From contig CAKKNE010000005.1 of the NCBI GenBank assembly GCA_918797485.1, positions 3,720,001-3,784,000 of the forward strand: DNA of 64,000 nucleotides, in the 5' to 3' direction. Positions within the stretch are counted from its first letter, which is position 1. Each line of letters opens with the position of its first letter. The notes under the pieces were generated by a model. It did no database searches, had not been told where the DNA came from, and saw only the letters and a list, made by a program, of their open reading frames with translations. Source of the DNA: Pelagomonas calceolata. Its lineage: Eukaryota > Sar > Pelagophyceae > Pelagomonadales > Pelagomonadaceae. Shown in pieces: positions 1-64,000 of the stretch. A program made the position numbers and the translations under genes.

Positions 1-799
1 ACTGGTGGCCGCCCTTGCGATAAGGCAGGTCGAAGGCCTCCATCACCAGCACATCCGACGAGCGGTCGATATTCCTGGTCACTCTTTTCTCGTCGCCGAG
101 CGACGCCGTCAGCTTGATATGAGGCGTGTGCACGATGTGCTCGAGTTTCTGTAACCGCGACTCCTTCTGTAACTCAACGCATCGGACCAACGCCACCCGC
201 AAACAGTTCGGCTCGCGATGTAAACACGGGGCCACCGCTTCCTCGTCGACGAACCACCGCACACTATCCGCGTCGGGCGCCGCGTGAGTCTCATCATGAG
301 GAGTCATGGCGATCGTCGCGCAGACCTCGCCCGCCTTCACAGTATCAAGTTTTATCGGCACCGTGATCTCGTTGTCGCCTTCCTCAAGACCGTTTAGAGC
401 CACCTGCGCCTTGCCCAACAGCCGCGCCTTGCGCAGCGTTCTGAAGGAAAACACCTCGATGCGCAGCTTCGGCAGCTCTTTTATGGATATAGGCGCCTCG
501 AAGACGAAGCGCTCCCGTGTCCAGACCGGGTTCGACGTATGCTTCGCGACGCGCGTCCTCCTTGCGTCGGACAGGCGGCGGCCGTCGCGCAGCTGCACGA
601 TCGACAACACGCAAAACGGGTTCGGCGTTCCATGTTCCTCGCTCAGGTCGCGCGCGCGCGTGATGTCCACGACGACGCGGGCCGTCGTCGCCTTGCGCGG
701 CGGTTCGGGCTGCTTGGCTTCTTCTTCCTCGCTGTCGCTGCTGTCGTGCCGGTGCTGTGGCCTCTTTTTTGGGCTGGCGTCGGAATCGTCATCAATCAT
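1..799 (-). CDS. C2-domain protein, 3' part cut by the window edge
   Basis: An open frame runs from an ATG at 799 to the left edge (266 codons) without a stop, so the C-terminus lies outside. Residues 1-40 are acidic and low-complexity. Residues about 42-155 look like a C2 domain, a beta-sandwich that usually binds membranes in a calcium-dependent way: a VVVDITRARDL strand, then GTPNPFCVL where most C2 domains have GxSDPYV, then HTSNPVW and RIEVF. The Asp of the SDP motif is replaced, so calcium binding may be weak or lost. A second C2-like segment may begin near residue 205 (LRVALVRCVEL). It is transcribed away from the gene at 1104. A TATATATA stretch at 823-830 lies 24 nt upstream of the ATG, close for a TATA box unless the leader is very short. 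The C2 assignment is by pattern; the cellular role is unknown. Confidence 0.75.
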   Translation of the reverse strand, partial: MIDDDSDASPKKRPQHRHDSSDSEEEEAKQPEPPRKATTARVVVDITRARDLSEEHGTPNPFCVLSIVQLRDGRRLSDARRTRVAKHTSNPVWTRERFVFEAPISIKELPKLRIEVFSFRTLRKARLLGKAQVALNGLEEGDNEITVPIKLDTVKAGEVCATIAMTPHDETHAAPDADSVRWFVDEEAVAPCLHREPNCLRVALVRCVELQKESRLQKLEHIVHTPHIKLTASLGDEKRVTRNIDRSSDVLVMEAFDLPYRKGGHQ

Positions 800-910
800 T
801 GTTGGGCTGCCCTTTTACGTGCTATATATACGCGATTGCTATGTCGGCAGCATGTCCACACTTTCACTGTGGCTGCCCCGCATCCGGCGCTGTAAAAGCG
901 CTGTTGATTT

Positions 911-934
911 GCTAGTGTGTGTCGACACGCTAGG
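911..934. promoter_or_regulatory. Palindromic promoter motif, copy 1
   Basis: Lies in the 304-nt divergent gap 800-1103. Read on the minus strand it is CCTAGCG, a 9-nt spacer and ACACTAGC. It sits 112 nt from the C2 start and 170 nt from the next plus-strand start. The role is inferred from its recurrence in start regions. Confidence 0.55.
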
Positions 935-1103
935 TCTCGCTCGTCTTTAGTTTTTGCATCGCATTGATTGCAGGCGAGGCCCCAGGTGCCCGCATTGACC
1001 GCCAGAGTCACAGCAGTGATCAGAGCTGTCGCAGCGCGCAAGCGATTGTACCCCGTGCCGCGCGAATAGCACCAGCAATAGCATCCGTGCGGCAGCCTGC
1101 TGC

Positions 1104-1283
1104 ATGAGCAGCACGCGCAAGCTAGCAAGACTGGCCGCCCCCGTCGTCTGCGCGGCCTACGTGACCTACGTAGCAATAGATAGAGGCTACTACCACATCG
1201 AGCGCCGCAAGGAGCTCGACGCCGCGACGGCGCGCGCGAAGGCGGAGGCTGCTAGAAGAGTAGCGGCCGACGAGCGGCGATGA
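1104..1283 (+). CDS. Small single-TM protein (59 aa), uncertain
   Basis: Short ORF starting MSSTRKLARL, with one hydrophobic stretch at about residues 8-24 followed by a basic and acidic helix rich in Arg, Ala and Glu. Such a layout is common in small organelle-membrane subunits, but no family is recognised. Its stop codon overlaps the start of the next ORF by 4 nt (ATGA at 1280-1283), which is unusual for a eukaryote. It may be a real small protein, an upstream ORF controlling the next gene, or the first part of a spliced gene whose intron was not found. Confidence 0.35.
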   Translation: MSSTRKLARLAAPVVCAAYVTYVAIDRGYYHIERRKELDAATARAKAEAARRVAADERR

Positions 1284-1591
1284 CGCCGATAAAACTCTTG
1301 ACAATCATCGCTCTAACGACCGCGAAGAACCAGAACCGCGACCGAGCCTTCCGCGCGCGGCGCCGCGAGTGCGAGACGCAAACGTGCGCCGGCATGCAGC
1401 CCGGGACGAATATGAACTGCGTGAACGCGTGCATCTCCCAGTCGTGTTTCGATGAGATCTACGCGGAGGAGCCCCTCGAGGACGGCGAGGTCGACTCGAA
1501 ACGATCGAGGTTGTTCCAGAGCTGCGCGCGGAAGTCACTAGTTGCCGAAAGGGAGAAACGAAGGAGGGAGGAGCGCGCCGAGGAGACATAA
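1280..1591 (+). CDS. Small cysteine-rich conserved-type protein (103 aa)
   Basis: The N-terminus KLLTIIALTTA could be a short signal peptide. The middle has regularly spaced cysteines (CETQTC, NCVNACISQSC), then the acidic motif EEPLEDGEVD, a further Cys (FQSC) and a basic tail. The NCVxxC plus PLE-x-GE-x-D pattern resembles a small eukaryotic family that I recall as DUF4787; this is from memory and unchecked. The cysteines suggest a disulfide-bonded or lumenal protein. Its stop is 11 nt from the stop of the convergent EF-hand gene, so the two 3' ends must overlap. Confidence 0.6.
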   Translation: MTPIKLLTIIALTTAKNQNRDRAFRARRRECETQTCAGMQPGTNMNCVNACISQSCFDEIYAEEPLEDGEVDSKRSRLFQSCARKSLVAEREKRRREERAEET

Positions 1592-1602
1592 GTTACAGAT
1601 AC

Positions 1603-2349
1603 TTAGACATCGCCCGGCGCCTTCATCATAGGAGGGTGCCAGCCCTCCTCGTCCGGTAAAGCTGACTTCCTCCTTTTAGGATCGGGCACGACGTCGTGGA
1701 TCAATAGGAACGTGTGGTACGTCTGGCAACTTTCTAGATCTTTCCGTTCGCATAGTTTCTGTAAATGCTTCAAGTAATAAGCACAGACCTCGTCCTTCGA
1801 GACCCGCGTCCTATAATCTTTTTTATATGAATCATATAGAGCATCACTCCACTCCGTCAAGGTATCCGAATCGGGCGGTTCGCCGCGCCGCGCGTACTTC
1901 GTTATTCCAGTCAGCGTCGTCCCGAAGAGCACCATGACCTCCGTATGACTCAAACTTTTTTGGTGGTTAAAGTCAAATAAATCAAAGATGAACGACAATT
2001 TCTCGTCGATACTCCCGATGCACACGACGGCGAAGGCCGCCCACACTTCCAATACATTAACTCGGATCTCCTTGAATTTACCGCCAGCCCCAGTAGGTCC
2101 ATCGGTCGTGTTCGACCGCTCGTCCGCGAACCTCGGGAAGATCGTGTCGATGACAATGTCCTTCGTCGGCGAGGGGTCCGGCAGGACCTCCTCAAAAACG
2201 CCTCGGAGCTGCTTCTCGCTTGCCGCAAACGACCACTGGTCGCTCGCTCGTTTCTGGTACTCGTTCCGCAAGGCCTTCACCTCGTCGAGCCACCAGGTCA
2301 CGGGGTCGGCGGGCACGACCTCCATCTTGAGGGACGGGACGTTGCCCAT
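1603..2349 (-). CDS. EF-hand protein with N-myristoylation motif
   Basis: 248 residues from the chosen start MGNVPSLK. An in-frame ATG lies 7 codons upstream, but starting at MGNVPS gives Gly2 and Ser6, the classical N-myristoyltransferase signal, as in neuronal calcium sensors and calcineurin B. An EF-hand loop is visible at about residue 126 (DFNHQKSLSHTE: Asp1, Asn3, Gln5, Glu12), degenerate in the middle. The flanking helices (SFIFDLF) fit the family, and other EF-hands are too degenerate to place. Likely a membrane-associated calcium sensor; the target is unknown. No intron is needed. Confidence 0.75.
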   Translation of the reverse strand: MGNVPSLKMEVVPADPVTWWLDEVKALRNEYQKRASDQWSFAASEKQLRGVFEEVLPDPSPTKDIVIDTIFPRFADERSNTTDGPTGAGGKFKEIRVNVLEVWAAFAVVCIGSIDEKLSFIFDLFDFNHQKSLSHTEVMVLFGTTLTGITKYARRGEPPDSDTLTEWSDALYDSYKKDYRTRVSKDEVCAYYLKHLQKLCERKDLESCQTYHTFLLIHDVVPDPKRRKSALPDEEGWHPPMMKAPGDV

Positions 2350-2552
2350 GGCTCTGTGGGGGGCTGCCAATATTGGTGCTGCCCTTAAATTTGTTTTGTT
2401 GGAGCGGCCCGACGACTTCGGCGTTGGACTTCGTAAGCTCGCGCGTCGATGGCGTACAGCTCAAACGCGTCAAGCTCGACGCCGTCGATGCGAGCGGGGC
2501 AGCCGTTCGTAAGCCGCAGCGTACAGCGCTCGATTCACGATTACGAATTCGA

Positions 2553-2578
2553 GCTAGCGGCCTGTGTAAGACACTAGC
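2553..2578. promoter_or_regulatory. Palindromic promoter motif, copy 2
   Basis: In the 383-nt head-to-tail gap 2350-2732, 204 nt upstream of the EF-hand start. Arms are GCTAGCG and ACACTAGC with an 11-nt spacer ending GTAAG. It is followed 7 nt later by a 33-nt module shared with 23657-23689. Confidence 0.55.
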
Positions 2579-2585
2579 AGCGCGG

Positions 2586-2618
2586 AGGGCTCCGCTCACG
2601 AGTCCTAGCACCGTAACA
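2586..2618. repeat. 33-nt intergenic module, copy 1
   Basis: Starts AGGGCTCCGC and ends TCCTAGCACCGTAACA. It matches 23657-23689 at 31 of 33 positions. Both copies sit just beyond a palindromic motif in a head-to-tail gap between two minus-strand genes. Function unknown. Confidence 0.6.
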
Positions 2619-2732
2619 GATAACCGGCGCGGACGGTAACATAAATAAGGAGGCCAGAAGACATCTACCTGCACGGCAAGCGCCCGAGACGTCCGACGAG
2701 ACGCGCGTCGCGGAAAGACTACTACACAAAAC

Positions 2733-4566
2733 TTACCCCCCGCCCTTCGCGCGTTCGGCGGCGATCGCTCGTTTCAATTCGGCGATCTCCGCCTCGGCCG
2801 CGAGCTCGTCCGAGTCCTCGAAGGCCGAGTCCTCGTCCACTGATGATGCGCCGCGGCGCACGCTCGTGAGCTGGTCGAAATGCTGTTCAGTGCGCCGCCT
2901 ATCTCTCCGCAGGCTCTCGGTCTGGCCTGGGCGTCTAGCACGCCTTCTACGAGGCGCGCCTCCGTAGGCCGCGGCCTCGGCGCGCCGTTTCTGTTCGACG
3001 ACGTAGGCCCGCTTCTTCTTGTGGGACAGCGAGCGAGGCCGCCGCTTCGAGGGAGACGGCTGTTCCTCGTCCTCAGCAGGCAATAAAGGAGGCAGCTTGT
3101 CCACGCGTCGCCGCTGACCGAGCTTCCGCGGCTTGCGGCGCGCGGGCTTCATGTCCTCCAGTCTCTCTTTCGAAACGGGCGTGAACTGCCGCTCTTTCGC
3201 GGAATTGGGCAGCATCGTGCGCTTCTTCCGCGTGTAGCCCCTTCGTAAAGTTGTGACAACCGGTTTCCTTGCTAAGTCACTCAAGTGACTACCGTAGGGG
3301 TCCAGCTTGAGCGGCACGGCGGCCCTCATTAATAACTCTGATTTCGCCATGCGATCCCTCAGCACCGAAGAAGGCCGTTCGACCTTGTCCTCGATGACGA
3401 CCGGAGCCTCTTCTTTGAGATGCCGTCGTTCCTTCGCACGCGCCGGACCCAGCTGCAAGCAGGGCTCCAGCTCGACGCCCTTCCGATGCGTATGCGAATA
3501 TTGAGCAATGCTCATGTAATCTGAGAAATCTTGGTCGAAGAACTGCGTACAAAAAACACAAAGTCGGATCGGCTCGTAGCGTTTTGATATCGCGAACCTA
3601 GGATCGTTTGGAGGAAATGGGGCATTGTGTTGTGATCTCCATTCTGCCACCTGATGAAAAGAAGCCACACCCAGTAAACATCGCCCGCGAAATTCCCGCT
3701 CGCAACACCCGCAAGGAGTATATTTTGCTCGTAGTTCCGCCTCCTTGTCGATGAGAACGGAAGCTTCATCCCTGTCAACGCGGTGTTCATCAATAGAACC
3801 TGTGTGGAAATCAAAATTTTACGGCGCGTTCGTGCTGAATCATCGCGTCGTCCTCCACGCCATCGACGCGACGCCTGCTCGATGGCGTGGCGATGCCGGT
3901 TCCTCGCCGCTCGACCGAGCCAGCGCGGCCGCGTCATCGCCGAGAAATGTCTTAGTGAAGAATTGTCGGGTGCACCCGACGCACTGGTTGATTTCCACAC
4001 AGAATAGAACCATCCTCACATCTCTTCCGGATGAGGATCGTCTCCGAGTCCTCGATCTCTTCCTGTTGAATTTGCACTCTTCTACGCATGGTCGCGTACT
4101 GCTTGCGCATAATCGCGGCATTTTCCTCGTTCCGGTCCCTTTGCAGGACTTGCGCGAACAGGTCGCCCTTGAGAACTTTGGCGTCTTGCTTCGTTTCATA
4201 GGATTGCTTCTCGTGCTTCAAACGGCGTCGGGCGCGCGACGCTAATCGAGGCGCCTCTAGTCTCCTCGCTTCTCGGAAGTCGTCGTCGAGTGCACTTTTC
4301 AAGGCGTCCGCGATGCGCTCTTCTAGATCATCACCAGCAGGTAATTCCTCGATATGCACGACATCCGTAGCTAGCTCGTGGATCCGCGCTTCGGCCGCGT
4401 TGCGCCCCGTCCTCAGGTCGACGAGGACGTAGCGGCCATGAGAGAACGTGCCGAACCGCGTCCGCGGCGCCGGCGTGCCACAAATGATACATTTGGGCGC
4501 TCGCACGGGGTTCGTACACGAATTACAGATGTCGCAGCGCCAGACGTGGTTGGTGCGACGGGACAT
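2733..4566 (-). CDS. RanBP2-type zinc-finger / coiled-coil protein (540 aa)
   Basis: Two exons, complement 4011-4566 and 2733-3799, split by an introner (intron 3800-4010). They join in frame as CEDG-SIDEHR and sum to 541 codons with the stop. The N-terminus MSRRTNHVWRCDIC followed by APKCIICG is a RanBP2/NZF-like zinc finger (Trp9; Cys11, 14, 26 and 29), a fold used to bind ubiquitin, RNA or proteins. A long charged coiled coil follows. Next come two CxxC pairs (PCGCCEREF and LCVFCTQFF) that may form a second zinc site, then a basic Arg/Lys-rich tail suggestive of nuclear or nucleic-acid association. No orthologue is recognised. It is divergent from XPA. Confidence 0.75.
3800..4002 (-). mobile_element. 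A-type introner with perfect TIRs and 8-bp TSD
   Basis: 203-bp element. The left end CTGTGTGGAAATCAA and right end TTGATTTCCACACAG are a perfect 15-bp inverted repeat. The flanks AATAGAAC at 3792-3799 and 4003-4010 are a perfect 8-bp target-site duplication. Read in the gene's direction, one TSD copy (GTTCTATT) supplies the GT donor and the element's end supplies CACACAG. Removing 3800-4010 restores the uninterrupted reading frame exactly. This is the cleanest copy in the window. Confidence 0.95.
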
Positions 4567-4822
4567 GGTCGTGGGGCAGCCCCCTGGCGTCGGTGTCTGG
4601 GCTTGTCGTCGGGTCACGCGGTTGTGGAGGGCCGGTCTTGGCCTCACGTTGCGTCGGGTTGCATCGTGGCTGCGCGCGCGGCGCGGTACAGCGCTTTTTT
4701 GGTTTGCCGCTGTGCTGCCACTCGGCGCTCCAAGCAGCACGAGATCGAACGTCGTCGGAGGTAGTTCCGGGGGCGGCGCGTGCGGGAGACCCTCCATATG
4801 ACTCCTGGGCCAAGCGAACTCA

Positions 4823-4844
4823 GCTAGCGCCGTAAGACACTAGC
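4823..4844. promoter_or_regulatory. Palindromic promoter motif, copy 3
   Basis: In the 600-nt divergent gap 4567-5166 between the zinc-finger gene and XPA, 257 and 323 nt from the two starts. Arms GCTAGCG and ACACTAGC, spacer CCGTAAG. Confidence 0.55.
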
Positions 4845-4974
4845 AAAATTTGGCAAGCAGGCAAAGAAGGCATAAAAAAGCGCCCCAGTCCTCGTACACT
4901 CGCGCTAAATCCGTGGAGCTCTCCTCCATCAATAACAACCCCCTACAGCGTGTACCCGCGGCGACGGCACAAGC

Positions 4975-5055
4975 ACTCAACACAGCTCTCCACAAGAGCA
5001 CAGCACTCACAGCACAGCTCTCCACAAGGAGAGCACAGCGCGCCGCACAGCTCTC
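4975..5055. repeat. Degenerate tandem repeat upstream of XPA
   Basis: Two near-copies of ACAGCTCTCCACAAG, each followed by GAGCACAGC, plus a partial third copy. It lies in the probable XPA leader or promoter. No coding potential is evident. Confidence 0.5.
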
Positions 5056-5166
5056 GAGCGCACCAATCGATGCCCCTGTTGCGGAGTTGGTCGTTGTGGC
5101 GCTCGATCCTGCCGATTCTAGCCGGACCGGCCTTCTGCCTGCTCACCGTCGAGGCCTTCCGAGGCG

Positions 5167-5643
5167 ATGGACGCGGACCAGAAGCAAAGGATCGCAGCCA
5201 ACAAGGCGGCAGCTTTGGCGAAGCTCGCCGCGAAGAAGAAGCGTAAGTCCGACCAGGCAGCGACGCAACCCAAAAAGCCGCGCACGGCCGACGACTGCGA
5301 TACGTGCGGTGCTTTGGCCGACGCCGCGTTTCGCACTGCGTTTTCCATCCAAACGTGCAATGCGTGCCGGCGACGCGACCCTTCCCTCGACCTGCTCAAC
5401 GCGACGGACGCGGCGCGAACTTATTTGCTGCCCCAGGCCACGCTCAAATGTTTACCTACGTTAGAGCGGGAGAACCCGCGCCAGCCGACGTGGACGCCGA
5501 TGCGGCTGTTTCTGCGGCGGCATCTGGTGGAACACGCCAATAGACGGTGGGGCGACGAGGCTGGCTTGGAAGCGGAGCGGAGGCGCCGCGCCGCGGCGAA
5601 GGTGAAAAGGGATGACGCGAAGGCGAAGGACTTCTTTAGCTAA
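5167..5643 (+). CDS. XPA: DNA repair protein XPA homologue
   Basis: 158 residues, shorter than animal XPA (about 270). XPA is the scaffold of nucleotide excision repair in the nucleus, verifying damage with RPA and TFIIH. A Lys-rich N-terminus (AAKKKRK, a likely nuclear signal) precedes the zinc finger CDTCG ... CNACRRRD. The XPA C-terminal DNA-binding fold follows: DLLNATDAARTYLLP, then NPRQPTWTPMRLFLRR and HANRRWGDEAGLEAERRRR. The long N-terminal ERCC1/RPA-binding regions and C-terminal TFIIH-binding region of animal XPA are missing or minimal. Single exon. Its stop is 13 nt from the stop of the convergent USP48 gene. Confidence 0.92.
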   Translation: MDADQKQRIAANKAAALAKLAAKKKRKSDQAATQPKKPRTADDCDTCGALADAAFRTAFSIQTCNACRRRDPSLDLLNATDAARTYLLPQATLKCLPTLERENPRQPTWTPMRLFLRRHLVEHANRRWGDEAGLEAERRRRAAAKVKRDDAKAKDFFS

Positions 5644-5656
5644 TTCATGTTAGTAT

Positions 5657-8600
5657 TCAAACCTCCTGCGAACTTTCCTCCTCCTCGCGCGACGGCGCCG
5701 GCGCGCCGCCACCGAGCAGCGTCCCCGCAAAGCCCGTCTCGGCCTCGCGCTCCGCCTTGCCGCGCTTGCCCGCGTGGGGCGGCGCCTTGGCGTCCGCGGC
5801 GTAGAACACGAGCTCGTCGAGCGTCGCCGCGCCGGGGACCTCGTCGGCGACATCCACAATACGCGCGTAGAGCGCGTCGCGCGCGCGCACGCCCGACTGT
5901 CGTAATGTTAACGCCGCGTCGAGCTCGCCGCCGCCGCGCGCCAGCAGTATTATGGCTTTCGCCGCCGCGTTCTTCCGCCTGCGTTGATGTCAAGGGTTAC
6001 GCAGCGGTCGCGGCGACGGCGTAAAAAAGGACGCAGGAAAGCACTTTTTGCCGCCGTCCATCATCTCGGGGAAAGCCTCGCAGAGCTTGAGCAGCAACAA
6101 ACCGACGCGGTCCTCACTTCCGAGCCGGACGGTCTCGAAGGTCCGCGCCGCCGGCGCGCGGCTCGACCGCCGCGACCGCCTCCTCGAATCGCCGCGCTCG
6201 ACCGCGACCGCTATATCATCATCGAAGGCGTCGTCGAGCACGTCCGCGGCCGGCGGCGAGTCCGACGCGCCGAGCTTGCAGACGCGGATCGGCGCCTCGT
6301 CGTACTCGTCGCGCGCCGCGCAGTGCCGTTCCACGGCTTGCCGCGCGCCATCGTCGCAGACCCGGTCCGCCACGCGCCAGCCGTCGGGGTCCGCGTAGAC
6401 GCGCAGGGCGCCGCCGGGCGTCGCGTCGTCGTAGTGCGCGCAGAGGCCGGCGTACTCGTCCTCGGAGACGGCCTCGTAGGACGCGTCGCGGCCGCGGTGG
6501 GCTTCGTCGAAGGCGTCGAGCGCCGAGGTCGCCGCAGACTCGTCGGGATTCCCGCGCACGCAGTCGTAGACGACGGTGTCAACCTCCCGCGCGGCCTCGA
6601 TCGCCTCCGCGACGGCGGCGGCGTCGTCGCCGCGGCGCCGCGTCGCGTCCGGCGCGCCGGGGCCGGCCAGGCGCAGCAGGCGGTCGAGCCAGAGCGGCGC
6701 CCAGACGAGCTGCGCCGCCGCGTCGCCGAACGCGCCGGGCCGCGGGCCGTGCAGCCGGTGGTAGGCGCGCCACCGCGCGAGCCAGAACCGCGGCACGAGC
6801 CGGAAGGCCGGCATATCAGCCTCAGCGTCCGCGGCGGCGATCCAGGCCCGCGCCGTCCGCGGCCGCGCGGCGTCGGCCGGCGCCGCGGGCGCGAGGACGC
6901 CGAACGCCGCCGCCGCGTCGTCGACCGACGGCGGCGCGGGCTGGTTCCGCGTCGACGAGCCGCGCCGCTTCGGCGCCGGCGCGGCCCGCTCGAGCAGCGC
7001 GCCGAGCGCCGGGCACGCGTCGAGCTCGCCGTCGCGCAGCTGCCGCTGCTCCTTGCGCTGCTCCTGCGTGCCCGCGCAGTCGACGCAGGCGGGCGCGTCC
7101 CAGACGAGCTGCGTCGACCGGGGGAAGCGCGCCTGGACCTCGCGCCATAATTCCTCGTCGACGCGGAGCGGCTTCGGGTTGCACCGCGGCTTGAGCAGGC
7201 CGTGCGGACATTTAATTTTTGCGTTGCAGTCGACGTCCGAGCCGCTCAGCACGCCATGTGACGTCGTCGGCACGTCCATCTTCTTGAGCTCCGCGAGGAA
7301 CTGCTTCGCGACGACGCGTGTCCCATTTGGGGAAACGGACGCCGCCGACGCCTGGAGCCTCGCGAGGAGCGCGCGGCGCCGGTCGTATTCCGCCGTCGCG
7401 TTCGCGCGCTCGCCGGCGTCCGCCGCCGCGCACTGCCTACAGAAGCCGTTGTGCGCGTTGAGCGGCGTGTCGATGCTCGGCGGCTCGTCGCCGAAGAGGT
7501 CCGCGACGACGGCGTCGTAGACGTCCTGCCGCAGTACTTTGAAATGGTGGAGCTCCGCCGGTCTCAAACAATTGTGCTCGCAGAGCCGCGGCGCTCTTAC
7601 CAAGCGTTTCACCCACGGCAGCGCGCCGGTCTCCGCCGGCATCTCGCCGGCATCGGGGTCCGCCCAGACGACGCCGCCCCCGTTCACGACCGCCGTGGCG
7701 TCGTCGTCCGAGTCCTCGGCCATGTTCACGACACCGTCCGCGTCCGCCGCGCCGGCCTTGGCCGCGCCCTTGGGCTTGACGCCCGCGACCCACGCCTCGA
7801 GCGCGTCCGTCTCCAATAACGCAATATCGCCCGCGAACTCGGGCACGACGCCGTCGCTCGACGTGCGCGCCGGCGTCGCCGCATTTGAACCGCCGAAGAG
7901 CCGCTCGTACGCCTCCCGCCGCCGCCGCACGCTCGCCTCGAGCCCCTCCTTGCCCTCGGTCCAGTCGGCCTTCGACGCGGCGTGCTCCGCGTCGAGGTTC
8001 TCGACGTGGTTCTTGGCACTTTCGGGCGGCGCCGCGGGTTGAGCAGCAGGCTGCCGCGCCGGCTGCCGGGCGCCGCGCCGCTTCTTCGGCGGGGGCTGCG
8101 TATTCAAACCTTGGCGCGCCTCGAACCACCGCCGCCGCACGTAGGCGAGCATGTAGGACTCGCTCGACCTCGGCGGCTTCTTCTTCTTGTCGCCCAGGAA
8201 CTCGTCGGGCGCGGAGAACGCCGTGACGCTGTCGTCGTCGAACTGGTGCCACTTGCTCGTCCGCCAGTCCTTGCAGCGCGCGACGTAGTGGCCGCCTGTG
8301 TGGCACGGACGCCGTCGCGAAACCGTCTCCGTTCACTCGCGAGGCGCGTCAGGTTCAAGTTCATTTTTCACGCTGAGTCGGCACCGTGGGCCGACTCTCC
8401 CCTATGGAGCACGAGTGCGCAGAGGTCGTAGTCCACGCTCGCGCCGTTCTCGTCGATTTTTATGGACGCCGTCGTCTCGATGGCGTCGCGGAGCTTCTTC
8501 TTCTCCCAGGTGACGCGGTCGTAGACGTAGCGTAATAATTGAACCTGGAGCACCGGGGGCGCCTTGACGATTTTCAATCGCCGCTCGGCGTCGACCTTTT

Positions 8601-9401
8601 TGCCGCATCGCTCGCAGTGGTACTGGTTGTCGCCCTCGAGCGACTCGGGGTTGAAGTGGCACCTGTGCGCGAATCAACCAGTGCGTCGGATGCCCACGAC
8701 GTCGCGTCGATGGCGCGGAGGACGTTTGATTTATGCGCCGAGCGGCACCGCACGCAGTCGCCGACGGAGCTCTGGCCCCGCAGCGCCACCTCGAGCTCGT
8801 CGAAGTCCGCCGCGCGCTCCGTGACGTTGTGGCACTCCGAGCACGTCGTCTCGTACGTCTGCTGGCCGCGGAAGACGTCGGCCACGAAGGTGTCGTCGCC
8901 GACGCACTCCTCGACCTTGGCCATGAAGAGCTTGCCGAACTCCTGCGGGTCCTGCTGCACCGACACCTCGAGGCCCAGCAGATCGGTGAGGACGTTCACG
9001 TCGCACGACGAGCGCTCGCCGACCTCGAGGTCCGCGAAGATCTTCTGCAGCGCGCTCACGACGGTCTCCTCGGCGTCGCTTCTTTGTGCTGTCGGCGTCC
9101 TATACAACGCGTCGCGGAACGCCGCGTTGTGGTAGAGCACCTGGACGAGCGACCCGAGGTAGCACGTCGCGCCGAGGTTGCGCAGCCCCGCCGGCACGTC
9201 CCCGCGGACGTTGTCGTTCGGATTATCCCCCAGCACCGCGAGCAGGCCCTTGGCCTCGCCCCAGACGGGGTTCGCCGCGTTCCGGATCTGCTCGCCCAGG
9301 CCGTAGACGCAGAGGCAGTTCGCGCCGCAGTTCTTTTTCGAGGTCTTCGAGGTCTTGTGGTCTTTGCGCGCGCAGGGTTCGCAGGTTTTGAGGGCTTCCA
9401 T
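5657..9401 (-). CDS. USP48: USP48-like ubiquitin carboxyl-terminal hydrolase (1167 aa)
   Basis: Four exons: complement 8749-9401, 8385-8662, 6045-8295 and 5657-5978; the CDS sums to 1168 codons. USPs are cysteine proteases that remove ubiquitin from proteins. The Cys box [16 protein letters not shown] is in exon 1, followed by [10 protein letters not shown] and zinc cysteines (TTCSECH, CVRC). Exon 2 continues [15 protein letters not shown], and the His box [11 protein letters not shown] spans the exon 2/3 junction. Exon 3 carries DUSP-type modules ([22 protein letters not shown]), a layout typical of USP48. The C-terminus is ubiquitin-like ([21 protein letters not shown], then [20 protein letters not shown], separated by intron 3). 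Long acidic and Ala-rich linkers sit between domains. The start is the ATG of [10 protein letters not shown]. Confidence 0.9.
5979..6044 (-). mobile_element. Short introner-like intron 3 of USP48 (66 nt)
   Basis: Donor GTGCTTTCC, acceptor CAACGCAG. It joins GGKK to RKNAAAK and restores the ubiquitin-like domain. The ends CTGCGT and ACGCAG are a short inverted repeat. Confidence 0.8.
8296..8384 (-). mobile_element. B-type introner, intron 2 of USP48 (89 nt)
   Basis: Donor GTGCCGACTCAGCG, acceptor GCCACACAG. It contains the family core GAAAAATGAACTTGAAC. Interrupts the catalytic His box between SAHG and GHY. Confidence 0.88.
8663..8740 (-). mobile_element. A-type introner, intron 1 of USP48
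   Basis: 78-bp element with ends CTGTGCGCGAATCAA and a decayed TTGATTTATGCGCCG. The target duplications AGTGGCAC and AGCGGCAC match at 7 of 8. The spliced intron is 8663-8748, with the donor GT in the duplication. Joins CVRC to HFNPESLEG. Confidence 0.88.
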
Positions 9402-9710
9402 CACGCCGCCTTGTTTTGAACGGCGCCGCGCTTTCTTTGCGACACCGCACGCGAGCGTCGCCCAGCGTTTGCTGCGGTACCACGCAGGGCGCGCAGAGCG
9501 TTCCGACTCGTAAATGGCCGCCGACGCGCGACGCCGCGTTCTACAGAGCAGCTTCCTGCGGCGCCACCTGCTGGGTGCTGCAGCCGCGCTGGCGGACTAT
9601 CGCTGCGGCTACGCTGTCCACTTATGCGTAACAAGTTTTTGCAATATCGCTGCACGTCCCAGCTGAGTAATGGAGCCAGATCCCGCGCGGCTTTTTCAGT
9701 TTTTGTGCGA

Positions 9711-9733
9711 GCTAGTATGTAAGCTACGCTAGG
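9711..9733. promoter_or_regulatory. Palindromic promoter motif, copy 4
   Basis: In the 462-nt divergent gap 9402-9863 between USP48 and the dehydrogenase. On the minus strand: CCTAGCG, 8-nt spacer, ATACTAGC, so the right arm has one mismatch. The rest of the gap shows nothing else. Confidence 0.45.
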
Positions 9734-9863
9734 TCCCTCCTTCTTGGTCGCTGCGGCTCAGCGCATCCACGAGCACTATTGCGTATTTCACGCTCGCTTA
9801 CATACGTTTCAAAGCGCACGAGTCGACGCAGCGGTCGGCGGCTCTCACACGCAGACCACAAGC

Positions 9864-10937
9864 ATGCTCCTCGCAAGGACCCTGCAGCGCCGCGCGGGCG
9901 CGCGCGCCGCACGCAGCTTCGCGGGAATAGAAAAGACGCTCGACGGCAAGCGCAGCACAGAGGAGGAGCGCTTCATCCGAGAACAAGAAAAGGCCAACAA
10001 GGCCAAGCGCGGCGCGAATGTAAAGGAGATCACGACGGTCGGCGTCGTCGGCCTGGGCCTCATGGGCCACGGCATCGCGCAGATCTCCGCGGCGGCGGGC
10101 TTCCAGACCGTCGGTGTTGATCTGAACGCCGAGGTGCTGGCGAACGGCCAGAAAGCTATTGAAACGTCCGTCGCGAAGCTCAACTCGAGGAAAGCTTCTA
10201 AAAATCCCGACTTCGACGCCCCCGCGGCGACGGAGGAGACGCTGGCGCGCCTGAGCTACGCTTCTACGGTAGACGCCGTCGCGCAGTGCGACTTGATCGT
10301 CGAGGCCATCGTCGAGGACGCTTCCATTAAACAGAAGTTTTACGCCGATTTGGGGGAGCGGGCCAAGGCCGAGGCGATATTTGCGTCCAATACATCTTCT
10401 TTAGCTGTGGCGCCGATGGCCGCCGCGTCCCAGAGGCCGGACCGGTTCGTCGGGCTGCACTACTTCAATCCCGTCCAGCTCATGAAGCTGTGCGAGGTCG
10501 TGCAGACGCCGGAAGTTGATGATGAAGTCGTCGAGCTGGTCGACGGCTGGGCCAGGCTCACGGGCAAGATCACGGTGAGATGCAAGGACACGCCGGGCTT
10601 CATCGTCAACAGGTTGCTCGTGCCGAACCTGGCCGCGGCCATCGCCATGGCCGAACGGGGCGACGCCGCTATACAGGACATCGACGCGGCCATGTGCCTG
10701 GGCGCGGGCCACCCGATGGGGCCTTTGCAATTGGCCGATTATGTCGGACTGGACACGTGCTTATCTATACTAAAGGGCTGGTGCGCGCAGTACCCGGACG
10801 AGCCGGCCTTCTTCGTGCCCCCCTCACTGACGGCGAAGGTCGCCGCGGGGAAACTGGGCCGCAAGTCGGGCGAGGGCTACTACGTCTGGGGCGACGGGCC
10901 GGCGTCGACGAAGCCGTCGGGGGTGTCGGGGTTATAA
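9864..10937 (+). CDS. 3-hydroxyacyl-CoA dehydrogenase, mitochondrial
   Basis: 357 residues. Oxidises L-3-hydroxyacyl-CoA to 3-ketoacyl-CoA with NAD+ in beta-oxidation. The start MLLARTLQRRAGARAARSF is a typical mitochondrial presequence; an in-frame codon farther upstream is not needed. The Rossmann NAD site VGVVGLGLMGHGIAQ is at about residue 60, then GVDLNAEVLANGQKAI, the catalytic-region motifs FASNTSSLAV and GLHYFNPVQLMKLCEVV, and the C-terminal domain RCKDTPGFIVNRLL and GHPMGPLQLADYVGLDT. Between presequence and Rossmann fold lies an unusual charged helix (GKRSTEEERFIREQEKANK) that recalls the F1-ATPase inhibitor IF1 core. Single exon. A bacterial-type 3-hydroxybutyryl-CoA dehydrogenase specificity is possible. 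Confidence 0.92.
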   Translation: MLLARTLQRRAGARAARSFAGIEKTLDGKRSTEEERFIREQEKANKAKRGANVKEITTVGVVGLGLMGHGIAQISAAAGFQTVGVDLNAEVLANGQKAIETSVAKLNSRKASKNPDFDAPAATEETLARLSYASTVDAVAQCDLIVEAIVEDASIKQKFYADLGERAKAEAIFASNTSSLAVAPMAAASQRPDRFVGLHYFNPVQLMKLCEVVQTPEVDDEVVELVDGWARLTGKITVRCKDTPGFIVNRLLVPNLAAAIAMAERGDAAIQDIDAAMCLGAGHPMGPLQLADYVGLDTCLSILKGWCAQYPDEPAFFVPPSLTAKVAAGKLGRKSGEGYYVWGDGPASTKPSGVSGL

Positions 10938-10980
10938 CAGTTCTGTTTATTTCGCGACGACCCACTCGCTACGCATGGGC

Positions 10981-11030
10981 TCCACGCCATCGACGCGACG
11001 CTCACGGGACCCGCGGCGATGGCGTGCCGG
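10981..11030. repeat. Introner-core inverted repeat in a 3' flank
   Basis: CACGCCATCG at 10983-10992 and CGATGGCGTG at 11017-11026 form a perfect 10-bp inverted repeat. This core is the same as that found inside C-type introners. It lies between two convergent stop codons, outside any coding region. Confidence 0.6.
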
Positions 11031-11043
11031 TGGTCACTGACTC

Positions 11044-11379
11044 TCACGGCGGCGGGATCGGCTTGCCCTCGACGATGAGGGGCTCCTGCTCGTTCCTGCG
11101 GTTGTTGTTCCCGGCCGTGTAAATGCGGTCGCCGCACTGGCAGTAGAGGGCGCATAAGAGCGCCAGCATGACCTGCGTGCGGGATGACCCATTGGCGTTG
11201 ATCTCCGCGTCACTGGGAACCATTTCTGCACGGGTGGCGACGGTGCCCACGACGACAATAATTGTGATCCACATCTGGGTCTTTCCTTTCTTCTTCGCGA
11301 AGGTGCGTTTCGCCGCGAGGCTTTCCGTCGCGAGCAGGGCCGTCGAGAGCAACGCCAACAAATTTCCGAGGCGTGCCAT
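11044..11379 (-). CDS. Small membrane-protein paralogue A (85 aa spliced)
   Basis: Starts MARLGNLLALLSTALLA, a signal-peptide-like segment ending at a small residue (ESLAAK). A Lys-rich stretch (KRTFAKKKGKTQ), one transmembrane helix and a short tail ending EQEPLIVEGKPIPPP follow. The unspliced frame is also open (111 aa), but splicing complement 11173-11250 joins two 129-nt exons, makes one continuous TM helix (ITIIVV-VMLALLCALY) and gives exactly the 85-residue length of paralogue B. It is head-to-head with B and shares the MARLGN start. No known family recognised; probably a secretory-pathway membrane protein. Confidence 0.65.
   Translation of the reverse strand: MARLGNLLALLSTALLATESLAAKRTFAKKKGKTQMWITIIVVVGTVATRAEMVPSDAEINANGSSRTQVMLALLCALYCQCGDRIYTAGNNNRRNEQEPLIVEGKPIPPP
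11173..11250 (-). other. Candidate 78-nt intron of paralogue A
   Basis: Donor GTGGGCACC, acceptor CGCACGCAG. The length is a multiple of three and contains no stop, so retention would also give a protein. Splicing is preferred because it restores the TM helix and the paralogue's length. Confidence 0.6.
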
Positions 11380-11842
11380 CGCTACTGCCGCGTGAGAGAG
11401 TGTCGTTGCCGTCGCGCGCGGACGTGGTCAGCCCTGCTTTTTTGGCCTGTTTTAGGATGCTCAGTTTTTGAGGGCCCTGGCGACCGATTTCTCAGGGTCG
11501 TTGTGGAGCTCGACGCAGCGAACGTCTAAGGCTTATAAGACGGGCCCGGTCGTACCGCGCGCTACGCGGCGGACGGTGGCTCACAAGTCTTGCTTGTAAC
11601 CCCCGGGTTTTTCACGCAATTTTTTGGCCGCTCTTCGACGACGAACGCGTGCGTTCACGCTAATCGACGCGCGTGCGCAAAGGCCTTGAGACGTCTCGTC
11701 GTATAAATAACTCACAAAGTGGTCAAAAGCGGATTGATCTCGACCTCTGAGACCACTGCCTTTATATCAGACTCTAGAGCCAGAGCTGCGGCTCGCGGGT
11801 ACGACGAGCACGCCAAAGCAAGCTGTCAATTCTCTACAAACG
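11380..11842. promoter_or_regulatory. Divergent promoter of the paralogue pair, TATA-type
   Basis: 463-nt gap without the palindromic motif. TATAAATA at 11702-11709 lies 134 nt upstream of B. A TTATAAG stretch near 11534 on the other strand lies about 155 nt upstream of A. Function is inferred from position. Confidence 0.4.
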
Positions 11843-12201
11843 ATGGCGCGACTCGGCAACGCGTTCGCGGTCCTCGCGCTCGCGACGACGACACTCGCGG
11901 GTCCGACCCAGTGTGCACACAAAACGCCATCGACGCGACGTGCGCACAGGTCCGAACCGCAAGAAGGGCCGCCACAAGAACCAATGCCTCCACAGATTAG
12001 ACTGCTGGCTCACGATTCTGCTTGTGCTGGGTATGAAACCGCGTCTGCTCGATTGGCGCGCGACTCACCCGTTGACACGCAGGTGCCATCGTCCTCGCGG
12101 CGGCCTACTACGCCTACTGCGTCTACGGGAAAAGCAGCACAAGAACCAACAAGGAGACCGAGCCATTAATGCCCGTCGCGACGGCGACGCCGATGACCTA
12201 G
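11843..12201 (+). CDS. Small membrane-protein paralogue B (85 aa)
   Basis: Three exons, 11843-11900, 11950-12030 and 12083-12201, total 86 codons. The protein starts MARLGNAFAVLALATTTLAG (signal-peptide-like), then a basic stretch PNRKKGRHKNQCLHRLD, a TM helix CWLTILLVLGAIVLAAAYYA, and a tail with KETEPLMPV that parallels EQEPLIVEG in paralogue A. Its introns are at different codon positions from A's single intron, so they were gained independently after the duplication. Its stop is one base from the stop of the convergent SET gene. Function unknown. Confidence 0.75.
11909..11949 (+). mobile_element. Minimal A-type introner (41 bp) in paralogue B
   Basis: The spliced intron is 11901-11949, only 49 nt. 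Duplications GTCCGACC and GTCCGAAC (7 of 8) flank an element that begins CAGTGTGCACAC and ends GTGCGCACAG around a CGCCATCGACGCGAC core. The donor GT is the first two bases of the duplication. Confidence 0.85.
12031..12082 (+). other. Intron 2 of paralogue B (52 nt)
   Basis: Donor GTATGAAACC, acceptor GACACGCAG, phase 1. Joins ILLVLG to AIVLAAAYY inside the TM helix. The 3' end resembles B-type introners; no clear target duplication. Confidence 0.8.
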
Positions 12202-12202
12202 G

Positions 12203-13053
12203 TCATAAACTTACACTGTCTATCTCGGAGGCCTCGTCGAACCCGTAGTTCTCCATGAGATAGGCCGACCGCTCCTCCTGCGGGAGGCCGTGGATGTAGT
12301 CGATCGTCAGCTCGTCGCCCTCCTTAACAGGTCGCGCCGCCCGGAAGACGACATCATCATCACCATAGTCGACCAGTAAATTGGGCTCCCAGTGGTGGTT
12401 CAGGAAGGACGGCAGCGCGTACAGCGCGACCGTGTCACCCTCGGCGTCCGCCCTCAACGAGTTCAAGTGAATCCGCGACGCGACGCCGGCGTACCACTCG
12501 TCCGTGAGGAACGCGTAGCGGTCGCCGTCGTCTCCACCCAGGGCGCGCTTCACGGCCGCACAGTCCTCGACCCACCTGTGCGAAATCAATCAGTAAGTTC
12601 GGCGCACTGGCGTCGCGTCGATAGCGTGGAGACGCGCGGCGAGCAATTTGATTTATGCACTGCGACCTACGGTGCCGGCGTCGGCCCCGTCATCTTGGCC
12701 GAGCACAGCGCGGCGACGGCCAGGACGTAGGGCGACGCCTCGGGCTCGTGGGCCACGCGGCTCGCGATCTGCGCGACCAGGAGCGGGTGCCGCCGGCCGT
12801 CGGCGCCCTCGAGCTTGCCGCGCGCCTTGCGCCAGGCGCGCTCGTAGCCCGCAAATTCACCGTGTCCCGCGAAGGCGTTGACAGCGCGCTTCGACGAGTG
12901 CGCCAGCGGCTCGCCCGCGGGGACGACGGCCGCGCCAGCGCGGTGCGCGCGCGTCGCGACGATGCCGCGGCCTTTTGTCGCAGTCTGCACGACCTCTACG
13001 CCGAGCGCTGCGGTTCGCAGCAGCTTGTTTAGCTTGTCAAGGGGCAATGCCAT
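12203..13053 (-). CDS. SET-domain protein (251 aa)
   Basis: Two exons, complement 12671-13053 and 12203-12575. The frame joins as GPTPAP-WVEDCAAV and sums to 252 codons. SET domains transfer methyl groups from SAM to lysine. N-terminal strand motif KGRGIVATRAHRAGAAVV, then late motifs RIHLNSL, SFLNHHWEPN (the NHxxxPN pseudoknot signature) and VKEGDELTIDYI (the GEELxxxY signature). No MYND finger is seen. The protein is close to the minimal SETD/SMYD-like core and may methylate histones, ribosomal proteins or other targets; the substrate cannot be told from sequence. Confidence 0.85.
12576..12662 (-). mobile_element. A-type introner in the SET gene
   Basis: 87-bp element, ends CTGTGCGAAATCAAT and TTTGATTTATGCACTG. 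Duplications CGACCCAC at 12568-12575 and CGACCTAC at 12663-12670 match at 7 of 8. The spliced intron is 12576-12670, with its donor in the duplication. Confidence 0.9.
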
Positions 13054-13214
13054 TGCTTTGTGCAGGCACTGATTTTGGTGCTGCTGCTGCTGCTCGCTAG
13101 GCCTCTAATTTGACACGCGACGCGAATCACACGTTGGCAGGGATGGTCGAGCACTGCGCGCACGATCTCCAATCCCTTCTTGGTGCACGTTTGGCCCGCT
13201 GCGTTTTTTTCGAA

Positions 13215-13238
13215 GCTAGCGTCCGGTAACACACTAGC
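13215..13238. promoter_or_regulatory. Palindromic promoter motif, copy 5
   Basis: In the 381-nt divergent gap 13054-13434, 162 and 197 nt from the two starts. Arms GCTAGCG and ACACTAGC, 9-nt spacer ending GTAAC. Confidence 0.6.
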
Positions 13239-13434
13239 CAAAAGCTGCGGTCACCGCAATAGTACCTTGCGCGGCACTACGAGTCAGATGCTGTCTGGAA
13301 AGACGCTTAAGCAGACCATAACAACCTGCGCTGCGAGTGCTCGGCACAGGACGCTGCGGTATCCCCTCTGCTGAAAAGGCTCAGTTGCCTTGACTTAGGC
13401 CACCTGGCCGCGCGACCGGCGCCCGATAGAAATC

Positions 13435-15201
13435 ATGGCGTCATCCTACGAGGAAGTCACAAGAATCCTAGAACAGTGTCGCATCTCCCACTTCCGCCAG
13501 GCCTTCCTCGATAATGAATGTGACGACTCGTTCCTCGATATCGTCGAGGACGGCGACCTCCGCGAGCTCGGCCTGCCGCTCGGGCCGCGCGTGCGCCTCC
13601 TCAAGGCCGTCGCGGATAGAAACGCGGCGCGGGCCGCGCGCGCGCCGGCGGCGGCGGTGACGCCGACGCGCACCTTCGCGCCTCCGCCTCCGCCGCCGCC
13701 GCAAGGCTCGGCGCACGTCGCCGTCCCGCCGCCACCGCCCGCGGCCCCGGCCTCGCCGCGGAACGAGGACAACCTGTGCGAGCTCTGCGCCGACCGCGAG
13801 GTCGACTGCGCGATCGCCGGCTGCGAGCACAAATTCTGCCGCGTCTGCGTCGACCTCTGGCGGCGCGAGAGCGTTAGGAAAGCCCAACAAAACACCATGT
13901 GCCCGAACTGCCGCGCGCCCTTCACCGAGGTCGTGGACATCGGGACGGGCCGCCGCGCCGCCGCCGCCGCCGCGCCGCCGCGGCCGGCGTGGGGCGCCGC
14001 GCCGCCGCCGCCGCCGGTTTCACTTGCGGCGACCGCCGCGGAGGAGGAGGCGCGGCGACGACGCGAGGCCGAGGCGCGCGAGGCCGCCGAGCGCGAACGC
14101 GCCGCCGCCGCGGCGCGCGCGCGCGAACAGGAGCGCGTGGCGGGCGAGAACGCGGCCGCGGTCGCGACCATATACGCGGCGAACGACGCCCCTCAGTGGG
14201 CGCTGCGCGCGGGCACCGGCAAATCTGCTGCCGAGGTCCGTGCCGAGGCTTTGGAGCGCGCAAGAGCGGCGATGTGGGGCGCCGGGGCGACACCGCTCGC
14301 TGTGGAAGCCTACGTCGAGGCCTACGCCGCGGCCGCGACGGGCGCGTTCGTCGACGCCGAGGCGCGCGCGCTGGCGAAGGATCGCGACGACGCGGCGGCG
14401 GCCGTCATCTCGGCCTTCATCGGCGAGGTCGTCGCGGCGACGCGCCGCGACGCCGCCAGCGCCGCGCTCACCGAGGTCGCCGCGTCATCAAGAATGTTGG
14501 AGGTGATCGAAAGCCGCATTCTGCAGCTCGTCGACGAGAATGGCGGCGAGTTCACGGCCTCAGCTCTGCCGTTGCTCTACACGAAGCGCTACGGACTGAA
14601 GCTCGACTGGAAGGCCCTGGGGTTCGAACGACTTGGACATCTCATTCAGAGCTTGCGTAGCGTAGTAGTGGCACCTTTACAGGGACCCCAAACAAACCGC
14701 AAACTCCGCCGCGTGCCGCGGATCCTGCAGCGGCCGGCCGCGGCGCCGGCGCCGGCCGCCCTCTCAGGAGACGCCGGCGAGTTCCAGCCGTCGGCGCCGG
14801 CGCCGGCGCCGGCCGCGGCGCCGCGGCGCCTCTCGAGCGACGCCGGTGAGTTCCGGCCCGCGTCGCCGGCGCCGGCGCCTATGTATGCTCAGCCGCCGAT
14901 TCCGCCGCCGCCGCAAGGATTCGTGCCCGTCTTCGCGCCGCCGCCTCCACTGTTCGTCCCAGGTGTGCCGGTGATGCTCCCGCCAGGATTCGTGCCGCCG
15001 GGAGCGCCTCCGCCGCCTATCATGATAGGCTCGCACTCGCCTCTGATCAACCCGCTCATGCCCGGAGCGCCCCCACTGCCTGGTGGCATGTACTATGGAA
15101 CACACCAGCCGCCGCCACCGGTGGCGGCGGCGTCGGCGCCCGCGCCCGCGGACGCGATAGCGCCGCAAGCCGCTTTGGATGCGGCACGGAACGCGCCCTA
15201 G
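13435..15201 (+). CDS. SAM-RING-LOTUS domain protein (588 aa)
   Basis: Single exon. Residues 1-62 fit a SAM domain (ILEQCRISHFRQAFLDNECD, DGDLRELGLPLGPRVRLL). A Pro-rich linker leads to a RING finger at 115-159 (Cys115, Cys118, Cys130, His132, Cys135, Cys138, Cys156, Cys159), the signature of E3 ubiquitin ligases. An Ala/Glu/Arg coiled coil follows. Residues about 354-412 fit an OST-HTH/LOTUS domain (RILQLVDENGGEFTASALPL, GLKLDWKALGFERLGHLIQS), an RNA- and helicase-binding fold of germ-granule and RNA-decay proteins. The C-terminus is Pro/Gly-rich and probably disordered. The combination suggests ubiquitination tied to RNA granules; that role is inference. Confidence 0.75.
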   Translation: MASSYEEVTRILEQCRISHFRQAFLDNECDDSFLDIVEDGDLRELGLPLGPRVRLLKAVADRNAARAARAPAAAVTPTRTFAPPPPPPPQGSAHVAVPPPPPAAPASPRNEDNLCELCADREVDCAIAGCEHKFCRVCVDLWRRESVRKAQQNTMCPNCRAPFTEVVDIGTGRRAAAAAAPPRPAWGAAPPPPPVSLAATAAEEEARRRREAEAREAAERERAAAAARAREQERVAGENAAAVATIYAANDAPQWALRAGTGKSAAEVRAEALERARAAMWGAGATPLAVEAYVEAYAAAATGAFVDAEARALAKDRDDAAAAVISAFIGEVVAATRRDAASAALTEVAASSRMLEVIESRILQLVDENGGEFTASALPLLYTKRYGLKLDWKALGFERLGHLIQSLRSVVVAPLQGPQTNRKLRRVPRILQRPAAAPAPAALSGDAGEFQPSAPAPAPAAAPRRLSSDAGEFRPASPAPAPMYAQPPIPPPPQGFVPVFAPPPPLFVPGVPVMLPPGFVPPGAPPPPIMIGSHSPLINPLMPGAPPLPGGMYYGTHQPPPPVAAASAPAPADAIAPQAALDAARNAP

Positions 15202-15244
15202 GGGTGATGTAGTAAGTGAAACTGTCAGAAACCACAAATAAAAA

Positions 15245-17155
15245 TTAAAACGCGAACTCCATCGCCGCCGCCAGCAACGTTGCCACGGCCCGCCCCGCGG
15301 CCGTACCGGCCATGTCATCGACGTAATCATGAGAGACGACCTCGACGCCGCCCCGCGTGGACCGCATCAAAACGCCATGTTCCGCGTCACCGAGAGACGC
15401 CTCCGCCGCGCCGTCGACGACCTTGACCTCGGCCGCCAGTTTAGTGGCCGCGAGCGAGCCGCAGGCCGCGGCCTCGACGCGCGCCTGGAGGGCGACGGCC
15501 CGCGGCGCGTCGGCCGGTTTCGGCGCGCCCCGTAAGACGCCGGCGCGGTCCCGTAACACGCCGGCGGCCTTGCCAGCCCCGTCCATTTCAATGGAGACGG
15601 CGTCCACGGACACGCGCGCCCGCTGGACGACGCCGCCGTTCAACAGCGCCCGTTCCGCGCCGACGCCGCGCAGCGTCGCGAGACGGAGACCATCCAAAGT
15701 GATACCGAGCGACGCCGCCCGGCCCTGGAGCACGTCCTCCGTCACGATCATAGTCGCATCGCACGCCGAGAGAGCCAGCCCAAACACATCGGGCACCAAC
15801 AAAGATTTGAGAGACGCCGTCACCCTCAGATTCGGGAGCGACGGTACTGTATATAAAGTACCTTGCGCTGCCTCTATTCTAATTTCGCCGGGCGCGCCCG
15901 TCCGCGCGACGACCGGCGCATCCTCGGAACCGATCAGCTCAATGGCCCCGCGCAAGGCTTTTAAGGCGAGCGTCGCGACGGGGTCTGAGGTCATTGACTG
16001 TCGTGCCACGGTGGCCACGACTTTTTCAGAAGCACCTAGGCTGGAGGAGAGCGCTTCTATTCGTAAAGTGCATGTATACGAGGGCGCCTTCGTCGCTGCG
16101 CCGCCCCACAGCGCGCCGAGGACGGCGTAACATAAACCAGCATCGGACAAGGACCCGTCGACCTTGACGTCAATACGTAAAGCAGGCCCCCCGTCCAGCA
16201 CGGGCTTCTTGATAAAATTCGGGTGGCGCCAGCCCGGCGGCTCGCGCGGCGACCGCGCGCACGCATCATCATACCCGTCGGAGTCGTTCAGAGACGAGCT
16301 GCCTCGCTCGCAAGCCAGGGCCCAGCCCTCCCGCGTCAGCCAGGAGATTCTCATCGTCGAGGCGGCTGGTGCGTCGTCGGCGCCCCACCGGAGCGCGGGA
16401 GCTTGAATATCACAACGCCAGCGCGGCCAGACGTCGTCATCCACTAAATGGAGATGGATCCCCGCCTCTCCCAGCACATCGATCCCCAAGACTCGTACCA
16501 CAAATCTAGAACACTTGAACGCGCAAAACAAGCCCTCCTCGCCCACCTTCTTTAAATAAGGCGCGGCTTCCTCGATTAACGCATACAACGGCGTGTCCAT
16601 AATAAGACCGGTGTCGCCGCCTACCACCTCCACCTCGGCCTTGGCTAATTTTCGGGTAGTACTGTCGCAGCGCCTCTCACCGATTGCTACACGGGTTGCG
16701 AGCGTCGCGGAGACGCCCCGCGCCTCGCCCACGTGGTCGTTGTGGAACGACGCCACGGCGACGTCCCAGTTGGCGGTTGAATCTGTTGTATTTGTGGTGA
16801 TCGCTGCGTTTCTCACTCTAAGTTTGGCGCCGCCGCAGCGCAGCTCGAGGATGGCTGCCTGCAGGCTGACGGCCGGCCCGCGCCAGCCGTCCGTCATCAC
16901 GGCGCCGATGGATCTCCAGGGCGCCGCGATTAAGATAGTGCCTTGCGTCTCTATTGCTACGCCTTGTGACACGTCCACGGTGCACTCGGCGGCGGAGAGC
17001 GCGCCGTGCTCGTTCGTTAATTTCAAGTCTGTCGCTTTGATGCGGCAGCTTTCAGCGTCCCACTTCTCGATTTGTAGTTTTGATGCATCTATGTCCATGT
17101 CTTGGCAGTAGTACCGCGCCGCTAAGCGGAGGAGCTGGTCCTGGAGCCACTCCAT
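15245..17155 (-). CDS. Chorein-like (bridge-like lipid-transfer) candidate, 636 aa
   Basis: Start chosen at MEWLQDQLLRLAARYY. The first 50 residues (DIDASKLQIEKWDAESCRIK, then ATDLKLTNE) resemble the chorein N-terminus of VPS13, ATG2 and related repeating-beta-groove proteins, which form hydrophobic troughs that move lipids between organelles. The rest is strand-rich with alternating hydrophobics and no transmembrane helix. It is far shorter than VPS13 or ATG2, so it would be a small member or a distinct family. Single exon. The stop is 43 nt from the convergent SAM-RING-LOTUS stop. The assignment rests on weak similarity. Confidence 0.4.
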   Translation of the reverse strand: MEWLQDQLLRLAARYYCQDMDIDASKLQIEKWDAESCRIKATDLKLTNEHGALSAAECTVDVSQGVAIETQGTILIAAPWRSIGAVMTDGWRGPAVSLQAAILELRCGGAKLRVRNAAITTNTTDSTANWDVAVASFHNDHVGEARGVSATLATRVAIGERRCDSTTRKLAKAEVEVVGGDTGLIMDTPLYALIEEAAPYLKKVGEEGLFCAFKCSRFVVRVLGIDVLGEAGIHLHLVDDDVWPRWRCDIQAPALRWGADDAPAASTMRISWLTREGWALACERGSSSLNDSDGYDDACARSPREPPGWRHPNFIKKPVLDGGPALRIDVKVDGSLSDAGLCYAVLGALWGGAATKAPSYTCTLRIEALSSSLGASEKVVATVARQSMTSDPVATLALKALRGAIELIGSEDAPVVARTGAPGEIRIEAAQGTLYTVPSLPNLRVTASLKSLLVPDVFGLALSACDATMIVTEDVLQGRAASLGITLDGLRLATLRGVGAERALLNGGVVQRARVSVDAVSIEMDGAGKAAGVLRDRAGVLRGAPKPADAPRAVALQARVEAAACGSLAATKLAAEVKVVDGAAEASLGDAEHGVLMRSTRGGVEVVSHDYVDDMAGTAAGRAVATLLAAAMEFAF

Positions 17156-17256
17156 TATCTTGCTGCAGCGATGGTTGCAGTGATGTGAGTTATGCGTCAA
17201 CAGCCGCCTCTCCGGCACAAGTGAGCAGTCACGCGCTAAAAAGTGGCGCAGAAAAG

Positions 17257-17280
17257 GCTAGATCAAAGACTTACTAGTGC
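17257..17280. promoter_or_regulatory. Weak palindromic promoter motif, copy 6
   Basis: In the 549-nt divergent gap 17156-17704. GCTAGAT, then TTACTAGTGC; only the CTAG half-sites and spacing agree with the consensus. The rest of the gap is GC-rich without a clear signal. Confidence 0.3.
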
Positions 17281-17704
17281 GGCTCTGTGCCGACGAAGCC
17301 TCGGCGGACGCCGTTGCCGCCCCGCAGGAGTCCTCCCTGCTCCATTTTCGCGTCGGGGCAGCGACAGAGCCACGCAAGCTACTAGGAAATAACCGCCGGC
17401 CCCGGCCCGGTTGTGTTGCGCCGCTAAGCTTGCCAGCCCCGGGAAACGGGCCGTTGGCGCGGCGGCAGGCCCGCCAAACACCGTTGTGGACATCGGCCCC
17501 AGCAGCGCCGACGGTTGGGCAGCGATCCGGCAGCCTGCAGGCCCCGCAGCGGCCTCAGACAGGGCAGCTTCGTCCACCGCACAAACGGCAGCTACAAGGC
17601 TCGGCGGGCGACGCGCCGGGCCGCAGGACTCACCCTTTACTAAGCCGCAGCCCAGGCCTCAACCAGCAAGCCCAGCCCCGCGGCCGCCGCATCATACCGA
17701 CAAG

Positions 17705-20700
17705 ATGGAAAACGTACCTATTTTATACATCAACCTCGACCGCTCGAAGGAGCGCAAGGTCCGCATGGAGGAGCAGTTCAAGCAGTTTAATATAAAGAAC
17801 TACAAGCGCGTGCCGGCCTTCGATGGGAGAAAGTTATTTTCCGACTCGTCCCTTCGCTCAAAGACGGTAGAGCTCCCGAAGGACATGAAGCAGTCCTCCG
17901 GGGAAATAGGGTGTTCTCTCTCTCATTTACGAGCGGCGGAGATGGCGCTGGAGATCGACGCGCCTTACGTTTTGGTCATGGAGGACGACATTCATTTAAC
18001 TTTTTATGAAAGGCGCGCAGCTCGGCGTTTTGAGGTGTTGCGGTGCCTTCACGCCATCGACGCGCTTCGTGTCCATCAGACGAGGTCGTGGCTGGTCTTT
18101 TTTTCGAATTTGGGGCCAATCGTGACGCTCCGCGCAGGTGGAAGACGAGTATCGACGAGATCGTGTCGCAAGCGCCGAAGGACTGGCAGGTCCTGCAGCT
18201 CACGATAAATAACGTGCGCGTCTTGAGAACGTTGATGGGTTTAGGAACAGCCTTTGTCCCTTGGCGGAAAAACCACTGGTCCACGGGAGCGTACCTGATC
18301 AACCGGCGAGGCTGTCGACGGACCGTCGAGGAGTTCTGCGCCCCCAAAGGGTCCAAAGCCCACTACAAACTCCCGGGCGGCGTCCAATTGGTGAGTGACG
18401 TGCTCATGTACAACGGCCCGGGCGCCTACACGTATACGCGACCGCTCTTAGACCACGAGATCAAGGAGTCGACGATCCACCAGGGCCACGTCGAGTCGTG
18501 CCACCGGCAGGCCGCGGAGTTGTCGGCAGCTTTCTACGAGCGCATGGACGTCGTCTGGGCGGGCGGTGCGATCTCCGCGTTTTGAGGTGTTGCGGCGCCT
18601 TCACGCCATCGACGCGACTCGTGGCCATCTCACGATGCCATGGGTTCATTTTTGAGGCCGTTCGGACCGATTTGACAGAAATGCTCCGCGCAGGCGACGA
18701 CGCGCGCGCCTCGATCAGCACTGTGCTGTCCGGTGACTACGCATCACCCGAAGCGTTGGAGCGACTGGCGTGGTGGCTCGCCTTCCACCTACGACTTGGA
18801 GTGAGGTGGTGCTTCCTTTATGTTAGTGACGCGAAAACGAAGACACACGTCGAAGAGAAAGTGTCGTGGATCGGTTCCGCCGTTTCCGTCCTCGTGCAGC
18901 CGTCGAAGGACGAGTCCGTGTGTGCGCGCGATGCCACAGCGAGAGCTCGCCTGGCCGGGGCGTCGTGGCTGTTACGTTTAGCCGAACACGAGCTACTCTA
19001 TGTCCTACCCGGCAGAAGTCTCCGCAGTGTGTTCGACGAGGCCAAGCGACGGCCCCACGACCAGCGGGGCCGGGGGAACGATGCCTCGACGATTTTTAAT
19101 GTGCGGTTCGACAGTCTAGAGGTCCAGCGGAAAGCGACGAAGACCGACAAAGATGCGCTCGACAGCACGTACAATTTTTTTGAGAAGGAGACGCTGTTCA
19201 AACGTCGAATGAACCACGTCGACGGGCGGCCTTGTTCTTCATCAGATGATAGAGCGTTTTACGATATGAGCCCAGAAGCAGCTCGACTGAGACGCTTGCC
19301 TTCCCAATCGGAGGATGCGAGCAACCTCGCTTCAGCATCAGGACGGTCTGCCGGCCGCTTGGCGGAGCCCGGCCTCGCGCCCCACAACTCTGCGACTTGG
19401 AGGTGCAACCGCGGCGACTCAACACAAGGTGAGGTCGTCTCGACGCGAGCGTTCGTGCTGACCTTCCCCTACTGCCACTTCGACGACTGGCGTTCTAAGT
19501 TCCAGACCACCTCCCCGACGTCCACCACAAACTTGGAATTTAACGAAACGAGTGACGACACTCCGTTCGAAAAAGCGTCGAGAAAAGCGGTACAAGATCA
19601 GAAGAAGGCCCAGAAGGTCTACGCGGACCACGTGTTGCTCCCACAAAAGTCGGCCGAGGACTACGACGCCTCCGACTCGGCGCAGCACGCGCCGCAAGTC
19701 TTCGTGAGTCTCCCGCCGGGCTGCGTGCGCGCGGACTGCGGCGGTGCGTATGTACGTCTTAAGAGAGATAATGGCGTCGGCCACGTGCCTCGCGACGGTT
19801 CCGCGCTATATCAGCAGCAGGGCGGGGCGCACCACTTGTACAGAATTGCGAAACCGTTTGTCGCGTGGATGGCGCGATCTCCGCGTCCCTTGAGGTGTCT
19901 TCACTTTGTTGATGTGACTCGTGGCCATCTCACTTGCGTGAGAGTGGTTTCTTTTTTGATTCTGAGCCCGTTCGCAGGTCGGCCGGACGCCTTATAGCAG
20001 TACGGCGGCGCTGGTGGCCCATGATCTGGCGTTGCGGCCCCAGGACGTGCGGGCGCCTTGGTCGGCGTTCGACGGGCGGCGGTGGGCGACCGTGCCGGCG
20101 GCTCATGTGAGATTAGAGTCTCGCGTCGTCGGCCAGAGGCGCTTCGCGTGCATCCGAGCCGCGTCCGTCGTCGAGACCCACGTCGATACTTTAAGGGCGC
20201 TCATGTTGGCACCGCCCCGACGGCAGCACGGCAGTTTTGATAGGCGGAAGCACACGCCATCCTTCACGTCTTGTACTCCAGCCGAGGCGGCCAAAGCGGG
20301 ATCCCAAGAAGCCTGGGTCGCCTCCACCAGAGACGGTTCACCTTTGGGGCAATTTATGACGGCCGAGCAGGCGGAACAAGCTGTGGTCTCTGCGAATAAG
20401 AGGAAACAGCGCGAATCGTACCTGAGAGAAGTCCGAGACAGTGGCGCCGTCGTCGTCGACTTGCCGGCGACCTGCGGCGCCGCGGCCGACGCCTGCGCCG
20501 GGGTGTATGTCCCCCACGACACGGCCAAAAAAGGCTTGCCCAAGAACAGCCGCGCCCGCACGTTCCGTCACGAGGAGGGCGTGCGATGCAGTGTCGATAC
20601 GCGGTCGCAGCGCACGTTTGAGAGATCGATCGAGGTCGTCGGTATCAGAGAAGGCTTTGACGGGTCTCTTTTTTGCTGAAGAGCCGTTTTATCGCGTTGT

Positions 20701-21991
20701 CTCATCACGTACCCACACACAGGCCCACTACCTCTACTTCTACGCGCCCTTTTCGGCCTGGATGATTGGGAGTAGACCGGGGAGTGGCTCTGCGGCATTG
20801 ATTGCGTACGACGGGGCGGAGAGGCCTGATTTGATAGCTAGAGATGCGCCGTGGCGGGTCTACGACGGCCGGGCGTGGCGGGAAGTCGCCGACGTGCGCA
20901 TTCGTGCTTTAGCTGATTCATCAGGCAAGTCGACGCCCGAGACGCAGCCCTGTGCGGCTACGCTGGAAGATTTGCCCGTGTACGCCTGGACGCCCAAAGG
21001 CTCTACAGCTACAAAGTCCTCCGAGGAGGCGTCGGCGCCCAACGACCCCACGGGGCCGCCGTCTTCGTCGAAGCCGTATTTAGTGTATTCCTGCTGCGGT
21101 GATAAAGCGGTATTGCCGTTGTGGCTGCGGAACGGTCCCCGGCAATTCGATCTCTGGGCAACTTATTACGGGGACAAAGACGACGTGCCCTGGAAGAACG
21201 ACGTCGATACGTTCCGACGAAGGAAGGGCGGCAAATTTGAAAACCTCCAGGCTTTGTGTCGCGAGCCGGGCGTCCAAGATCTCGTCGCGCGCTACGATGG
21301 CATTTTGGTGCTGGACGACGACGTCATCATCGACGCGCCGCGCATCGAGCTCCTGTTCAAGATCCGGAAGAGGTGCAACCTGACCGTGCTGCAGCCGGCC
21401 TTTGATCCTCGAGGCAAAGTCAGTCACGCGGTCACGTGCGTGCAGCCCGGCAATCAGCTACGATTAACGAACTTCGTGGAGATGACCTGTCCGCTGTTTG
21501 CTTCACAAGCTTTGTGTTCCTTCGTCGACCAGTTCGACGCGGACTTAAAAGGATGGGGCGCCGACTGGTGGTTTCTGACCGTTTGTAGTAGAGCGATGCG
21601 GGGCGATGCCAGCAAAAAAGATGTGAAGGAGCCGCATCCCCGCCATGCTCTGCGGGGCGGCTGTGCTGTGGTGGATGCGATTACGTGCATCAACCCGACG
21701 GACGCCGATAAGTCTGGAGTGCGGGAGATCAACGTGTTGCAGGGGCGGGAGGGTCGTAGAGACACCTGGGCTCGGATTCGGAGGCGAGAGCAGCTGGACG
21801 AGTGGGACCATTTGCAATTTGAGGTCATCGCCCTGGACAAGGACGGGGCGCCGGCGCCGGTCAGCGCGAAGCCGGCTTCTAGACCGGTCCGCATCGCCGG
21901 GACGCGCGCTTATGAGCTGAGTGCAGCGAAACCTAGAGCGCCGTCGCCCGAGGGGTCCCAGGACAGCGCGACGACGCCGAAGCGGAAGTAG
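17705..21991 (+). CDS. Multidomain glycosyltransferase: GT25 + GT92-like + DUF707 (about 1280 aa)
   Basis: Five exons: 17705-18012, 18138-18565, 18694-19871, 19978-20637 (end uncertain by 3 nt) and 20723-21991. Residues 1-240 are a family 25 glycosyltransferase (PILYINLDRSKERKVRM, GEIGCSLSHLRAAEMAL, YVLVMEDDIH with the metal-binding acidic motif), the family of collagen and LPS galactosyltransferases. Exon 3 opens with a GT92-like stretch (LAWWLAFHLRLGVRWCFLYV). Two copies of a module with PF-x-AWM, AAL-x-A-x-D, PW and FDGRRW/YDGRAW follow, around residues 628-690 and 860-930. The last 300 residues are DUF707-like (RQFDLWATYYGD, RRKGGKFENLQAL, ILVLDDDVIID, GWGADWWF). Probably a Golgi enzyme for cell-surface glycans. 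An in-frame upstream extension to 17411 is possible. Confidence 0.82.
18013..18137 (+). mobile_element. C-type introner, glycosyltransferase intron 1 (GC-AG)
   Basis: 125 nt, donor GCGCGCAGCTCGGCG, acceptor CTCCGCGCAG, internal CACGCCATCGACGCG. Joins FYER to WKTSID (phase 2). Confidence 0.85.
18566..18693 (+). mobile_element. C-type introner, glycosyltransferase intron 2
   Basis: 128 nt, donor GTGCGATCTCCGCG, acceptor GCTCCGCGCAG. Close in sequence to intron 1, here in the plus orientation. Joins VWAGG to DDARAS. Confidence 0.88.
19872..19977 (+). mobile_element. C-type introner, glycosyltransferase intron 3 (GC-AG)
   Basis: 106 nt, donor GCGCGATCTCCGCG, acceptor CCGTTCGCAG. Joins FVAWM to VGRTPYSS. 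The join is supported by the second module copy, which reads FSAWMIGS without an intron. Confidence 0.85.
20638..20722 (+). other. Intron 4 of the glycosyltransferase (donor uncertain)
   Basis: The acceptor CCCACACACAG at 20722 is clear because the downstream exon continues the duplicated module. The donor is either 20635 or 20638 (both GTC in phase 0). The interior holds ATCAGAGAAGG, also found in C-type introners. Confidence 0.6.
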
Positions 21992-22015
21992 TAGGCCTCT
22001 CCTTGACTAATATTC

Positions 22016-23407
22016 TTACTTAGAGGTCTCTTCGATGCCGAACTTCGTAAACAAGCCGCTGAGGGCCGCCACCGACGCAAAGCCCAGATAAACGGTCGGG
22101 ATCGAGTACTTGTTGATGAGCGGCAGGAACGCGGCCCCGACGACGGCGTTCCAGCCCCAGTGCGACAGCATCGCCACACTTCCGCCCTTGCCCCGCAGCT
22201 CCGCCGGGAACAGCTCCGGGACGAGTAGCGAGGGCACGGGGCCGCTGCCGCAGGAGAAGGCGAAGACGTACGCGACCGTGCCTAGGAGCGTGATCGCCGT
22301 CAGCAGGGGCGTGCCCGCCAAGGCTGGTGATGCAAGGCATCCCCCCATGACGGCCATGCTGGAAGCCATGCCCGCGTACGACGCCGAGAGCATCGTCGTG
22401 CGGCCGAAGCGGTCTATCAATGGTGCGGCAACAAAGGCCGTGCCGGCCACGTTCACCAGCATCACTAGCAGTGAAGACAGGACGGCGGACGTGACGCCCG
22501 CGTCCCGGAAGATCTGCGTGCTGAAGTACACCACAGCATTGATACCTGATAATTGTTGACACACAAAAAGTAAGAATGCGGTCAGAGTAGCTCTCCGGTA
22601 CTTTTTGGAGACCATCGTGGACCACCCCGCCGTCTTCACTTCATCAGATGAGGATGAGGCCATCTCGGTCGAAGCGTCGGCGCCCCAGAGTCGCTCCGCG
22701 TCCCGCTGGGCCGTTTGGCTCAAGGGCCAGCGCGGCGACTCCGGGATCTTGAACGTGAGCATCAAGTGCAATAGCGTAGGTACCAGAGCCCCGGCGAACA
22801 TGGGCCGCCATCTTTTTGCGGGGGAGGTCGGCGTGACGCCCAAGCCAGCTACTATTGATGCGACGATGCCCAGACATATGGCCACCTGGTTCAGGGCGCC
22901 GTTCCTCCCTCGTTTCGCCGCGGGCGACACCTCGGACACGTACAAGGGCGCCACGGCACTTACAAGACCAATGCCGACGCCGGCCAGCGTGCGCGCGTAG
23001 ATCAAATGCTCCAGTGAAGTTGCCGTCGAGCAGCCCACGGCCGCCAATAGTAGTGTAAGGCAGTTCCAGCGCAACGCGCCTCGTCTACCAAGTCGGTCCG
23101 CCGCGGGTCCCGCCAGCAAGGCGCCGCCCGCCGCTCCCACCAAAGTGGACGAAACGACGGCGCCGCTGCCCGCGTCCCCGAAGCCCATGGACGCCGCCAT
23201 CGCCTGCAGCGGCGCGTTGACGACCCCCAAATGGTAGCCAAATAACGACACGCCGACGCAGGCGCCGGCGACCGCCAAAGGCGCCTCGGCTTTTGCGGTC
23301 GTCGCGCCTCCTGCAGACGCGCGGAGCTTCGTCTTTATGGATCTTCTCGTGGGGAGGCTGAGGGCTTTCGTCGTGTAGAGGATCGCGGCGAGGGCGAGGC
23401 GAGACAT
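22016..23407 (-). CDS. MFS sugar transporter, plastid glucose-transporter type
   Basis: 463 residues. Twelve hydrophobic segments follow a basic, Ser/Thr/Ala-rich N-terminus (about 45 residues, possible plastid transit region). Sugar-porter hallmarks: DRLGRRGAL, YVSEVSPAAKRG, QQLSGINAVVYFST, DRFGRTTML and VPELFPAELRGKG. The closest memory match is the plastid glucose translocator pGlcT/SGB1 group, which exports glucose from starch or polysaccharide breakdown. Plastid location is uncertain. Single exon. The stop is 24 nt from the convergent glycosyltransferase stop. Confidence 0.88.
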   Translation of the reverse strand: MSRLALAAILYTTKALSLPTRRSIKTKLRASAGGATTAKAEAPLAVAGACVGVSLFGYHLGVVNAPLQAMAASMGFGDAGSGAVVSSTLVGAAGGALLAGPAADRLGRRGALRWNCLTLLLAAVGCSTATSLEHLIYARTLAGVGIGLVSAVAPLYVSEVSPAAKRGRNGALNQVAICLGIVASIVAGLGVTPTSPAKRWRPMFAGALVPTLLHLMLTFKIPESPRWPLSQTAQRDAERLWGADASTEMASSSSDEVKTAGWSTMVSKKYRRATLTAFLLFVCQQLSGINAVVYFSTQIFRDAGVTSAVLSSLLVMLVNVAGTAFVAAPLIDRFGRTTMLSASYAGMASSMAVMGGCLASPALAGTPLLTAITLLGTVAYVFAFSCGSGPVPSLLVPELFPAELRGKGGSVAMLSHWGWNAVVGAAFLPLINKYSIPTVYLGFASVAALSGLFTKFGIEETSK

Positions 23408-23607
23408 CTTTGCTTCAGCGCTTCGCTTTGCAATGGTTGGCTTTGAGCAGCTTGGTTGCACAGCCTTTGTTGTTGTGTCTACGCGCTCGGCTTGCAGGGC
23501 TGTTGCGGGTGCTTGTTAGCACGGCAAATGCAGTCTTGTTAGGCAAGTTGCGGCGGAATCCGTCGAGCACTCGTGCTGCTTCACCTCGCGTCGGAGAGCA
23601 AAATAGT

Positions 23608-23631
23608 TCTAGCGTGTGGTGACACACTAGC
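23608..23631. promoter_or_regulatory. Palindromic promoter motif, copy 7
   Basis: In the 362-nt head-to-tail gap 23408-23769, 201 nt upstream of the transporter start. Arms TCTAGCG and ACACTAGC, 9-nt spacer ending GTGAC. Confidence 0.6.
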
Positions 23632-23656
23632 ACGCATTGAATCGGTGTGTGCCCCC

Positions 23657-23689
23657 AGGGCTCCGCCCACTAGTCCTAGCACCGTAACA
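23657..23689. repeat. 33-nt intergenic module, copy 2
   Basis: Matches 2586-2618 at 31 of 33 positions and again lies just beyond a palindromic motif between two minus-strand genes. Ends CACCGTAACA. Confidence 0.6.
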
Positions 23690-23769
23690 ATATACATCTA
23701 CAAGCCCGACGCCATCGACGCGAAGATAAAAGCTAGCGCGCCACAACTTACTTCGTACACAAAACAGGA

Positions 23770-24933
23770 CTACCACGCCTCCGACTCCATCAAAGGGTCC
23801 TCGGGCACGTCTTTTAATGAGAAGAACCTGTGCTTCACGCTTCTACCGTGAACGCAGACGCACCTCAACCCCGACCGCTCTTCGGAACAGCCCCGCTTTT
23901 TCCAGTCGAAGCCGTCCAACCCCAGCCGATCCTCCTCGTCCACACCAACCTTCCACGCTAAAGCACAACCAACAGCAGACGTCACGACGACCTCCAACTC
24001 GTCCGAGAAGCCCCCCGCGTTGCGATGGAAGTGCCCGCAGAACCACTTCGCGCGTCTGTCCAATCTTCGAATTTGAGCTAATAGATGCCTCCTTACTGCA
24101 GGTTCGTGGTTGAAGTAGCCCTTCGGCTCGTCGTCAGCGAATATGAACGGTGGTATGTGCGAGAAAATCAGAGAAGGCTCATCTGGAGGTAAACTATCTA
24201 ACCAGTTATCCTGCTGCCGGGCTACTGGCGTTATTTCAGCGCACTGCTCCTTCCGCAAACCTTGCCAGAACTTCTCTTTGCTGTTGACGAGTTGCGAGTT
24301 GATGACGACGCATCGATGATCCCCACATCGGAACAGCCCGTAGTCCTCTCCATAATTATTGCGGAAGTCCCGGATAGATTTTCGGGAAGGCACATTGCCG
24401 ACATCATGATTGCCGCACAAACAGACCAAGCCGATCGACGAATCCACTCGACTAAGCGCCGACTGCAGCGATTTTGTTTGCTTAGCTTTCCTTCCATCAT
24501 TACCCTTCTCGCCGACATTCTCGGGGAATTCGTGGACCAAATCCCCGCAAACGATCGCGAACTTCGGCTTGAGGCGGTTGATGTGGTCCACAGCTTTTGT
24601 GAGCGTCGCCGTCTCCTCGTCCCATGTACCATCCTCCTGGTCCGAGTTGAGCATGCCCAGCTGCGGGTCCGCGAGCTGGACGAAGAGCCAGGGGTCACTT
24701 GTGTTTGTTTGTACATCATTTAAACCGGTGGGAAACCGCGTGACCTCGCCGGCGGCGGCGGCCGCGTCGGCGGCGAGGCGGTGGCCGCGCGGCGGCACCT
24801 CGGCCGTGGCGGCGAGCGTTTCCTCGGCGGCGTCGAGCTGCGCCGACATGGTTTGTTGCTGCGCGTTCGCAGCGCTCTCCGGCGCTGCCTGTGGCCGGGT
24901 CGGTAGCAGCTCTGCGAACCGGGGTTTCACCAC
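23770..24933 (-). CDS. CPPED1: CPPED1-like calcineurin-type phosphoesterase
   Basis: 387 residues. Metallophosphatase motifs in order: VQLADPQLG (Asp, Gln), VCGDLVHEFP, LCGNHDVGN, FSHIPPFIF and WFCGHFHRNAGG. This order and spacing match CPPED1, a cytosolic serine/threonine phosphatase described as acting on Akt in animals. The first 75 residues are Ala-rich and poorly conserved; initiation at the internal MSAQLDAAEE is possible. Single exon. Metal-binding residues look complete, so it should be active. Confidence 0.9.
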   Translation of the reverse strand: MVKPRFAELLPTRPQAAPESAANAQQQTMSAQLDAAEETLAATAEVPPRGHRLAADAAAAAGEVTRFPTGLNDVQTNTSDPWLFVQLADPQLGMLNSDQEDGTWDEETATLTKAVDHINRLKPKFAIVCGDLVHEFPENVGEKGNDGRKAKQTKSLQSALSRVDSSIGLVCLCGNHDVGNVPSRKSIRDFRNNYGEDYGLFRCGDHRCVVINSQLVNSKEKFWQGLRKEQCAEITPVARQQDNWLDSLPPDEPSLIFSHIPPFIFADDEPKGYFNHEPAVRRHLLAQIRRLDRRAKWFCGHFHRNAGGFSDELEVVVTSAVGCALAWKVGVDEEDRLGLDGFDWKKRGCSEERSGLRCVCVHGRSVKHRFFSLKDVPEDPLMESEAW

Positions 24934-25050
24934 CGCTCTTGCGTGTCTGGGGCAGCTCAGGTGATCGAGGGCCGTCGCCTATGCCTCGTTTGACTCGCGA
25001 GTGCGCCCTAACAGCAGCTATTTTCAGGAGGCACAGCCCCTGTTGAGCAG

Positions 25051-25074
25051 GCTAGTGTCTTACATTCCGCTAGG
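25051..25074. promoter_or_regulatory. Palindromic promoter motif, copy 8
   Basis: In the 393-nt divergent gap 24934-25326. Minus-strand reading CCTAGCG, 9-nt spacer ending GTAAG, ACACTAGC; 118 and 253 nt from the two starts. Confidence 0.6.
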
Positions 25075-25326
25075 GCGAAAGAATAAAGAGGCAATTGCGG
25101 AAGGAGAGGCACGCGGAGCAAGCATTCGTGCAAGCTGCGCACGATTCAGGACCTGTGATAGCGCATCTCTCCGACGCCGACGAGTTGCGACGGCCGCTGC
25201 GCCTGCCCGGTCAAATACAACCCTCATACGCCTGCAATGGTGCTCGAATAAGCCGGGCGCCGTGGAGTTGTTAAGAGAGGGCCGCGGAGCTGAGTCGAGA
25301 CGCCTAAGAGCGTCCATCGGTTCAAG

Positions 25327-26232
25327 ATGGCCACGACGCAAGTCATCGACCTGCTCCTGCAAGACGGCTCGGACTACGAGTCGACCGTCGGCATAGTAGG
25401 TCTACTCTACGCCACTGTAGCAGCCCACGCCGGCGCCGCGTATAGACGAACACCAAAACAAAAAACACGAGCACGAAGACTGACGGGGTCGCTCGGCGCC
25501 GCGTCCACGATACGTGCTTTAGGATTTGCGGCCTTTGCCATCCTCACGCACGCCCCGGGCACGCGCAGCCGCCTCTTCGCGAAAGGCGTAGTCGTGCTCC
25601 TCTGCGTGCCCGACTTTATCGTGGTGTCGTCCTACGCGCTGCTCATCGTCGTGTGGTTCGAATGCTTCCTGGACGCGAGGAGGCACTGGCTCGACCGGAA
25701 CCAGTACAGATGGCATTTTAGGATTGCGTACTTCGGGCTGAACGTGGTCTTGGTGGGCGCGATGGTCTTGCTGTATGCGCTCATCTTCTTCAGTGGAATA
25801 GACGGCGTGCGCTACACGTACGTGGCGCTCGCCGCCGTATCCATCGCGGCACCCGTGGCGCACTGCGCTTTATATGTGACGCTCTCGTTGCAGTTCGCGC
25901 CGTTCCCGTTGCGGGGCGGCGACGACGAGCATCGGGCTCATAGAAGTAGAGTGGTCGTGGCGTGGGCTTGTGGGCGGGCGCTCTGGGGGCTGGTGGTGGT
26001 GACGGCCTGCTCCCAGATAGGCACGGCGACGGCGTTGAGAAGGGACCCGCAGCTCGGCGGCGTCGCGCTGGCGGCGCTGTTCCTGTTCACGGAGGTGTGC
26101 CCCTTCGCATTGACGCTCGACAGCGGCTTCCTCGGGCTCGTCGACGGAGACGCCGTGACGACGGCGCCTCCTTCCCTATATGGGACGGCGCCCGCGGCTC
26201 CGCGGGTGGAAAGTTCGGGCCAGTTTGTGTAA
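25327..26232 (+). CDS. TOM1/THH1-like seven-TM protein (301 aa)
   Basis: About seven hydrophobic helices: STVGIVGLLYATVAA, ALGFAAFAILTHA, VVLLCVPDFIVVSSYALLIV, AYFGLNVVLVGAMVLLYALI, YVALAAVSIAAPVAHCALYV, GLVVVTACSQIG and ALAALFLFTEVCPFALTL. The PDFIVVSSYALLIVVWFE segment recalls the plant TOM1/TOM3/THH1 family, endomembrane proteins with a GPCR-like fold. Short charged loops, cytosolic tail without clear motifs. Single exon. The family call is by pattern and could also be a generic GPCR-like protein. Confidence 0.6.
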   Translation: MATTQVIDLLLQDGSDYESTVGIVGLLYATVAAHAGAAYRRTPKQKTRARRLTGSLGAASTIRALGFAAFAILTHAPGTRSRLFAKGVVVLLCVPDFIVVSSYALLIVVWFECFLDARRHWLDRNQYRWHFRIAYFGLNVVLVGAMVLLYALIFFSGIDGVRYTYVALAAVSIAAPVAHCALYVTLSLQFAPFPLRGGDDEHRAHRSRVVVAWACGRALWGLVVVTACSQIGTATALRRDPQLGGVALAALFLFTEVCPFALTLDSGFLGLVDGDAVTTAPPSLYGTAPAAPRVESSGQFV

Positions 26233-26284
26233 GAAATTTTACCTGTCTCTACTTCGCGGCGACGGCGAGCCGGCCCCGACGCGA

Positions 26285-26385
26285 TCGACGCGGTCGCGGC
26301 GATGGCGTATGGGTGGCGCCAGACGCCATCGACGCGATGTTGTCTCCGTAGCTGCGTAGCTGCGTCTGCTCGATGGCGTGGAGGT
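26285..26385. repeat. Introner-core repeats in a 3' flank
   Basis: Between the convergent 7TM and dynein stops. GCGATGGCGTA, ACGCCATCGACGCG and CTCGATGGCGTGG occur in alternating orientation, as in the cores of C-type introners, but no reading frame is interrupted here. Confidence 0.5.
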
Positions 26386-26435
26386 TCACGGAGGTCTCCG
26401 AGTCCGCAAGGGCTAGGAAATACAATGAAGCCTAC

Positions 26436-29400
26436 TTAGAACTTCAGCGAGCAGAAGGCCGCCACCCCTCCTTTCGCCCACTCCAATTGATCCACTTTCC
26501 CGTCGTTGTTGACGCCGTCCTCGCGGTTCGACGGGATCTCGATCCACATGACGAAGTTCGTACTGTGCCCTGTTGTGGACAGCACTCCTCGTCGAGAGAG
26601 CACCTTGTAGATGGGGCATCTATATATTCCTCCGGTCGGCTCTGTTCTATCTTTGCAGGGCGAGAGGTGCATGATCGGGGCGGGAGAAAACAATTGTTTT
26701 GGTCTAGAATCATTGAGAGATCTAAGTTCCGGGTCCCAGCGCGCGCCCTCCAGGAACAGTCCCCGAATATAAACACCGTCCTGCGGCTTCGTCGTGATAC
26801 TTTCGGCACTAAAAGTATCTAGCATCAAAAAGTCAAAGGCGATCGTATCGATCGGATACTGCTTGCTTCGAGCGTAGTTCTGCATGGAGCCCGTCAAGAA
26901 GGCCTGCGGGAAGTAGAAGCCACTAATCCAGAAGGTCACGGGAATTCCCTTTGCAATCCAGTCCCGCACAAAGTCCAACCGCAACATGAGGTCGTCCGTC
27001 CACGGCCCCAATGGTTTTAATGAGGGATACGCTTTAGCTTCCCAGGCTCCGGGCACTTGACCTAAAGCGATCGACTGGCCCATGCTTTCCAATTCACCAG
27101 ACATCACTACTAAGCCTTGTAAAGCTTTATCTAACTGCGGCAGCGTCAGCTCCATGACGTCGACGAGTTTGTTATACCTAATGCACTCCTGGGCGAGCAC
27201 GGTGTTCATCGATTCTTCATACCTGCGCGGAGCCGTCGTATTTCAGCATGAGACGGTCGCGCGGCGGCGCGAGGTGGTCGACGCGCGTCGTCTCCAGGAA
27301 TGATGGAAGTGGGTGCTTTCTTTTTGGATTTTGAGTCGAATCGTCTCTCGACGCGGTCCGAACGGCCTCTTCAGCAAAATTGAAACCACCCACGCCCTCC
27401 TCTGATGGACACGAGTCGTTTGAATGAAGTGAAGGCGTCTCTACACGACGGGACGCCGAGATCGCACAGTACGGGGTACTGCATCTGGATGCCCGGCACG
27501 TCGAAGCGACCCCGCTGCGACAATTTCTCCGTTATGGCTGCCACTTCGTAGGCGATGAGTTCCTCGGACCCGCCGCCCCCACTACTCCCGCCGGACGCCT
27601 CCATCGTCAACAAAGTATCAAACATGCCCATCGCTTCCGTGAAGGCGCAGCTGATGTTCGCGTTCTCGTGCATGCCGAAGATCGCCGGCCCCGCGGTTAA
27701 TGGGAGCGTCTCGATGTAGTCCATGTAGCTTTGGTGCGGGTTTTCCGGGTCCGGGTCGATGCTTCGGTACGTCCCGGACGGCTCGAACGGATAGTCCTTC
27801 TCGAAGATAGCCGGTCGATAGAAGCTCTTCATGATGACGTCGCAGGTCCGGATATCGATGTAGTCCGTCACGCGCCCGCCGTAGTTTATATACGAGGTTA
27901 AAAAGCATAATACCCTGTAAGGAATCTCGTCGTACGCGTCTAAGAAGAGCTGCAACTGGTCTCTACTAATATCAAGGTCCGTCTCGTTGAACTCGTAGGG
28001 CACCTGCGCGGGAACGCGAGCGTCTCTGGTCCTTCAGTGAACCGGTTCGGACCGAGTCACGAAAACTTCAGGTTGAAAAACTGCATGCGACGCTGCGTCA
28101 GCACGTTCCAGCCGAGCGGGCCGAACTTGCGCCGCTCCTGGCAGCACGCGTGGAAGAAACATAAAGCGAACAACAATTTCCGATACGCGTCCGGCTTGTG
28201 CGTAATTTGGAGATCCGCGTCCGTCATCTTGTAGTACGTAGCTTTTAAATTTGCCTTGAGGCCTGCGTGGCACGTAGACGCTCCTGGGATCATGACGCAA
28301 CTTCAAGTTGAAGTTCAACACGCTGAGTCAGCACCCTTCGGCGGCTCGTTCGTCATCTTGACGCCATTTTGCAGTATTGAGACGGGAAATTGCGCGCAGG
28401 GCATGCTCGTGAGCCAGAGCCGGAAGTCCCTATGCGTCTTTTCCGGCGTCAAATTGTCGCAGAGCACCTCGAGGTTAATCAGCCAACTCACAAAAAGATG
28501 GCAGTTCTGCAAATAGACCCAGGTGCCCTTCTGGGCCGCGTCCTCGATCATCTGCGTGGCCTTGGGGCCCTGGCCCTGCGTGGAACGACGCCGTCGCGAC
28601 ACGGCCTCATGAAGACGCCATCGCCTCCACCAGATCAAGTTCAAGTTCATTTTTCACGCTGCGTCACGGACCTGGCCCAAGCTGAGACTTTGTACTTTTT
28701 TGTGGAACTTCATCTCGCCGCAGAAGATGTTGAAGGCTTTGGTGGGGTCGCTACCCTTGCTCAGTATAAATACTAACGGCGTCAAGTTGGACGAGTCCTT
28801 GTAGCAATTGGCCAGATTGAAGGGCGGGGGCTCGATGAACCTGCGTCGATTCATACCGTCACACGAAACTGCCGCGGCTCCCTCACGCGACGTGCAGACG
28901 CTCTGGCAGCCTCGTCGACGGCGTCACGGTGGCGGAACGTCGCATTGACGCCGTCGACGCGAAGTTGAAGTTGAGAAATTCAAAGAAATTGACGCCGAGT
29001 CAGCGACCTTTGACCCATCTTCTCGATCACGTAAGCCATGACGCCGTCCGTGACCTTGTCGACGCGCAGGCACCGCAGCACACACAACTTCTGGAAACTG
29101 TTGAGACAGTCGTTCCATTTATCGGGCAGCCTCTGTAGATGCGGCTCGACGCAATCAAAATAAGCCCGCCACGCTTGCAGGTGATTTTTGAAGTCGGCCG
29201 CGAAGCCCTCGAAATTGGCTGCCCCGGAAATGGCGCAGACCTCGGACCACATGCGCCCGTCGATCCAGCCGCCCGCGTTGCCCTCGGGCGCCGGGTTCTC
29301 CACGTCGACGGCAGCCGTCGTCTTCCCGGAAATGAGAAACCGCCACTCCGTCGCGTCGATCTCGTTCGAACCGTCGAGGATCTTCACCGTGAGTAGGAAG

Positions 29401-32400
29401 GAGAACAGGAGCTTGTCCTTCTCGAAGAGCGACCTGCGTGGCACGTCGACGCTCGTGTGATCATGACGACGCCATCACCACGTCATGTTGAAGTTCAATG
29501 AAGACGCTGAGTCAGCGCCGGCAGACGTTGACGTAGACGTAGTACGTGAAGAACGTGTTCAGGACGTCTAACCGCGCTTCGAGCGTCTCGGCCTTCTCCG
29601 CCTTCGAAATAGCGGCGACAAAGAGCGCCTGGAACCACTGCAGACTGTACTGGTACATCGGGTCGACCACGCACAGGTTCACGACCGAGAAATAGAGGAT
29701 CGTAGCCCTATAAGCCACGGGACGATACCTCTCGCGGTACGCGTCGATTTCCTGCTCCGTCACTTCCGCGTCCGCCACCTTCTCCGTGATGTCCGTCGAC
29801 GTGATTTTGGACGACGCGAGCGTCTCGATGAGCTGCGTGGGACGGTCGCGTCGACGGCGTCAACGTGTCAACTTCAAGGTCAACTTCAACACTGACTCAC
29901 GGACCTCGTGGTCATCTAAAATATTGCCGGTCGAGTTCGAGAGCATGTACAATATTTTGTCTTCGATCTCCTTGAGCTGCTTCTTCATGGACGCGTTGGC
30001 GACGACCTGCGCGGGATCACGATGTCCGAATCGGCTCGAAAAACCACCCCCGGCCTCGTCTGATGGCCACGAGTCGCATGGACGCCGCGAGACGCACGAG
30101 GCTGTTCTTCTTCTCGGCCATGTCCGGCCGCTCCTCCGCGACGACAACCCCAAGTAATTGGTCCTCGAGCCCGACCGGCGTGATGGCAAAATTTAAGAGA
30201 GACACCTTCACACAAACTTCCGGCGCGTAGTGCGGGTTCGGCAGGTTCGACGTCATGAAGAATTTGAAGCTGTCGTTCCACCTGCGTTCGGGGCAGTCGT
30301 ATCTCGGCGCGTGGCGGTCGCGCGGCGGCGTGAGGTGGTCGACGCGACTCGTCTCCGTCAGAGAAGGCGATGGGTGGTCTCTGGTCCTTCAATGAACCGG
30401 TTCGGACCGAATCGCGACTCGAACGGCGGTCGCGGTCTCGACGCGGTCCGAATGGCCTCAAATTTGGACCAGAGACCACCCACCGTCTTCTCTCATGGAG
30501 ACGAGTCGCGTCGATGGCGTGAAAGGGGACGCCGCGCGCGCGCGGGATCGTCGAGTCGCCGATCTTGATCATCTTCGTGCCGCCCTGGACGAACGTCTGT
30601 TGTAACAACAGCGGTTCCAAGGAGGCATCCAAGGTCTCGAGGACGTTCTCCATGAGGACCCACCGGCCAAACCTCACCGCATTTTCTAAAGTTCGCAGGT
30701 AATTCTTTTCCGTGAGCTTCGTGACCTCGATGCCTGCGTCGACCGACGGCGTCCCGCGCGACCATGAAGACGCCATCGACGCGACCACGTCAAGTTCAAG
30801 TTCATTTTCCACGCCGAGTCAGTGCCGTTCTCCGCGAGCGACGGGTCCCTGCCCATGTTCTTGATGTAGCGGTTCGCCTGGCCCTGGGGGTCGATGAGCA
30901 ACGGGAACCGGCGCGCCTTGGACATGATGATCCCGTTCTCGACGGACGACGCGTCCTGCGGCAATCCACAAATCGTCCAGGTCCGGATCGCGACCGGGTC
31001 CGCCAGCGTCTTCGTGATGGTGCAGCCCTCCATGTGTGGGACTGAAAGCTCCTCGAGCCTGCGTGTGTGACCCATGTCATCGTGCGATGGCCACGAGTCG
31101 CATGGGACGCCGCGGGCGCGCCGCGTCTGCCAGTGGTCCGTCATGCCCTTCCTAAAGGTAGGTGTAAAAGCTCCGGTATAAGCAATGGTCGCCGCGGAAA
31201 TCAGCGCGTCGCCCACCAGCTTCGCGTAGCTCAACTCGAGGGTCGCGCAGGACTCCGTCCAGCGCGTGCGCTCGCCGCCTAAACCCCCTATTAATTTTTT
31301 AGCCCTTTCAAGTCTCGCAGCACATTCTTCCACGTCGCGTTGTAATTGCATTTTTTTATCATTAGCTTCGTTGAACTCCTTCTCCAGTCTTTCAAGCTTG
31401 TCCATGACGGCTTTTAGTTTCGCCTGGGCCTCGGCCTGCGCGCGCGCCGCATTCACGGGAAGCGGTCCCATGTGGCGTCGCGTCGACGGCGTCCTGACGA
31501 CCACGTAGACTCGCGTGGGACCACGTTGTCTCGTGAAGACGCCATCGACGCGACCGCGGCCTCTCTGACGCGCAGCGACGATGGTGTCCGAAACAGCTCA
31601 AAAAACGACCCCCGGCATCGTGCGATGGATACAAGTTGATGACAGTTCAAGACGCGGAGCTACGCGCGAGCTTCTGCATCGTCTCCTCGAGCTCGGCCGT
31701 CGCCTCCGCTAACAATTTCTTCTTGGGCTCGACCATCACGCTGACCTGGTGGTACTTGTGCATGGCCCGCACCCACATGCACATGGCCGTGCAGGCCTTG
31801 GAAGCTTTTTGCACTTGCGCCGGCGTGAACGCCTCCATCTCGATGTAAGGGCCGATTTTGTCGATGATCTGCGCGGAACGACGGCGTCACGAAACCGTCT
31901 CCGGGCACTCCCGAGACGTGTCGACGCTCTGACGGCCACGTCGACGGCGTCACGGCGGTGTGGCATCGCGTTGACGCCATCTTCCCAAAATTCAAGTTGA
32001 GAAATTGAAGGAAATCACGCTGAGTCACTGACCTTCGTGGGAATGTTGTCCTTGTCGTAGTCCTTCATCTTGTCGATCAATTTCCCTCCTAAACTCAGTA
32101 ATTCCTTCTGGGCGGACTTGAAGTAGTTGGGGACCTTGCCCATGCCTGCGCGTGGTATCGTGGCGACGGCGTGCCGTCGCCTCGATGGCGTGCCGTCGCC
32201 GCGACGCCTCGGCGCCGTCGTCATGACCATCTGAGAGGCTTCGCGAGAGAGCCGCGGCCGCGTGTCGCGACGCGGTCCGAACGGCCTCGAAATCTCTCAA
32301 AAAACCACCCAGCGCCTCCTCTGATGAAGACGAGTCGCGTCGATGGCGTAAAGGACACTTACCATCAGGGTTCTTCTCCATCTCGGGCTTGACCGAGAAC

Positions 32401-35400
32401 ATGATGCAGCACGCCTCCATCGTCAGCTTGACGCCTGCGCGGCGGTTTCGCGTGGTGCGGGGGTCCTGCGGCGCTCTCACTTCCTCAATACGACTCGTGT
32501 CCATCTCAGGAGGCCGGGGGTGGTCTCTTTTTCGATTTTGGGCCGCGTCGCGACGCAAGGACACGGAGCGCACCGGCCGGCGGCTTGCCCATCGTCCGCA
32601 CCTCGTCGATATCTGACTTTTTTAGACTGTTAAGACACTTCACGGCCTCCTCCAACGCTGGCAACGCTTCGTCCAAATCTCTCTGGGCATCGTCCGCAAT
32701 CGCTTTCGTCTCGGCCGCCTTCGTCTGGGCCGCCTCCTCCTCGGCCGCGACGACCGTCTGCGTCTCGGCCGCGTCTCTCTTGTCCTTGTCGATGTTAATG
32801 ATCATCGCCTCGACCTCGCCCTGCGTCTTTATCAATACGGGCTCCATGGCCGTCAGTTTGACCTGCAAGTCTTCGACTTGTTCGGCCGTCGCGATCAGTT
32901 TATCTAAGCCTACTCGTAGGCGGTTCTTGAGCGTGCCCACTTCGTCGCGCTTCAACGCTAAAACTTGCTTGTACGTCGCGAGCAACTCGAGGTAGGACGT
33001 GGGCGTCACGTAGTTGTGCCGGCCGAGCTCGGCCAGAAAAGCTTCGGATCTACGCGCGACGAAGACGTGGGCGTCCTTGAAGAACGTGACGCACCTGCGT
33101 TTGATGGATACCGTCGCGACACGGCCACAGCTCTCTCACGCGACGCGTAGACGCTCCGACGGCCGCGTCGACGGCGTCGCGTGGGCGCCATCGACGCAAA
33201 TTCAAGTTGAGAAATCGACCAGCATCGGACGCTGAGTCAGCACGACTCGAGGTGAGCGTTGTTCTCGCCCAACTCCAAGTTCTCCTCCGTGAGGAGCCGA
33301 TGCGCGACGCTATGCAGGGCTTCGCGGGGCCTGCGTTGATACGACCAATCACGAGACTCGTCGAGAAGCGAGGCACGCGTCGTGACGACGCTCTCGGACG
33401 CCATCGCCTCCACCAGATCAAGTTCAAGGTCAACTTCAACACTGAGTCACGGGCCATTCGGCGAACCAGTCGATCGTGCTACAGTTGACCAATGACGGGA
33501 ACATCCTTAACCTGTTGCGGAACGCCTCGCCCAGCGGCGAGAAGCAGAGGATCAAGTGCAGGTTGGCCATGACGCGCGCGAGGTAACACGCAAAAATATT
33601 TAATTTGGTCGGCTGGAGGCGCTTCCGCATGCAGTCCTGCTTGCAGGCCGTCGTGATGGTCTCGTCGTCCTCGGGCACGTAGAGGTTCGGGACGTCGCCC
33701 TGCGTGGAATATCATGATGATGCAAGTTCAAGTTCAACTTCAACACTGAGTCACTTGCGGTATTTAAGACGTTGTTGATGTCCTCGAGCATGGCCTCAAA
33801 CACAATCTGCGTGTCGCTGAAGAGGAAGACGGCGGGCTGGGCCTTGATGCCCGCGTAGAGCAGGATCTCTTTGAGACTTTCGCGCCACTCCGACAGCCCT
33901 GTGTGGGAACGACGCCGTCGCGATACTCTCTCACGAGCCGCGTGGGCGCTCTGGTGATCATGAAGACGCCATCGCCGTGACCGCGTCAAGTTCAAGTTGA
34001 TTTTTCACGCCGAGTCAGTACCGTATCCTTTCGTGATTTCGATACTAAAAATCTTGCACTCGGCCATGAACGTCGACAAGCGTGAGAGACTTTGGCGGCC
34101 ACTCCCACCGACGCCCAGCAGCAGCATGTTGCCCTTCGGCTGGCGCAGCACGCGCGTGATGCGCGCCACGTGCGAGATCGCGTCCATGAACATGACGAGC
34201 CTGTGTGAAGTTCAAGTTGTGCTTCAATTCGGGGCCTCTCGCGGTCGTAGAGTTGCTACTCTCTGGATACGGTCGAGGGTATCAGAGGGACGTCGTGCTC
34301 GAGTTTGAGCCGAAAACATGGCCGCGGTGCCGAGATAGATGTCCACACCGTGACGCGCGGCATCGGCTGCTTCGACTCCGCATTATAATCATTGAGGTAC
34401 TCCTCGATGGTCGGTTGCAGCTGACTCATGTCCGAGACCTCCTCGTAGATGCGCGGGTCGGCCCCCGGTACCATGAAATCGGCGATGACACAACTCGATA
34501 CTTCATACTCGTCGCCGCAGTGCTTCTTCGTACACTTTTCAAGTAAATCGTCGAACCAGACGTGGTCCTCTTGATTGATCAATCTATCGCCGAAAATTCG
34601 CTGATTTTCATGCGTGTACAGTCGGATCATGCTCTGCGCCGTCTTGAATTTGGATGGGAGGACCATGAGCACGCCCTGGAAGACTTTCGAAATGTCCCTC
34701 AGGTTGAACTGGTAGTGGCTCTTCGCGGGCGTCGGCCGCAGGTCTCTGAGTATGGTGTTGTAGATCTCGATCGTAGCGTCGACGACGCCGTTCGCCAGAC
34801 TCTTAACTTCGTCCTCCCAGCCCGGTGCATTCAAAAAATTCGTTAGGATGGTCTGGAAGATCCTTTGCATGCTGCTATCCTGCATCGGCGTGTAGCCGAC
34901 GGTGTTGAAGTGTCTTGGAAAGCGTGCTGATAGTGATTGCCTCCCACCTCCGGGAGGACCGCAGGCACAAACGAAGACCACATCAATAATCTGCCGAAAA
35001 GTAAGTGCTTTGCGGTCGTACCTGCGCGGAATGGACGCCGTCGCGAGGCGCGTCGACGCTCGTGTGATCATGAAGACGCCATCGTCCCAAAGTTCAAGTT
35101 GAGAAATCGAAGGAAATCGCGCCGAGTCAGCACCAGCCGCGGTTGTCGAACCACTGCCTCAATAATTCGATGGGCGGCTGCGCGCCGTACTCCTCCTTGA
35201 GGGGCATGTTCACGTCGTCCACAAAAAGTATGTATTTCTTGCCCGCGCTGGGCCCGAAGATGCCCTTGCGCCGTTTCTCGCACTTCGCGTCGAGCAAATC
35301 TTGGACTTGATTGGCCGACGTCTGCGCGCTGAAGGTCAGGCAGATGGGCACGTATTTCAGGGGGTTGAAGCCCCCTTGCAAGTGGCGGTTCACGTTCACC

Positions 35401-38400
35401 TGCGCGGAGCATCACGAATTCACTCAAATTTGGACCAGCGCCTTCTCTGATGGACACGAGTCACATGGAAGGCACCGCAACACGTCAAAACGCCGAGTTT
35501 TGACCGTCTTGCCCGTGCCGGTGGGACCAGTCATCATGACGTGCTTGTTGTGTAGTACCAAAGTTTCTAGTAGGTATGTGTATCGGACACTGTCCGGCGT
35601 CGGGATGATGAGTTCGGCAAAGGACGCGGACGGGTCGTGCTCGTAGGGCTTGACCTGCGTTTGATGGATACCGTCGCGACACGAGCCGCGTGGGCGCCCT
35701 GGTGATCATGAAGACGACGTCGCCGCTCTCACAAAAAGTTCAAGTTCATTTTTCGCGCCGAGTCACGGACCGTGTCCATCCACGGGATCCATTTACTTTG
35801 ACTGGTGTCGTACAAATAATCATAGATCGACCCTTCCGGAGGGAGTTGGAACTGGCTCGAGTTCATGCGCATGTGCTGCCGCACGAAGACGTCCATGTAG
35901 TGCCGGCCCTCCTGGTCGACCGTGCCTGCGTTTTGTCAAGGTCTCGCGGCGGCGCTCTCGCTCCGCGGCGACGGCGTGGAGGGCACGACGACACTCTCCA
36001 GACGCCATCGACGCGAGAATCACGGATGTCCGTGAGTTCATCTCAGACGCCATCGGATCGCGGTCGCTCGACGCGGTCCGAATGGCCTCGAATTCGACAA
36101 AGAAACCACCCACGACCTCGTCTGACGGACACGAGTCGCGTCGATAGCGTGAAGGCAAACAAAAGACGCGGGAACGGGCAGCACACGCTCCAGATGAACG
36201 CGAAAAAGAAGATCGCCTCCATGTGTTCCGCGCACTGGTCGACCTCTTCCTGGGATTTATTTTCCTGGCCCTCGCGCGGGTAGAAGAGGTGGAACTCGCA
36301 GTCCATCAGATTCAGGAGCGAATCGAGGAGCGCGCCGTCGACCGTCGGGAACGGTTCATTCATCGTCCTCCTCAAAATGCCGCACGTCGCGCCGAGGTAC
36401 GTGTCGAACAAGGTCAGCAACTTCATCTTGTGCGCGGGGCCGAAGGACTCGGGCAGCCGCTCGAGCCACGACATGACCTGTGTTTGATGGATACCGTCGC
36501 GACACGGCCGCATCGACGACGTCGAGGCGGTGCGGTTTCGTGAAGGCACCGCAGCACCGCGGGACGCCGAGTCAGCACCAAGGGATCGAAGCCGAGCGAC
36601 TTGGGCTCCATGTAGATCATGCCACATCTGGAAACGGTCGCCGGAGAAGCTACTGCGAGATCTTCCGGCTCGAACATCATCGTCATCATGTCCGACAGCG
36701 ACATTATTTCACCAGAGGTCAAACAGAGCTTTTTATTATCATCCAAGACCGTGTTCATGTTCTCGATCCAGATCGCGTCCACAGGGCCATCGAACATGAC
36801 CCACTGGAGGTCGGGCGCCGTATTTTTAATACAAAGTCGCACGATGTTCGCGAGAATCCCTGCGCGGGGCATCGCGGTCAGCATCGCGGTCTCGACGCGG
36901 TCCGAACTGCCTCAAACTCGAAAAAGAAACCATCCACGGCATCGTGAGATGGACACGAGTCGCATCGATGGCGTGGAGGCGCCGCAGCACCGCGGGACGC
37001 CGAGATCGCACCGTCCTGCCACTCCAACGTATTGGGATCGAACATGCCGTACCTGCGGCGGTGTCGCGCGGTGCCGCGGCGGTCGGGCGCTCTCGCGTCA
37101 TTGCTACGACTCGTGGCCATCAGAGAAGGTCTCGGGTCCTTCAACGAACCGGTTCGGACCGCATCGCGACTCGACGGCATCGTGAGACGGCCACGAGTCG
37201 AAGGCACCTTCATAAAACGCGGCGAGCGCACAGCTGGCCCATGGTTATCGACTTCGGGTTCAAATGATGAATATCTACTTTCTCGTATTTGATGCCCTCT
37301 ATCTTATCATTCTTGAGCATCGTTAACGCTCGTTGCAGCGTCCTCACATTGGAGGATTTGCCGCCGCCCGTCGGCCCGACGACCATGAGCCCGTGCCTGC
37401 GCGGCGCATCGCGTGTTGCGGCTTCTGTTGATCTTCTTGCGCGTCGCGTCGATGGCGTATGGGGGAGAGCAGGCCGTGGGTGGTCTTTTCGTCGATTTTG
37501 AGCCGTCTCGGACCGCGTCGGGGCCATCGCGTCTCGACTCGGTCCGAAACGGCTCAAAATCCACAAACGAACCACCCACGTCATCGTGAGATGGGCACGA
37601 GTCGCGTCGATGGCGTGAAGGCACCGCAACACTTCAAAACGCGGAAATCGCACCGCACGCAGATCATCTCGTACAATTCGATATTTTTCTTGATGAAGAT
37701 GGGCACGGGCTGGAGACCCTTCTCATCAATCGCATTTTTTAATGAGGTGATGAGGGGCCCGTAGTCGAACGGCGGCCGCGCGATGCCGGGAAATAAATCT
37801 GATAATATACCATCAAAGAGAGGTAAATCATGGGCTAAAAATTTGGGAATATTGACATCTTGCAGAGCTCTCAATAGTAGAGCCTCCTCGTTCTCGTTCG
37901 GGGCCGCCCTTTTCAAATTGCCGGCCGCCGTAATCACCGTCTTCACGGCCCGCATGCCGTAGTCGTAGTGGTCCTGGCTCGACAACTGCTCGCTACACAA
38001 CCGAAACGTCGCGACCATCTTCTGGGCGCACTTGCGGCCGGCCATGTACCCGAACGCAAATAACATAATTTCGCCAATCAACGCGTAATCCGGGACCATC
38101 ATCGCCACCGGTCGGAATAACGCCTCCAAGTTGTCCGGTAACGTCGACCGCCCGGCGTAGCCGGGATTCATGGTTATGTAGACCGCAAATTCGGGGTTCA
38201 CGTTAATATCCGTGTCCTCGAAGATGCACCGCGGCTCGCCCCGCTGCACGCAGCCCTGCAGCGTCATGATCTGCTGCGCTATGACAGATAGGACCTCAAT
38301 ATTAATCCGATTGAACTCGTCGAAGCAGGCCCAGGCGCCCGCCGACGCTAGACCCTTGAAGAACTTGCCCATGGCTCGGAAATCTAACCCATCGCTACAG

Positions 38401-41400
38401 TTGAAGACGACGCATTGTTTGGCTAGGGCTTTGGCCAGATCTTTCGTGGTTTCCGTTTTTCCTGTGCCTGCTGGTCCTGCAGGGGCGCCACCGAGGATCA
38501 TCTGTAAAGCGCCCATGAGCGTGAGATAGCATTTGTCCGTCAACGGCGTGATCACGAGTCGAAACGAATTGCCGAGGTACTCATAGCCATAACTACGCTT
38601 GCTCTCAACTTGCTTCACCCACAGGTCCCCGTCCTCGTCCGAACCTTCCCAGTAAAAGCGCATCTGCGACCTGCGTGGCACCGACGCCGTCACGAAACTG
38701 CTGATGCGTCGCGTCGACGCCATCTTCCCAAAGTTGAAGTTCAACGGACGCCGAGTCAGCACTGCCAGTCGAAATCAGTAGACTCACTAACACCAGCGTC
38801 GGCCATGGCCTTCATGACGTCGCGCGCGTGGACGTCGATGACGGCGAGCGCTCCCACCGTCGTCCGCTGATTGCTACTGAGTCCCGTCCGGATGAGGACG
38901 ACCTGCGTGATGTGACATGAGCCTTCCGCGCGATGGGCGCGCCTCGAGTGCTCTCGCGAGGCGCGGAGACTCTCGGGCGGCCGCGGCGACGGCGTGGCGC
39001 GCGACGCCATCGCCGCGACGCCATCGCCGCGACGACGGCCCCGTCGCGGTCCGAACGGCCCCGAATTCGAAACAGAAACCACCCAGCGCCTCGTCTCCTG
39101 GAGGCGAGTCGCGTCGATGGCGTAAGGCCGCCGGAAAGTCACGGGACGCCGCTCCCGACCATGTCCGCGAGCTGACTTTTAATTTGCTCATAATAATCAT
39201 ACACTCCTTGATTCCCCTTCTCGGCCAGGGCCTTTTCCGTCTCGAGGGTCCAGTGCACTTGCGACCCGTTCAAGACGACCTGGCCCGGCCAGTCGAGCAT
39301 CCACCGCGTCCTTTGTACATCGGGGTACGCGCGCACGGCCCGGATCATGTGGTCCCGCACCGCGGCGCACATGGCGAGGTTCAGCTCGACCATCCAGACC
39401 TCGATGTTCTTGCCTGCGTGGCGCACGGGATCACGACGACGGCGTCGAGGCGACCGCGACGGCCCCGACACGAATGAATTGGCTCAAAATCCAAAAAGAA
39501 ACCACCCCCGGCATCGTGAGATGGACACGAGTCGCGTCGATGGCGTAAGGTTCCATATCCACGCTGCGCCACGGACCCTTGGGGTCAATATCTGTCACGA
39601 ACGGCACGACTTCTCCTTCAGACGACGTCATCTGCGAGATGCATAGACTATTATCAAATTTGACACTTTTGATGCCTTCAAAACACTTCCGCAGGTGCGG
39701 CTGGACCATCTTCGGGTCCTTCGTCTCCGACAGGATTTCGAGCAAGTCCCCGTCGCTCAAAAAGTAGAACCGGGAAAAACCCGCGCGTTTCGTCTCGAGG
39801 TAATCCGATAAACCTTTTTGGACCATATCTAAGAGATTGTTCGACTCCTGGAACTTCACGAGCAGCTTGGGGTCGTTGCAGAAGAGGATGACGGGCATTT
39901 GACCTGAACTAGCTGAACCGAGCGTCTGGCGCCAGTGCTTGTCGACGGTCGCGAAGCGCTTGCCCTCGGCCGGGAGCTGCTTGTTGATGTCGGGGGAGTC
40001 GAAGATGGGCTGCAGATACAACCAGTTCTTTTGCACCGCGATCCACCTGTGTGGGCATCGACCGGTGAGATACTGATCTCCGAGTTGATTTGTGTCTAGC
40101 GTCGCGTCGACGGCGTTTCCAGCAGAGATGCGTCCGCGGGGACGCCATCGCCGCGATCCACCGCGTCTCGCGATCTCGGCACCACGGCCCTCGGAGCGGC
40201 CCAAACTCGGACACGACCGTATCCAGAGAGCAGGACCTCGCTCCGACCGCGAGAGACCACGAATTGAAGTTTTCGACACTGCTATCCACTCGTCGAGCAT
40301 CTCCGACACCGTGTTCAAGGTCTCGTTCCACGCGTCGATGCGCTCCTCGAACGGTCCTTTGAACGCTGAAAAGCTCATGGCCTGGGTGGTGGTGATGTGC
40401 TCATCTAAGAGAGCCATGTATTCATCAATACCCCGCAACACAGAAGTCCCGGTCTCTTTATACGGTTCGATCTGCAGCGTGATGGGCTCCCAGCCTCGTT
40501 CCATCGCATCTAATGAGGTCTCAATACTGAACTCCTTGCCGGCGACCTCGCTCTGCTTTTGTATTAAGTCCACATCATCTTGTAGTTGTAAGTCAAAAAC
40601 CGTTTGCAGCGTCCAATCAGCATCAGGTTGCACCTTTTTACCTGATCTCTGGGAAATAGCTTCCCAGTGCCGCTCCCGCAAGCCTTTCTGGCGCAAGGCG
40701 ATGATCAGCGGCACATGCGGCACGAAGGCACTAACATCTTTCAAAATCGTCCTTGTAACATCTAAACACCCTGGTACACTTTCGAACTTTTTCTCGCACT
40801 TTTTGAGCGTTCTTAAAATGGTCTGGGCACTCGACTCTACAGCTTCGGCATCCAACTCCGCAAAAGGGTCGGTGAGCCAGGCCGCGTGCTGCTTGAGCCA
40901 GGAATCCACACTCTCCCACATGGCGCCGTACGGTTCAAACTTCTTTTGAATTTCTTTTAGTTGTGAATAGTCCGTGACGGGTTTGCCGAACAAGCTTTCG
41001 CGCGCGTTGTACAATCGCGCGTCGTCGTCAGCTTTACTTAAATTGCTTTTGATGGTAGCGACCTTGAGCGCGATGGAGTCCACCAATTTGAGGTCGTGGA
41101 ACTGCGACAGCGCGTCGACCTCGGACTGGTAATATTTCAGGGTCTCCGCGAACTGCGTGGGAACGACACTGCTTCAACAAAAAGTTCAAGGTCAACTTCA
41201 ACACTGACTCACGGACCTCGGCCTGGGCCTCCTCCATCTCGATCTGCTGCTTGTTCTCCAACCGGATGCACTTCTCCTCCAATTCCACACATTCGTCCGT
41301 GATTTTCTTGGGCCACGAATACAAGTCCCACCTTAATTGAAAATCGGCCTCCGGCAACTTGTAACACAACTCGTCGCAAACGGCATAATTCCGCATGGCC

Positions 41401-44346
41401 TCCTCGATCACTTTTTTGAGCGCAATCAACTTCTCGGGGACCTGCGCTTTGTAGTCGCGCAGCTCCGTGAGCGCCTCGATGTTCTGGGGCTCGATGGACA
41501 GCCTGCGCGTTTCGAAGTGTTGCGGCGCCTCCACGCCGTCGACGCGACTCGTGGTGGTCTCTTTGTCGAGTTTGGGGCCGTTCGGACGATCTCGCCCGAA
41601 ACGCGCTCAAAATCTCGTCTGATGGAGACGAGTCGCGTCGATGGCGTATGGGCCCTACGCTATCGCCGCGACCCGTGAAGATTGCTCTCTCCCTCTCTCG
41701 CGAGTGCGAGGCGACCGCGCGGTCCGAATCAGCTCAAATTTGGACCAGAGACCACCCGTCGCCTTCTCTGATGGCCACGAGTCGCGTCGATGGCGTAACA
41801 AGACGAAAGGACGCCGCGAGCGCGCCGGTCCATGATCTTCTGGAACTCGCCCGACGCGTCCGTCGCGTTGTCGCCCGTCTTTCTGGCGACGAGATCCAGC
41901 AATTTCGTCGCCGTCTCCTGGTGTTTATCGGCGAGCAATCGTCGCACTTTCTGACAAGAGACGTGGTAGGCACCAACATCCACAACTTCGGGCACCGAGT
42001 CCTCGACTCGCGACTTCTGGAGAAGGTGCTCCTCGGCCATCCTCCTCAATTCATTGACGTTGAGGTCGGGCGTGTTCAGTTCATTCCTTTCATCTTCACT
42101 GAGACCTGGAGGGGGCCCGCCGTAGTCCTCCTCGGCCTGCTCTACATATTTGTCAACATCTAGTCTCAAAAAGTCGAGGTACGGCTCGTACGTCTCCAAG
42201 TAAGCCTTGAGCGGTTCTACACTCGCAGAGAGTGCCGTACGCACTTCTTCCCTCAGTACCGACACCTGTGTGGCACGGACGCCGTCACGACACGCGTGGA
42301 CCCTCCTGGGATCGCGTCGACGGCGTCATGATGACGCCATCGACCAGACGTCAAGTTCAAGGTCATTTCTCACGCCGCGTCAGCACCCAGTCCTCGCTCG
42401 GGTGCACGCTCTTCATGACCGGCTCGAACGACCAAAATAAATTCCGCATGACGACGCGCTCGACGCGCGTGATGGACTGCGTCTGGCGCATGAGGTCGTC
42501 GAAGCGCTCCAGCGGCACATTTACAAATGAATCTAGTTTTGACGAGTACGTAAACGCATCATCCTCAACAGCTAAGTCGACAGCGAAGAGCGGCGGCCTT
42601 CTGAAGTTTGAATCGTTTGTGACGGTAGAACAGTCTTGGACAGTAACTTGTGTCTGCGTACACTGTTTCAAGAATGAAGCATAGTCATTGACAGAGTTCG
42701 TCAGTAAGGTACGCATGCAGGCCTGTGTGGCACGGACATTCTCTCATGAGACACATAGACGCTCACGCGGCCGCGTCGACGGCGTCGAGGCGGTATCGCC
42801 ACGACTCCGGCAAGTTCAAGATCACTGAAGACGCTGAGTCACGGACCTCCATCATCAGGTTGAGGCACCGCAGGAACTGTTTTAACTTGCTCTTTTTATA
42901 TATATCATCTGAAGACTCCTCGAGGTTGTACCAGCCTGCGTGGCGAGACCATCTTCCCAAAGTTCAAGTTGAAAAAGACGCCGAGTCGGCACCTTTCGTG
43001 ACGTGACGTAGGTGCTGGCGCAGACACGTCGTGACATAACGGGGCCACTCCTTCTTCAACTTAACTGCAACAGCATCCGTGGCGTCGCGCTGCAGTTTCC
43101 CGAAGTCGTCTACCCTAGTAGATTTGGCGACGTGGTTGAAGGGCTTGAGGAGGAGCATCTTCTCGTTCTCCGCCCTCACATCAGTTATGATGGCGAAGAC
43201 TTCCGGTCTTGTTAAGCACGACTGGAACCGAAAGGCGGCGAAGGCGTCTTTGTAGGATGATGATCTCTCAATGAGATGCGTGCCTCTCTCTGGTACGGAA
43301 CGTTCTTCTGAAAGTGGAGGAGGCTCTAGGAGCTGCATCAGTTCACTAGTATCAGTTTTATGTACCGCTCTGAAAGCAATCCCGTTCAGCGTCCGCGCGT
43401 AGTCCTGGGCGCAGTCTTGGACTATTTTGTCCGTCGACGGATTCAGTGCTCTCAACGTCCTCGTACACGTCGCCAAGGCCGCGACGCGTCGCAACGCGTC
43501 GTCGTCGGGCGTGGCGCAGCCCTCCGTCGGCATGCAGTCGACGCAGAGCCCGAAGAGCAGCTGCGCCTCCGCGGCCCTTCTTGCAGTATGTGCGGCTTTT
43601 ACTCTCTCAGCAAAATTGACCGGGTCCTCGGCCGCGAAGCAGATATGTAAGCGGTGCAAGGCGACTTCATCAGTGTCTGACGATGACGACGACGAGGAGG
43701 AGGATGATGATGATGATGACGCCGCGACCGGCAGTCCTGCAACGGTGTAGAGTCCCTTGTCGACGTCGTAGCCCGTGACCGTCGCCGGTGCCCAGGCGCC
43801 GACCTCGTCGTCATCCAAGACGAGCGCTTTGCACGGCAGCGCTGCGCCGAACGCGAGCCAGTCCTCGTGCACCTCATACGACGCGTCGTCGAAGGCTTCG
43901 AGCGGTAGTTTTGTCGAGGGGGCGCCAACCTTCCCGAATACTTCACTCTTGAATTTGACAGAGTAGTCGATACCTCTCTCCTTCAAAAGTTGCGTGATGT
44001 CCTGCGCCGCGTAGAGCTTCGTCCTTCTATGGATCTCCAAGGCCCGGGGCATGCCGCCGGGCTTGGGCTTGGCGGCCATGATGACCTTCGGCTCGATGCC
44101 CTCAGTTTTGACGCGCACGATGGCGTTCGCGACCGGTACACCACTACCCGAGTTATAGGTAGAAGCGGGCACCGGCGGCTTTATTTTAGGCTCCTCGGTC
44201 TCCACTACAGATAAAGACGTCACGTCCTCGCGCGCCAGGCCATATTGTAACATCTCCGAGAAGTAGCCGCGCTGCTGCGTCGTCGCGGCCGGCGGCGACG
44301 GCGGCCAGGTCTCGGCCGGCGCCGGGGCCGGGGCGGCGGCGACCAT
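26436..44346 (-). CDS. Axonemal inner-arm dynein heavy chain, 38 exons, 4158 aa
   Basis: ATP-driven minus-end motor of the flagellar axoneme. Exons (complement): 42993-44346, 42847-42935, 42387-42722, 41826-42265, 41217-41502, 40290-41152, 39577-40046, 39160-39413, 38763-38902, 37654-38670, 37232-37396, 37012-37052, 36579-36859, 36183-36477, 35771-35925, 35505-35654, 35134-35399, 34359-35021, 34022-34200, 33759-33898, 33455-33699, 33244-33330, 32574-33094, 32363-32434, 32033-32145, 31668-31868, 31122-31435, 30826-31058, 30544-30733, 30098-30281, 29905-30006, 29519-29832, 29008-29433, 28672-28840, 28335-28575, 28105-28262, 27468-28003, 26436-27222. All phases agree. P-loops: AAA1 [11 protein letters not shown] (about residue 1475) with Walker [12 protein letters not shown]2 GPTGGGKSS (1757), AAA3 GPTGTGKT (2105), AAA4 GVGGSGRQS (2451). 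The stalk and microtubule-binding domain span about 2670-3040; the C-terminus has [18 protein letters not shown]. Length and N-terminus fit single-headed dyneins (DNAH1/3/6/7/12 group); subclass unresolved. Confidence 0.95.
27223..27467 (-). mobile_element. Dynein intron 37, long C-type introner (245 nt)
   Basis: Donor GTGCGATCTCGGCG, acceptor CTCCGCGCAG, phase 2. Joins QYPVL to YEESMNTV. Confidence 0.9.
28004..28104 (-). mobile_element. Dynein intron 36, B-type introner (101 nt)
   Basis: Donor GTGCTGACGCAGCG, acceptor CCCGCGCAG, phase 0. Joins FGPLGWN to VPYEFN, an invariant dynein block. Confidence 0.9.
28263..28334 (-). mobile_element. Dynein intron 35, short B-type introner (72 nt)
   Basis: Donor GTGCTGACTCAGCG, acceptor CACGCAG, phase 1. 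Joins NEPPKG to LKANL. Confidence 0.9.
28576..28671 (-). mobile_element. Dynein intron 34, B-type introner with perfect 8-bp TSD
   Basis: CCTGGCCC is duplicated at 28569-28576 and 28671-28678 around a 94-bp element. Donor G and acceptor G come from the duplication, T and A from the element. Phase 0; joins SLGQ to GQGPKA. Confidence 0.92.
28841..29007 (-). mobile_element. Dynein intron 33, B-type introner (167 nt)
   Basis: Donor GTCGCTGACTCGGCG, acceptor CGACGCAG, phase 2. Joins EKMGQR to FIEPPPF. Confidence 0.9.
29434..29518 (-). mobile_element. Dynein intron 32, B-type introner, GC-AG (85 nt)
   Basis: Donor GCGCTGACTCAGCG, acceptor CCACGCAG, phase 2. Joins VNVCR to SLFEKDK. Confidence 0.88.
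29833..29904 (-). mobile_element. Dynein intron 31, short B-type introner (72 nt)
   Basis: Donor GTCCGTGAGTCAG, acceptor CCCACGCAG, phase 0. Joins NILDDHE to LIETLA. Confidence 0.9.
30007..30097 (-). mobile_element. Dynein intron 30, C-type introner (91 nt)
   Basis: Donor GTGCGTCTCGCGGCG, acceptor CGCGCAG, phase 0. Joins EKKNSL to VVANAS. Confidence 0.88.
30282..30543 (-). mobile_element. Dynein intron 29, fold-back C-type introner, GC-AG (262 nt)
   Basis: Contains GGGTGGTCTCTGGTCC and its exact complement GGACCAGAGACCACCC about 80 nt apart, inside longer imperfect arms, so the intron can fold into a hairpin. Donor GCGCGCGCG, phase 2; joins DSTIP to WNDSF. Confidence 0.88.
30734..30825 (-). 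mobile_element. Dynein intron 28, B-type introner, GC-AG (92 nt)
   Basis: Donor GCACTGACTCGGCG, acceptor TCGACGCAG, phase 1. Joins LAENG to IEVTKL. Confidence 0.88.
31059..31121 (-). mobile_element. Dynein intron 27, short C-type introner, GC-AG (63 nt)
   Basis: Donor GCGCGCCCGCGGCG, acceptor CACACGCAG, phase 2. Joins HWQTR to LEELSV. Confidence 0.85.
31436..31667 (-). mobile_element. Dynein intron 26, composite introner, GC-AG (232 nt)
   Basis: Donor GCGCGTAGCTCCGCG, acceptor GCGCGCGCAG, phase 0. Joins ETMQKL to AEAQAKL, keeping the stalk coiled coil in register. Confidence 0.85.
31869..32032 (-). mobile_element. Dynein intron 25, B-type introner (164 nt)
   Basis: Donor GTCAGTGACTCAGCG, acceptor CCGCGCAG, phase 0. 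Joins DNIPTK to IIDKIG. Confidence 0.9.
32146..32362 (-). mobile_element. Dynein intron 24, long C-type introner (217 nt)
   Basis: Donor GTAAGTGTCC, acceptor CACGCGCAG, phase 1. Joins EKNPDG to MGKVPN. Confidence 0.88.
32435..32573 (-). mobile_element. Dynein intron 23, C-type introner (139 nt)
   Basis: Donor GTGCGCTCCG, acceptor CCGCGCAG, phase 1. Joins KPPAG to VKLTME. Confidence 0.88.
33095..33243 (-). mobile_element. Dynein intron 22, B-type introner (149 nt)
   Basis: Donor GTGCTGACTCAGCG, acceptor CCATCAAACGCAG, phase 2. Joins NAHLES to CVTFFK. Confidence 0.9.
33331..33454 (-). mobile_element. Dynein intron 21, B-type introner, GC-AG (124 nt)
   Basis: Donor GCCCGTGACTCAG, acceptor ATCAACGCAG, phase 2. 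Joins WFAEW to PREALH. Confidence 0.85.
33700..33758 (-). mobile_element. Dynein intron 20, short B-type introner, GC-AG (59 nt)
   Basis: Donor GCAAGTGACTCAG, acceptor CCACGCAG, phase 0. Joins NNVLNT to GDVPNL. Confidence 0.87.
33899..34021 (-). mobile_element. Dynein intron 19, B-type introner (123 nt)
   Basis: Donor GTACTGACTCGGCG, acceptor CCCACACAG, phase 1. Joins ITKGYG to LSEWRE. Confidence 0.9.
34201..34358 (-). mobile_element. Dynein intron 18, E-type introner with TSD, GC-AG
   Basis: 150-bp element (34201-34350) flanked by TGACGAGC and TGACGCGC (7 of 8). The duplication supplies a GC donor. The interior holds CTCTCTGGATACGGTC, found in opposite orientation in intron 6. Phase 2; joins KQPMP to LVMFMD. 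Confidence 0.88.
35022..35133 (-). mobile_element. Dynein intron 17, B-type introner (112 nt)
   Basis: Donor GTGCTGACTCGGCG, acceptor CCGCGCAG, phase 2. Joins FDNRGW to YDRKAL. Confidence 0.9.
35400..35504 (-). mobile_element. Dynein intron 16, short C-type introner (105 nt)
   Basis: Donor GTCAAAACTCGGCG, acceptor CTCCGCGCAG, phase 0. Lies immediately after the AAA3 P-loop, joining GTGKT to VNVNRH. Confidence 0.88.
35655..35770 (-). mobile_element. Dynein intron 15, B-type introner (116 nt)
   Basis: Donor GTCCGTGACTCGGCG, acceptor CCATCAAACGCAG, phase 0. Joins PWMDT to VKPYEH. Confidence 0.9.
35926..36182 (-). mobile_element. Dynein intron 14, long C-type introner, GC-AG (257 nt)
   Basis: Donor GCTGCCCGTTCCCGCG, acceptor CAAAACGCAG, phase 1. 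Joins FIWSVC to TVDQEG. Confidence 0.85.
36478..36578 (-). mobile_element. Dynein intron 13, B-type introner (101 nt)
   Basis: Donor GTGCTGACTCGGCG, acceptor CCATCAAACACAG, phase 0. Joins LGFDPL to VMSWLE. Confidence 0.9.
36860..37011 (-). mobile_element. Dynein intron 12, C-type introner (152 nt)
   Basis: Donor GTGCGATCTCGGCG, acceptor CCCCGCGCAG, phase 1. A near-consensus C-type copy. Joins EWQDG to ILANIV. Confidence 0.9.
37053..37231 (-). mobile_element. Dynein intron 11, C-type introner (179 nt)
   Basis: Donor GTGCGCTCGCCGCG, acceptor CACCGCCGCAG, phase 2. With intron 12 it delimits a 41-nt exon. Joins TMGQL to YGMFDP. Confidence 0.88.
37397..37653 (-). mobile_element. Dynein intron 10, fold-back C-type introner (257 nt)
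   Basis: Imperfect arms of about 38 nt (GGGTGGT ... CGGACCG against CGGTCCG ... ACCACCC) form a hairpin. Donor GTGCGATTTCCGCG, phase 2; joins MICVR to HGLMVV. Confidence 0.88.
38671..38762 (-). mobile_element. Dynein intron 9, B-type introner (92 nt)
   Basis: Donor GTGCTGACTCGGCG, acceptor CCACGCAG, phase 2. Joins DFDWQ to SQMRFY. Confidence 0.9.
38903..39159 (-). mobile_element. Dynein intron 8, long C-type introner (257 nt)
   Basis: Donor GTCGGGAGCGGCG, acceptor CATCACGCAG, phase 0. The GACGCCATCGCCGC core occurs more than once. Joins SQLADM to VVLIRT. Confidence 0.85.
39414..39576 (-). mobile_element. Dynein intron 7, mixed B/C introner (163 nt)
   Basis: B-like donor GTCCGTGGCGCAGCG with a C-type interior (GGTGGTTTCTTTTTGG) and acceptor CCACGCAG, phase 1. 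Joins DIDPKG to KNIEVW. Confidence 0.88.
40047..40289 (-). mobile_element. Dynein intron 6, E-type introner with TSD (243 nt)
   Basis: CGATCCAC and CTATCCAC (7 of 8) flank a 235-bp element. The donor GTGGATAG is the first duplication copy. The internal block is the reverse complement of the one in intron 18. Phase 2; joins EMLDE to WIAVQK. Confidence 0.9.
41153..41216 (-). mobile_element. Dynein intron 5, short B-type introner (64 nt)
   Basis: Donor GTCCGTGAGTCAG, acceptor CCCACGCAG, phase 0. Joins EAQAE to FAETLK. Confidence 0.9.
41503..41825 (-). mobile_element. Dynein intron 4, nested C-type introners, GC-AG (323 nt)
   Basis: The largest intron. Two C-type cores in opposite orientation (CACGCCGTCGACGCGACTC and CGAGTCGCGTCGATGGCGT, the latter twice) indicate insertion of one copy into another. 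Donor GCGCGCTCGCGGCG, phase 2; joins KIMDR to LSIEPQ. Confidence 0.85.
42266..42386 (-). mobile_element. Dynein intron 3, B-type introner (121 nt)
   Basis: Donor GTGCTGACGCGGCG, acceptor GCCACACAG, phase 0. Joins PSEDW to VSVLRE. Confidence 0.9.
42723..42846 (-). mobile_element. Dynein intron 2, B-type introner (124 nt)
   Basis: Donor GTCCGTGACTCAGCG, acceptor GCCACACAG, phase 0. Joins NLMME to ACMRTL. Confidence 0.9.
42936..42992 (-). mobile_element. Dynein intron 1, short B-type introner (57 nt)
   Basis: Donor GTGCCGACTCGGCG, acceptor CCACGCAG, phase 1. Joins RHVTKG to WYNLEE. Confidence 0.9.
43678..43719 (-). repeat. Poly-serine triplet repeat in dynein exon 1
   Basis: Fourteen consecutive Ser codons (TCA, TCC, TCG mixed) followed by DTDEV. 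The mixed codons suggest an old or selected tract rather than a fresh expansion. Confidence 0.9.
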
Positions 44347-44916
44347 CGTGGCTTCTTGTCTATATACTTTCTGTCTTCCTGTAGGCTGGGCTCGCGGCGG
44401 CGCTCGCGGCGGCTGCCCCCAGGCAGGCTGCCCACTATGGGGGAGCGCTAACCTTGGTGCTGCTCAGCAGGCTGGCTGTCCAGCTGTTTCGTGAGCCTAC
44501 GAAAGGCGTGCAGCAGGCCGGCCTGAGGTAGCTTCCTCGGCTCTGTGGCGCTGCTTTGGCCGTCCACAGCCCCCGGCGCTCCTACCCCCTACTCACGGCA
44601 ACATAGACCTGAGCGCGAGAATGCCGCATCTCGGTAGTGCCTTGCTCCTTCCGCCTCTATCCAACGCTGCAAAGGAGGCATACCACCGGCCCGCGACGGA
44701 TTCCTCCTCGTGAGAAAACCCGATTTCACGCCTCGATCGACGCGCGTTTCACGCTGCCAATCGGTCCTCCAGCGTGAGCGGTGACACGTCAGAGGGGCAT
44801 TCCTTGACGCCATCGCTGCGTTGGTCGCTCTGCGAAACCGCTGGACGCCGTGACCCGCTGCAAGTAATTATTGGCTGTGCTGCCGGAGCATCAGCAGCGG
44901 AGCGCGCGGCGCACCG
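44347..44916. promoter_or_regulatory. Divergent gap between dynein and the next gene
   Basis: 570 nt without the palindromic motif or any CTAG half-site. TATATA at 44361-44366 lies 15-20 nt upstream of the dynein ATG. Otherwise GC-rich; nothing else recognised. Confidence 0.35.
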
Positions 44917-46314
44917 ATGGCGCCGCACCCCGCCGTCGTCGCCGCGCAGAAAGCAGCATTAGACAAGGCCAAGGGCAAGACCGCCGCGGACAACCGCCAG
45001 GAAATAAAAGACCAGGCGTCGGCGGCGCTCGCGAGGCTCGGCCTCTCCACGCCCTCGCCCCGAAATAGTGGCTACGACGGCTCCTTGAACGAGCCCGGCG
45101 CGACGCCGCCGTCTTCATCTATCACGGAAAGAATAGCGAGGCTCAGGAGATCTCTCTCCGACGAAAAAGTAAAAAATCAAAGCTCTACATTCCAAAGGGT
45201 CAAGGACCGCGTGCAGGAGGGCTATGCCGATTTGAGTGATGGCTACGGTAACTTGAGAGGAGACAAAGTTAGATCTAGTGCGGAGCAGGCCGAGTTCGAG
45301 CTGGACCGAGCCAACCAGAGGAGGATGCGGCGCGCGGACCGGCGGCAGAAGCGACAGGAGGACGAGGAGGCCAAGGACCAGGTCAAGTCCGTACCAACTT
45401 CCGGATACGTGTTGCATGGAGACGTGCCGTCGCCTCCGACCAAATTAGGCCAGGCTCGCGAAAAGTTGTTGAGGACGGGTTCGTTGTTCGCCTCGACTGT
45501 CACTAAAGCTGCGAAAGCGCTCGAGGCCAAGGTGAAGAAGCGGAGTCCCTCATCCAAGATCGATCAAAGAGCTTGTAGTGGGGGTGGTCGCGTCGCGGCC
45601 TCTTCCTACGTCCAGCGCGCCCACTTGCAGTACGACACGTTGACACCGGAGGCCGTGACGGGGCGCTTGCAGGCTCAGAACACGTTGCGGGGCGACGGCG
45701 GGCTCTGGGCCTTGAAAGCGAGGTACGTAGCTGCTACAAAAGCAGTGCCCGGGCAGTTACGAGCAGCAAGGGACGCCGAGGACCACGCGGCGCGGTTGGC
45801 CGACACGCTGGCCCAGGCGAACGAACGATTTGAAGCTTTGAAGACCCAGGAGAATTTGCTGCGGGCGTTGGTCGAGGAGGCGCGACGATTAGCTACGGCG
45901 GAGAAGCCGGCAAATGGTCTATTAGCCGCGTTCCCCGCGGGCGCGCCGCCGCCCGCGGCACTCGGCTCGCCGGCGTCGTCGCGGTCGCCGGCGTCGGTGG
46001 GGTCGCCCGCGGCGCCGCGCTCGCGCGCGTCGTCGGCAGCGTCCGAGGCGGCCGCCGAGCCGACAGTCGCAGCGCCAGCACCGGCTGCCGTGGAGGAGCC
46101 GCCGCCCGCGCCAGAGCCTGCCGCGGCGGAACCGCTACCACCTCCTGCGCCGGAGCCCGCCGCAGACGGAGCTATGCCGTCGTGGATGGCGCCGGACCCC
46201 ACCGCGGAGGAGACGCCTGTGGTGGAGCCCGCGGAAGCCGCCGACGACGCGGCCCCAGTCACTCCGGACGAGGAGGACTCGCCCGCCTTCACGGACGATG
46301 ATGAAGATAAGTAG
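44917..46314 (+). CDS. Unrecognised coiled-coil protein (465 aa)
   Basis: Single exon. The N-terminal 50 residues are Ala/Lys-rich, then SSITERIARLRRSLSDE and a strongly charged helix (ANQRRMRRADRRQKRQEDEE) that may form a coiled coil. A middle block contains VKSVPTSGYVLHGDVPSPP. A second helical part (LRAARDAEDHAARLADTLAQ) is followed by a long Pro/Ala/Glu-rich, probably disordered C-terminus ending in acidic residues. No membrane segment and no recognised family. It shares its start region with dynein, so a ciliary role is possible but unsupported by motif. Its stop is 13 nt from the convergent gene's stop. Confidence 0.65.
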   Translation: MAPHPAVVAAQKAALDKAKGKTAADNRQEIKDQASAALARLGLSTPSPRNSGYDGSLNEPGATPPSSSITERIARLRRSLSDEKVKNQSSTFQRVKDRVQEGYADLSDGYGNLRGDKVRSSAEQAEFELDRANQRRMRRADRRQKRQEDEEAKDQVKSVPTSGYVLHGDVPSPPTKLGQAREKLLRTGSLFASTVTKAAKALEAKVKKRSPSSKIDQRACSGGGRVAASSYVQRAHLQYDTLTPEAVTGRLQAQNTLRGDGGLWALKARYVAATKAVPGQLRAARDAEDHAARLADTLAQANERFEALKTQENLLRALVEEARRLATAEKPANGLLAAFPAGAPPPAALGSPASSRSPASVGSPAAPRSRASSAASEAAAEPTVAAPAPAAVEEPPPAPEPAAAEPLPPPAPEPAADGAMPSWMAPDPTAEETPVVEPAEAADDAAPVTPDEEDSPAFTDDDEDK

Positions 46315-46327
46315 TTTGTATTGTGAT

Positions 46328-49276
46328 TTATGCGAAGACCCCCGTCAGCATCCCCGCGTCGTCGAAGCGCGCCCACCGCAGAAGAGCGTCCGGCAGGCCG
46401 TCGACGGCGGCGCCGGCCGGCAGGTCGTCCAACGCCACCGCAACTTGACTTCGGACCCGCCCCGGGCAGACGAGGCCGTGGAGCATCCAGGCCGAGCCCG
46501 CGGCCGCCCCGGGCGCCTCGGTGGCGGTCACGACCCCAAACCCGCCGTTCCGCAGCCGCCGCAGGCGCCGCCCCACGACGATGGGCGCCTCGCCCTCGGG
46601 CACGGCCGCCGTCGCCGGCGCGGTTTCAGCTAAAAACAGCTCCAGAGACCGCGCCTGGACCTGGCCGCCGGTGGATGCCGCGAGCAAAGCGGCGACCTTC
46701 CGCGGCGCCGCATCATCAAAAGGCGCCTCACTCAGCGCTTTGCCCTCCGATGAGCCCCAGTGCGTCGCGAAGGGTCGCAACAGCGGCGCGCAGAGTTGCG
46801 GCGGGATCTGCTCCATGCCTCCTCCAGCTAGTGCGGCGAAGGCCGCGTCGAAATCCACAGAACCTTCATCAGTCCCGTCGAAGGTGTTGCCCGCCTCCCG
46901 CACGGCCTTGCGGAAGGCCCTCACGAGTAGTAGTTCTGAAGAAGGTTCCTCGTCCTCGGCCTCGTCCTCGGGTTGATCCTCTGTTACTTTGTGGGGTTTG
47001 TGGAGCGACGGCGGGCCGGCCTCGGCGGCCGTTGATCGTATTAATTCTTGCAGTTCATACGCGGGCCGCGCTTCGTCTAGAGCGGCTAGAATGAGAGCAT
47101 AGAGCAGTAACGCGGCGTCGTCCCTGTCAACCGTCCGCGGGAGTCGTTTCACACCATCCTCGTGCAGGGCCTCGTACGTCGCGCAAGCGTCTACATCACT
47201 CTCAAAACCGGCCGACGCGACAACGGTAGCGACGTTAGTCTTGCGCTGCGGGATGGCTTCGGCCATGGAGCCACAAGTGCTCTCCGACAAGGCACCACAC
47301 GCGTGGAGCTCGTCGATCCAGTCGAGGCACTCGTCCTTCGTTTGCGGGGGCGCTCGCACCAAATCCCTATAGGCTCTTTCCGCTTCAAACGCACCTCGAT
47401 CACTCTTGCGTTTTGTCTGTGCTAGCTCGTCCGCGGCGGCGTCCTCCAATGCAGCACACACGCAGCAAAAGGCGCAGAGATGGGCGAAGGACGCGGGGTA
47501 GGCGAAGTTCTCCTCTCGTCTTGCTGCTGCCGCGACTACCCTAGCGTAGGCGTCGCACTCCGGTGGCGTAGGCGGTCTCGCCGAGTCCAAGATAGGTAGA
47601 GCAGCTTGCGAAGCGCAGACCTGGGACAACGCCTCAGCTATCAACGACCTATCTGAATCCGAACCGTCTAAAGCCAGGTCTAGAGCCTCACCACAAGTCG
47701 CGATGGCCTGGGCAAACCGAGGACCCTCCAATGCTTTGCGAGAAGCCTCTGGTAGATTGACCGAAGACAAGCACGCCGCCCCGTGCTCCACACAATCTCT
47801 GAACGACTCCAACGCCGTCGTTCTGATGGGAATGCGTCGCAGCGTGCGCGTCGGCTCTTGGACAGGAGCCAACACTTCTGTCTTAGGAACGGGCGACGGC
47901 ACGTCCTCTGAATTCATCCTCCGCGTCTCGGCCCGGATGCCCGTCCAGAAGCCGCCCACGTGTTTGATCTTGTCAATTTCTGACAAGTGAGCCGTGTAGC
48001 CTGGAGCAAAATACGCGGCGACGTCGTGCTCGCTCCTCCGATAGGCGTCCAGCGACGGGAAGGCCAGGTCCACACTCACCGTGTGTTCCTTGGCTATCGA
48101 CGAGAACAGCATGTCTCTCGGGAGACCTTCCGGGTCGGCCGGGAGCTGATGCATTGGGTCCAGCACGTGTTTGTCGCGCTTGATATGTCTACGCATTTGC
48201 CCGGCCACTCGAGTCTGCCTTTCCACAATTTCTTGCGCCGTTAGTTCGGGTTCTGGCATGACGTCGGGCGTCTCCTGCGTGGGAACGACACCGTCACAAA
48301 ACGACCTCACGAGGCGCGTGGGCGCTCTGGCGACCGCATCGACGCCATCGCCTCCACCAGATCAAGTTCAAGTTCATTTTTCACGCCGAGTCAGTACCGG
48401 GAAGTCCTCCTCGTAGTACTCTTCGAATTGCTCCGAGGGCGCCGGCGCCGGCGCCAGCTGCAACCCTTTCTGCTGCTTTTTACGCAAAGCGTGCTCTTCT
48501 AAAGCTTCCTGCACGAGTGCCGGTCCCGTCGGTAATCTGAGACCGAGATCCCGCATGCGCTGCGCCATCCCGGGGTCCTTGATCTTCTTGGGGCCGTAGG
48601 CGTCCAAGCGCTGTCGGACTTCGTCGTAGGCACTTCGTCGAGCCTTATACAGCTTTGTTTTGGACTTGCCCAATCGTGAGTCGACGTCGCGGATCCGCGC
48701 GAGGTCTAGCAACACTTGAGGAGCGGTCTCGTCGTAGTACTCCTCGTCGTCGCCGTAGCGCGGTAACGACTCCGCCTCCAAGGCTATTTTAGCTAGTTCC
48801 TTTCCCATTTCTAGTTCGGTCATCCGCCCTCGATCTAGCGCCTTGAACAGAGCACCGCGCGCGCAGTAGCGATAGTAGTCGTCCCACTCCCTCGCCTCCT
48901 GGTCCGTCGCGTAACTAGGTGGAGGGGGCACGACGGCGTCCTCGGGCAGCGGTGTGGCTTCCTTCTTCTTTTGAGGAGCGGTGCCCGGCGCCGATGGTAC
49001 AGTATCGGCGTCTTGACCACCGCCGAGGTGGAACATCAGCGAGTGGTCGACGCGCAGGCCCGGCTTCTTCGCGAGCGTTTCGCGCTGCAGGTCCGCATCG
49101 AACTTGCGCTGCGTCGCGAGGTGCTCTTCGTAGAGGCCTTTGGCGCGGTCGGCGACGGACTCGCGCGCGCGCTTCGACGCTTCCAGCAGGATGTCGATCT
49201 CGGTAATGTCATCTTGGAGTTTGGCCATGGGCGTCGGCGGGGGCTTCGTCGGTAGGGCGCCGGGCGGGGAGCGCAT
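46328..49276 (-). CDS. Unrecognised two-exon protein (941 aa)
   Basis: Exons complement 48398-49276 and 46328-48274, joined in phase 0 (EDFP-ETPDVM) around a B-type introner. The start is the ATG of MRSPPGALP; an internal MAKLQDD 16 codons on is equally plausible. The N-terminal half is helical and charged (DILLEASKRARESVADRAKG, LYEEHLATQRKFDADLQRE), suggesting a coiled coil, followed by EWDDYYRYCARGALFKALD. The second exon begins with a conserved-looking stretch (EIVERQTRVAGQMRRHIKRD). It then has helical repeats rich in Ala and Cys, an acidic linker, and a small globular C-terminus. No domain could be named. Confidence 0.65.
48275..48397 (-). mobile_element. B-type introner (123 nt)
   Basis: Donor GTACTGACTCGGCG, acceptor CCCACGCAG, phase 0. 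Very close in sequence and length to dynein intron 19, which suggests recent common ancestry of the two copies. Confidence 0.9.
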
Positions 49277-49715
49277 CGTGGCCTTGCCCTTGTGCTGGGC
49301 AGCCCGTGCCGTCCTCCCGGGAGCGGCTAGATGCCGAGCCTCGCGTCGGCGGGCGTCCGCAGCTGCCCCTCGGTAGGCGGTCCCACGAGCGTTACGGCTG
49401 CTTTTAGGTCGCAGCGGCGCGGCGCTAGCTTTGCCTCCGTGCGGGGTTCGCCGCGAGGCGTCTTGGCTGGGAGCTATCCACGGCAAACACGACAGACAGC
49501 TCCCTCGTTCAGACTTATGGACAGCTTCGTTGCGCAAACCCGTTTTGTGCCTCGAGCGGCGTCGAGCGCACCTATTGCGACGCGACGCGGTCTATATTTT
49601 GAGGAGCCAGACGCCGCGATTGAATCAATCTTTATCACATTAATCATGTGCGAGAGCTGCGGCTCATCGGTTAAGCACCACGGCTAGTAAAAGCAGCAAA
49701 GGGGAGCCAGCAAAA
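49277..49715. promoter_or_regulatory. Divergent gap without palindrome
   Basis: 439 nt between the two-exon gene and the sulfotransferase. TATATTTT at 49593-49600 lies about 120 nt upstream of the sulfotransferase start. No palindromic motif seen. Confidence 0.35.
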
Positions 49716-50846
49716 ATGCGGCGCTGGCCCTGGGCCGCGGCCGTAACAATACTAGCCGTCGGCGTGGCGCAGCTCCGCACCAAAAGACCATTACCGTACG
49801 CCGGCAAGCCCTGCACCGCGTCCGGATGTCGGCCGTCGTTCCTCATCATCGGCATCGGCAAGTGCGGCACCTCATCTTTATACTACTACCTCGCCGCGCA
49901 CCCTTCCGTGATACAAGCGCGGCGGAAGCAGATTCAATTTTTTGACCACGCGTACGACGCGTCGCGCATGGAACGGAGCTACCTGTCGCAGTTTCCCGCT
50001 TCATTGAAGGAGGGCGAGGTCACGGGCGAGGCGTCGCCGGGCTACGCGCAGTATTCGCAGGTGCCCGGGAGAGTGGCAAGGCATTTACATGGTGTGCGCA
50101 TCCTGGTCATCGCGCGGGACCCCGCGGAGCGGGCCCATTCCTCCTACCACTACAACTATGTGGGGAGTGCTCGTGTACCGTTACCGTTCGAAATGCTGGT
50201 CGGGGCGGAGATTCAATTTTTGGAGGCGTTCTTCCGGGACGGCACTTCGAGAAAGTGTGGAGACAAAGTTTGTAGGGATCTCTCGAACGACTGCTACGGT
50301 GCGAAATCCGCCGAAAGTCAAGCGGGAGCTGTCGCGCGGCGCTACGCCGGCGAGCAGGCGCGGAAGCGCTTCAAAGGCGAAGCGGCTGATACCGCGGCGA
50401 AGGCCGCGCGGCGCACGGCCGTCGCCATGTCACTACCGCGCCTGAATGCGCATCTCTGGCGCCAGCTCGTGGGGCGAGGGCTGTATATTTCAAATTTAGA
50501 CTGGTGGTACGCGGCTTTACCGGAGGAAGACATGCTGCTCGTCTGCTCCGAGGATTTGAACGACCTCCAAAAGGCGGCGAGCGAGATGGGCCGCGTCGCC
50601 TCGTTCATAGGACTATCCCAATTCGACTTTGGAGCGGCCGTGGCTCGCGGAAAGTACAACGCCGGCGCGCAGCATCGTGGTTATGGTGCCGTGACGAGTT
50701 GGACGGATGCTGCTTCACTGGCAGAAAAGCGGCCGGCCATATCCACAGAAGCGCGTCAGCACATCGACAACTTCACGGCGCCGTTCAACGAGCGCCTGTT
50801 TTCGCGGGCGGGCCACCGGTGCCGGTGGGGCCGCGACCGAGTGTAG
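49716..50846 (+). CDS. Golgi-type PAPS-dependent sulfotransferase
   Basis: 376 residues, single exon. A short basic N-terminus and one hydrophobic helix (WAAAVTILAVGVAQL) make a type II membrane protein, as for Golgi carbohydrate sulfotransferases. The 5'-phosphosulfate loop is FLIIGIGKCGTSSLYYYLAA, and the 3'-phosphate site is VIARDPAERAHSSYHYN. Further family marks: KQIQFFDHAY and GEASPGYAQYSQVPGRVA. It transfers sulfate from PAPS, probably to cell-surface polysaccharide; heparan-type NDST/HS3ST enzymes are the nearest animal analogues. An Ala/Arg/Lys insertion lies at about residues 205-230. The acceptor sugar cannot be told. Confidence 0.9.
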   Translation: MRRWPWAAAVTILAVGVAQLRTKRPLPYAGKPCTASGCRPSFLIIGIGKCGTSSLYYYLAAHPSVIQARRKQIQFFDHAYDASRMERSYLSQFPASLKEGEVTGEASPGYAQYSQVPGRVARHLHGVRILVIARDPAERAHSSYHYNYVGSARVPLPFEMLVGAEIQFLEAFFRDGTSRKCGDKVCRDLSNDCYGAKSAESQAGAVARRYAGEQARKRFKGEAADTAAKAARRTAVAMSLPRLNAHLWRQLVGRGLYISNLDWWYAALPEEDMLLVCSEDLNDLQKAASEMGRVASFIGLSQFDFGAAVARGKYNAGAQHRGYGAVTSWTDAASLAEKRPAISTEARQHIDNFTAPFNERLFSRAGHRCRWGRDRV

Positions 50847-50855
50847 CTCCCCCGC

Positions 50856-50947
50856 GACGCCATCGACGCGGCGGTTCTTATTACGCCCGCCAGTGGTCGA
50901 CGGCGCCACCGACGCGGTCCCTACTACGCCTCGTCGACGGCGTGGAG
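50856..50947. repeat. Introner-core inverted repeat in a 3' flank
   Basis: ACGCCATCGACG near 50857 and CGTCGACGGCGT near 50932 are near-complementary (11 of 12). Same core as C-type introners, lying between the convergent sulfotransferase and MLO-like genes. Confidence 0.5.
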
Positions 50948-51000
50948 GGTCGTACGTGTGAAAGTACTAGAAGTAAACTAAACTTATCTGTGAATTCCCC

Positions 51001-53841
51001 CTACGTCGAAACATGCATGAGGTCCTCGAAGATCCCAAACCGCTCCAGCAAGACTTCAAATTCTTCCAAATCCAATTCCCCGTTCCCGTCCTCGTCGATG
51101 TCCTGGACGACGTTGAAGACGTCCTCGACGCTCAGGTCCAGGCCCAGCAAATCCGACACGACCGCGTGCATCTCGTGCACCGTGATCTCGCCACTGCTAT
51201 CCGCGTCGATGAGCTCGAACATGTCCTTGGCCAGCTCGCGCGTGTCGCCGACGGACGCCTGCGCGAGTCGCGGTCTCGACGCGGTCCGAACCGGCTCAAA
51301 ATCTCTCAAAAAACCACCCACTTCCATCATTCCTGGAGACGAGTCGCGTCGATGGCGTGAAGGCACCGCAGCATCGCGGGACGCCGAGATCCGCCATGTG
51401 GAACGTCAGCTTTTGCGTGAAGTCGAAAAACTCCTCGAATGAGATGTCTCCGCCGCCGTCGCTATCGAGGGCGTCGCAGACCGCCTCGATCTCGTCGATC
51501 GTCGCCTCCGGGCTGAACTTCCTCATCAAGTCGCGCATCTCATTCCTGTCGATGCTCCCTGCGCGGGGCATCGCGGTCTTGGTCCGAACGGCCTCAAAAT
51601 CAACAAAGAGACCACTCACGGCCTCGTCTGATGGAGGCGAGTCGCGTCGATGGCGTTTCCATCAGAGAAGGCCACGGGACGCCGAGATACGTACCTTCGC
51701 CGTCGTCGTCGAAGAGGTCAAAAATGCGGCGCCACTGCGACCGCTGGCGCGCTTCGTAGATGTCCGCCTCCTCCTGTCTCAACTGCGTGAGACCAGCCAC
51801 GGACGCGCGATGCCTCCTCTTGGTAGCACCGCGCTGCTCCTTCTGGAGGCGTTTTCTGGCCGCAAAAGGCGTCGACGACGTCTCGGGCGTCGGCTGGTAG
51901 TCCTCCGGCGGCGACTCGGACAGCGCTATACTTTTCTTGGCTTTGGGCTGCTCCGGGCTCTTGAACTTCGTGCTGAGGTCCTCTGATTGAGGTGAGGGTA
52001 TTGATGTATGTCCTACAACCCTCAAGAGCATCTTCGGGTCGCGCAGGCACTGGACGACCTTGAGAGCTTCGAAGGCCGCCACCGTCTTCTGCCGCCTCAA
52101 GACTATTTCAATAGTACGTCTATTTTTTAAATCAGAGATATTAGCCACGACCACATAGTCCTCCAAAATACGTGTCACCTTCCGCAGCACGAGTAGGGGC
52201 GGTAAGAGAGCTATCAATAAAATGAGTAGACCTCCTACCAACCCACCTCTCTCTTCAAAAGCTTCGTCACTACCAACCAACAAGTCGTCCAAATAAACTA
52301 ATGCAAAAATGACGATGTAAATGGCCGTCATCAGCGTGCTGAGCCGGATCATGTCGAACCTGCGTGAGGTGCTGCTCTCTGGATACGGTCGAGGGTATCG
52401 CTCGGCGGTCGTGTCCGAGTTTCGGTGCCGAGATCGCGAGACGCGAGTTGATTTCCACACGGGGTCGAACGTGAAGTGGGGCCCGGGGTGCTGCACGTAC
52501 CAGAACTGTGCACAGTAGTTCTCCGTCGTTTCTGTGACGGGCTGCAATGGGGTCGATTCGGGGCCCCGTCTACGGATCGGTAGCGTGGGAAGCACATCAA
52601 CTAAAGAGCGAGTAGATTCGCCCTTGAGGGCCTTGAGCCTCTTCGTGCGCTCGTTGCCCTGCGCCGCGATTGTGGAAGGCGCCTCCTCGTCCGAATCATC
52701 TTTCGTAGGTGCCCTAGGACTCGTAGGAAAACGTTCATGACCATGTAAATCTTTTTCGGCAGCGGCCCCGAGGCGATGCATCATGGCCACGTCCGCCTCC
52801 ACAAAAGGCGCGCAGTAGTCGTGGAGGATCAACCGGAGCTTCGCGTGGATGGCATAGGTCGCGATGCAGGTCGCGTAGCCCGTCAGCAGCCACAGAAACA
52901 GCCTCATATTAGGATCTAGATGAATATCGGCCTGCCAGAAGCAGAGTAGCACGACTTCGAGCAGGATCCAGGTCTGCGCGGGCACTTCAACCAATTCTCC
53001 CAGCGCGTGGCCCAGCCGACAGGCCAGGTAGCGGGCAAAATCAAAATCGCTATGCGCGAGGCCGTTCTCCTCGACGAATCTTAACCGTGCGGCCGTGTGT
53101 AACACTAATCTGTATTTCTCGGACCTGCGCGGAGCATTCCATCATTCCTGGAGACGACGCGCGTCGACGGGACGCCGCGAGCGGACATGCGGTTCTTGAG
53201 CGCGAAGGTCCAGAACGTCGCCGGGTTCTTCGCGAGCTTCGCCGCGGCTTTTAACGATTTATACCGCTCTTCTTCATCAGCTTTGGAGACTAGCGGAGTG
53301 CACTCCCAGACGTGCCTGCGCGGGGCATTTCTCTCGACGCGGTCCGATGTGGCATCGCGTCGACGGCGTCGCGGCGGCGCTGTCTCGTGACGCCATCGGC
53401 CGCGGTCCCTCGGACACGCCGCGACGGCCCCGACGTCTTCCAGAGACTCAAAATCGCAAAAGAAACCACGCTCATGGACGTGAGGACGCCGCCACGCCAC
53501 CACTTCCTTTGTATAAATTCGCCGAACTTGGCCAGCGCGACGGCCTGGGCCAGGAACAGCGCCATGACGCCAAAGAGCACCATGTGCACCTGCTCGCCCA
53601 GTTCCTTGATCTCCTCGCCCTCGCCGAACAGGTGTTTCGAGAGCTCTTCGAGGATCTCCAGTTTGAAAATCGTGAACATCAATAACCCAATAAAGCCGAG
53701 TAGCGTGAGTTCGGAGTAGAGCGACGTCAGGATGGGCTGGAAGGCCTCCGGCGTCGTCTCCTTCAGGTGGTGGTGGGCCAGCTCGAAGCCGATGGACAAC
53801 AGGAGGATGAAGCTGATGAACGCGACCACTACAGTATCCAT
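51001..53841 (-). CDS. MLO-like membrane protein with C-terminal EF-hands (743 aa)
   Basis: Six exons: complement 53480-53841, 53187-53315, 52471-53124, 51695-52359, 51395-51558 and 51001-51258; 744 codons, phases consistent. The N-terminus TVVVAFISFILLLSIGFELA followed by SELTLLGFIGLLMF resembles the first MLO helices. Later helices are WILLEVVLLCFW, MRLFLWLLTGYATCIATYAI, LMTAIYIVIFALVYL and GGLLILLIALLPPLLVL. MLO proteins are plant seven-TM, calmodulin-binding calcium-channel-like proteins. Here the cytosolic tail itself carries EF-hands: DDDGEGSIDRNE, DSDGGGDISFEE, DADSSGEITVHE and DEDGNGELDLEE, a calmodulin-like set of four. Built-in calcium sensing is inferred. The MLO assignment is moderate; the EF-hands are clear. 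Confidence 0.65.
51259..51394 (-). mobile_element. C-type introner, GC-AG (136 nt), MLO-like intron 5
   Basis: Donor GCGGATCTCGGCG, acceptor GACTCGCGCAG, phase 0. Separates the second and third EF-hands, joining LTFHM to ASVGDT. Confidence 0.88.
51559..51694 (-). mobile_element. C-type introner (136 nt), MLO-like intron 4
   Basis: Donor GTACGTATCTCGGCG, acceptor CCCCGCGCAG, phase 1. Splits the first EF-hand loop between DDDGEG and SIDRNE. Confidence 0.9.
52360..52470 (-). mobile_element. A/E-type introner with TSD (111 nt), MLO-like intron 3
   Basis: TGTCGAAC and GGTCGAAC (7 of 8) flank the element 52360-52462. Its right end TTGATTTCCACACGG matches the perfect TIR at 3988-4002. The interior carries CTCTCTGGATACGGTC. 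Joins PHFT to FDMIRL. Confidence 0.9.
53125..53186 (-). mobile_element. Short C-type introner (62 nt), MLO-like intron 2
   Basis: Donor GTCCGCTCGCGGCG, acceptor CTCCGCGCAG, phase 2. Joins LKNRM to SEKYRL. A partial duplication (GTCCG) may remain. Confidence 0.85.
53316..53479 (-). mobile_element. C-type introner (164 nt), MLO-like intron 1
   Basis: Donor GTCCATGAGCGTGG, acceptor CCCCGCGCAG, phase 2. The donor was chosen by phase; the interior has the C-type GGTTTCTTTTGCGATTTTGAG. Joins GGVLT to HVWECT. Confidence 0.75.
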
Positions 53842-53895
53842 GGTTGTGACTCACTGCCGTCCGGCGGAGGCAGTGCTCGCTCGTGTGCTAATTCT

Positions 53896-54138
53896 GCAGC
53901 GGCCCGAACAGGTTTTTAGCGTCCGTCCGCAGCCGTCGGCTCGTGCGGACGCTTGCGGCACCACTCGTGCGCGCTGCGTCGCGTGCGGTCCTCCTGGTGC
54001 TTTCTAATGTGAAAGCCTCAGGCCTGCTTTCTGAGCGCTCGCCGGCTGCGAAGTTATCGCAGCTGCCCGATCAGAATTTTAGCGTTGTCCGCAGCCGTCA
54101 GCTCGCACAGAGGCTTGCTCGCGGCGCGTCGCGTGCAG
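53896..54138. repeat. Direct repeat (about 80-95 nt, two copies)
   Basis: 53896-53989 and 54059-54138 share GTCCGCAGCCGTC, a TTTTAGCGT segment and GCGTCGCGTGC in the same order, roughly three-quarters identical. They lie in the 735-nt divergent gap 53842-54576. Confidence 0.5.
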
Positions 54139-54157
54139 CGACTCGAGCAAAGCTCGA

Positions 54158-54179
54158 GCTAGAGTCCTTGCCTAGCGTG
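54158..54179. promoter_or_regulatory. Degenerate palindromic promoter motif, copy 9
   Basis: In the divergent gap between the MLO-like gene and the kinase. GCTAGAG and CCTAGCGTG half-sites with the usual spacing but mismatches in the arms. Confidence 0.35.
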
Positions 54180-54576
54180 CACTACATTTTCATTGCGAAC
54201 GCGGCATACGCATCCCAGCAGGCCTCTGGACGCGGCGACGCACCCGTTTCCGCTGCCCGGCCGGGGCCATCCATTCTCATTTTGTCATGTGACTGGCGGA
54301 GCTCACGATTCCCGAGCCGGGTCTGCCTAGCTTTTGACACCGCAAGGGCTGTCAGATTCCGCATTTGTCCAAAGGACTGCGTTGACGAAGCTACGGCTGC
54401 TGCGCGCAACGATTTGGAGCCAGGAGCAACTCTCAGCTGCAGCTAGGAGAACGCGGCGAAAAAGCCGTCGGCGCGTGCAGCGCTGAGAACTCAGGACGCA
54501 CGGCTGCGACCGCAGCGCTGCCGCGGCGCTGCAGCTCCCGCGTGCGCTGCAGAAATAATAGACGCGGCCGGCGGAG

Positions 54577-55097
54577 ATGTCCGACCTCTGCGCCTGCTGG
54601 TGGCCCTTCGGGCGGCGGAACTCCGAACGCAACAGTGATGGTTGGTCTCCATCACCATTAATACAAGCGCGAACGAAACCGATAGCTATTGTTCAGGGCT
54701 CGCCATTGGTCGAACAGGCGTGCCGGAAGGCGTCCTTCGCCGCTTTATACGATTTAGGACCAGAAATAGGTTCTGGCAGTACAAGTACAGTCCACAAATC
54801 CACCCAGAAGGCGTCAGGCAAGGTCTTCGCCACGAAAGTAGTGTCTGCCGCAGGACTCCAAACGCCCGGCGTCGCGGATCAATTCGCGTCGGAAGTCCTA
54901 GCTTTGAAGAGGTGTCGACATCCTCATGTTGTTTCTCTAGAAGATGCAGTAGTAGATGAAAACAAGTTGTACCTCGTGACGGAACTGTTGACGGGCGGAG
55001 AGCTCTTCGACTACGTTGTAAAAAGAGGTACATTAGGAGAGGACGAGGCCGCCTCGATCCTGTCGGACGTGGGCGACGCCATCCGCTTCATGCACGA

Positions 55098-55130
<33 letters not shown>

Positions 55131-55808
55131 AAACTTACTGTTGGCGAAGGAGTCTCCTGTCGGATTTCCGACCGTGAAGATTATTGATTTCGGGCTGTCG
55201 AAGGCGCGGCAGACGCGGGACGTCTGCGCGTCGTTCTTGGGGACGCGCGGGTATCTCGCGCCGGAGATGGTTATTGATCGGTGTCCTCGTGCCTTCGAAC
55301 CGCCGGCGCCGCGTCGATTGCGTACGCATCGCCGCGAGAAGACGCGTCTCCCGCGCAGCTCAAGCGGCGGACCTACTCCGAAGCGGTCGACATGTGGGCC
55401 TTCGGGGTCATCGCCTACGTGCTGCTCTGCGGCTGCCTGCCCTTCGACGACGACGCGGCGCGTATCAATTCGCCGAACGCTTCGAAGAAGTTCGAATTGC
55501 GGTTCCCGTCGTGGGCGCGCGGGCTGTCCAAAGGTGCGCGCGATCTCTTGGCGAACCTGCTGCAGGTGGACCCTCGTCGTCGATATACGGCGGCGCAGTG
55601 CTGCCGGCACCCGTGGCTGCGGGGCACTGCTGAGAGAAGTTCGGTGCCCCTGTCGTCGCCGGCGATGCTCGGCCGGCGCCTAGCGGCAGCTCGCGCGACG
55701 CCGTCGCCGCCCTCGCGCCCGTCGTCGCGCGCCGGCCCCGCGGACTACGCGGTCCTCGACAACGACGGCCGCGCGCGCCCCGCGTCGCGACGGAAGAACT
55801 CCTTCTGA
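54577..55808 (+). CDS. CaMK-type serine/threonine protein kinase (380 aa)
   Basis: Exons 54577-55269 and 55359-55808, phase 0. The N-terminal MSDLCACWWPFGRR has two Cys that could be palmitoylated. Kinase motifs: Gly loop GSGSTSTVHK, catalytic Lys in VFATKVV, HRDLKPENLLL, DFGLSKA, GTRGYLAPEM, then DMWAFGVIAYVLLCGCLPF and the closing helix motifs DLLANLLQVDPRRRYTAAQ. The PF-x-DDDA and activation-loop style place it near CaMK/CDPK kinases, but there are no EF-hands and no clear autoinhibitory helix. The C-terminal tail is Ser/Pro/Arg-rich. Should be catalytically active. Confidence 0.9.
55270..55358 (+). other. Kinase intron (89 nt)
   Basis: Donor GTTATTGATCGG, acceptor CCCGCGCAG. Joins the kinase APE motif (LAPEM) to LKRRTYSEAVDMW. 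Without splicing the kinase is truncated in the activation segment. Only a weak resemblance to the introner families. Confidence 0.88.
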
Positions 55809-56081
55809 ATCATGATGTAACTACATGCCTGTATATCGGGTCGAGAGGTAGTATTACTCGGTGGCGAAGGGACGCACCGCGGCGCTGTGCCGCTGTGGAA
55901 GGTCGGAGGAGGAATTCGGCGGAGGCTAGCGGCCGTAGGCGATGTCGCGCAGGTTCTTCGCGCCGGAGATGATGATCGCACCGGAGATGGGGGAATCTTG
56001 ATCGCACGGGGCGGGCGCGCCGCGCGCGGCGCCGGGGAAAGCCCCCAGACTCGCCATAGTAGCCCTCCCAGAACTTACCCG

Positions 56082-57677
56082 TCAGTGCGTCCACCGCACG
56101 CCCTCGCGGTCCCGGACGTACACGAACCAGCACGCCGCCGCAAAGAGCAGGTAGAACAAAACGGGCGACCGCCGCTTCTCGAGCGCCTCGACCTGCTCCC
56201 GCAACTGCCCCTCCCTCCTCAATCCGGCGACGATCGCCGCGTCGGCGGCCTCGGCGGCGGACTGCTCGAAGGCCCGCCGCGCGGCTTCGTCGACGTCGCG
56301 TTCGCGCGGCGGCAGCGCCGGCTTTTCGGTGCGCAGGGGGTCGTGCGCCTGGGGCGACTCCACTCCCAAATCGAAGGGCGCGCCTTCCGAGCCGTCCGGG
56401 ACCTGGACGGGCGACGTCCTTGGGGGCGGCAGCGGCGGCAATGCATGTCTCGGCGGAGACACGGTGGCCGCGGCGATCTTCGAGACGCCCTGGCGCACAA
56501 TATCGAGAGATGCGGGAGAAAGCATGGGCGATTCACGTGGAGGCGGCGGCGGCGTGAACGATCGGGGCGACGACTCGGGCGCCGCGTCGCGCGACGCCGA
56601 CGCGTGCGCCAACGCGGCGCGCGCCCTAGGTGTTGCTTCCACCACAGAACGCGCAGGCGAGGCCGCAGCGGCGGCCGCCGCGACGGCGGGGCTGATGTTT
56701 TTCGCGTCGGCCGTCGCCCAGGCGACTTCGACGTCCGGCGCGGCGGCTAAAGCCGCGGCGCCCACGACCGCCGCATCCTGTCTACGAGGTCCGGCCCTTA
56801 TTTGGACGGCGTCGGGGTCCGCGGCGAGCTTGCGCAGTTCATCGCCCAGTCTCTCTGGAAGCCCGTCGACGAGCGAGCCCCCGCCGCAGACGAAGACGCC
56901 GTTCAGGAGCTTGGCTCGCTTCGCGCCGTCCGCCGCGGCCACCGCCGCCGCTAATACTAATTCGTGCAGCCCGACGGCGTCGATGCCGCCGCCGTCGAAG
57001 AGCTGCTCGCCAATTCTCAAACGGTCCTCCGTGGTCAAGGAGACGCTCTGGCCGTCTTCTAACTCAACAGTCAATAGAGATAGTTGCGGCCGTCGCTCCG
57101 ACTGCACGGCGGCGGCGGTCTCCTTGACTTTTCTGGCAGCCGCAAAAAACGATTTCTTGGAAGAAAACCGCAGACCCTTCGCCGTCAGCACCTGACCGAC
57201 GCGCGCATCTAAAGCATCTCCACCGAGGCGAGCCGCCGCTCGGGCCGCATGAGGGACAGCTCTCCCATCTACCACGGGAACGGCTCTCGCCGCCGTCGCC
57301 CCGACGTCGACGGCGACGCCCGTCTCGAGGCCGGCCCCCAATAGCGCTAAAGTCGGTGCCTCGCAGACCCAGACTCGAGGGGCGATTTTCAGCGCAAACT
57401 TGCGCAGTCGCCGCGTCGTCCGCTCCGGCGCGAGGAGAGGCTTCGTGATCACCACGGCCTGGGCGTCGACCGTCGGCGCGGCGGCCGCTAGCGCGGCGAG
57501 CCAGACTTCCTCCGCGGCCGCCCAGTCCGGAGCTAAACCTCTAGAAGGCGACGACGGCGTCTGCGGCGTCTGCTCGTTGTCTCCTCTAGCGCTGGGCACA
57601 CGCACTCTCGGCGCGTCCTCGCCCGCGAGGCAGACGCGCGTCGTCGCCGCGCCCGCATCTAAGCAGTAGATGGCCAT
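56082..57677 (-). CDS. Actin-related protein with C-terminal membrane anchor (531 aa)
   Basis: Start at MAIYCLDAGAATTRVCLAGE; the AGEDAPRVRVPS motif is an actin hallmark. Later actin-fold blocks: AVVITKPLLAPERTTRRL, VCEAPTLALLGAGLETG, VAVDVGATAARAVPVVDG (phosphate-2 loop), ARLGGDALDARV and NGVFVCGGGSLVDGLPERL (adenosine motif). The fold ends near residue 330. A Pro/Ser/Ala-rich linker, an acidic helix (EAARRAFEQSAAEAADAA) and a coiled-coil-like stretch (LREQVEALEKRR) follow. The C-terminus is a hydrophobic helix SPVLFYLLFAAACWFVYV plus a short charged tail. This is a tail-anchor layout not expected for cytosolic or nuclear ARPs. Single exon. Confidence 0.72.
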   Translation of the reverse strand: MAIYCLDAGAATTRVCLAGEDAPRVRVPSARGDNEQTPQTPSSPSRGLAPDWAAAEEVWLAALAAAAPTVDAQAVVITKPLLAPERTTRRLRKFALKIAPRVWVCEAPTLALLGAGLETGVAVDVGATAARAVPVVDGRAVPHAARAAARLGGDALDARVGQVLTAKGLRFSSKKSFFAAARKVKETAAAVQSERRPQLSLLTVELEDGQSVSLTTEDRLRIGEQLFDGGGIDAVGLHELVLAAAVAAADGAKRAKLLNGVFVCGGGSLVDGLPERLGDELRKLAADPDAVQIRAGPRRQDAAVVGAAALAAAPDVEVAWATADAKNISPAVAAAAAAASPARSVVEATPRARAALAHASASRDAAPESSPRSFTPPPPPRESPMLSPASLDIVRQGVSKIAAATVSPPRHALPPLPPPRTSPVQVPDGSEGAPFDLGVESPQAHDPLRTEKPALPPRERDVDEAARRAFEQSAAEAADAAIVAGLRREGQLREQVEALEKRRSPVLFYLLFAAACWFVYVRDREGVRWTH

Positions 57678-57957
57678 CCGTCCGCTTTTGTGTTGTCCGT
57701 GTCGGGGCTGCCGCCTTTTCGATCGTGTGCTTGCGCCGCGGCCGGGTCCGCGCGCACCGCAGCCGTTCGCTACCGCGCGAGACGTGTGTTCTTGATCGTT
57801 TTTGCTTGCGCGGGCTGCCTTTTGGGGCTGCCTATGGCGCAACAGCGTGGATGCCGCAGAGCGCTTTTGCTTTGCGCATGTCTAGTGCCGCGGCCGCACG
57901 CATCGCTCTGTTGCGTCGACGGCTCTGGCAGAGCTCCTCACCACGCCGTACCACAGA

Positions 57958-57979
57958 GCTAGCGGTGTGAGACACTAGC
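57958..57979. promoter_or_regulatory. Palindromic promoter motif, copy 10
   Basis: In the 492-nt divergent gap 57678-58169. Arms GCTAGCG and ACACTAGC, spacer GTGTGAG; 281 and 191 nt from the two starts. Confidence 0.6.
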
Positions 57980-58169
57980 CAGCTCTGCCAGGGGCTGAGT
58001 TTGTAACTCGTCGCACGGCGGCAGCACAGGACTGGCAGCCACCGTTCTGGCATCGCAGCCAGCAATTCTGATCATCACACTGTGCAACCTCCAACGCTGT
58101 CGACGCGTTGAAGCATAGAGCGCACCTGTGCGCTTACTGCAGGGAGAGCGTCTGCAACCTCGCGCAGCG

Positions 58170-58808
58170 ATGCCGCGCTACCGCGGTCTACTGCTGCTCA
58201 CCCTCAGCGGTGCAACCGCGCTGCTTGCACCAGGGCACAGCACCCTCAGGCAGCCACTCACTGCGAAGGCCGCGACGGAGGGCGCGGAGATCCCGTACGA
58301 GCTCTGCTGCCAGGCGCTGCACGACGACGAAGCAGCAAGGCTCGCGGCGGGACCGGACGACATCCTGAAGGCGCGGTACAGCGCCTACGTGGAACGGAAG
58401 CCCGACTTCATCATCGACACGACGCACCCGAGCAACGAAGAATACGACGAGGACCGCGACGCGTGGCGGGCGCGGATCCTCGACTTCGCGGCCGCAGCCA
58501 AATTCCTCCAACTCGTGATCTACGACTCGATACCTGTTGATGAGGAGACGCACAGCATCACGTGGAACGCTCGGATCAAGGTCCTCGACGGGTTGGTGGA
58601 CGAGCGGTTAGTAGAAACGAAGGATTTTATTGAGAGGTCGCTGTTCGTCAAGGAGGACGGCCGGTGGCTCTACCTGAAGGGCGACCCCGACTTCGAGCCG
58701 CGGAACGTGCGCGTCGACGGGCCGCTCGACCCGAAGCCGAAGCCGCCCAAACGAAAGAGTGCGAAGAAGCCCGCGGTGTCGCGGTCGCGGGCGCCCGTCT
58801 CGCGATAG
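58170..58808 (+). CDS. YchJ-like (UPF0225) NTF2-fold protein, probably targeted
   Basis: 212 residues from MPRYRGLLLLTLSGATALLA, a signal-like N-terminus; such leaders in stramenopiles can be the first part of a plastid bipartite signal. The core PYELCCQALHDDE ... DILKARYSAYVERKPDFIID and TTHPSN match the YchJ/UPF0225 family, in which an NTF2-like domain follows a Cys-rich start. The later strands (SITWNARIKVLDG, ERSLFVKEDGRWLYLKGD) complete the fold. A Lys/Pro-rich tail ends the protein. The biochemical function of the family is not established. Single exon; its stop is 18 nt from the convergent stop. Confidence 0.78.
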   Translation: MPRYRGLLLLTLSGATALLAPGHSTLRQPLTAKAATEGAEIPYELCCQALHDDEAARLAAGPDDILKARYSAYVERKPDFIIDTTHPSNEEYDEDRDAWRARILDFAAAAKFLQLVIYDSIPVDEETHSITWNARIKVLDGLVDERLVETKDFIERSLFVKEDGRWLYLKGDPDFEPRNVRVDGPLDPKPKPPKRKSAKKPAVSRSRAPVSR

Positions 58809-58826
58809 TCAATAACTTGTGGTATA

Positions 58827-59722
58827 TTACACGCCTCCTTCCGGCTCTTCGGAAGGGGGAGCCTTCTTCATCGGCCGCAAGGGTAAAGCGGCCCTGCCGA
58901 GGTGCTGCCGCTCGTCGTCGCCACCGTAACTTCTATCAACACCAATGGGATTGTAGGACGTGATGTGGCGGTTCCGCGACGCCCGAGCGGCGACGTTGGC
59001 CGCTTGCTCTCGCAGCGAGTCCGCCGCCCGCTCGCCGTCGTCGCTATCTTCATAAACATCTCTAGATAAAAAGTACAAAGGTGCTAATGCCATCAAAGCA
59101 AGCGACATCAACACCGCCGTCGTGAATAAGAACCGACACGCCTTGTGCAGGGCCTTGTTCGGCCGTACGCGGACCTGCTCGTACCTGCGCGGAGCATCGC
59201 GGTCTCGACGCGGTCCGAATGGCCTCAAAATCAAAAAAGAAACCACCCACTTCATTGTGAGATGGACACGAGTCGCATCGATGGCGTGAAGGCGCCTCCA
59301 CACGACGGGACGCCGAGTCCGCACATGCCATCGACGATGGCCTCCTCGTAGATTTTGCGGGCGCCGAACTCCTCGAGCAACGTCGCTTCCGCGCCCCACA
59401 TGCCCGCCGCTTGCACGGCCACGAGAAAGGACACGCAACACGATCCGAAAAAATGACCGAAGCCCATAACAGAAGCTCTTCGTCGTAGGGTGAGTAGAGC
59501 GCCCCAGCCGCTCAGGAAGCAGAAGAACATGCCTGAACTGACGCCGGCGAAGCATAGCGACGAGTTGACCTTGTACAGCGTCTTCAAACCGGGCGGATGG
59601 ACGCACGGGTCCACATAACACGCGCCGCACGTCGACGCGGAGACGCACAAGAAGAGGAATCCCGTCACGCCCATGCCCAGCAGGATGGCGAAGAGCAATT
59701 GGGCGCGGCCGGCAGCGTCCAT
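58827..59722 (-). CDS. Four-TM membrane protein (251 aa)
   Basis: Exons complement 59325-59722 and 58827-59184, phase 2, 252 codons. Hydrophobic helices: LLFAILLGMGVTGFLFLCVS, SLCFAGVSSGMFFCFLSGWG, FFGSCCVSFLVAVQAAGMW and, after the intron, FLFTTAVLMSLALMALAPLY. A Cys-rich loop (STCGACYVDPCVHPPG) lies between the first two helices. Four TMs with an extracellular Cys loop recall tetraspanins, but the order of loops differs and no CCG motif is present. Function unknown. Confidence 0.72.
59185..59324 (-). mobile_element. C-type introner (140 nt)
   Basis: Donor GTGCGGACTCGGCG, acceptor GCTCCGCGCAG, phase 2. Near-consensus copy, closely similar to dynein intron 12. Joins IVDGM to YEQVRV. Confidence 0.92.
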
Positions 59723-59919
59723 GGTTTTGCTGCTCGGCGGCTGGCGTGCGGCTTGCGCGAGCGGCCGAGGAAGCCTTTTTAGTGGCAAAAGGGTTACGCC
59801 CGGCTGAGGGCGCTGATTTCGCTGCGGATGCAACGGATGTGGGCCGGACGGTTCTCAAGAGGTCCGCGCGTCGCGAGTAACTACGTATAGTCCGCGTGCG
59901 GCCTTTTTGCGGCTGCGAT

Positions 59920-59942
59920 GCTAGCGTCGGATGACACACTAG
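59920..59942. promoter_or_regulatory. Palindromic promoter motif, copy 11
   Basis: In the 398-nt divergent gap 59723-60120. Arms GCTAGCG and ACACTAG, 9-nt spacer ending ATGAC; 198 and 179 nt from the two starts. Confidence 0.6.
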
Positions 59943-60120
59943 TTTTTGCCAAGCCTGGTCTTCCCGAGACGCCTACGCCGTCTGTGTGAGACGAGAAGCC
60001 AGCGCGCGCTGTCCGAGGACCGCTCTACATACGTCCTTTCGGAAAAGCCATCGATTACTGTCCCCAGACTCTCCTGAGAGCAGCTCCGGAGCCACCCCGC
60101 CACAGCGGCTGCCAGAAACT

Positions 60121-61025
60121 ATGGCGGAGACGATCGATCTGACGAAGGAGAGCGATGACGAGGCACCGGCAGCACCGCAGCAGCAGCCGCGGCGCGCGCG
60201 CGACGACGACGAGGCGGCGTCGCTGGCACTCGCGCGGCGCTTGCAAGCTGAGGAAGACGCCGCGCCGCCGCCGCGCCGCGTCGACGAGCGCCCGGCCAAG
60301 CGTGCCCGAACGACACAGATCGAGCGCGTCCACGCCGCCGGAGGCGTGCTCGACCCGAGCATCCTGTCGCGCGTCGACGCCATCGTGCAGCAGAGCAACT
60401 GTGTAGGATGTGATGGGCGCGGCCTCGCCGCGGCGATCGCCGAGAAGCTGCCGTACGGCGACACCTACAAGGACCGCCGGCCGATGCCGCCGGCGCGCAA
60501 GTTTGCCATCCCGGAAGACCGCGCCGTGCCGGGGAGCATCGCCGTGCGCCGCGGGAGCGGGCCGGCCGTCGTGAGCCTCTTCGCCCAATTCGGTCAGTGG
60601 ATCAGCGTTGCCAGGACTTCAAATGAGATCACCCTCCACGCCATCGACGCGGCGTTGACTCACTGGTCCATTTCTACACAGAGATGGGCCCCGCGATGAA
60701 GTACCGGCGCGTGCGCCCGGAGCCGCCGGGCGGCGACACGAAGGCGAACCGGTTGCGCTGGTTCAAGGAGGGCCTCGCGAAGCTGGCGGCCGAGGGCTTC
60801 CGGCGCGTCGCCTTTCCTCACGAGATCGGGTGCGCCCTCGCGGGCGGGAGCTGGCGCGACTACGAGGCGGCGATCGCCGACTACGGCGCGGCGAACCCGG
60901 GGGTCGAGATCCTGATCGTGACCTGGGGCGGCGGCGGCGGCGGCGGCGGGAAGCGCCCGGGGTCGGGGCACTGCTTCAAGTGCGGCCAGCCGGGGCACTG
61001 GGCGAACCGCTGCCCGAACAAGTAG
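60121..61025 (+). CDS. Macrodomain protein with SUMO motif and CCHC zinc knuckle (271 aa)
   Basis: Exons 60121-60592 and 60682-61025, phase 1, 272 codons. The N-terminus MAETIDLTKESDDE contains a SUMO-interacting motif (IDLT plus acidic residues), followed by an Arg-rich stretch with RPAKRAR as a likely nuclear signal. The central domain (IVQQSNCVGCDGRGLAAAI, VPGSIAVRRGSGPAVVSLFA, FPHEIGCALAGGSWRDYEAA) fits a macrodomain, which binds or hydrolyses ADP-ribose. A poly-Gly linker leads to a CCHC knuckle, CFKCGQPGHWANRC, typical of RNA-binding proteins. Likely nuclear, possibly linking ADP-ribose signalling to RNA; the combined role is inference. Confidence 0.78.
60593..60681 (+). mobile_element. 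Introner-like intron in the macrodomain gene (89 nt)
   Basis: Donor GTCAGTGG, acceptor TTTCTACACAG, phase 1. Contains CACGCCATCGACGCGGCG, the shared core. Joins FAQFE to MGPAMKY. No clear target duplication. Confidence 0.82.
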
Positions 61026-61097
61026 ATCCCCCCGCTTGATGTAAGTGCTTGTGACTAGACTTCATATTAGGACCGGCACCGCCGTGTGCGGCACGAG

Positions 61098-62195
61098 TCA
61101 GAGACCGCCTAAAGCCGCGGCCCGCGCCTTGAGCAAGTTCTCGACGTATAATTTTTGGATGGCGGCACGCGGGAGGCCACTCTCGTCCTTGGCCTCCGTC
61201 TTACATAAATCGAAGAGGGGCAGCTGGATACACGACGACCAGGAGAACGACAGGTTCCAGGGCGCGTAACGGTCGCCACCGCGTTCCCGCTTCAGCTTGT
61301 TCAGCGCACTGAGGATGGCCGTAGCCCTATCCAAAGACAGGCCGCCGGACAGGTAGTTCACCGAGGCGACGGCCACGGGTAGGACGCGCCGCAGCACCCT
61401 GAGGTTGGCATCCGCGATTGCCTCGACGGAGGCTTGGGGCTCACAGTCTTTCCCACAATTCACCAGATTGGTCTTCAGGAGCGTGCCCGGCAGGTGCACC
61501 CCATAATCTTGCATACCACGCACTAATTCACCCAACACGCGCGCGTTCGCCTCGACTGCATCTTCCAAAGAGTGAGCCCCTTTGAGGACCAGGTCCGGCT
61601 CGACAATCGGGACTAAACCTTCCGATTGGCAGATCAGCGCGTACCTCGCGAGGTCCCTGCAATTCGTCTCGATGGCCAGCGCCGACGGCGTGCCCGCGGC
61701 CACGTCGATCGTGAGCGGAGACCGCCACTTCGCGAAGCGGCAGCCGGCCGCATAGTATTTCGCGCACCGCTCCGACAGGCCGTCGAGGCCCTGCATCGTC
61801 GTCTCGCCCGCGGTTCCAGGCAGCTTGTAGACCGTCAGCGAGGGCTTCACTCCAGGAATAAGGCCTTGCTTCGCCAATACCTCCGGGAACGGTGTGCCGT
61901 TGCTATCCTGTTGAAAGACCGTCTCCGGATCCAGAATGACGGCCGTCAGGCAGTCCGTCGCGCCGGGCGCCGTAAACAAAGTCTCGCGGTAGACGCGTCG
62001 CATCTCCTCCGTCGCCTCGATGCCGACATTTGCGAAACGCGGATTGATCGTGCGGCCCGACTCGTCGCACGCGCTGATGCCTTTGCCGGCCACAGCGATG
62101 GCTTGCACCGTGGACTCGAGTGCAGCAGCCTTGTCGGGTGCCAGCCAGTGGCGTCGCTCGTCGGCTCCTGTGCCGATGCAATGGTGTGCTGCCAT
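61098..62195 (-). CDS. FBA: Fructose-bisphosphate aldolase, class I
   Basis: 365 residues. Cleaves fructose-1,6-bisphosphate to DHAP and glyceraldehyde-3-phosphate by a Schiff base. Motifs: KGISACDESGRTINPRF (normally ADES), FAKWRSPLTI with the KWR lysine, IVEPDLVLKGAHSL, GTLLKTNLVNCGKDC with the Schiff-base lysine, and VNYLSGGLSLDRAT. The start is the ATG of MAAHHC; a non-ATG codon 2 residues upstream was not used. There is no obvious transit peptide, so it is probably cytosolic. Single exon. Confidence 0.95.
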   Translation of the reverse strand: MAAHHCIGTGADERRHWLAPDKAAALESTVQAIAVAGKGISACDESGRTINPRFANVGIEATEEMRRVYRETLFTAPGATDCLTAVILDPETVFQQDSNGTPFPEVLAKQGLIPGVKPSLTVYKLPGTAGETTMQGLDGLSERCAKYYAAGCRFAKWRSPLTIDVAAGTPSALAIETNCRDLARYALICQSEGLVPIVEPDLVLKGAHSLEDAVEANARVLGELVRGMQDYGVHLPGTLLKTNLVNCGKDCEPQASVEAIADANLRVLRRVLPVAVASVNYLSGGLSLDRATAILSALNKLKRERGGDRYAPWNLSFSWSSCIQLPLFDLCKTEAKDESGLPRAAIQKLYVENLLKARAAALGGL

Positions 62196-62355
62196 GTGCA
62201 AAGTTTTGTGCTGCAGCTAATGTTGCGAGCGGTACAAATGTAGAGCGGCAGCGCGTGCACGTATGCGCGAAGATTCACTACGAGTGACTTGCAGCACGTA
62301 GTACTGCACTAATCGTATTCGTATCCGTCAAAGACGTCACGCAAAAAAAATCAGT

Positions 62356-62375
62356 GCTAGTGTGTCATGTCTAGC
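62356..62375. promoter_or_regulatory. Palindromic promoter motif, copy 12
   Basis: In the 372-nt head-to-tail gap 62196-62567, 161 nt upstream of aldolase. GCTAGTGTGTCATGTCTAGC, the shortest spacing seen (20 nt overall). Confidence 0.5.
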
Positions 62376-62567
62376 TGTGTCGCACGCTTGAACTCGCACT
62401 GTGAGCCTGAGCTTGACCAGTAACCGGTTTAGACGATTTAAGAGGCATCAGAGAGGAAGGAACGACGACGAAGGCCGTGAACGCGGCTGCCCGTCGCGCC
62501 GTGCCAGCGAGCCACACCCCCCGACGCCGTCGCCGCAGAAGTAAACGGAATAAAAGACAGTTAAGAG

Positions 62568-64000
62568 CTAGGCCTCGAGCGCCTTCTTGTGCATCATCGT
62601 CTCCTTGTTGATGAGGTAGCACGTCGTCTCGACCAGCGACAGCATCTTCGAGATGTCCGAGGCCCAGTCCTGGAGCACCTCGTCGGGCGACTGGGGCTTC
62701 GCGAACACTATGATACCCTTCGGCCGGTCGATCTTCGCGTACAGGCCCGAGTCCGAGACCATGTCACTAACATGTTTTTCAGCTTCATCGACACTAAGTC
62801 CAAGTAAGTTCGCCAGCCGCGCCATGCTGAGTTGTCGATAATAGCCCGAGACGACCCTAATGTTATGTTGTATCACTCGCTCCCTCAGTGTATTTTTCCA
62901 CCGCTGATGGATTTCTGCACCGGCCGTATGAAGCGCGGGGTGCGCCTCGACGGCTCGTTGGTGCTCCTCCGTTAATGGGTAGGCTACTATTTCCTGAGTA
63001 GTGAATAACGTGAGCAAATGTTTCGCTGTCGGTAGTTTCTCCAACTTGGGAGCAGCCGTCGCGTCGGCCAGGACGCGGTGCATCATGTCCGAGACGCCAG
63101 GAGCATGTTGACTGAGAGCCAGGAACAGCGCTGTGGAACTGAGAGCGTCGCGCCACGACGCCTCGTCGTCCTGGACCGTCTTCGTATTAAATATGGCCCA
63201 GAAATTTTGCGCGAGGTCAAAAGGCGCGTCTTCGAGGACGTGGTACTCGCTCATGAGCTTGTAGAACCGCACCTTCAGGTCCTGGAGGTCGTCCTCCTCC
63301 AGAGTTTTTCTCTGCACTTTCTTCGAGAGGATGTAGGCTCGGACCCGATCGCCCTTCGCGAGCATGAGTCGCACCTGGTCCAAGATGTAGTCGACCTTTT
63401 CTCTCTTTGATAATGCGCCGTACCTGCGTTTGATGTGCGTCGTCGATGGCGTCGATGGCGACGCGATGCCTCCACGCACGCCATCGCGCGCGCGTCGACG
63501 CGACGCGTCCACGTCGTAGAAAGGACGCCGAGAACACACGTCTCCACGTTCACGTCCTGGAGAATATCAGCAGCGGAAGCCACGTCCCCCTGGCGCTCCT
63601 TGAGCGCGGACAGCATCCTCGTGAGCTTGGCGCGCTCGGCCTCACAGTACATCTTCCCGTCGGTCACGTCGCAGAGCGTCTTGAGTAATTCCTCCCTGGT
63701 GGCATCGTCGAGCTTTACGGAAGTGTCTTCGAGCTGCTCCAGGCCCTGGGCGACTATTCCCGTGATCGCTACTTTTGACTGTGATCTTCTCTTGGCGAGG
63801 AGTTGCGAGTTCGCGATCAAATGGCTCCAAGCCTGCTTCTCGCGACATAGCTTCAGAATAGCGACGCACACATTCTTCGTCGCGATGGCGTCGTTCGACA
63901 GGCGGCACTTTTTTTCGCACTGCAGCAAGGCCTCGACGACGGCGGGGTCGTCTAAATTACTGGAGACTTCTAAGGCTTGCCTGGCCTTGGCGATCTCCTC
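62568..64000 (-). CDS. RPN5: 26S proteasome regulatory subunit Rpn5 (PSMD12), 5' end outside the window
   Basis: Non-ATPase lid subunit of the 26S proteasome. Two exons are visible: complement 63540-64000, open to the edge, and 62568-63423. The junction VNVET-YGALSKREKVDYILDQ reproduces an invariant Rpn5 block. The N-terminal helical repeats (SHLIANSQLLAKRRSQSKVA, TLCDVTDGKMYCEAERAKLT) lead to the PCI domain (RVIQHNIRVVSGYYRQLSMA, RLANLLGLSVDEAEKHVSDM) and a C-terminal helix ending HKKALEA, which takes part in the lid helical bundle. The upstream codons include EALLQCEKKCRLSNDAIATK. The missing part should be about 100 residues. Confidence 0.95.
63424..63539 (-). mobile_element. Introner in Rpn5 (116 nt)
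   Basis: Donor GTGTGTTCTCGGCG, acceptor CATCAAACGCAG, phase 2. Contains a CGCCATCGACG core. Confidence 0.9.

Follow-up and report, generated by a model that had tools for sequence, protein, structure and literature searches.

The window analysed here, the whole stretch of 64,000 nucleotides from contig CAKKNE010000005.1 of Pelagomonas calceolata, contains on its minus strand a gene whose start ATG lies at 44346 and whose stop codon ends at 26436 (Table 1). As far as can be read from sequence, it is an intact axonemal dynein heavy chain gene, with a predicted product of 4,159 residues and 0 internal stops. DNAH1 or the chain of 8glv named DHC2 came first in each of six solved-structure searches along the chain, and these two are its nearest solved relatives; it is probably an algal flagellar-motor gene. 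The first-pass annotation had read a coding sequence of about 12.5 kb in 38 exons, and the model presented here, with 12,480 bp, 38 exons and 37 introns, bears this out. A serine run, encoded by a short coding repeat, was seen in the variable N-terminal part of exon 1 (approximately 43675-43725).

The gene model was obtained by splice-aware dynamic programming, in which codons and splice profiles were scored and repeats penalised; it returned 38 introns and was edited manually. Two adjacent predictions were replaced by one in-frame intron (intron 24), and the donor of intron 23 was shifted, guided by the frame, to restore a dynein motif. An earlier model with 35 introns was dropped because several of its donors were misplaced. 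Since repeat depth in exons was penalised, the intron boundaries and the repeat nature of the introns are in part interdependent, and the independent check on the boundaries was provided by the protein alignments to solved dyneins. In the printed alignments, inspected by eye, 35 of the 37 junctions were free of gaps within 3 residues; that of intron 23 is without independent value because its donor was moved to fit the dynein motif. The exceptions were intron 7, with one extra residue, and intron 28, with five extra residues placed two residues upstream. A 4-residue insertion was found at 0 of the 37 junctions in the same inspection. The five residues at intron 28, extra with respect to the DHC2 relative, may be an insertion remnant or plain divergence. 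Reading frame and homology together suggest that splicing would take place at the 37 sites listed, and the earlier statement that all junctions keep phase and rebuild conserved dynein sequence held up, the open reading frame being intact and the junctions gap-free as described.

The 37 introns sum to 5,431 bp, with a median of 124 bp. Their donors are GT in 27 cases and GC in ten, and their acceptors end in CGCAG in 31 and in CACAG in six. In blastn comparisons (E<=1e-3), every intron matched another intron of the same gene, 36 of the 37 on the same strand; among 37 length-matched exon segments, 0-5 had a match in 20 control draws, pairs with starts <350 bp apart being left out. By alignment and similarity, the introns were placed in families A (20), B (15) and C (2), in agreement with the first-pass annotation, according to which nearly every intron could be assigned to a few repeat families. 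Its two donor motifs, GYGCTGACTC and GYGCGATCTC, were confirmed for part of the set only: ten introns have a third type of donor, similar to GTCCGTGACTC, and introns 6 and 18 belong to a family of their own.

Table 1. Features of the window. Intron coordinates are from the manually edited gene model; intron families are from intron-versus-intron matches and alignment.
Feature	Position	Strand	Family or type	Remarks
Dynein gene	26436..44346	-	axonemal dynein heavy chain, DNAH1/DHC2 type	38 exons, CDS 12,480 bp; gene model and PDB relatives
Intron 1	42936..42992	-	A	
Intron 2	42723..42846	-	A	
Intron 3	42266..42386	-	A	
Intron 4	41503..41825	-	B	GC donor
Intron 5	41153..41216	-	A	
Intron 6	40047..40289	-	C	opposite orientation to intron 18; 8-bp direct repeat GTGGATAG/GTGGATCG
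Intron 7	39414..39576	-	B	B body, A-like donor end
Intron 8	38903..39159	-	B	
Intron 9	38671..38762	-	A	
Intron 10	37397..37653	-	B	foldback, MFE z -7.4
Intron 11	37053..37231	-	B	
Intron 12	36860..37011	-	B	one arm
Intron 13	36478..36578	-	A	
Intron 14	35926..36179	-	B	GC donor
Intron 15	35655..35770	-	A	
Intron 16	35400..35504	-	B	one arm
Intron 17	35022..35133	-	A	
Intron 18	34201..34358	-	C	GC donor; 8-bp direct repeat GCGCGTCA/GCTCGTCA
Intron 19	33899..34021	-	A	
Intron 20	33700..33758	-	A	GC donor
Intron 21	33331..33454	-	A	GC donor
Intron 22	33095..33243	-	A	
Intron 23	32435..32573	-	B	other arm; donor placed manually
Intron 24	32146..32362	-	B	two predicted introns merged by hand
Intron 25	31869..32032	-	A	
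Intron 26	31436..31667	-	B	GC donor
Intron 27	31059..31121	-	B	remnant, GC donor
Intron 28	30734..30825	-	A	GC donor
Intron 29	30282..30543	-	B	foldback, self-inverted over 177 columns, MFE z -13.5, GC donor
Intron 30	30007..30097	-	B	one arm
Intron 31	29833..29904	-	A	
Intron 32	29434..29518	-	A	GC donor
Intron 33	28841..29007	-	A	
Intron 34	28576..28671	-	A	
Intron 35	28263..28334	-	A	
Intron 36	28004..28104	-	A	weakest assignment
Intron 37	27223..27467	-	B	
Copy outside the gene	18019..18139 (approximate ends)	+	B	in plus-strand reading frame; by similarity
Copy outside the gene	18565..18696 (approximate ends)	+	B	near the preceding copy; by similarity
Copy outside the gene	48265..48400 (approximate ends)	-	A	closest to intron 19
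Copy outside the gene	52362..52460 (approximate ends)	-	C	third copy, orientation as intron 18; 8-bp direct repeat GTTCGACC/GTTCGACA, by eye
Copy outside the gene	59170..59330 (approximate ends)	-	B	closest to intron 12

The alignments of families A and B extend to both intron ends, i.e., to the splice sites, and the two families have in common a CTCGGCGTC-like sequence near the donor and the CRCAG end. The fullest copies of family B are long foldbacks. Intron 29 is self-inverted at 78% identity of the aligned columns, and the RNA fold z-scores of introns 29 and 10 (Table 1) compare with means of -3.16 for B and -0.3 for A (60 shuffles each). Several B copies have retained a single arm, as read from the alignment (one arm in intron 12, the opposite arm in intron 23), and this can explain most of the opposite-strand matches of B without inverted insertion. 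Introns 7 and 13 are mosaics of A and B, which hints at recombination or common ancestry of the two families.

Introns 6 and 18, the two members of family C in the gene, match each other in opposite orientation only, in two collinear blocks (E 1e-13 and 1.7e-4); since neither is self-inverted, one must be an inverted copy. Direct repeats of 8 bp, identical at 7 of 8 positions, flank all three C copies of the window (the third by eye). At introns 6 and 18, the left repeat begins at the modelled donor and the right one directly after the acceptor. Only 3 of 1,332 mismatched intron-flank pairs reached 7/8 at the same place, and among the matched pairs that of intron 14 reached 6/8, with 21 mismatched pairs as close or closer. 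A donor at the repeat start reproduces the length of the dynein relatives at both introns; the alternative in-frame donor, 12 bp further on in both, would add four residues. When the termini of the three C copies were tested for inverted repeats, the result was not significant (p 0.54-0.96), although all six ends resemble CNGTGTG by eye.

The exon sequence directly downstream of the introns follows a GY rule. Its first base was G in 34 of the 37 cases (11.5 expected at matched codon phase) and its second was Y in 33 (17.3 expected); GY together was found in 30, with 16.0 expected among the 34 with G and 0 of 100,000 simulations reaching 30, and the third position was near background. Moreover, the start of the intron echoes the start of the downstream exon over the first 2, 3 and 4 bases (p = 0.009, 0.006 and 0.003; without family C, phase-matched shuffles), with p = 0.08 over the first 8 bases (without C, shuffled within phase). 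The echo was not significant in any subset alone, i.e., A introns with GYGCTGACTC donors (11), introns with GTCCGTGACTC-like donors (10, including intron 7) and B introns without intron 7 (14; lowest p 0.054), and long target duplications were not found at A and B introns. Because the echo fades at 8 bases and the subsets are non-significant, target duplication is weakly supported for 35 of the 37 introns. The second exon base was C after 7 of the 10 GC donors versus 7 of the 27 GT donors (Fisher test, p = 0.02, or 0.04 with family C excluded), a pattern that points to copying of the donor dinucleotide from the target, with some donors perhaps changing later from GC to GT. The GY exon start is also compatible with insertion into proto-splice sites without duplication. 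A repeat at an offset of 12 bases across the junctions (z 5.0, above the maximum of 1,000 shuffles) was rejected as an artefact of codon phase, the best z anywhere being 3.96 (P = 0.158) when phase was kept in the shuffles; the rejected signal resembled a published 8+4 bp pattern.

Based on these results, it is very probable that the 37 introns originated from repeated insertions of short, non-autonomous, MITE-like DNA transposons (introners) into exons of this one dynein gene, with the copies coming from a dispersed pool. Each element would carry the 3' splice site in the CRCAG at its end, and the 5' splice dinucleotide GY would come from the target; insertion would duplicate this target, and splicing would thereby give back the original message. 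In family C, the 8-bp duplication starting with GY is read from the sequence in 3 of 3 copies, and its GY would be used as the donor; for A and B, where the duplication would be only 2-3 bp, the GY rule and the weak echo point to the same co-option. The first-pass annotation had likewise taken the introns for introner insertions, and families reaching the splice sites, the precise rejoining of the protein, the 8-bp repeats of C, the GY rule and the dispersed copies all support this.

An RNA route for A and B, by reverse splicing into proto-splice sites (MAG/GY) and subsequent reverse transcription, would leave C as the only DNA transposon. Such a route would agree with target duplications in A and B that are never longer than 2-3 bp, with the proto-splice-like flanks (the last base of the upstream exon is G in 25 of 37 cases, in addition to the G at the first downstream position in 34) and with the full-length alignment of the A and B copies in the sense direction of the dynein gene. 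However, the second donor base echoes the exon, if weakly, family B has the foldback typical of MITEs, and selection would also leave sense-only survivors, so that this route seems unlikely.

Outside the gene, 11 copies were recognised in the remaining 46 kb of the window by similarity to the dynein introns only, so that other families would be missed. The tally started from 14 clusters, of which the fragments 26287-26347 and 50846-50875 were dropped because they do not lie in clear genes, and 53318 and 53419 were merged. By hit strand, the copies lie mostly in the sense of their host reading frames, and a copy at 53137 with a single hit on the opposite strand is compatible with the other foldback arm. 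Pfam domains identified only some of the host genes (UCH, EF-hand). An EF-hand stretch on the minus strand (50977-53850), assumed to be perhaps one gene, has five introner copies at 51.2-53.5 kb, one of them of family C, and is a second intron-rich place among unbroken neighbours. The unbroken neighbouring reading frames with clear domains encode a sugar transporter, a 3-hydroxyacyl-CoA dehydrogenase and a class I aldolase. The dropped fragment at 26287-26347 is short and B-like, lies between the dynein stop and a plus-strand reading frame, and is possibly a non-genic copy that could help to locate the true ends of the element. Searches of viral contigs with 20- and 22-base patterns gave no relatives (one 220-residue exon gave 9 pattern matches and 0 relatives), and one exact 20-base match in prokaryote genomes, on a bacterial contig, is about what chance would give by our own estimate. 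Rfam at the gathering threshold and a tRNA scan returned nothing in the whole window.

The 37 copies in the 17.9 kb of the gene versus 11 in the other 46 kb (binomial p 2e-12 for this post hoc contrast) could be seen as a sign of local multiplication by tandem duplication, gene conversion or local hopping. This is very unlikely, as neither in A nor in B was the similarity of copies related to their distance (Mantel r 0.035 and 0.041; p 0.65 and 0.64) and 11 of the 35 A and B introns had their best partner outside the gene, where 23% of the candidates lie; both results point to a dispersed pool as the source of the copies. That the introns are old and the repeats entered them later, without a gain of 37 introns from repeats, is likewise very unlikely, since, although nested or recombining events may have occurred in introns 7 and 13 with their mixed A and B features, the similarity within A and B extends to the splice sites at both ends and the target repeats of C start at the donor and directly after the acceptor.

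In six exon-length ranges, which were chosen after the lengths had been seen and with nucleosome spacing in mind, exons <70 bp were rarer than expected under random insertion (1 vs 7.2, p = 0.0015), as were those of 0-100 bp (4 vs 9.8, p = 0.008), exons of 140-200 bp were commoner (10 vs 4.2, p = 0.005; p = 0.016 each for 147-207 and 130-210 bp), and those of 300-420 bp, about two nucleosomes, were not enriched (3 vs 4.8). The overall distribution of exon lengths did not differ from the exponential (K-S p = 0.12).

As a proposal, the copies accumulated in the dynein gene probably because it is long and tolerant of insertions. In the available text of PMC9860276, introners are described as biased towards lowly expressed genes; as to codon bias, taken as a proxy for low expression, the GC3 of 0.751 in the dynein gene falls inside the 0.674-0.906 spanned by 12 other reading frames, and the bias index is length-dependent. 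We would also put forward, tentatively and with some doubt, a combined view: family C would be a two-way introner, each end of which offers a donor beside the copied target and a CRCAG acceptor and gives a clean intron either way, and the dynein gene would be a true hotspot of accumulation in an otherwise intron-poor genome.

The 37 separate insertions in one gene amount to an internal replicate experiment on the conversion of a transposon into an intron. It informs on the target rule, the source of the donor, the possible change of donors from GC to GT, the spacing and the orientation, and the co-option model would be testable copy by copy given empty-site strains or long cDNA reads.

Introners that are DNA transposons are already known, in pelagophytes as well, and the dynein gene would show this known process at high density. 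GC content and the form of family C make a pelagophyte source plausible. Those of Aureococcus anophagefferens and Micromonas pusilla are reportedly short non-autonomous DNA transposons that make introns, carry one splice site and co-opt the other from the duplicated target; precise splicing and nucleosome-sized exons are also said to be found there. Compared with these by description, not by sequence, families A and B differ in a duplication of 2-3 bp at most. Introner family 4 of Aureococcus sp., according to the available text of Gozashti et al. (2022; PMC9860276), has an 8-bp target duplication and adds 12 bp to the transcript. Family C is similar in its 8-bp duplication and in the in-frame donor 12 bp further on in introns 6 and 18. 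However, unlike in family 4, its donor at the repeat start matches the length of the dynein relatives, and therefore no 12-bp addition is needed, though one may occur. The search method in the same text allowed for copies in opposite orientation, so that two-way insertion as such was foreseen.

For P. calceolata itself, the available text of Guerin et al. (2022; PMC9481584) describes a GC-rich genome with an intron-length peak near 210 bp, called characteristic of introner elements, and a mean of 0.45 intron per gene, versus the median of 124 bp and the 37 introns in the dynein gene. The introners of Amoebophrya, as described in the accessible part of PMC7789003, are similar in their inverted repeats and hairpins, with direct repeats (3-5 nt) that span the boundaries, but have largely non-canonical splice sites, in contrast to the GT/GC-AG of the dynein gene. 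Similarly, thousands of near-identical introns gained at new gene positions were reported for the introner elements of Micromonas, for which the authors preferred a reverse-splicing origin and noted that no secondary structure was evident, whereas family B folds strongly (Verhelst et al. 2013; PMC3879977); a maximum count of introners per gene was not given in the text available. In the literature searched, which covered few subscription papers and some sources in part, no description of a dynein gene as an introner hotspot was found. The dynein gene extends these known systems in two respects: the count of separate insertions that this single coding sequence holds, and a family occurring as an intron in both orientations within the same gene.
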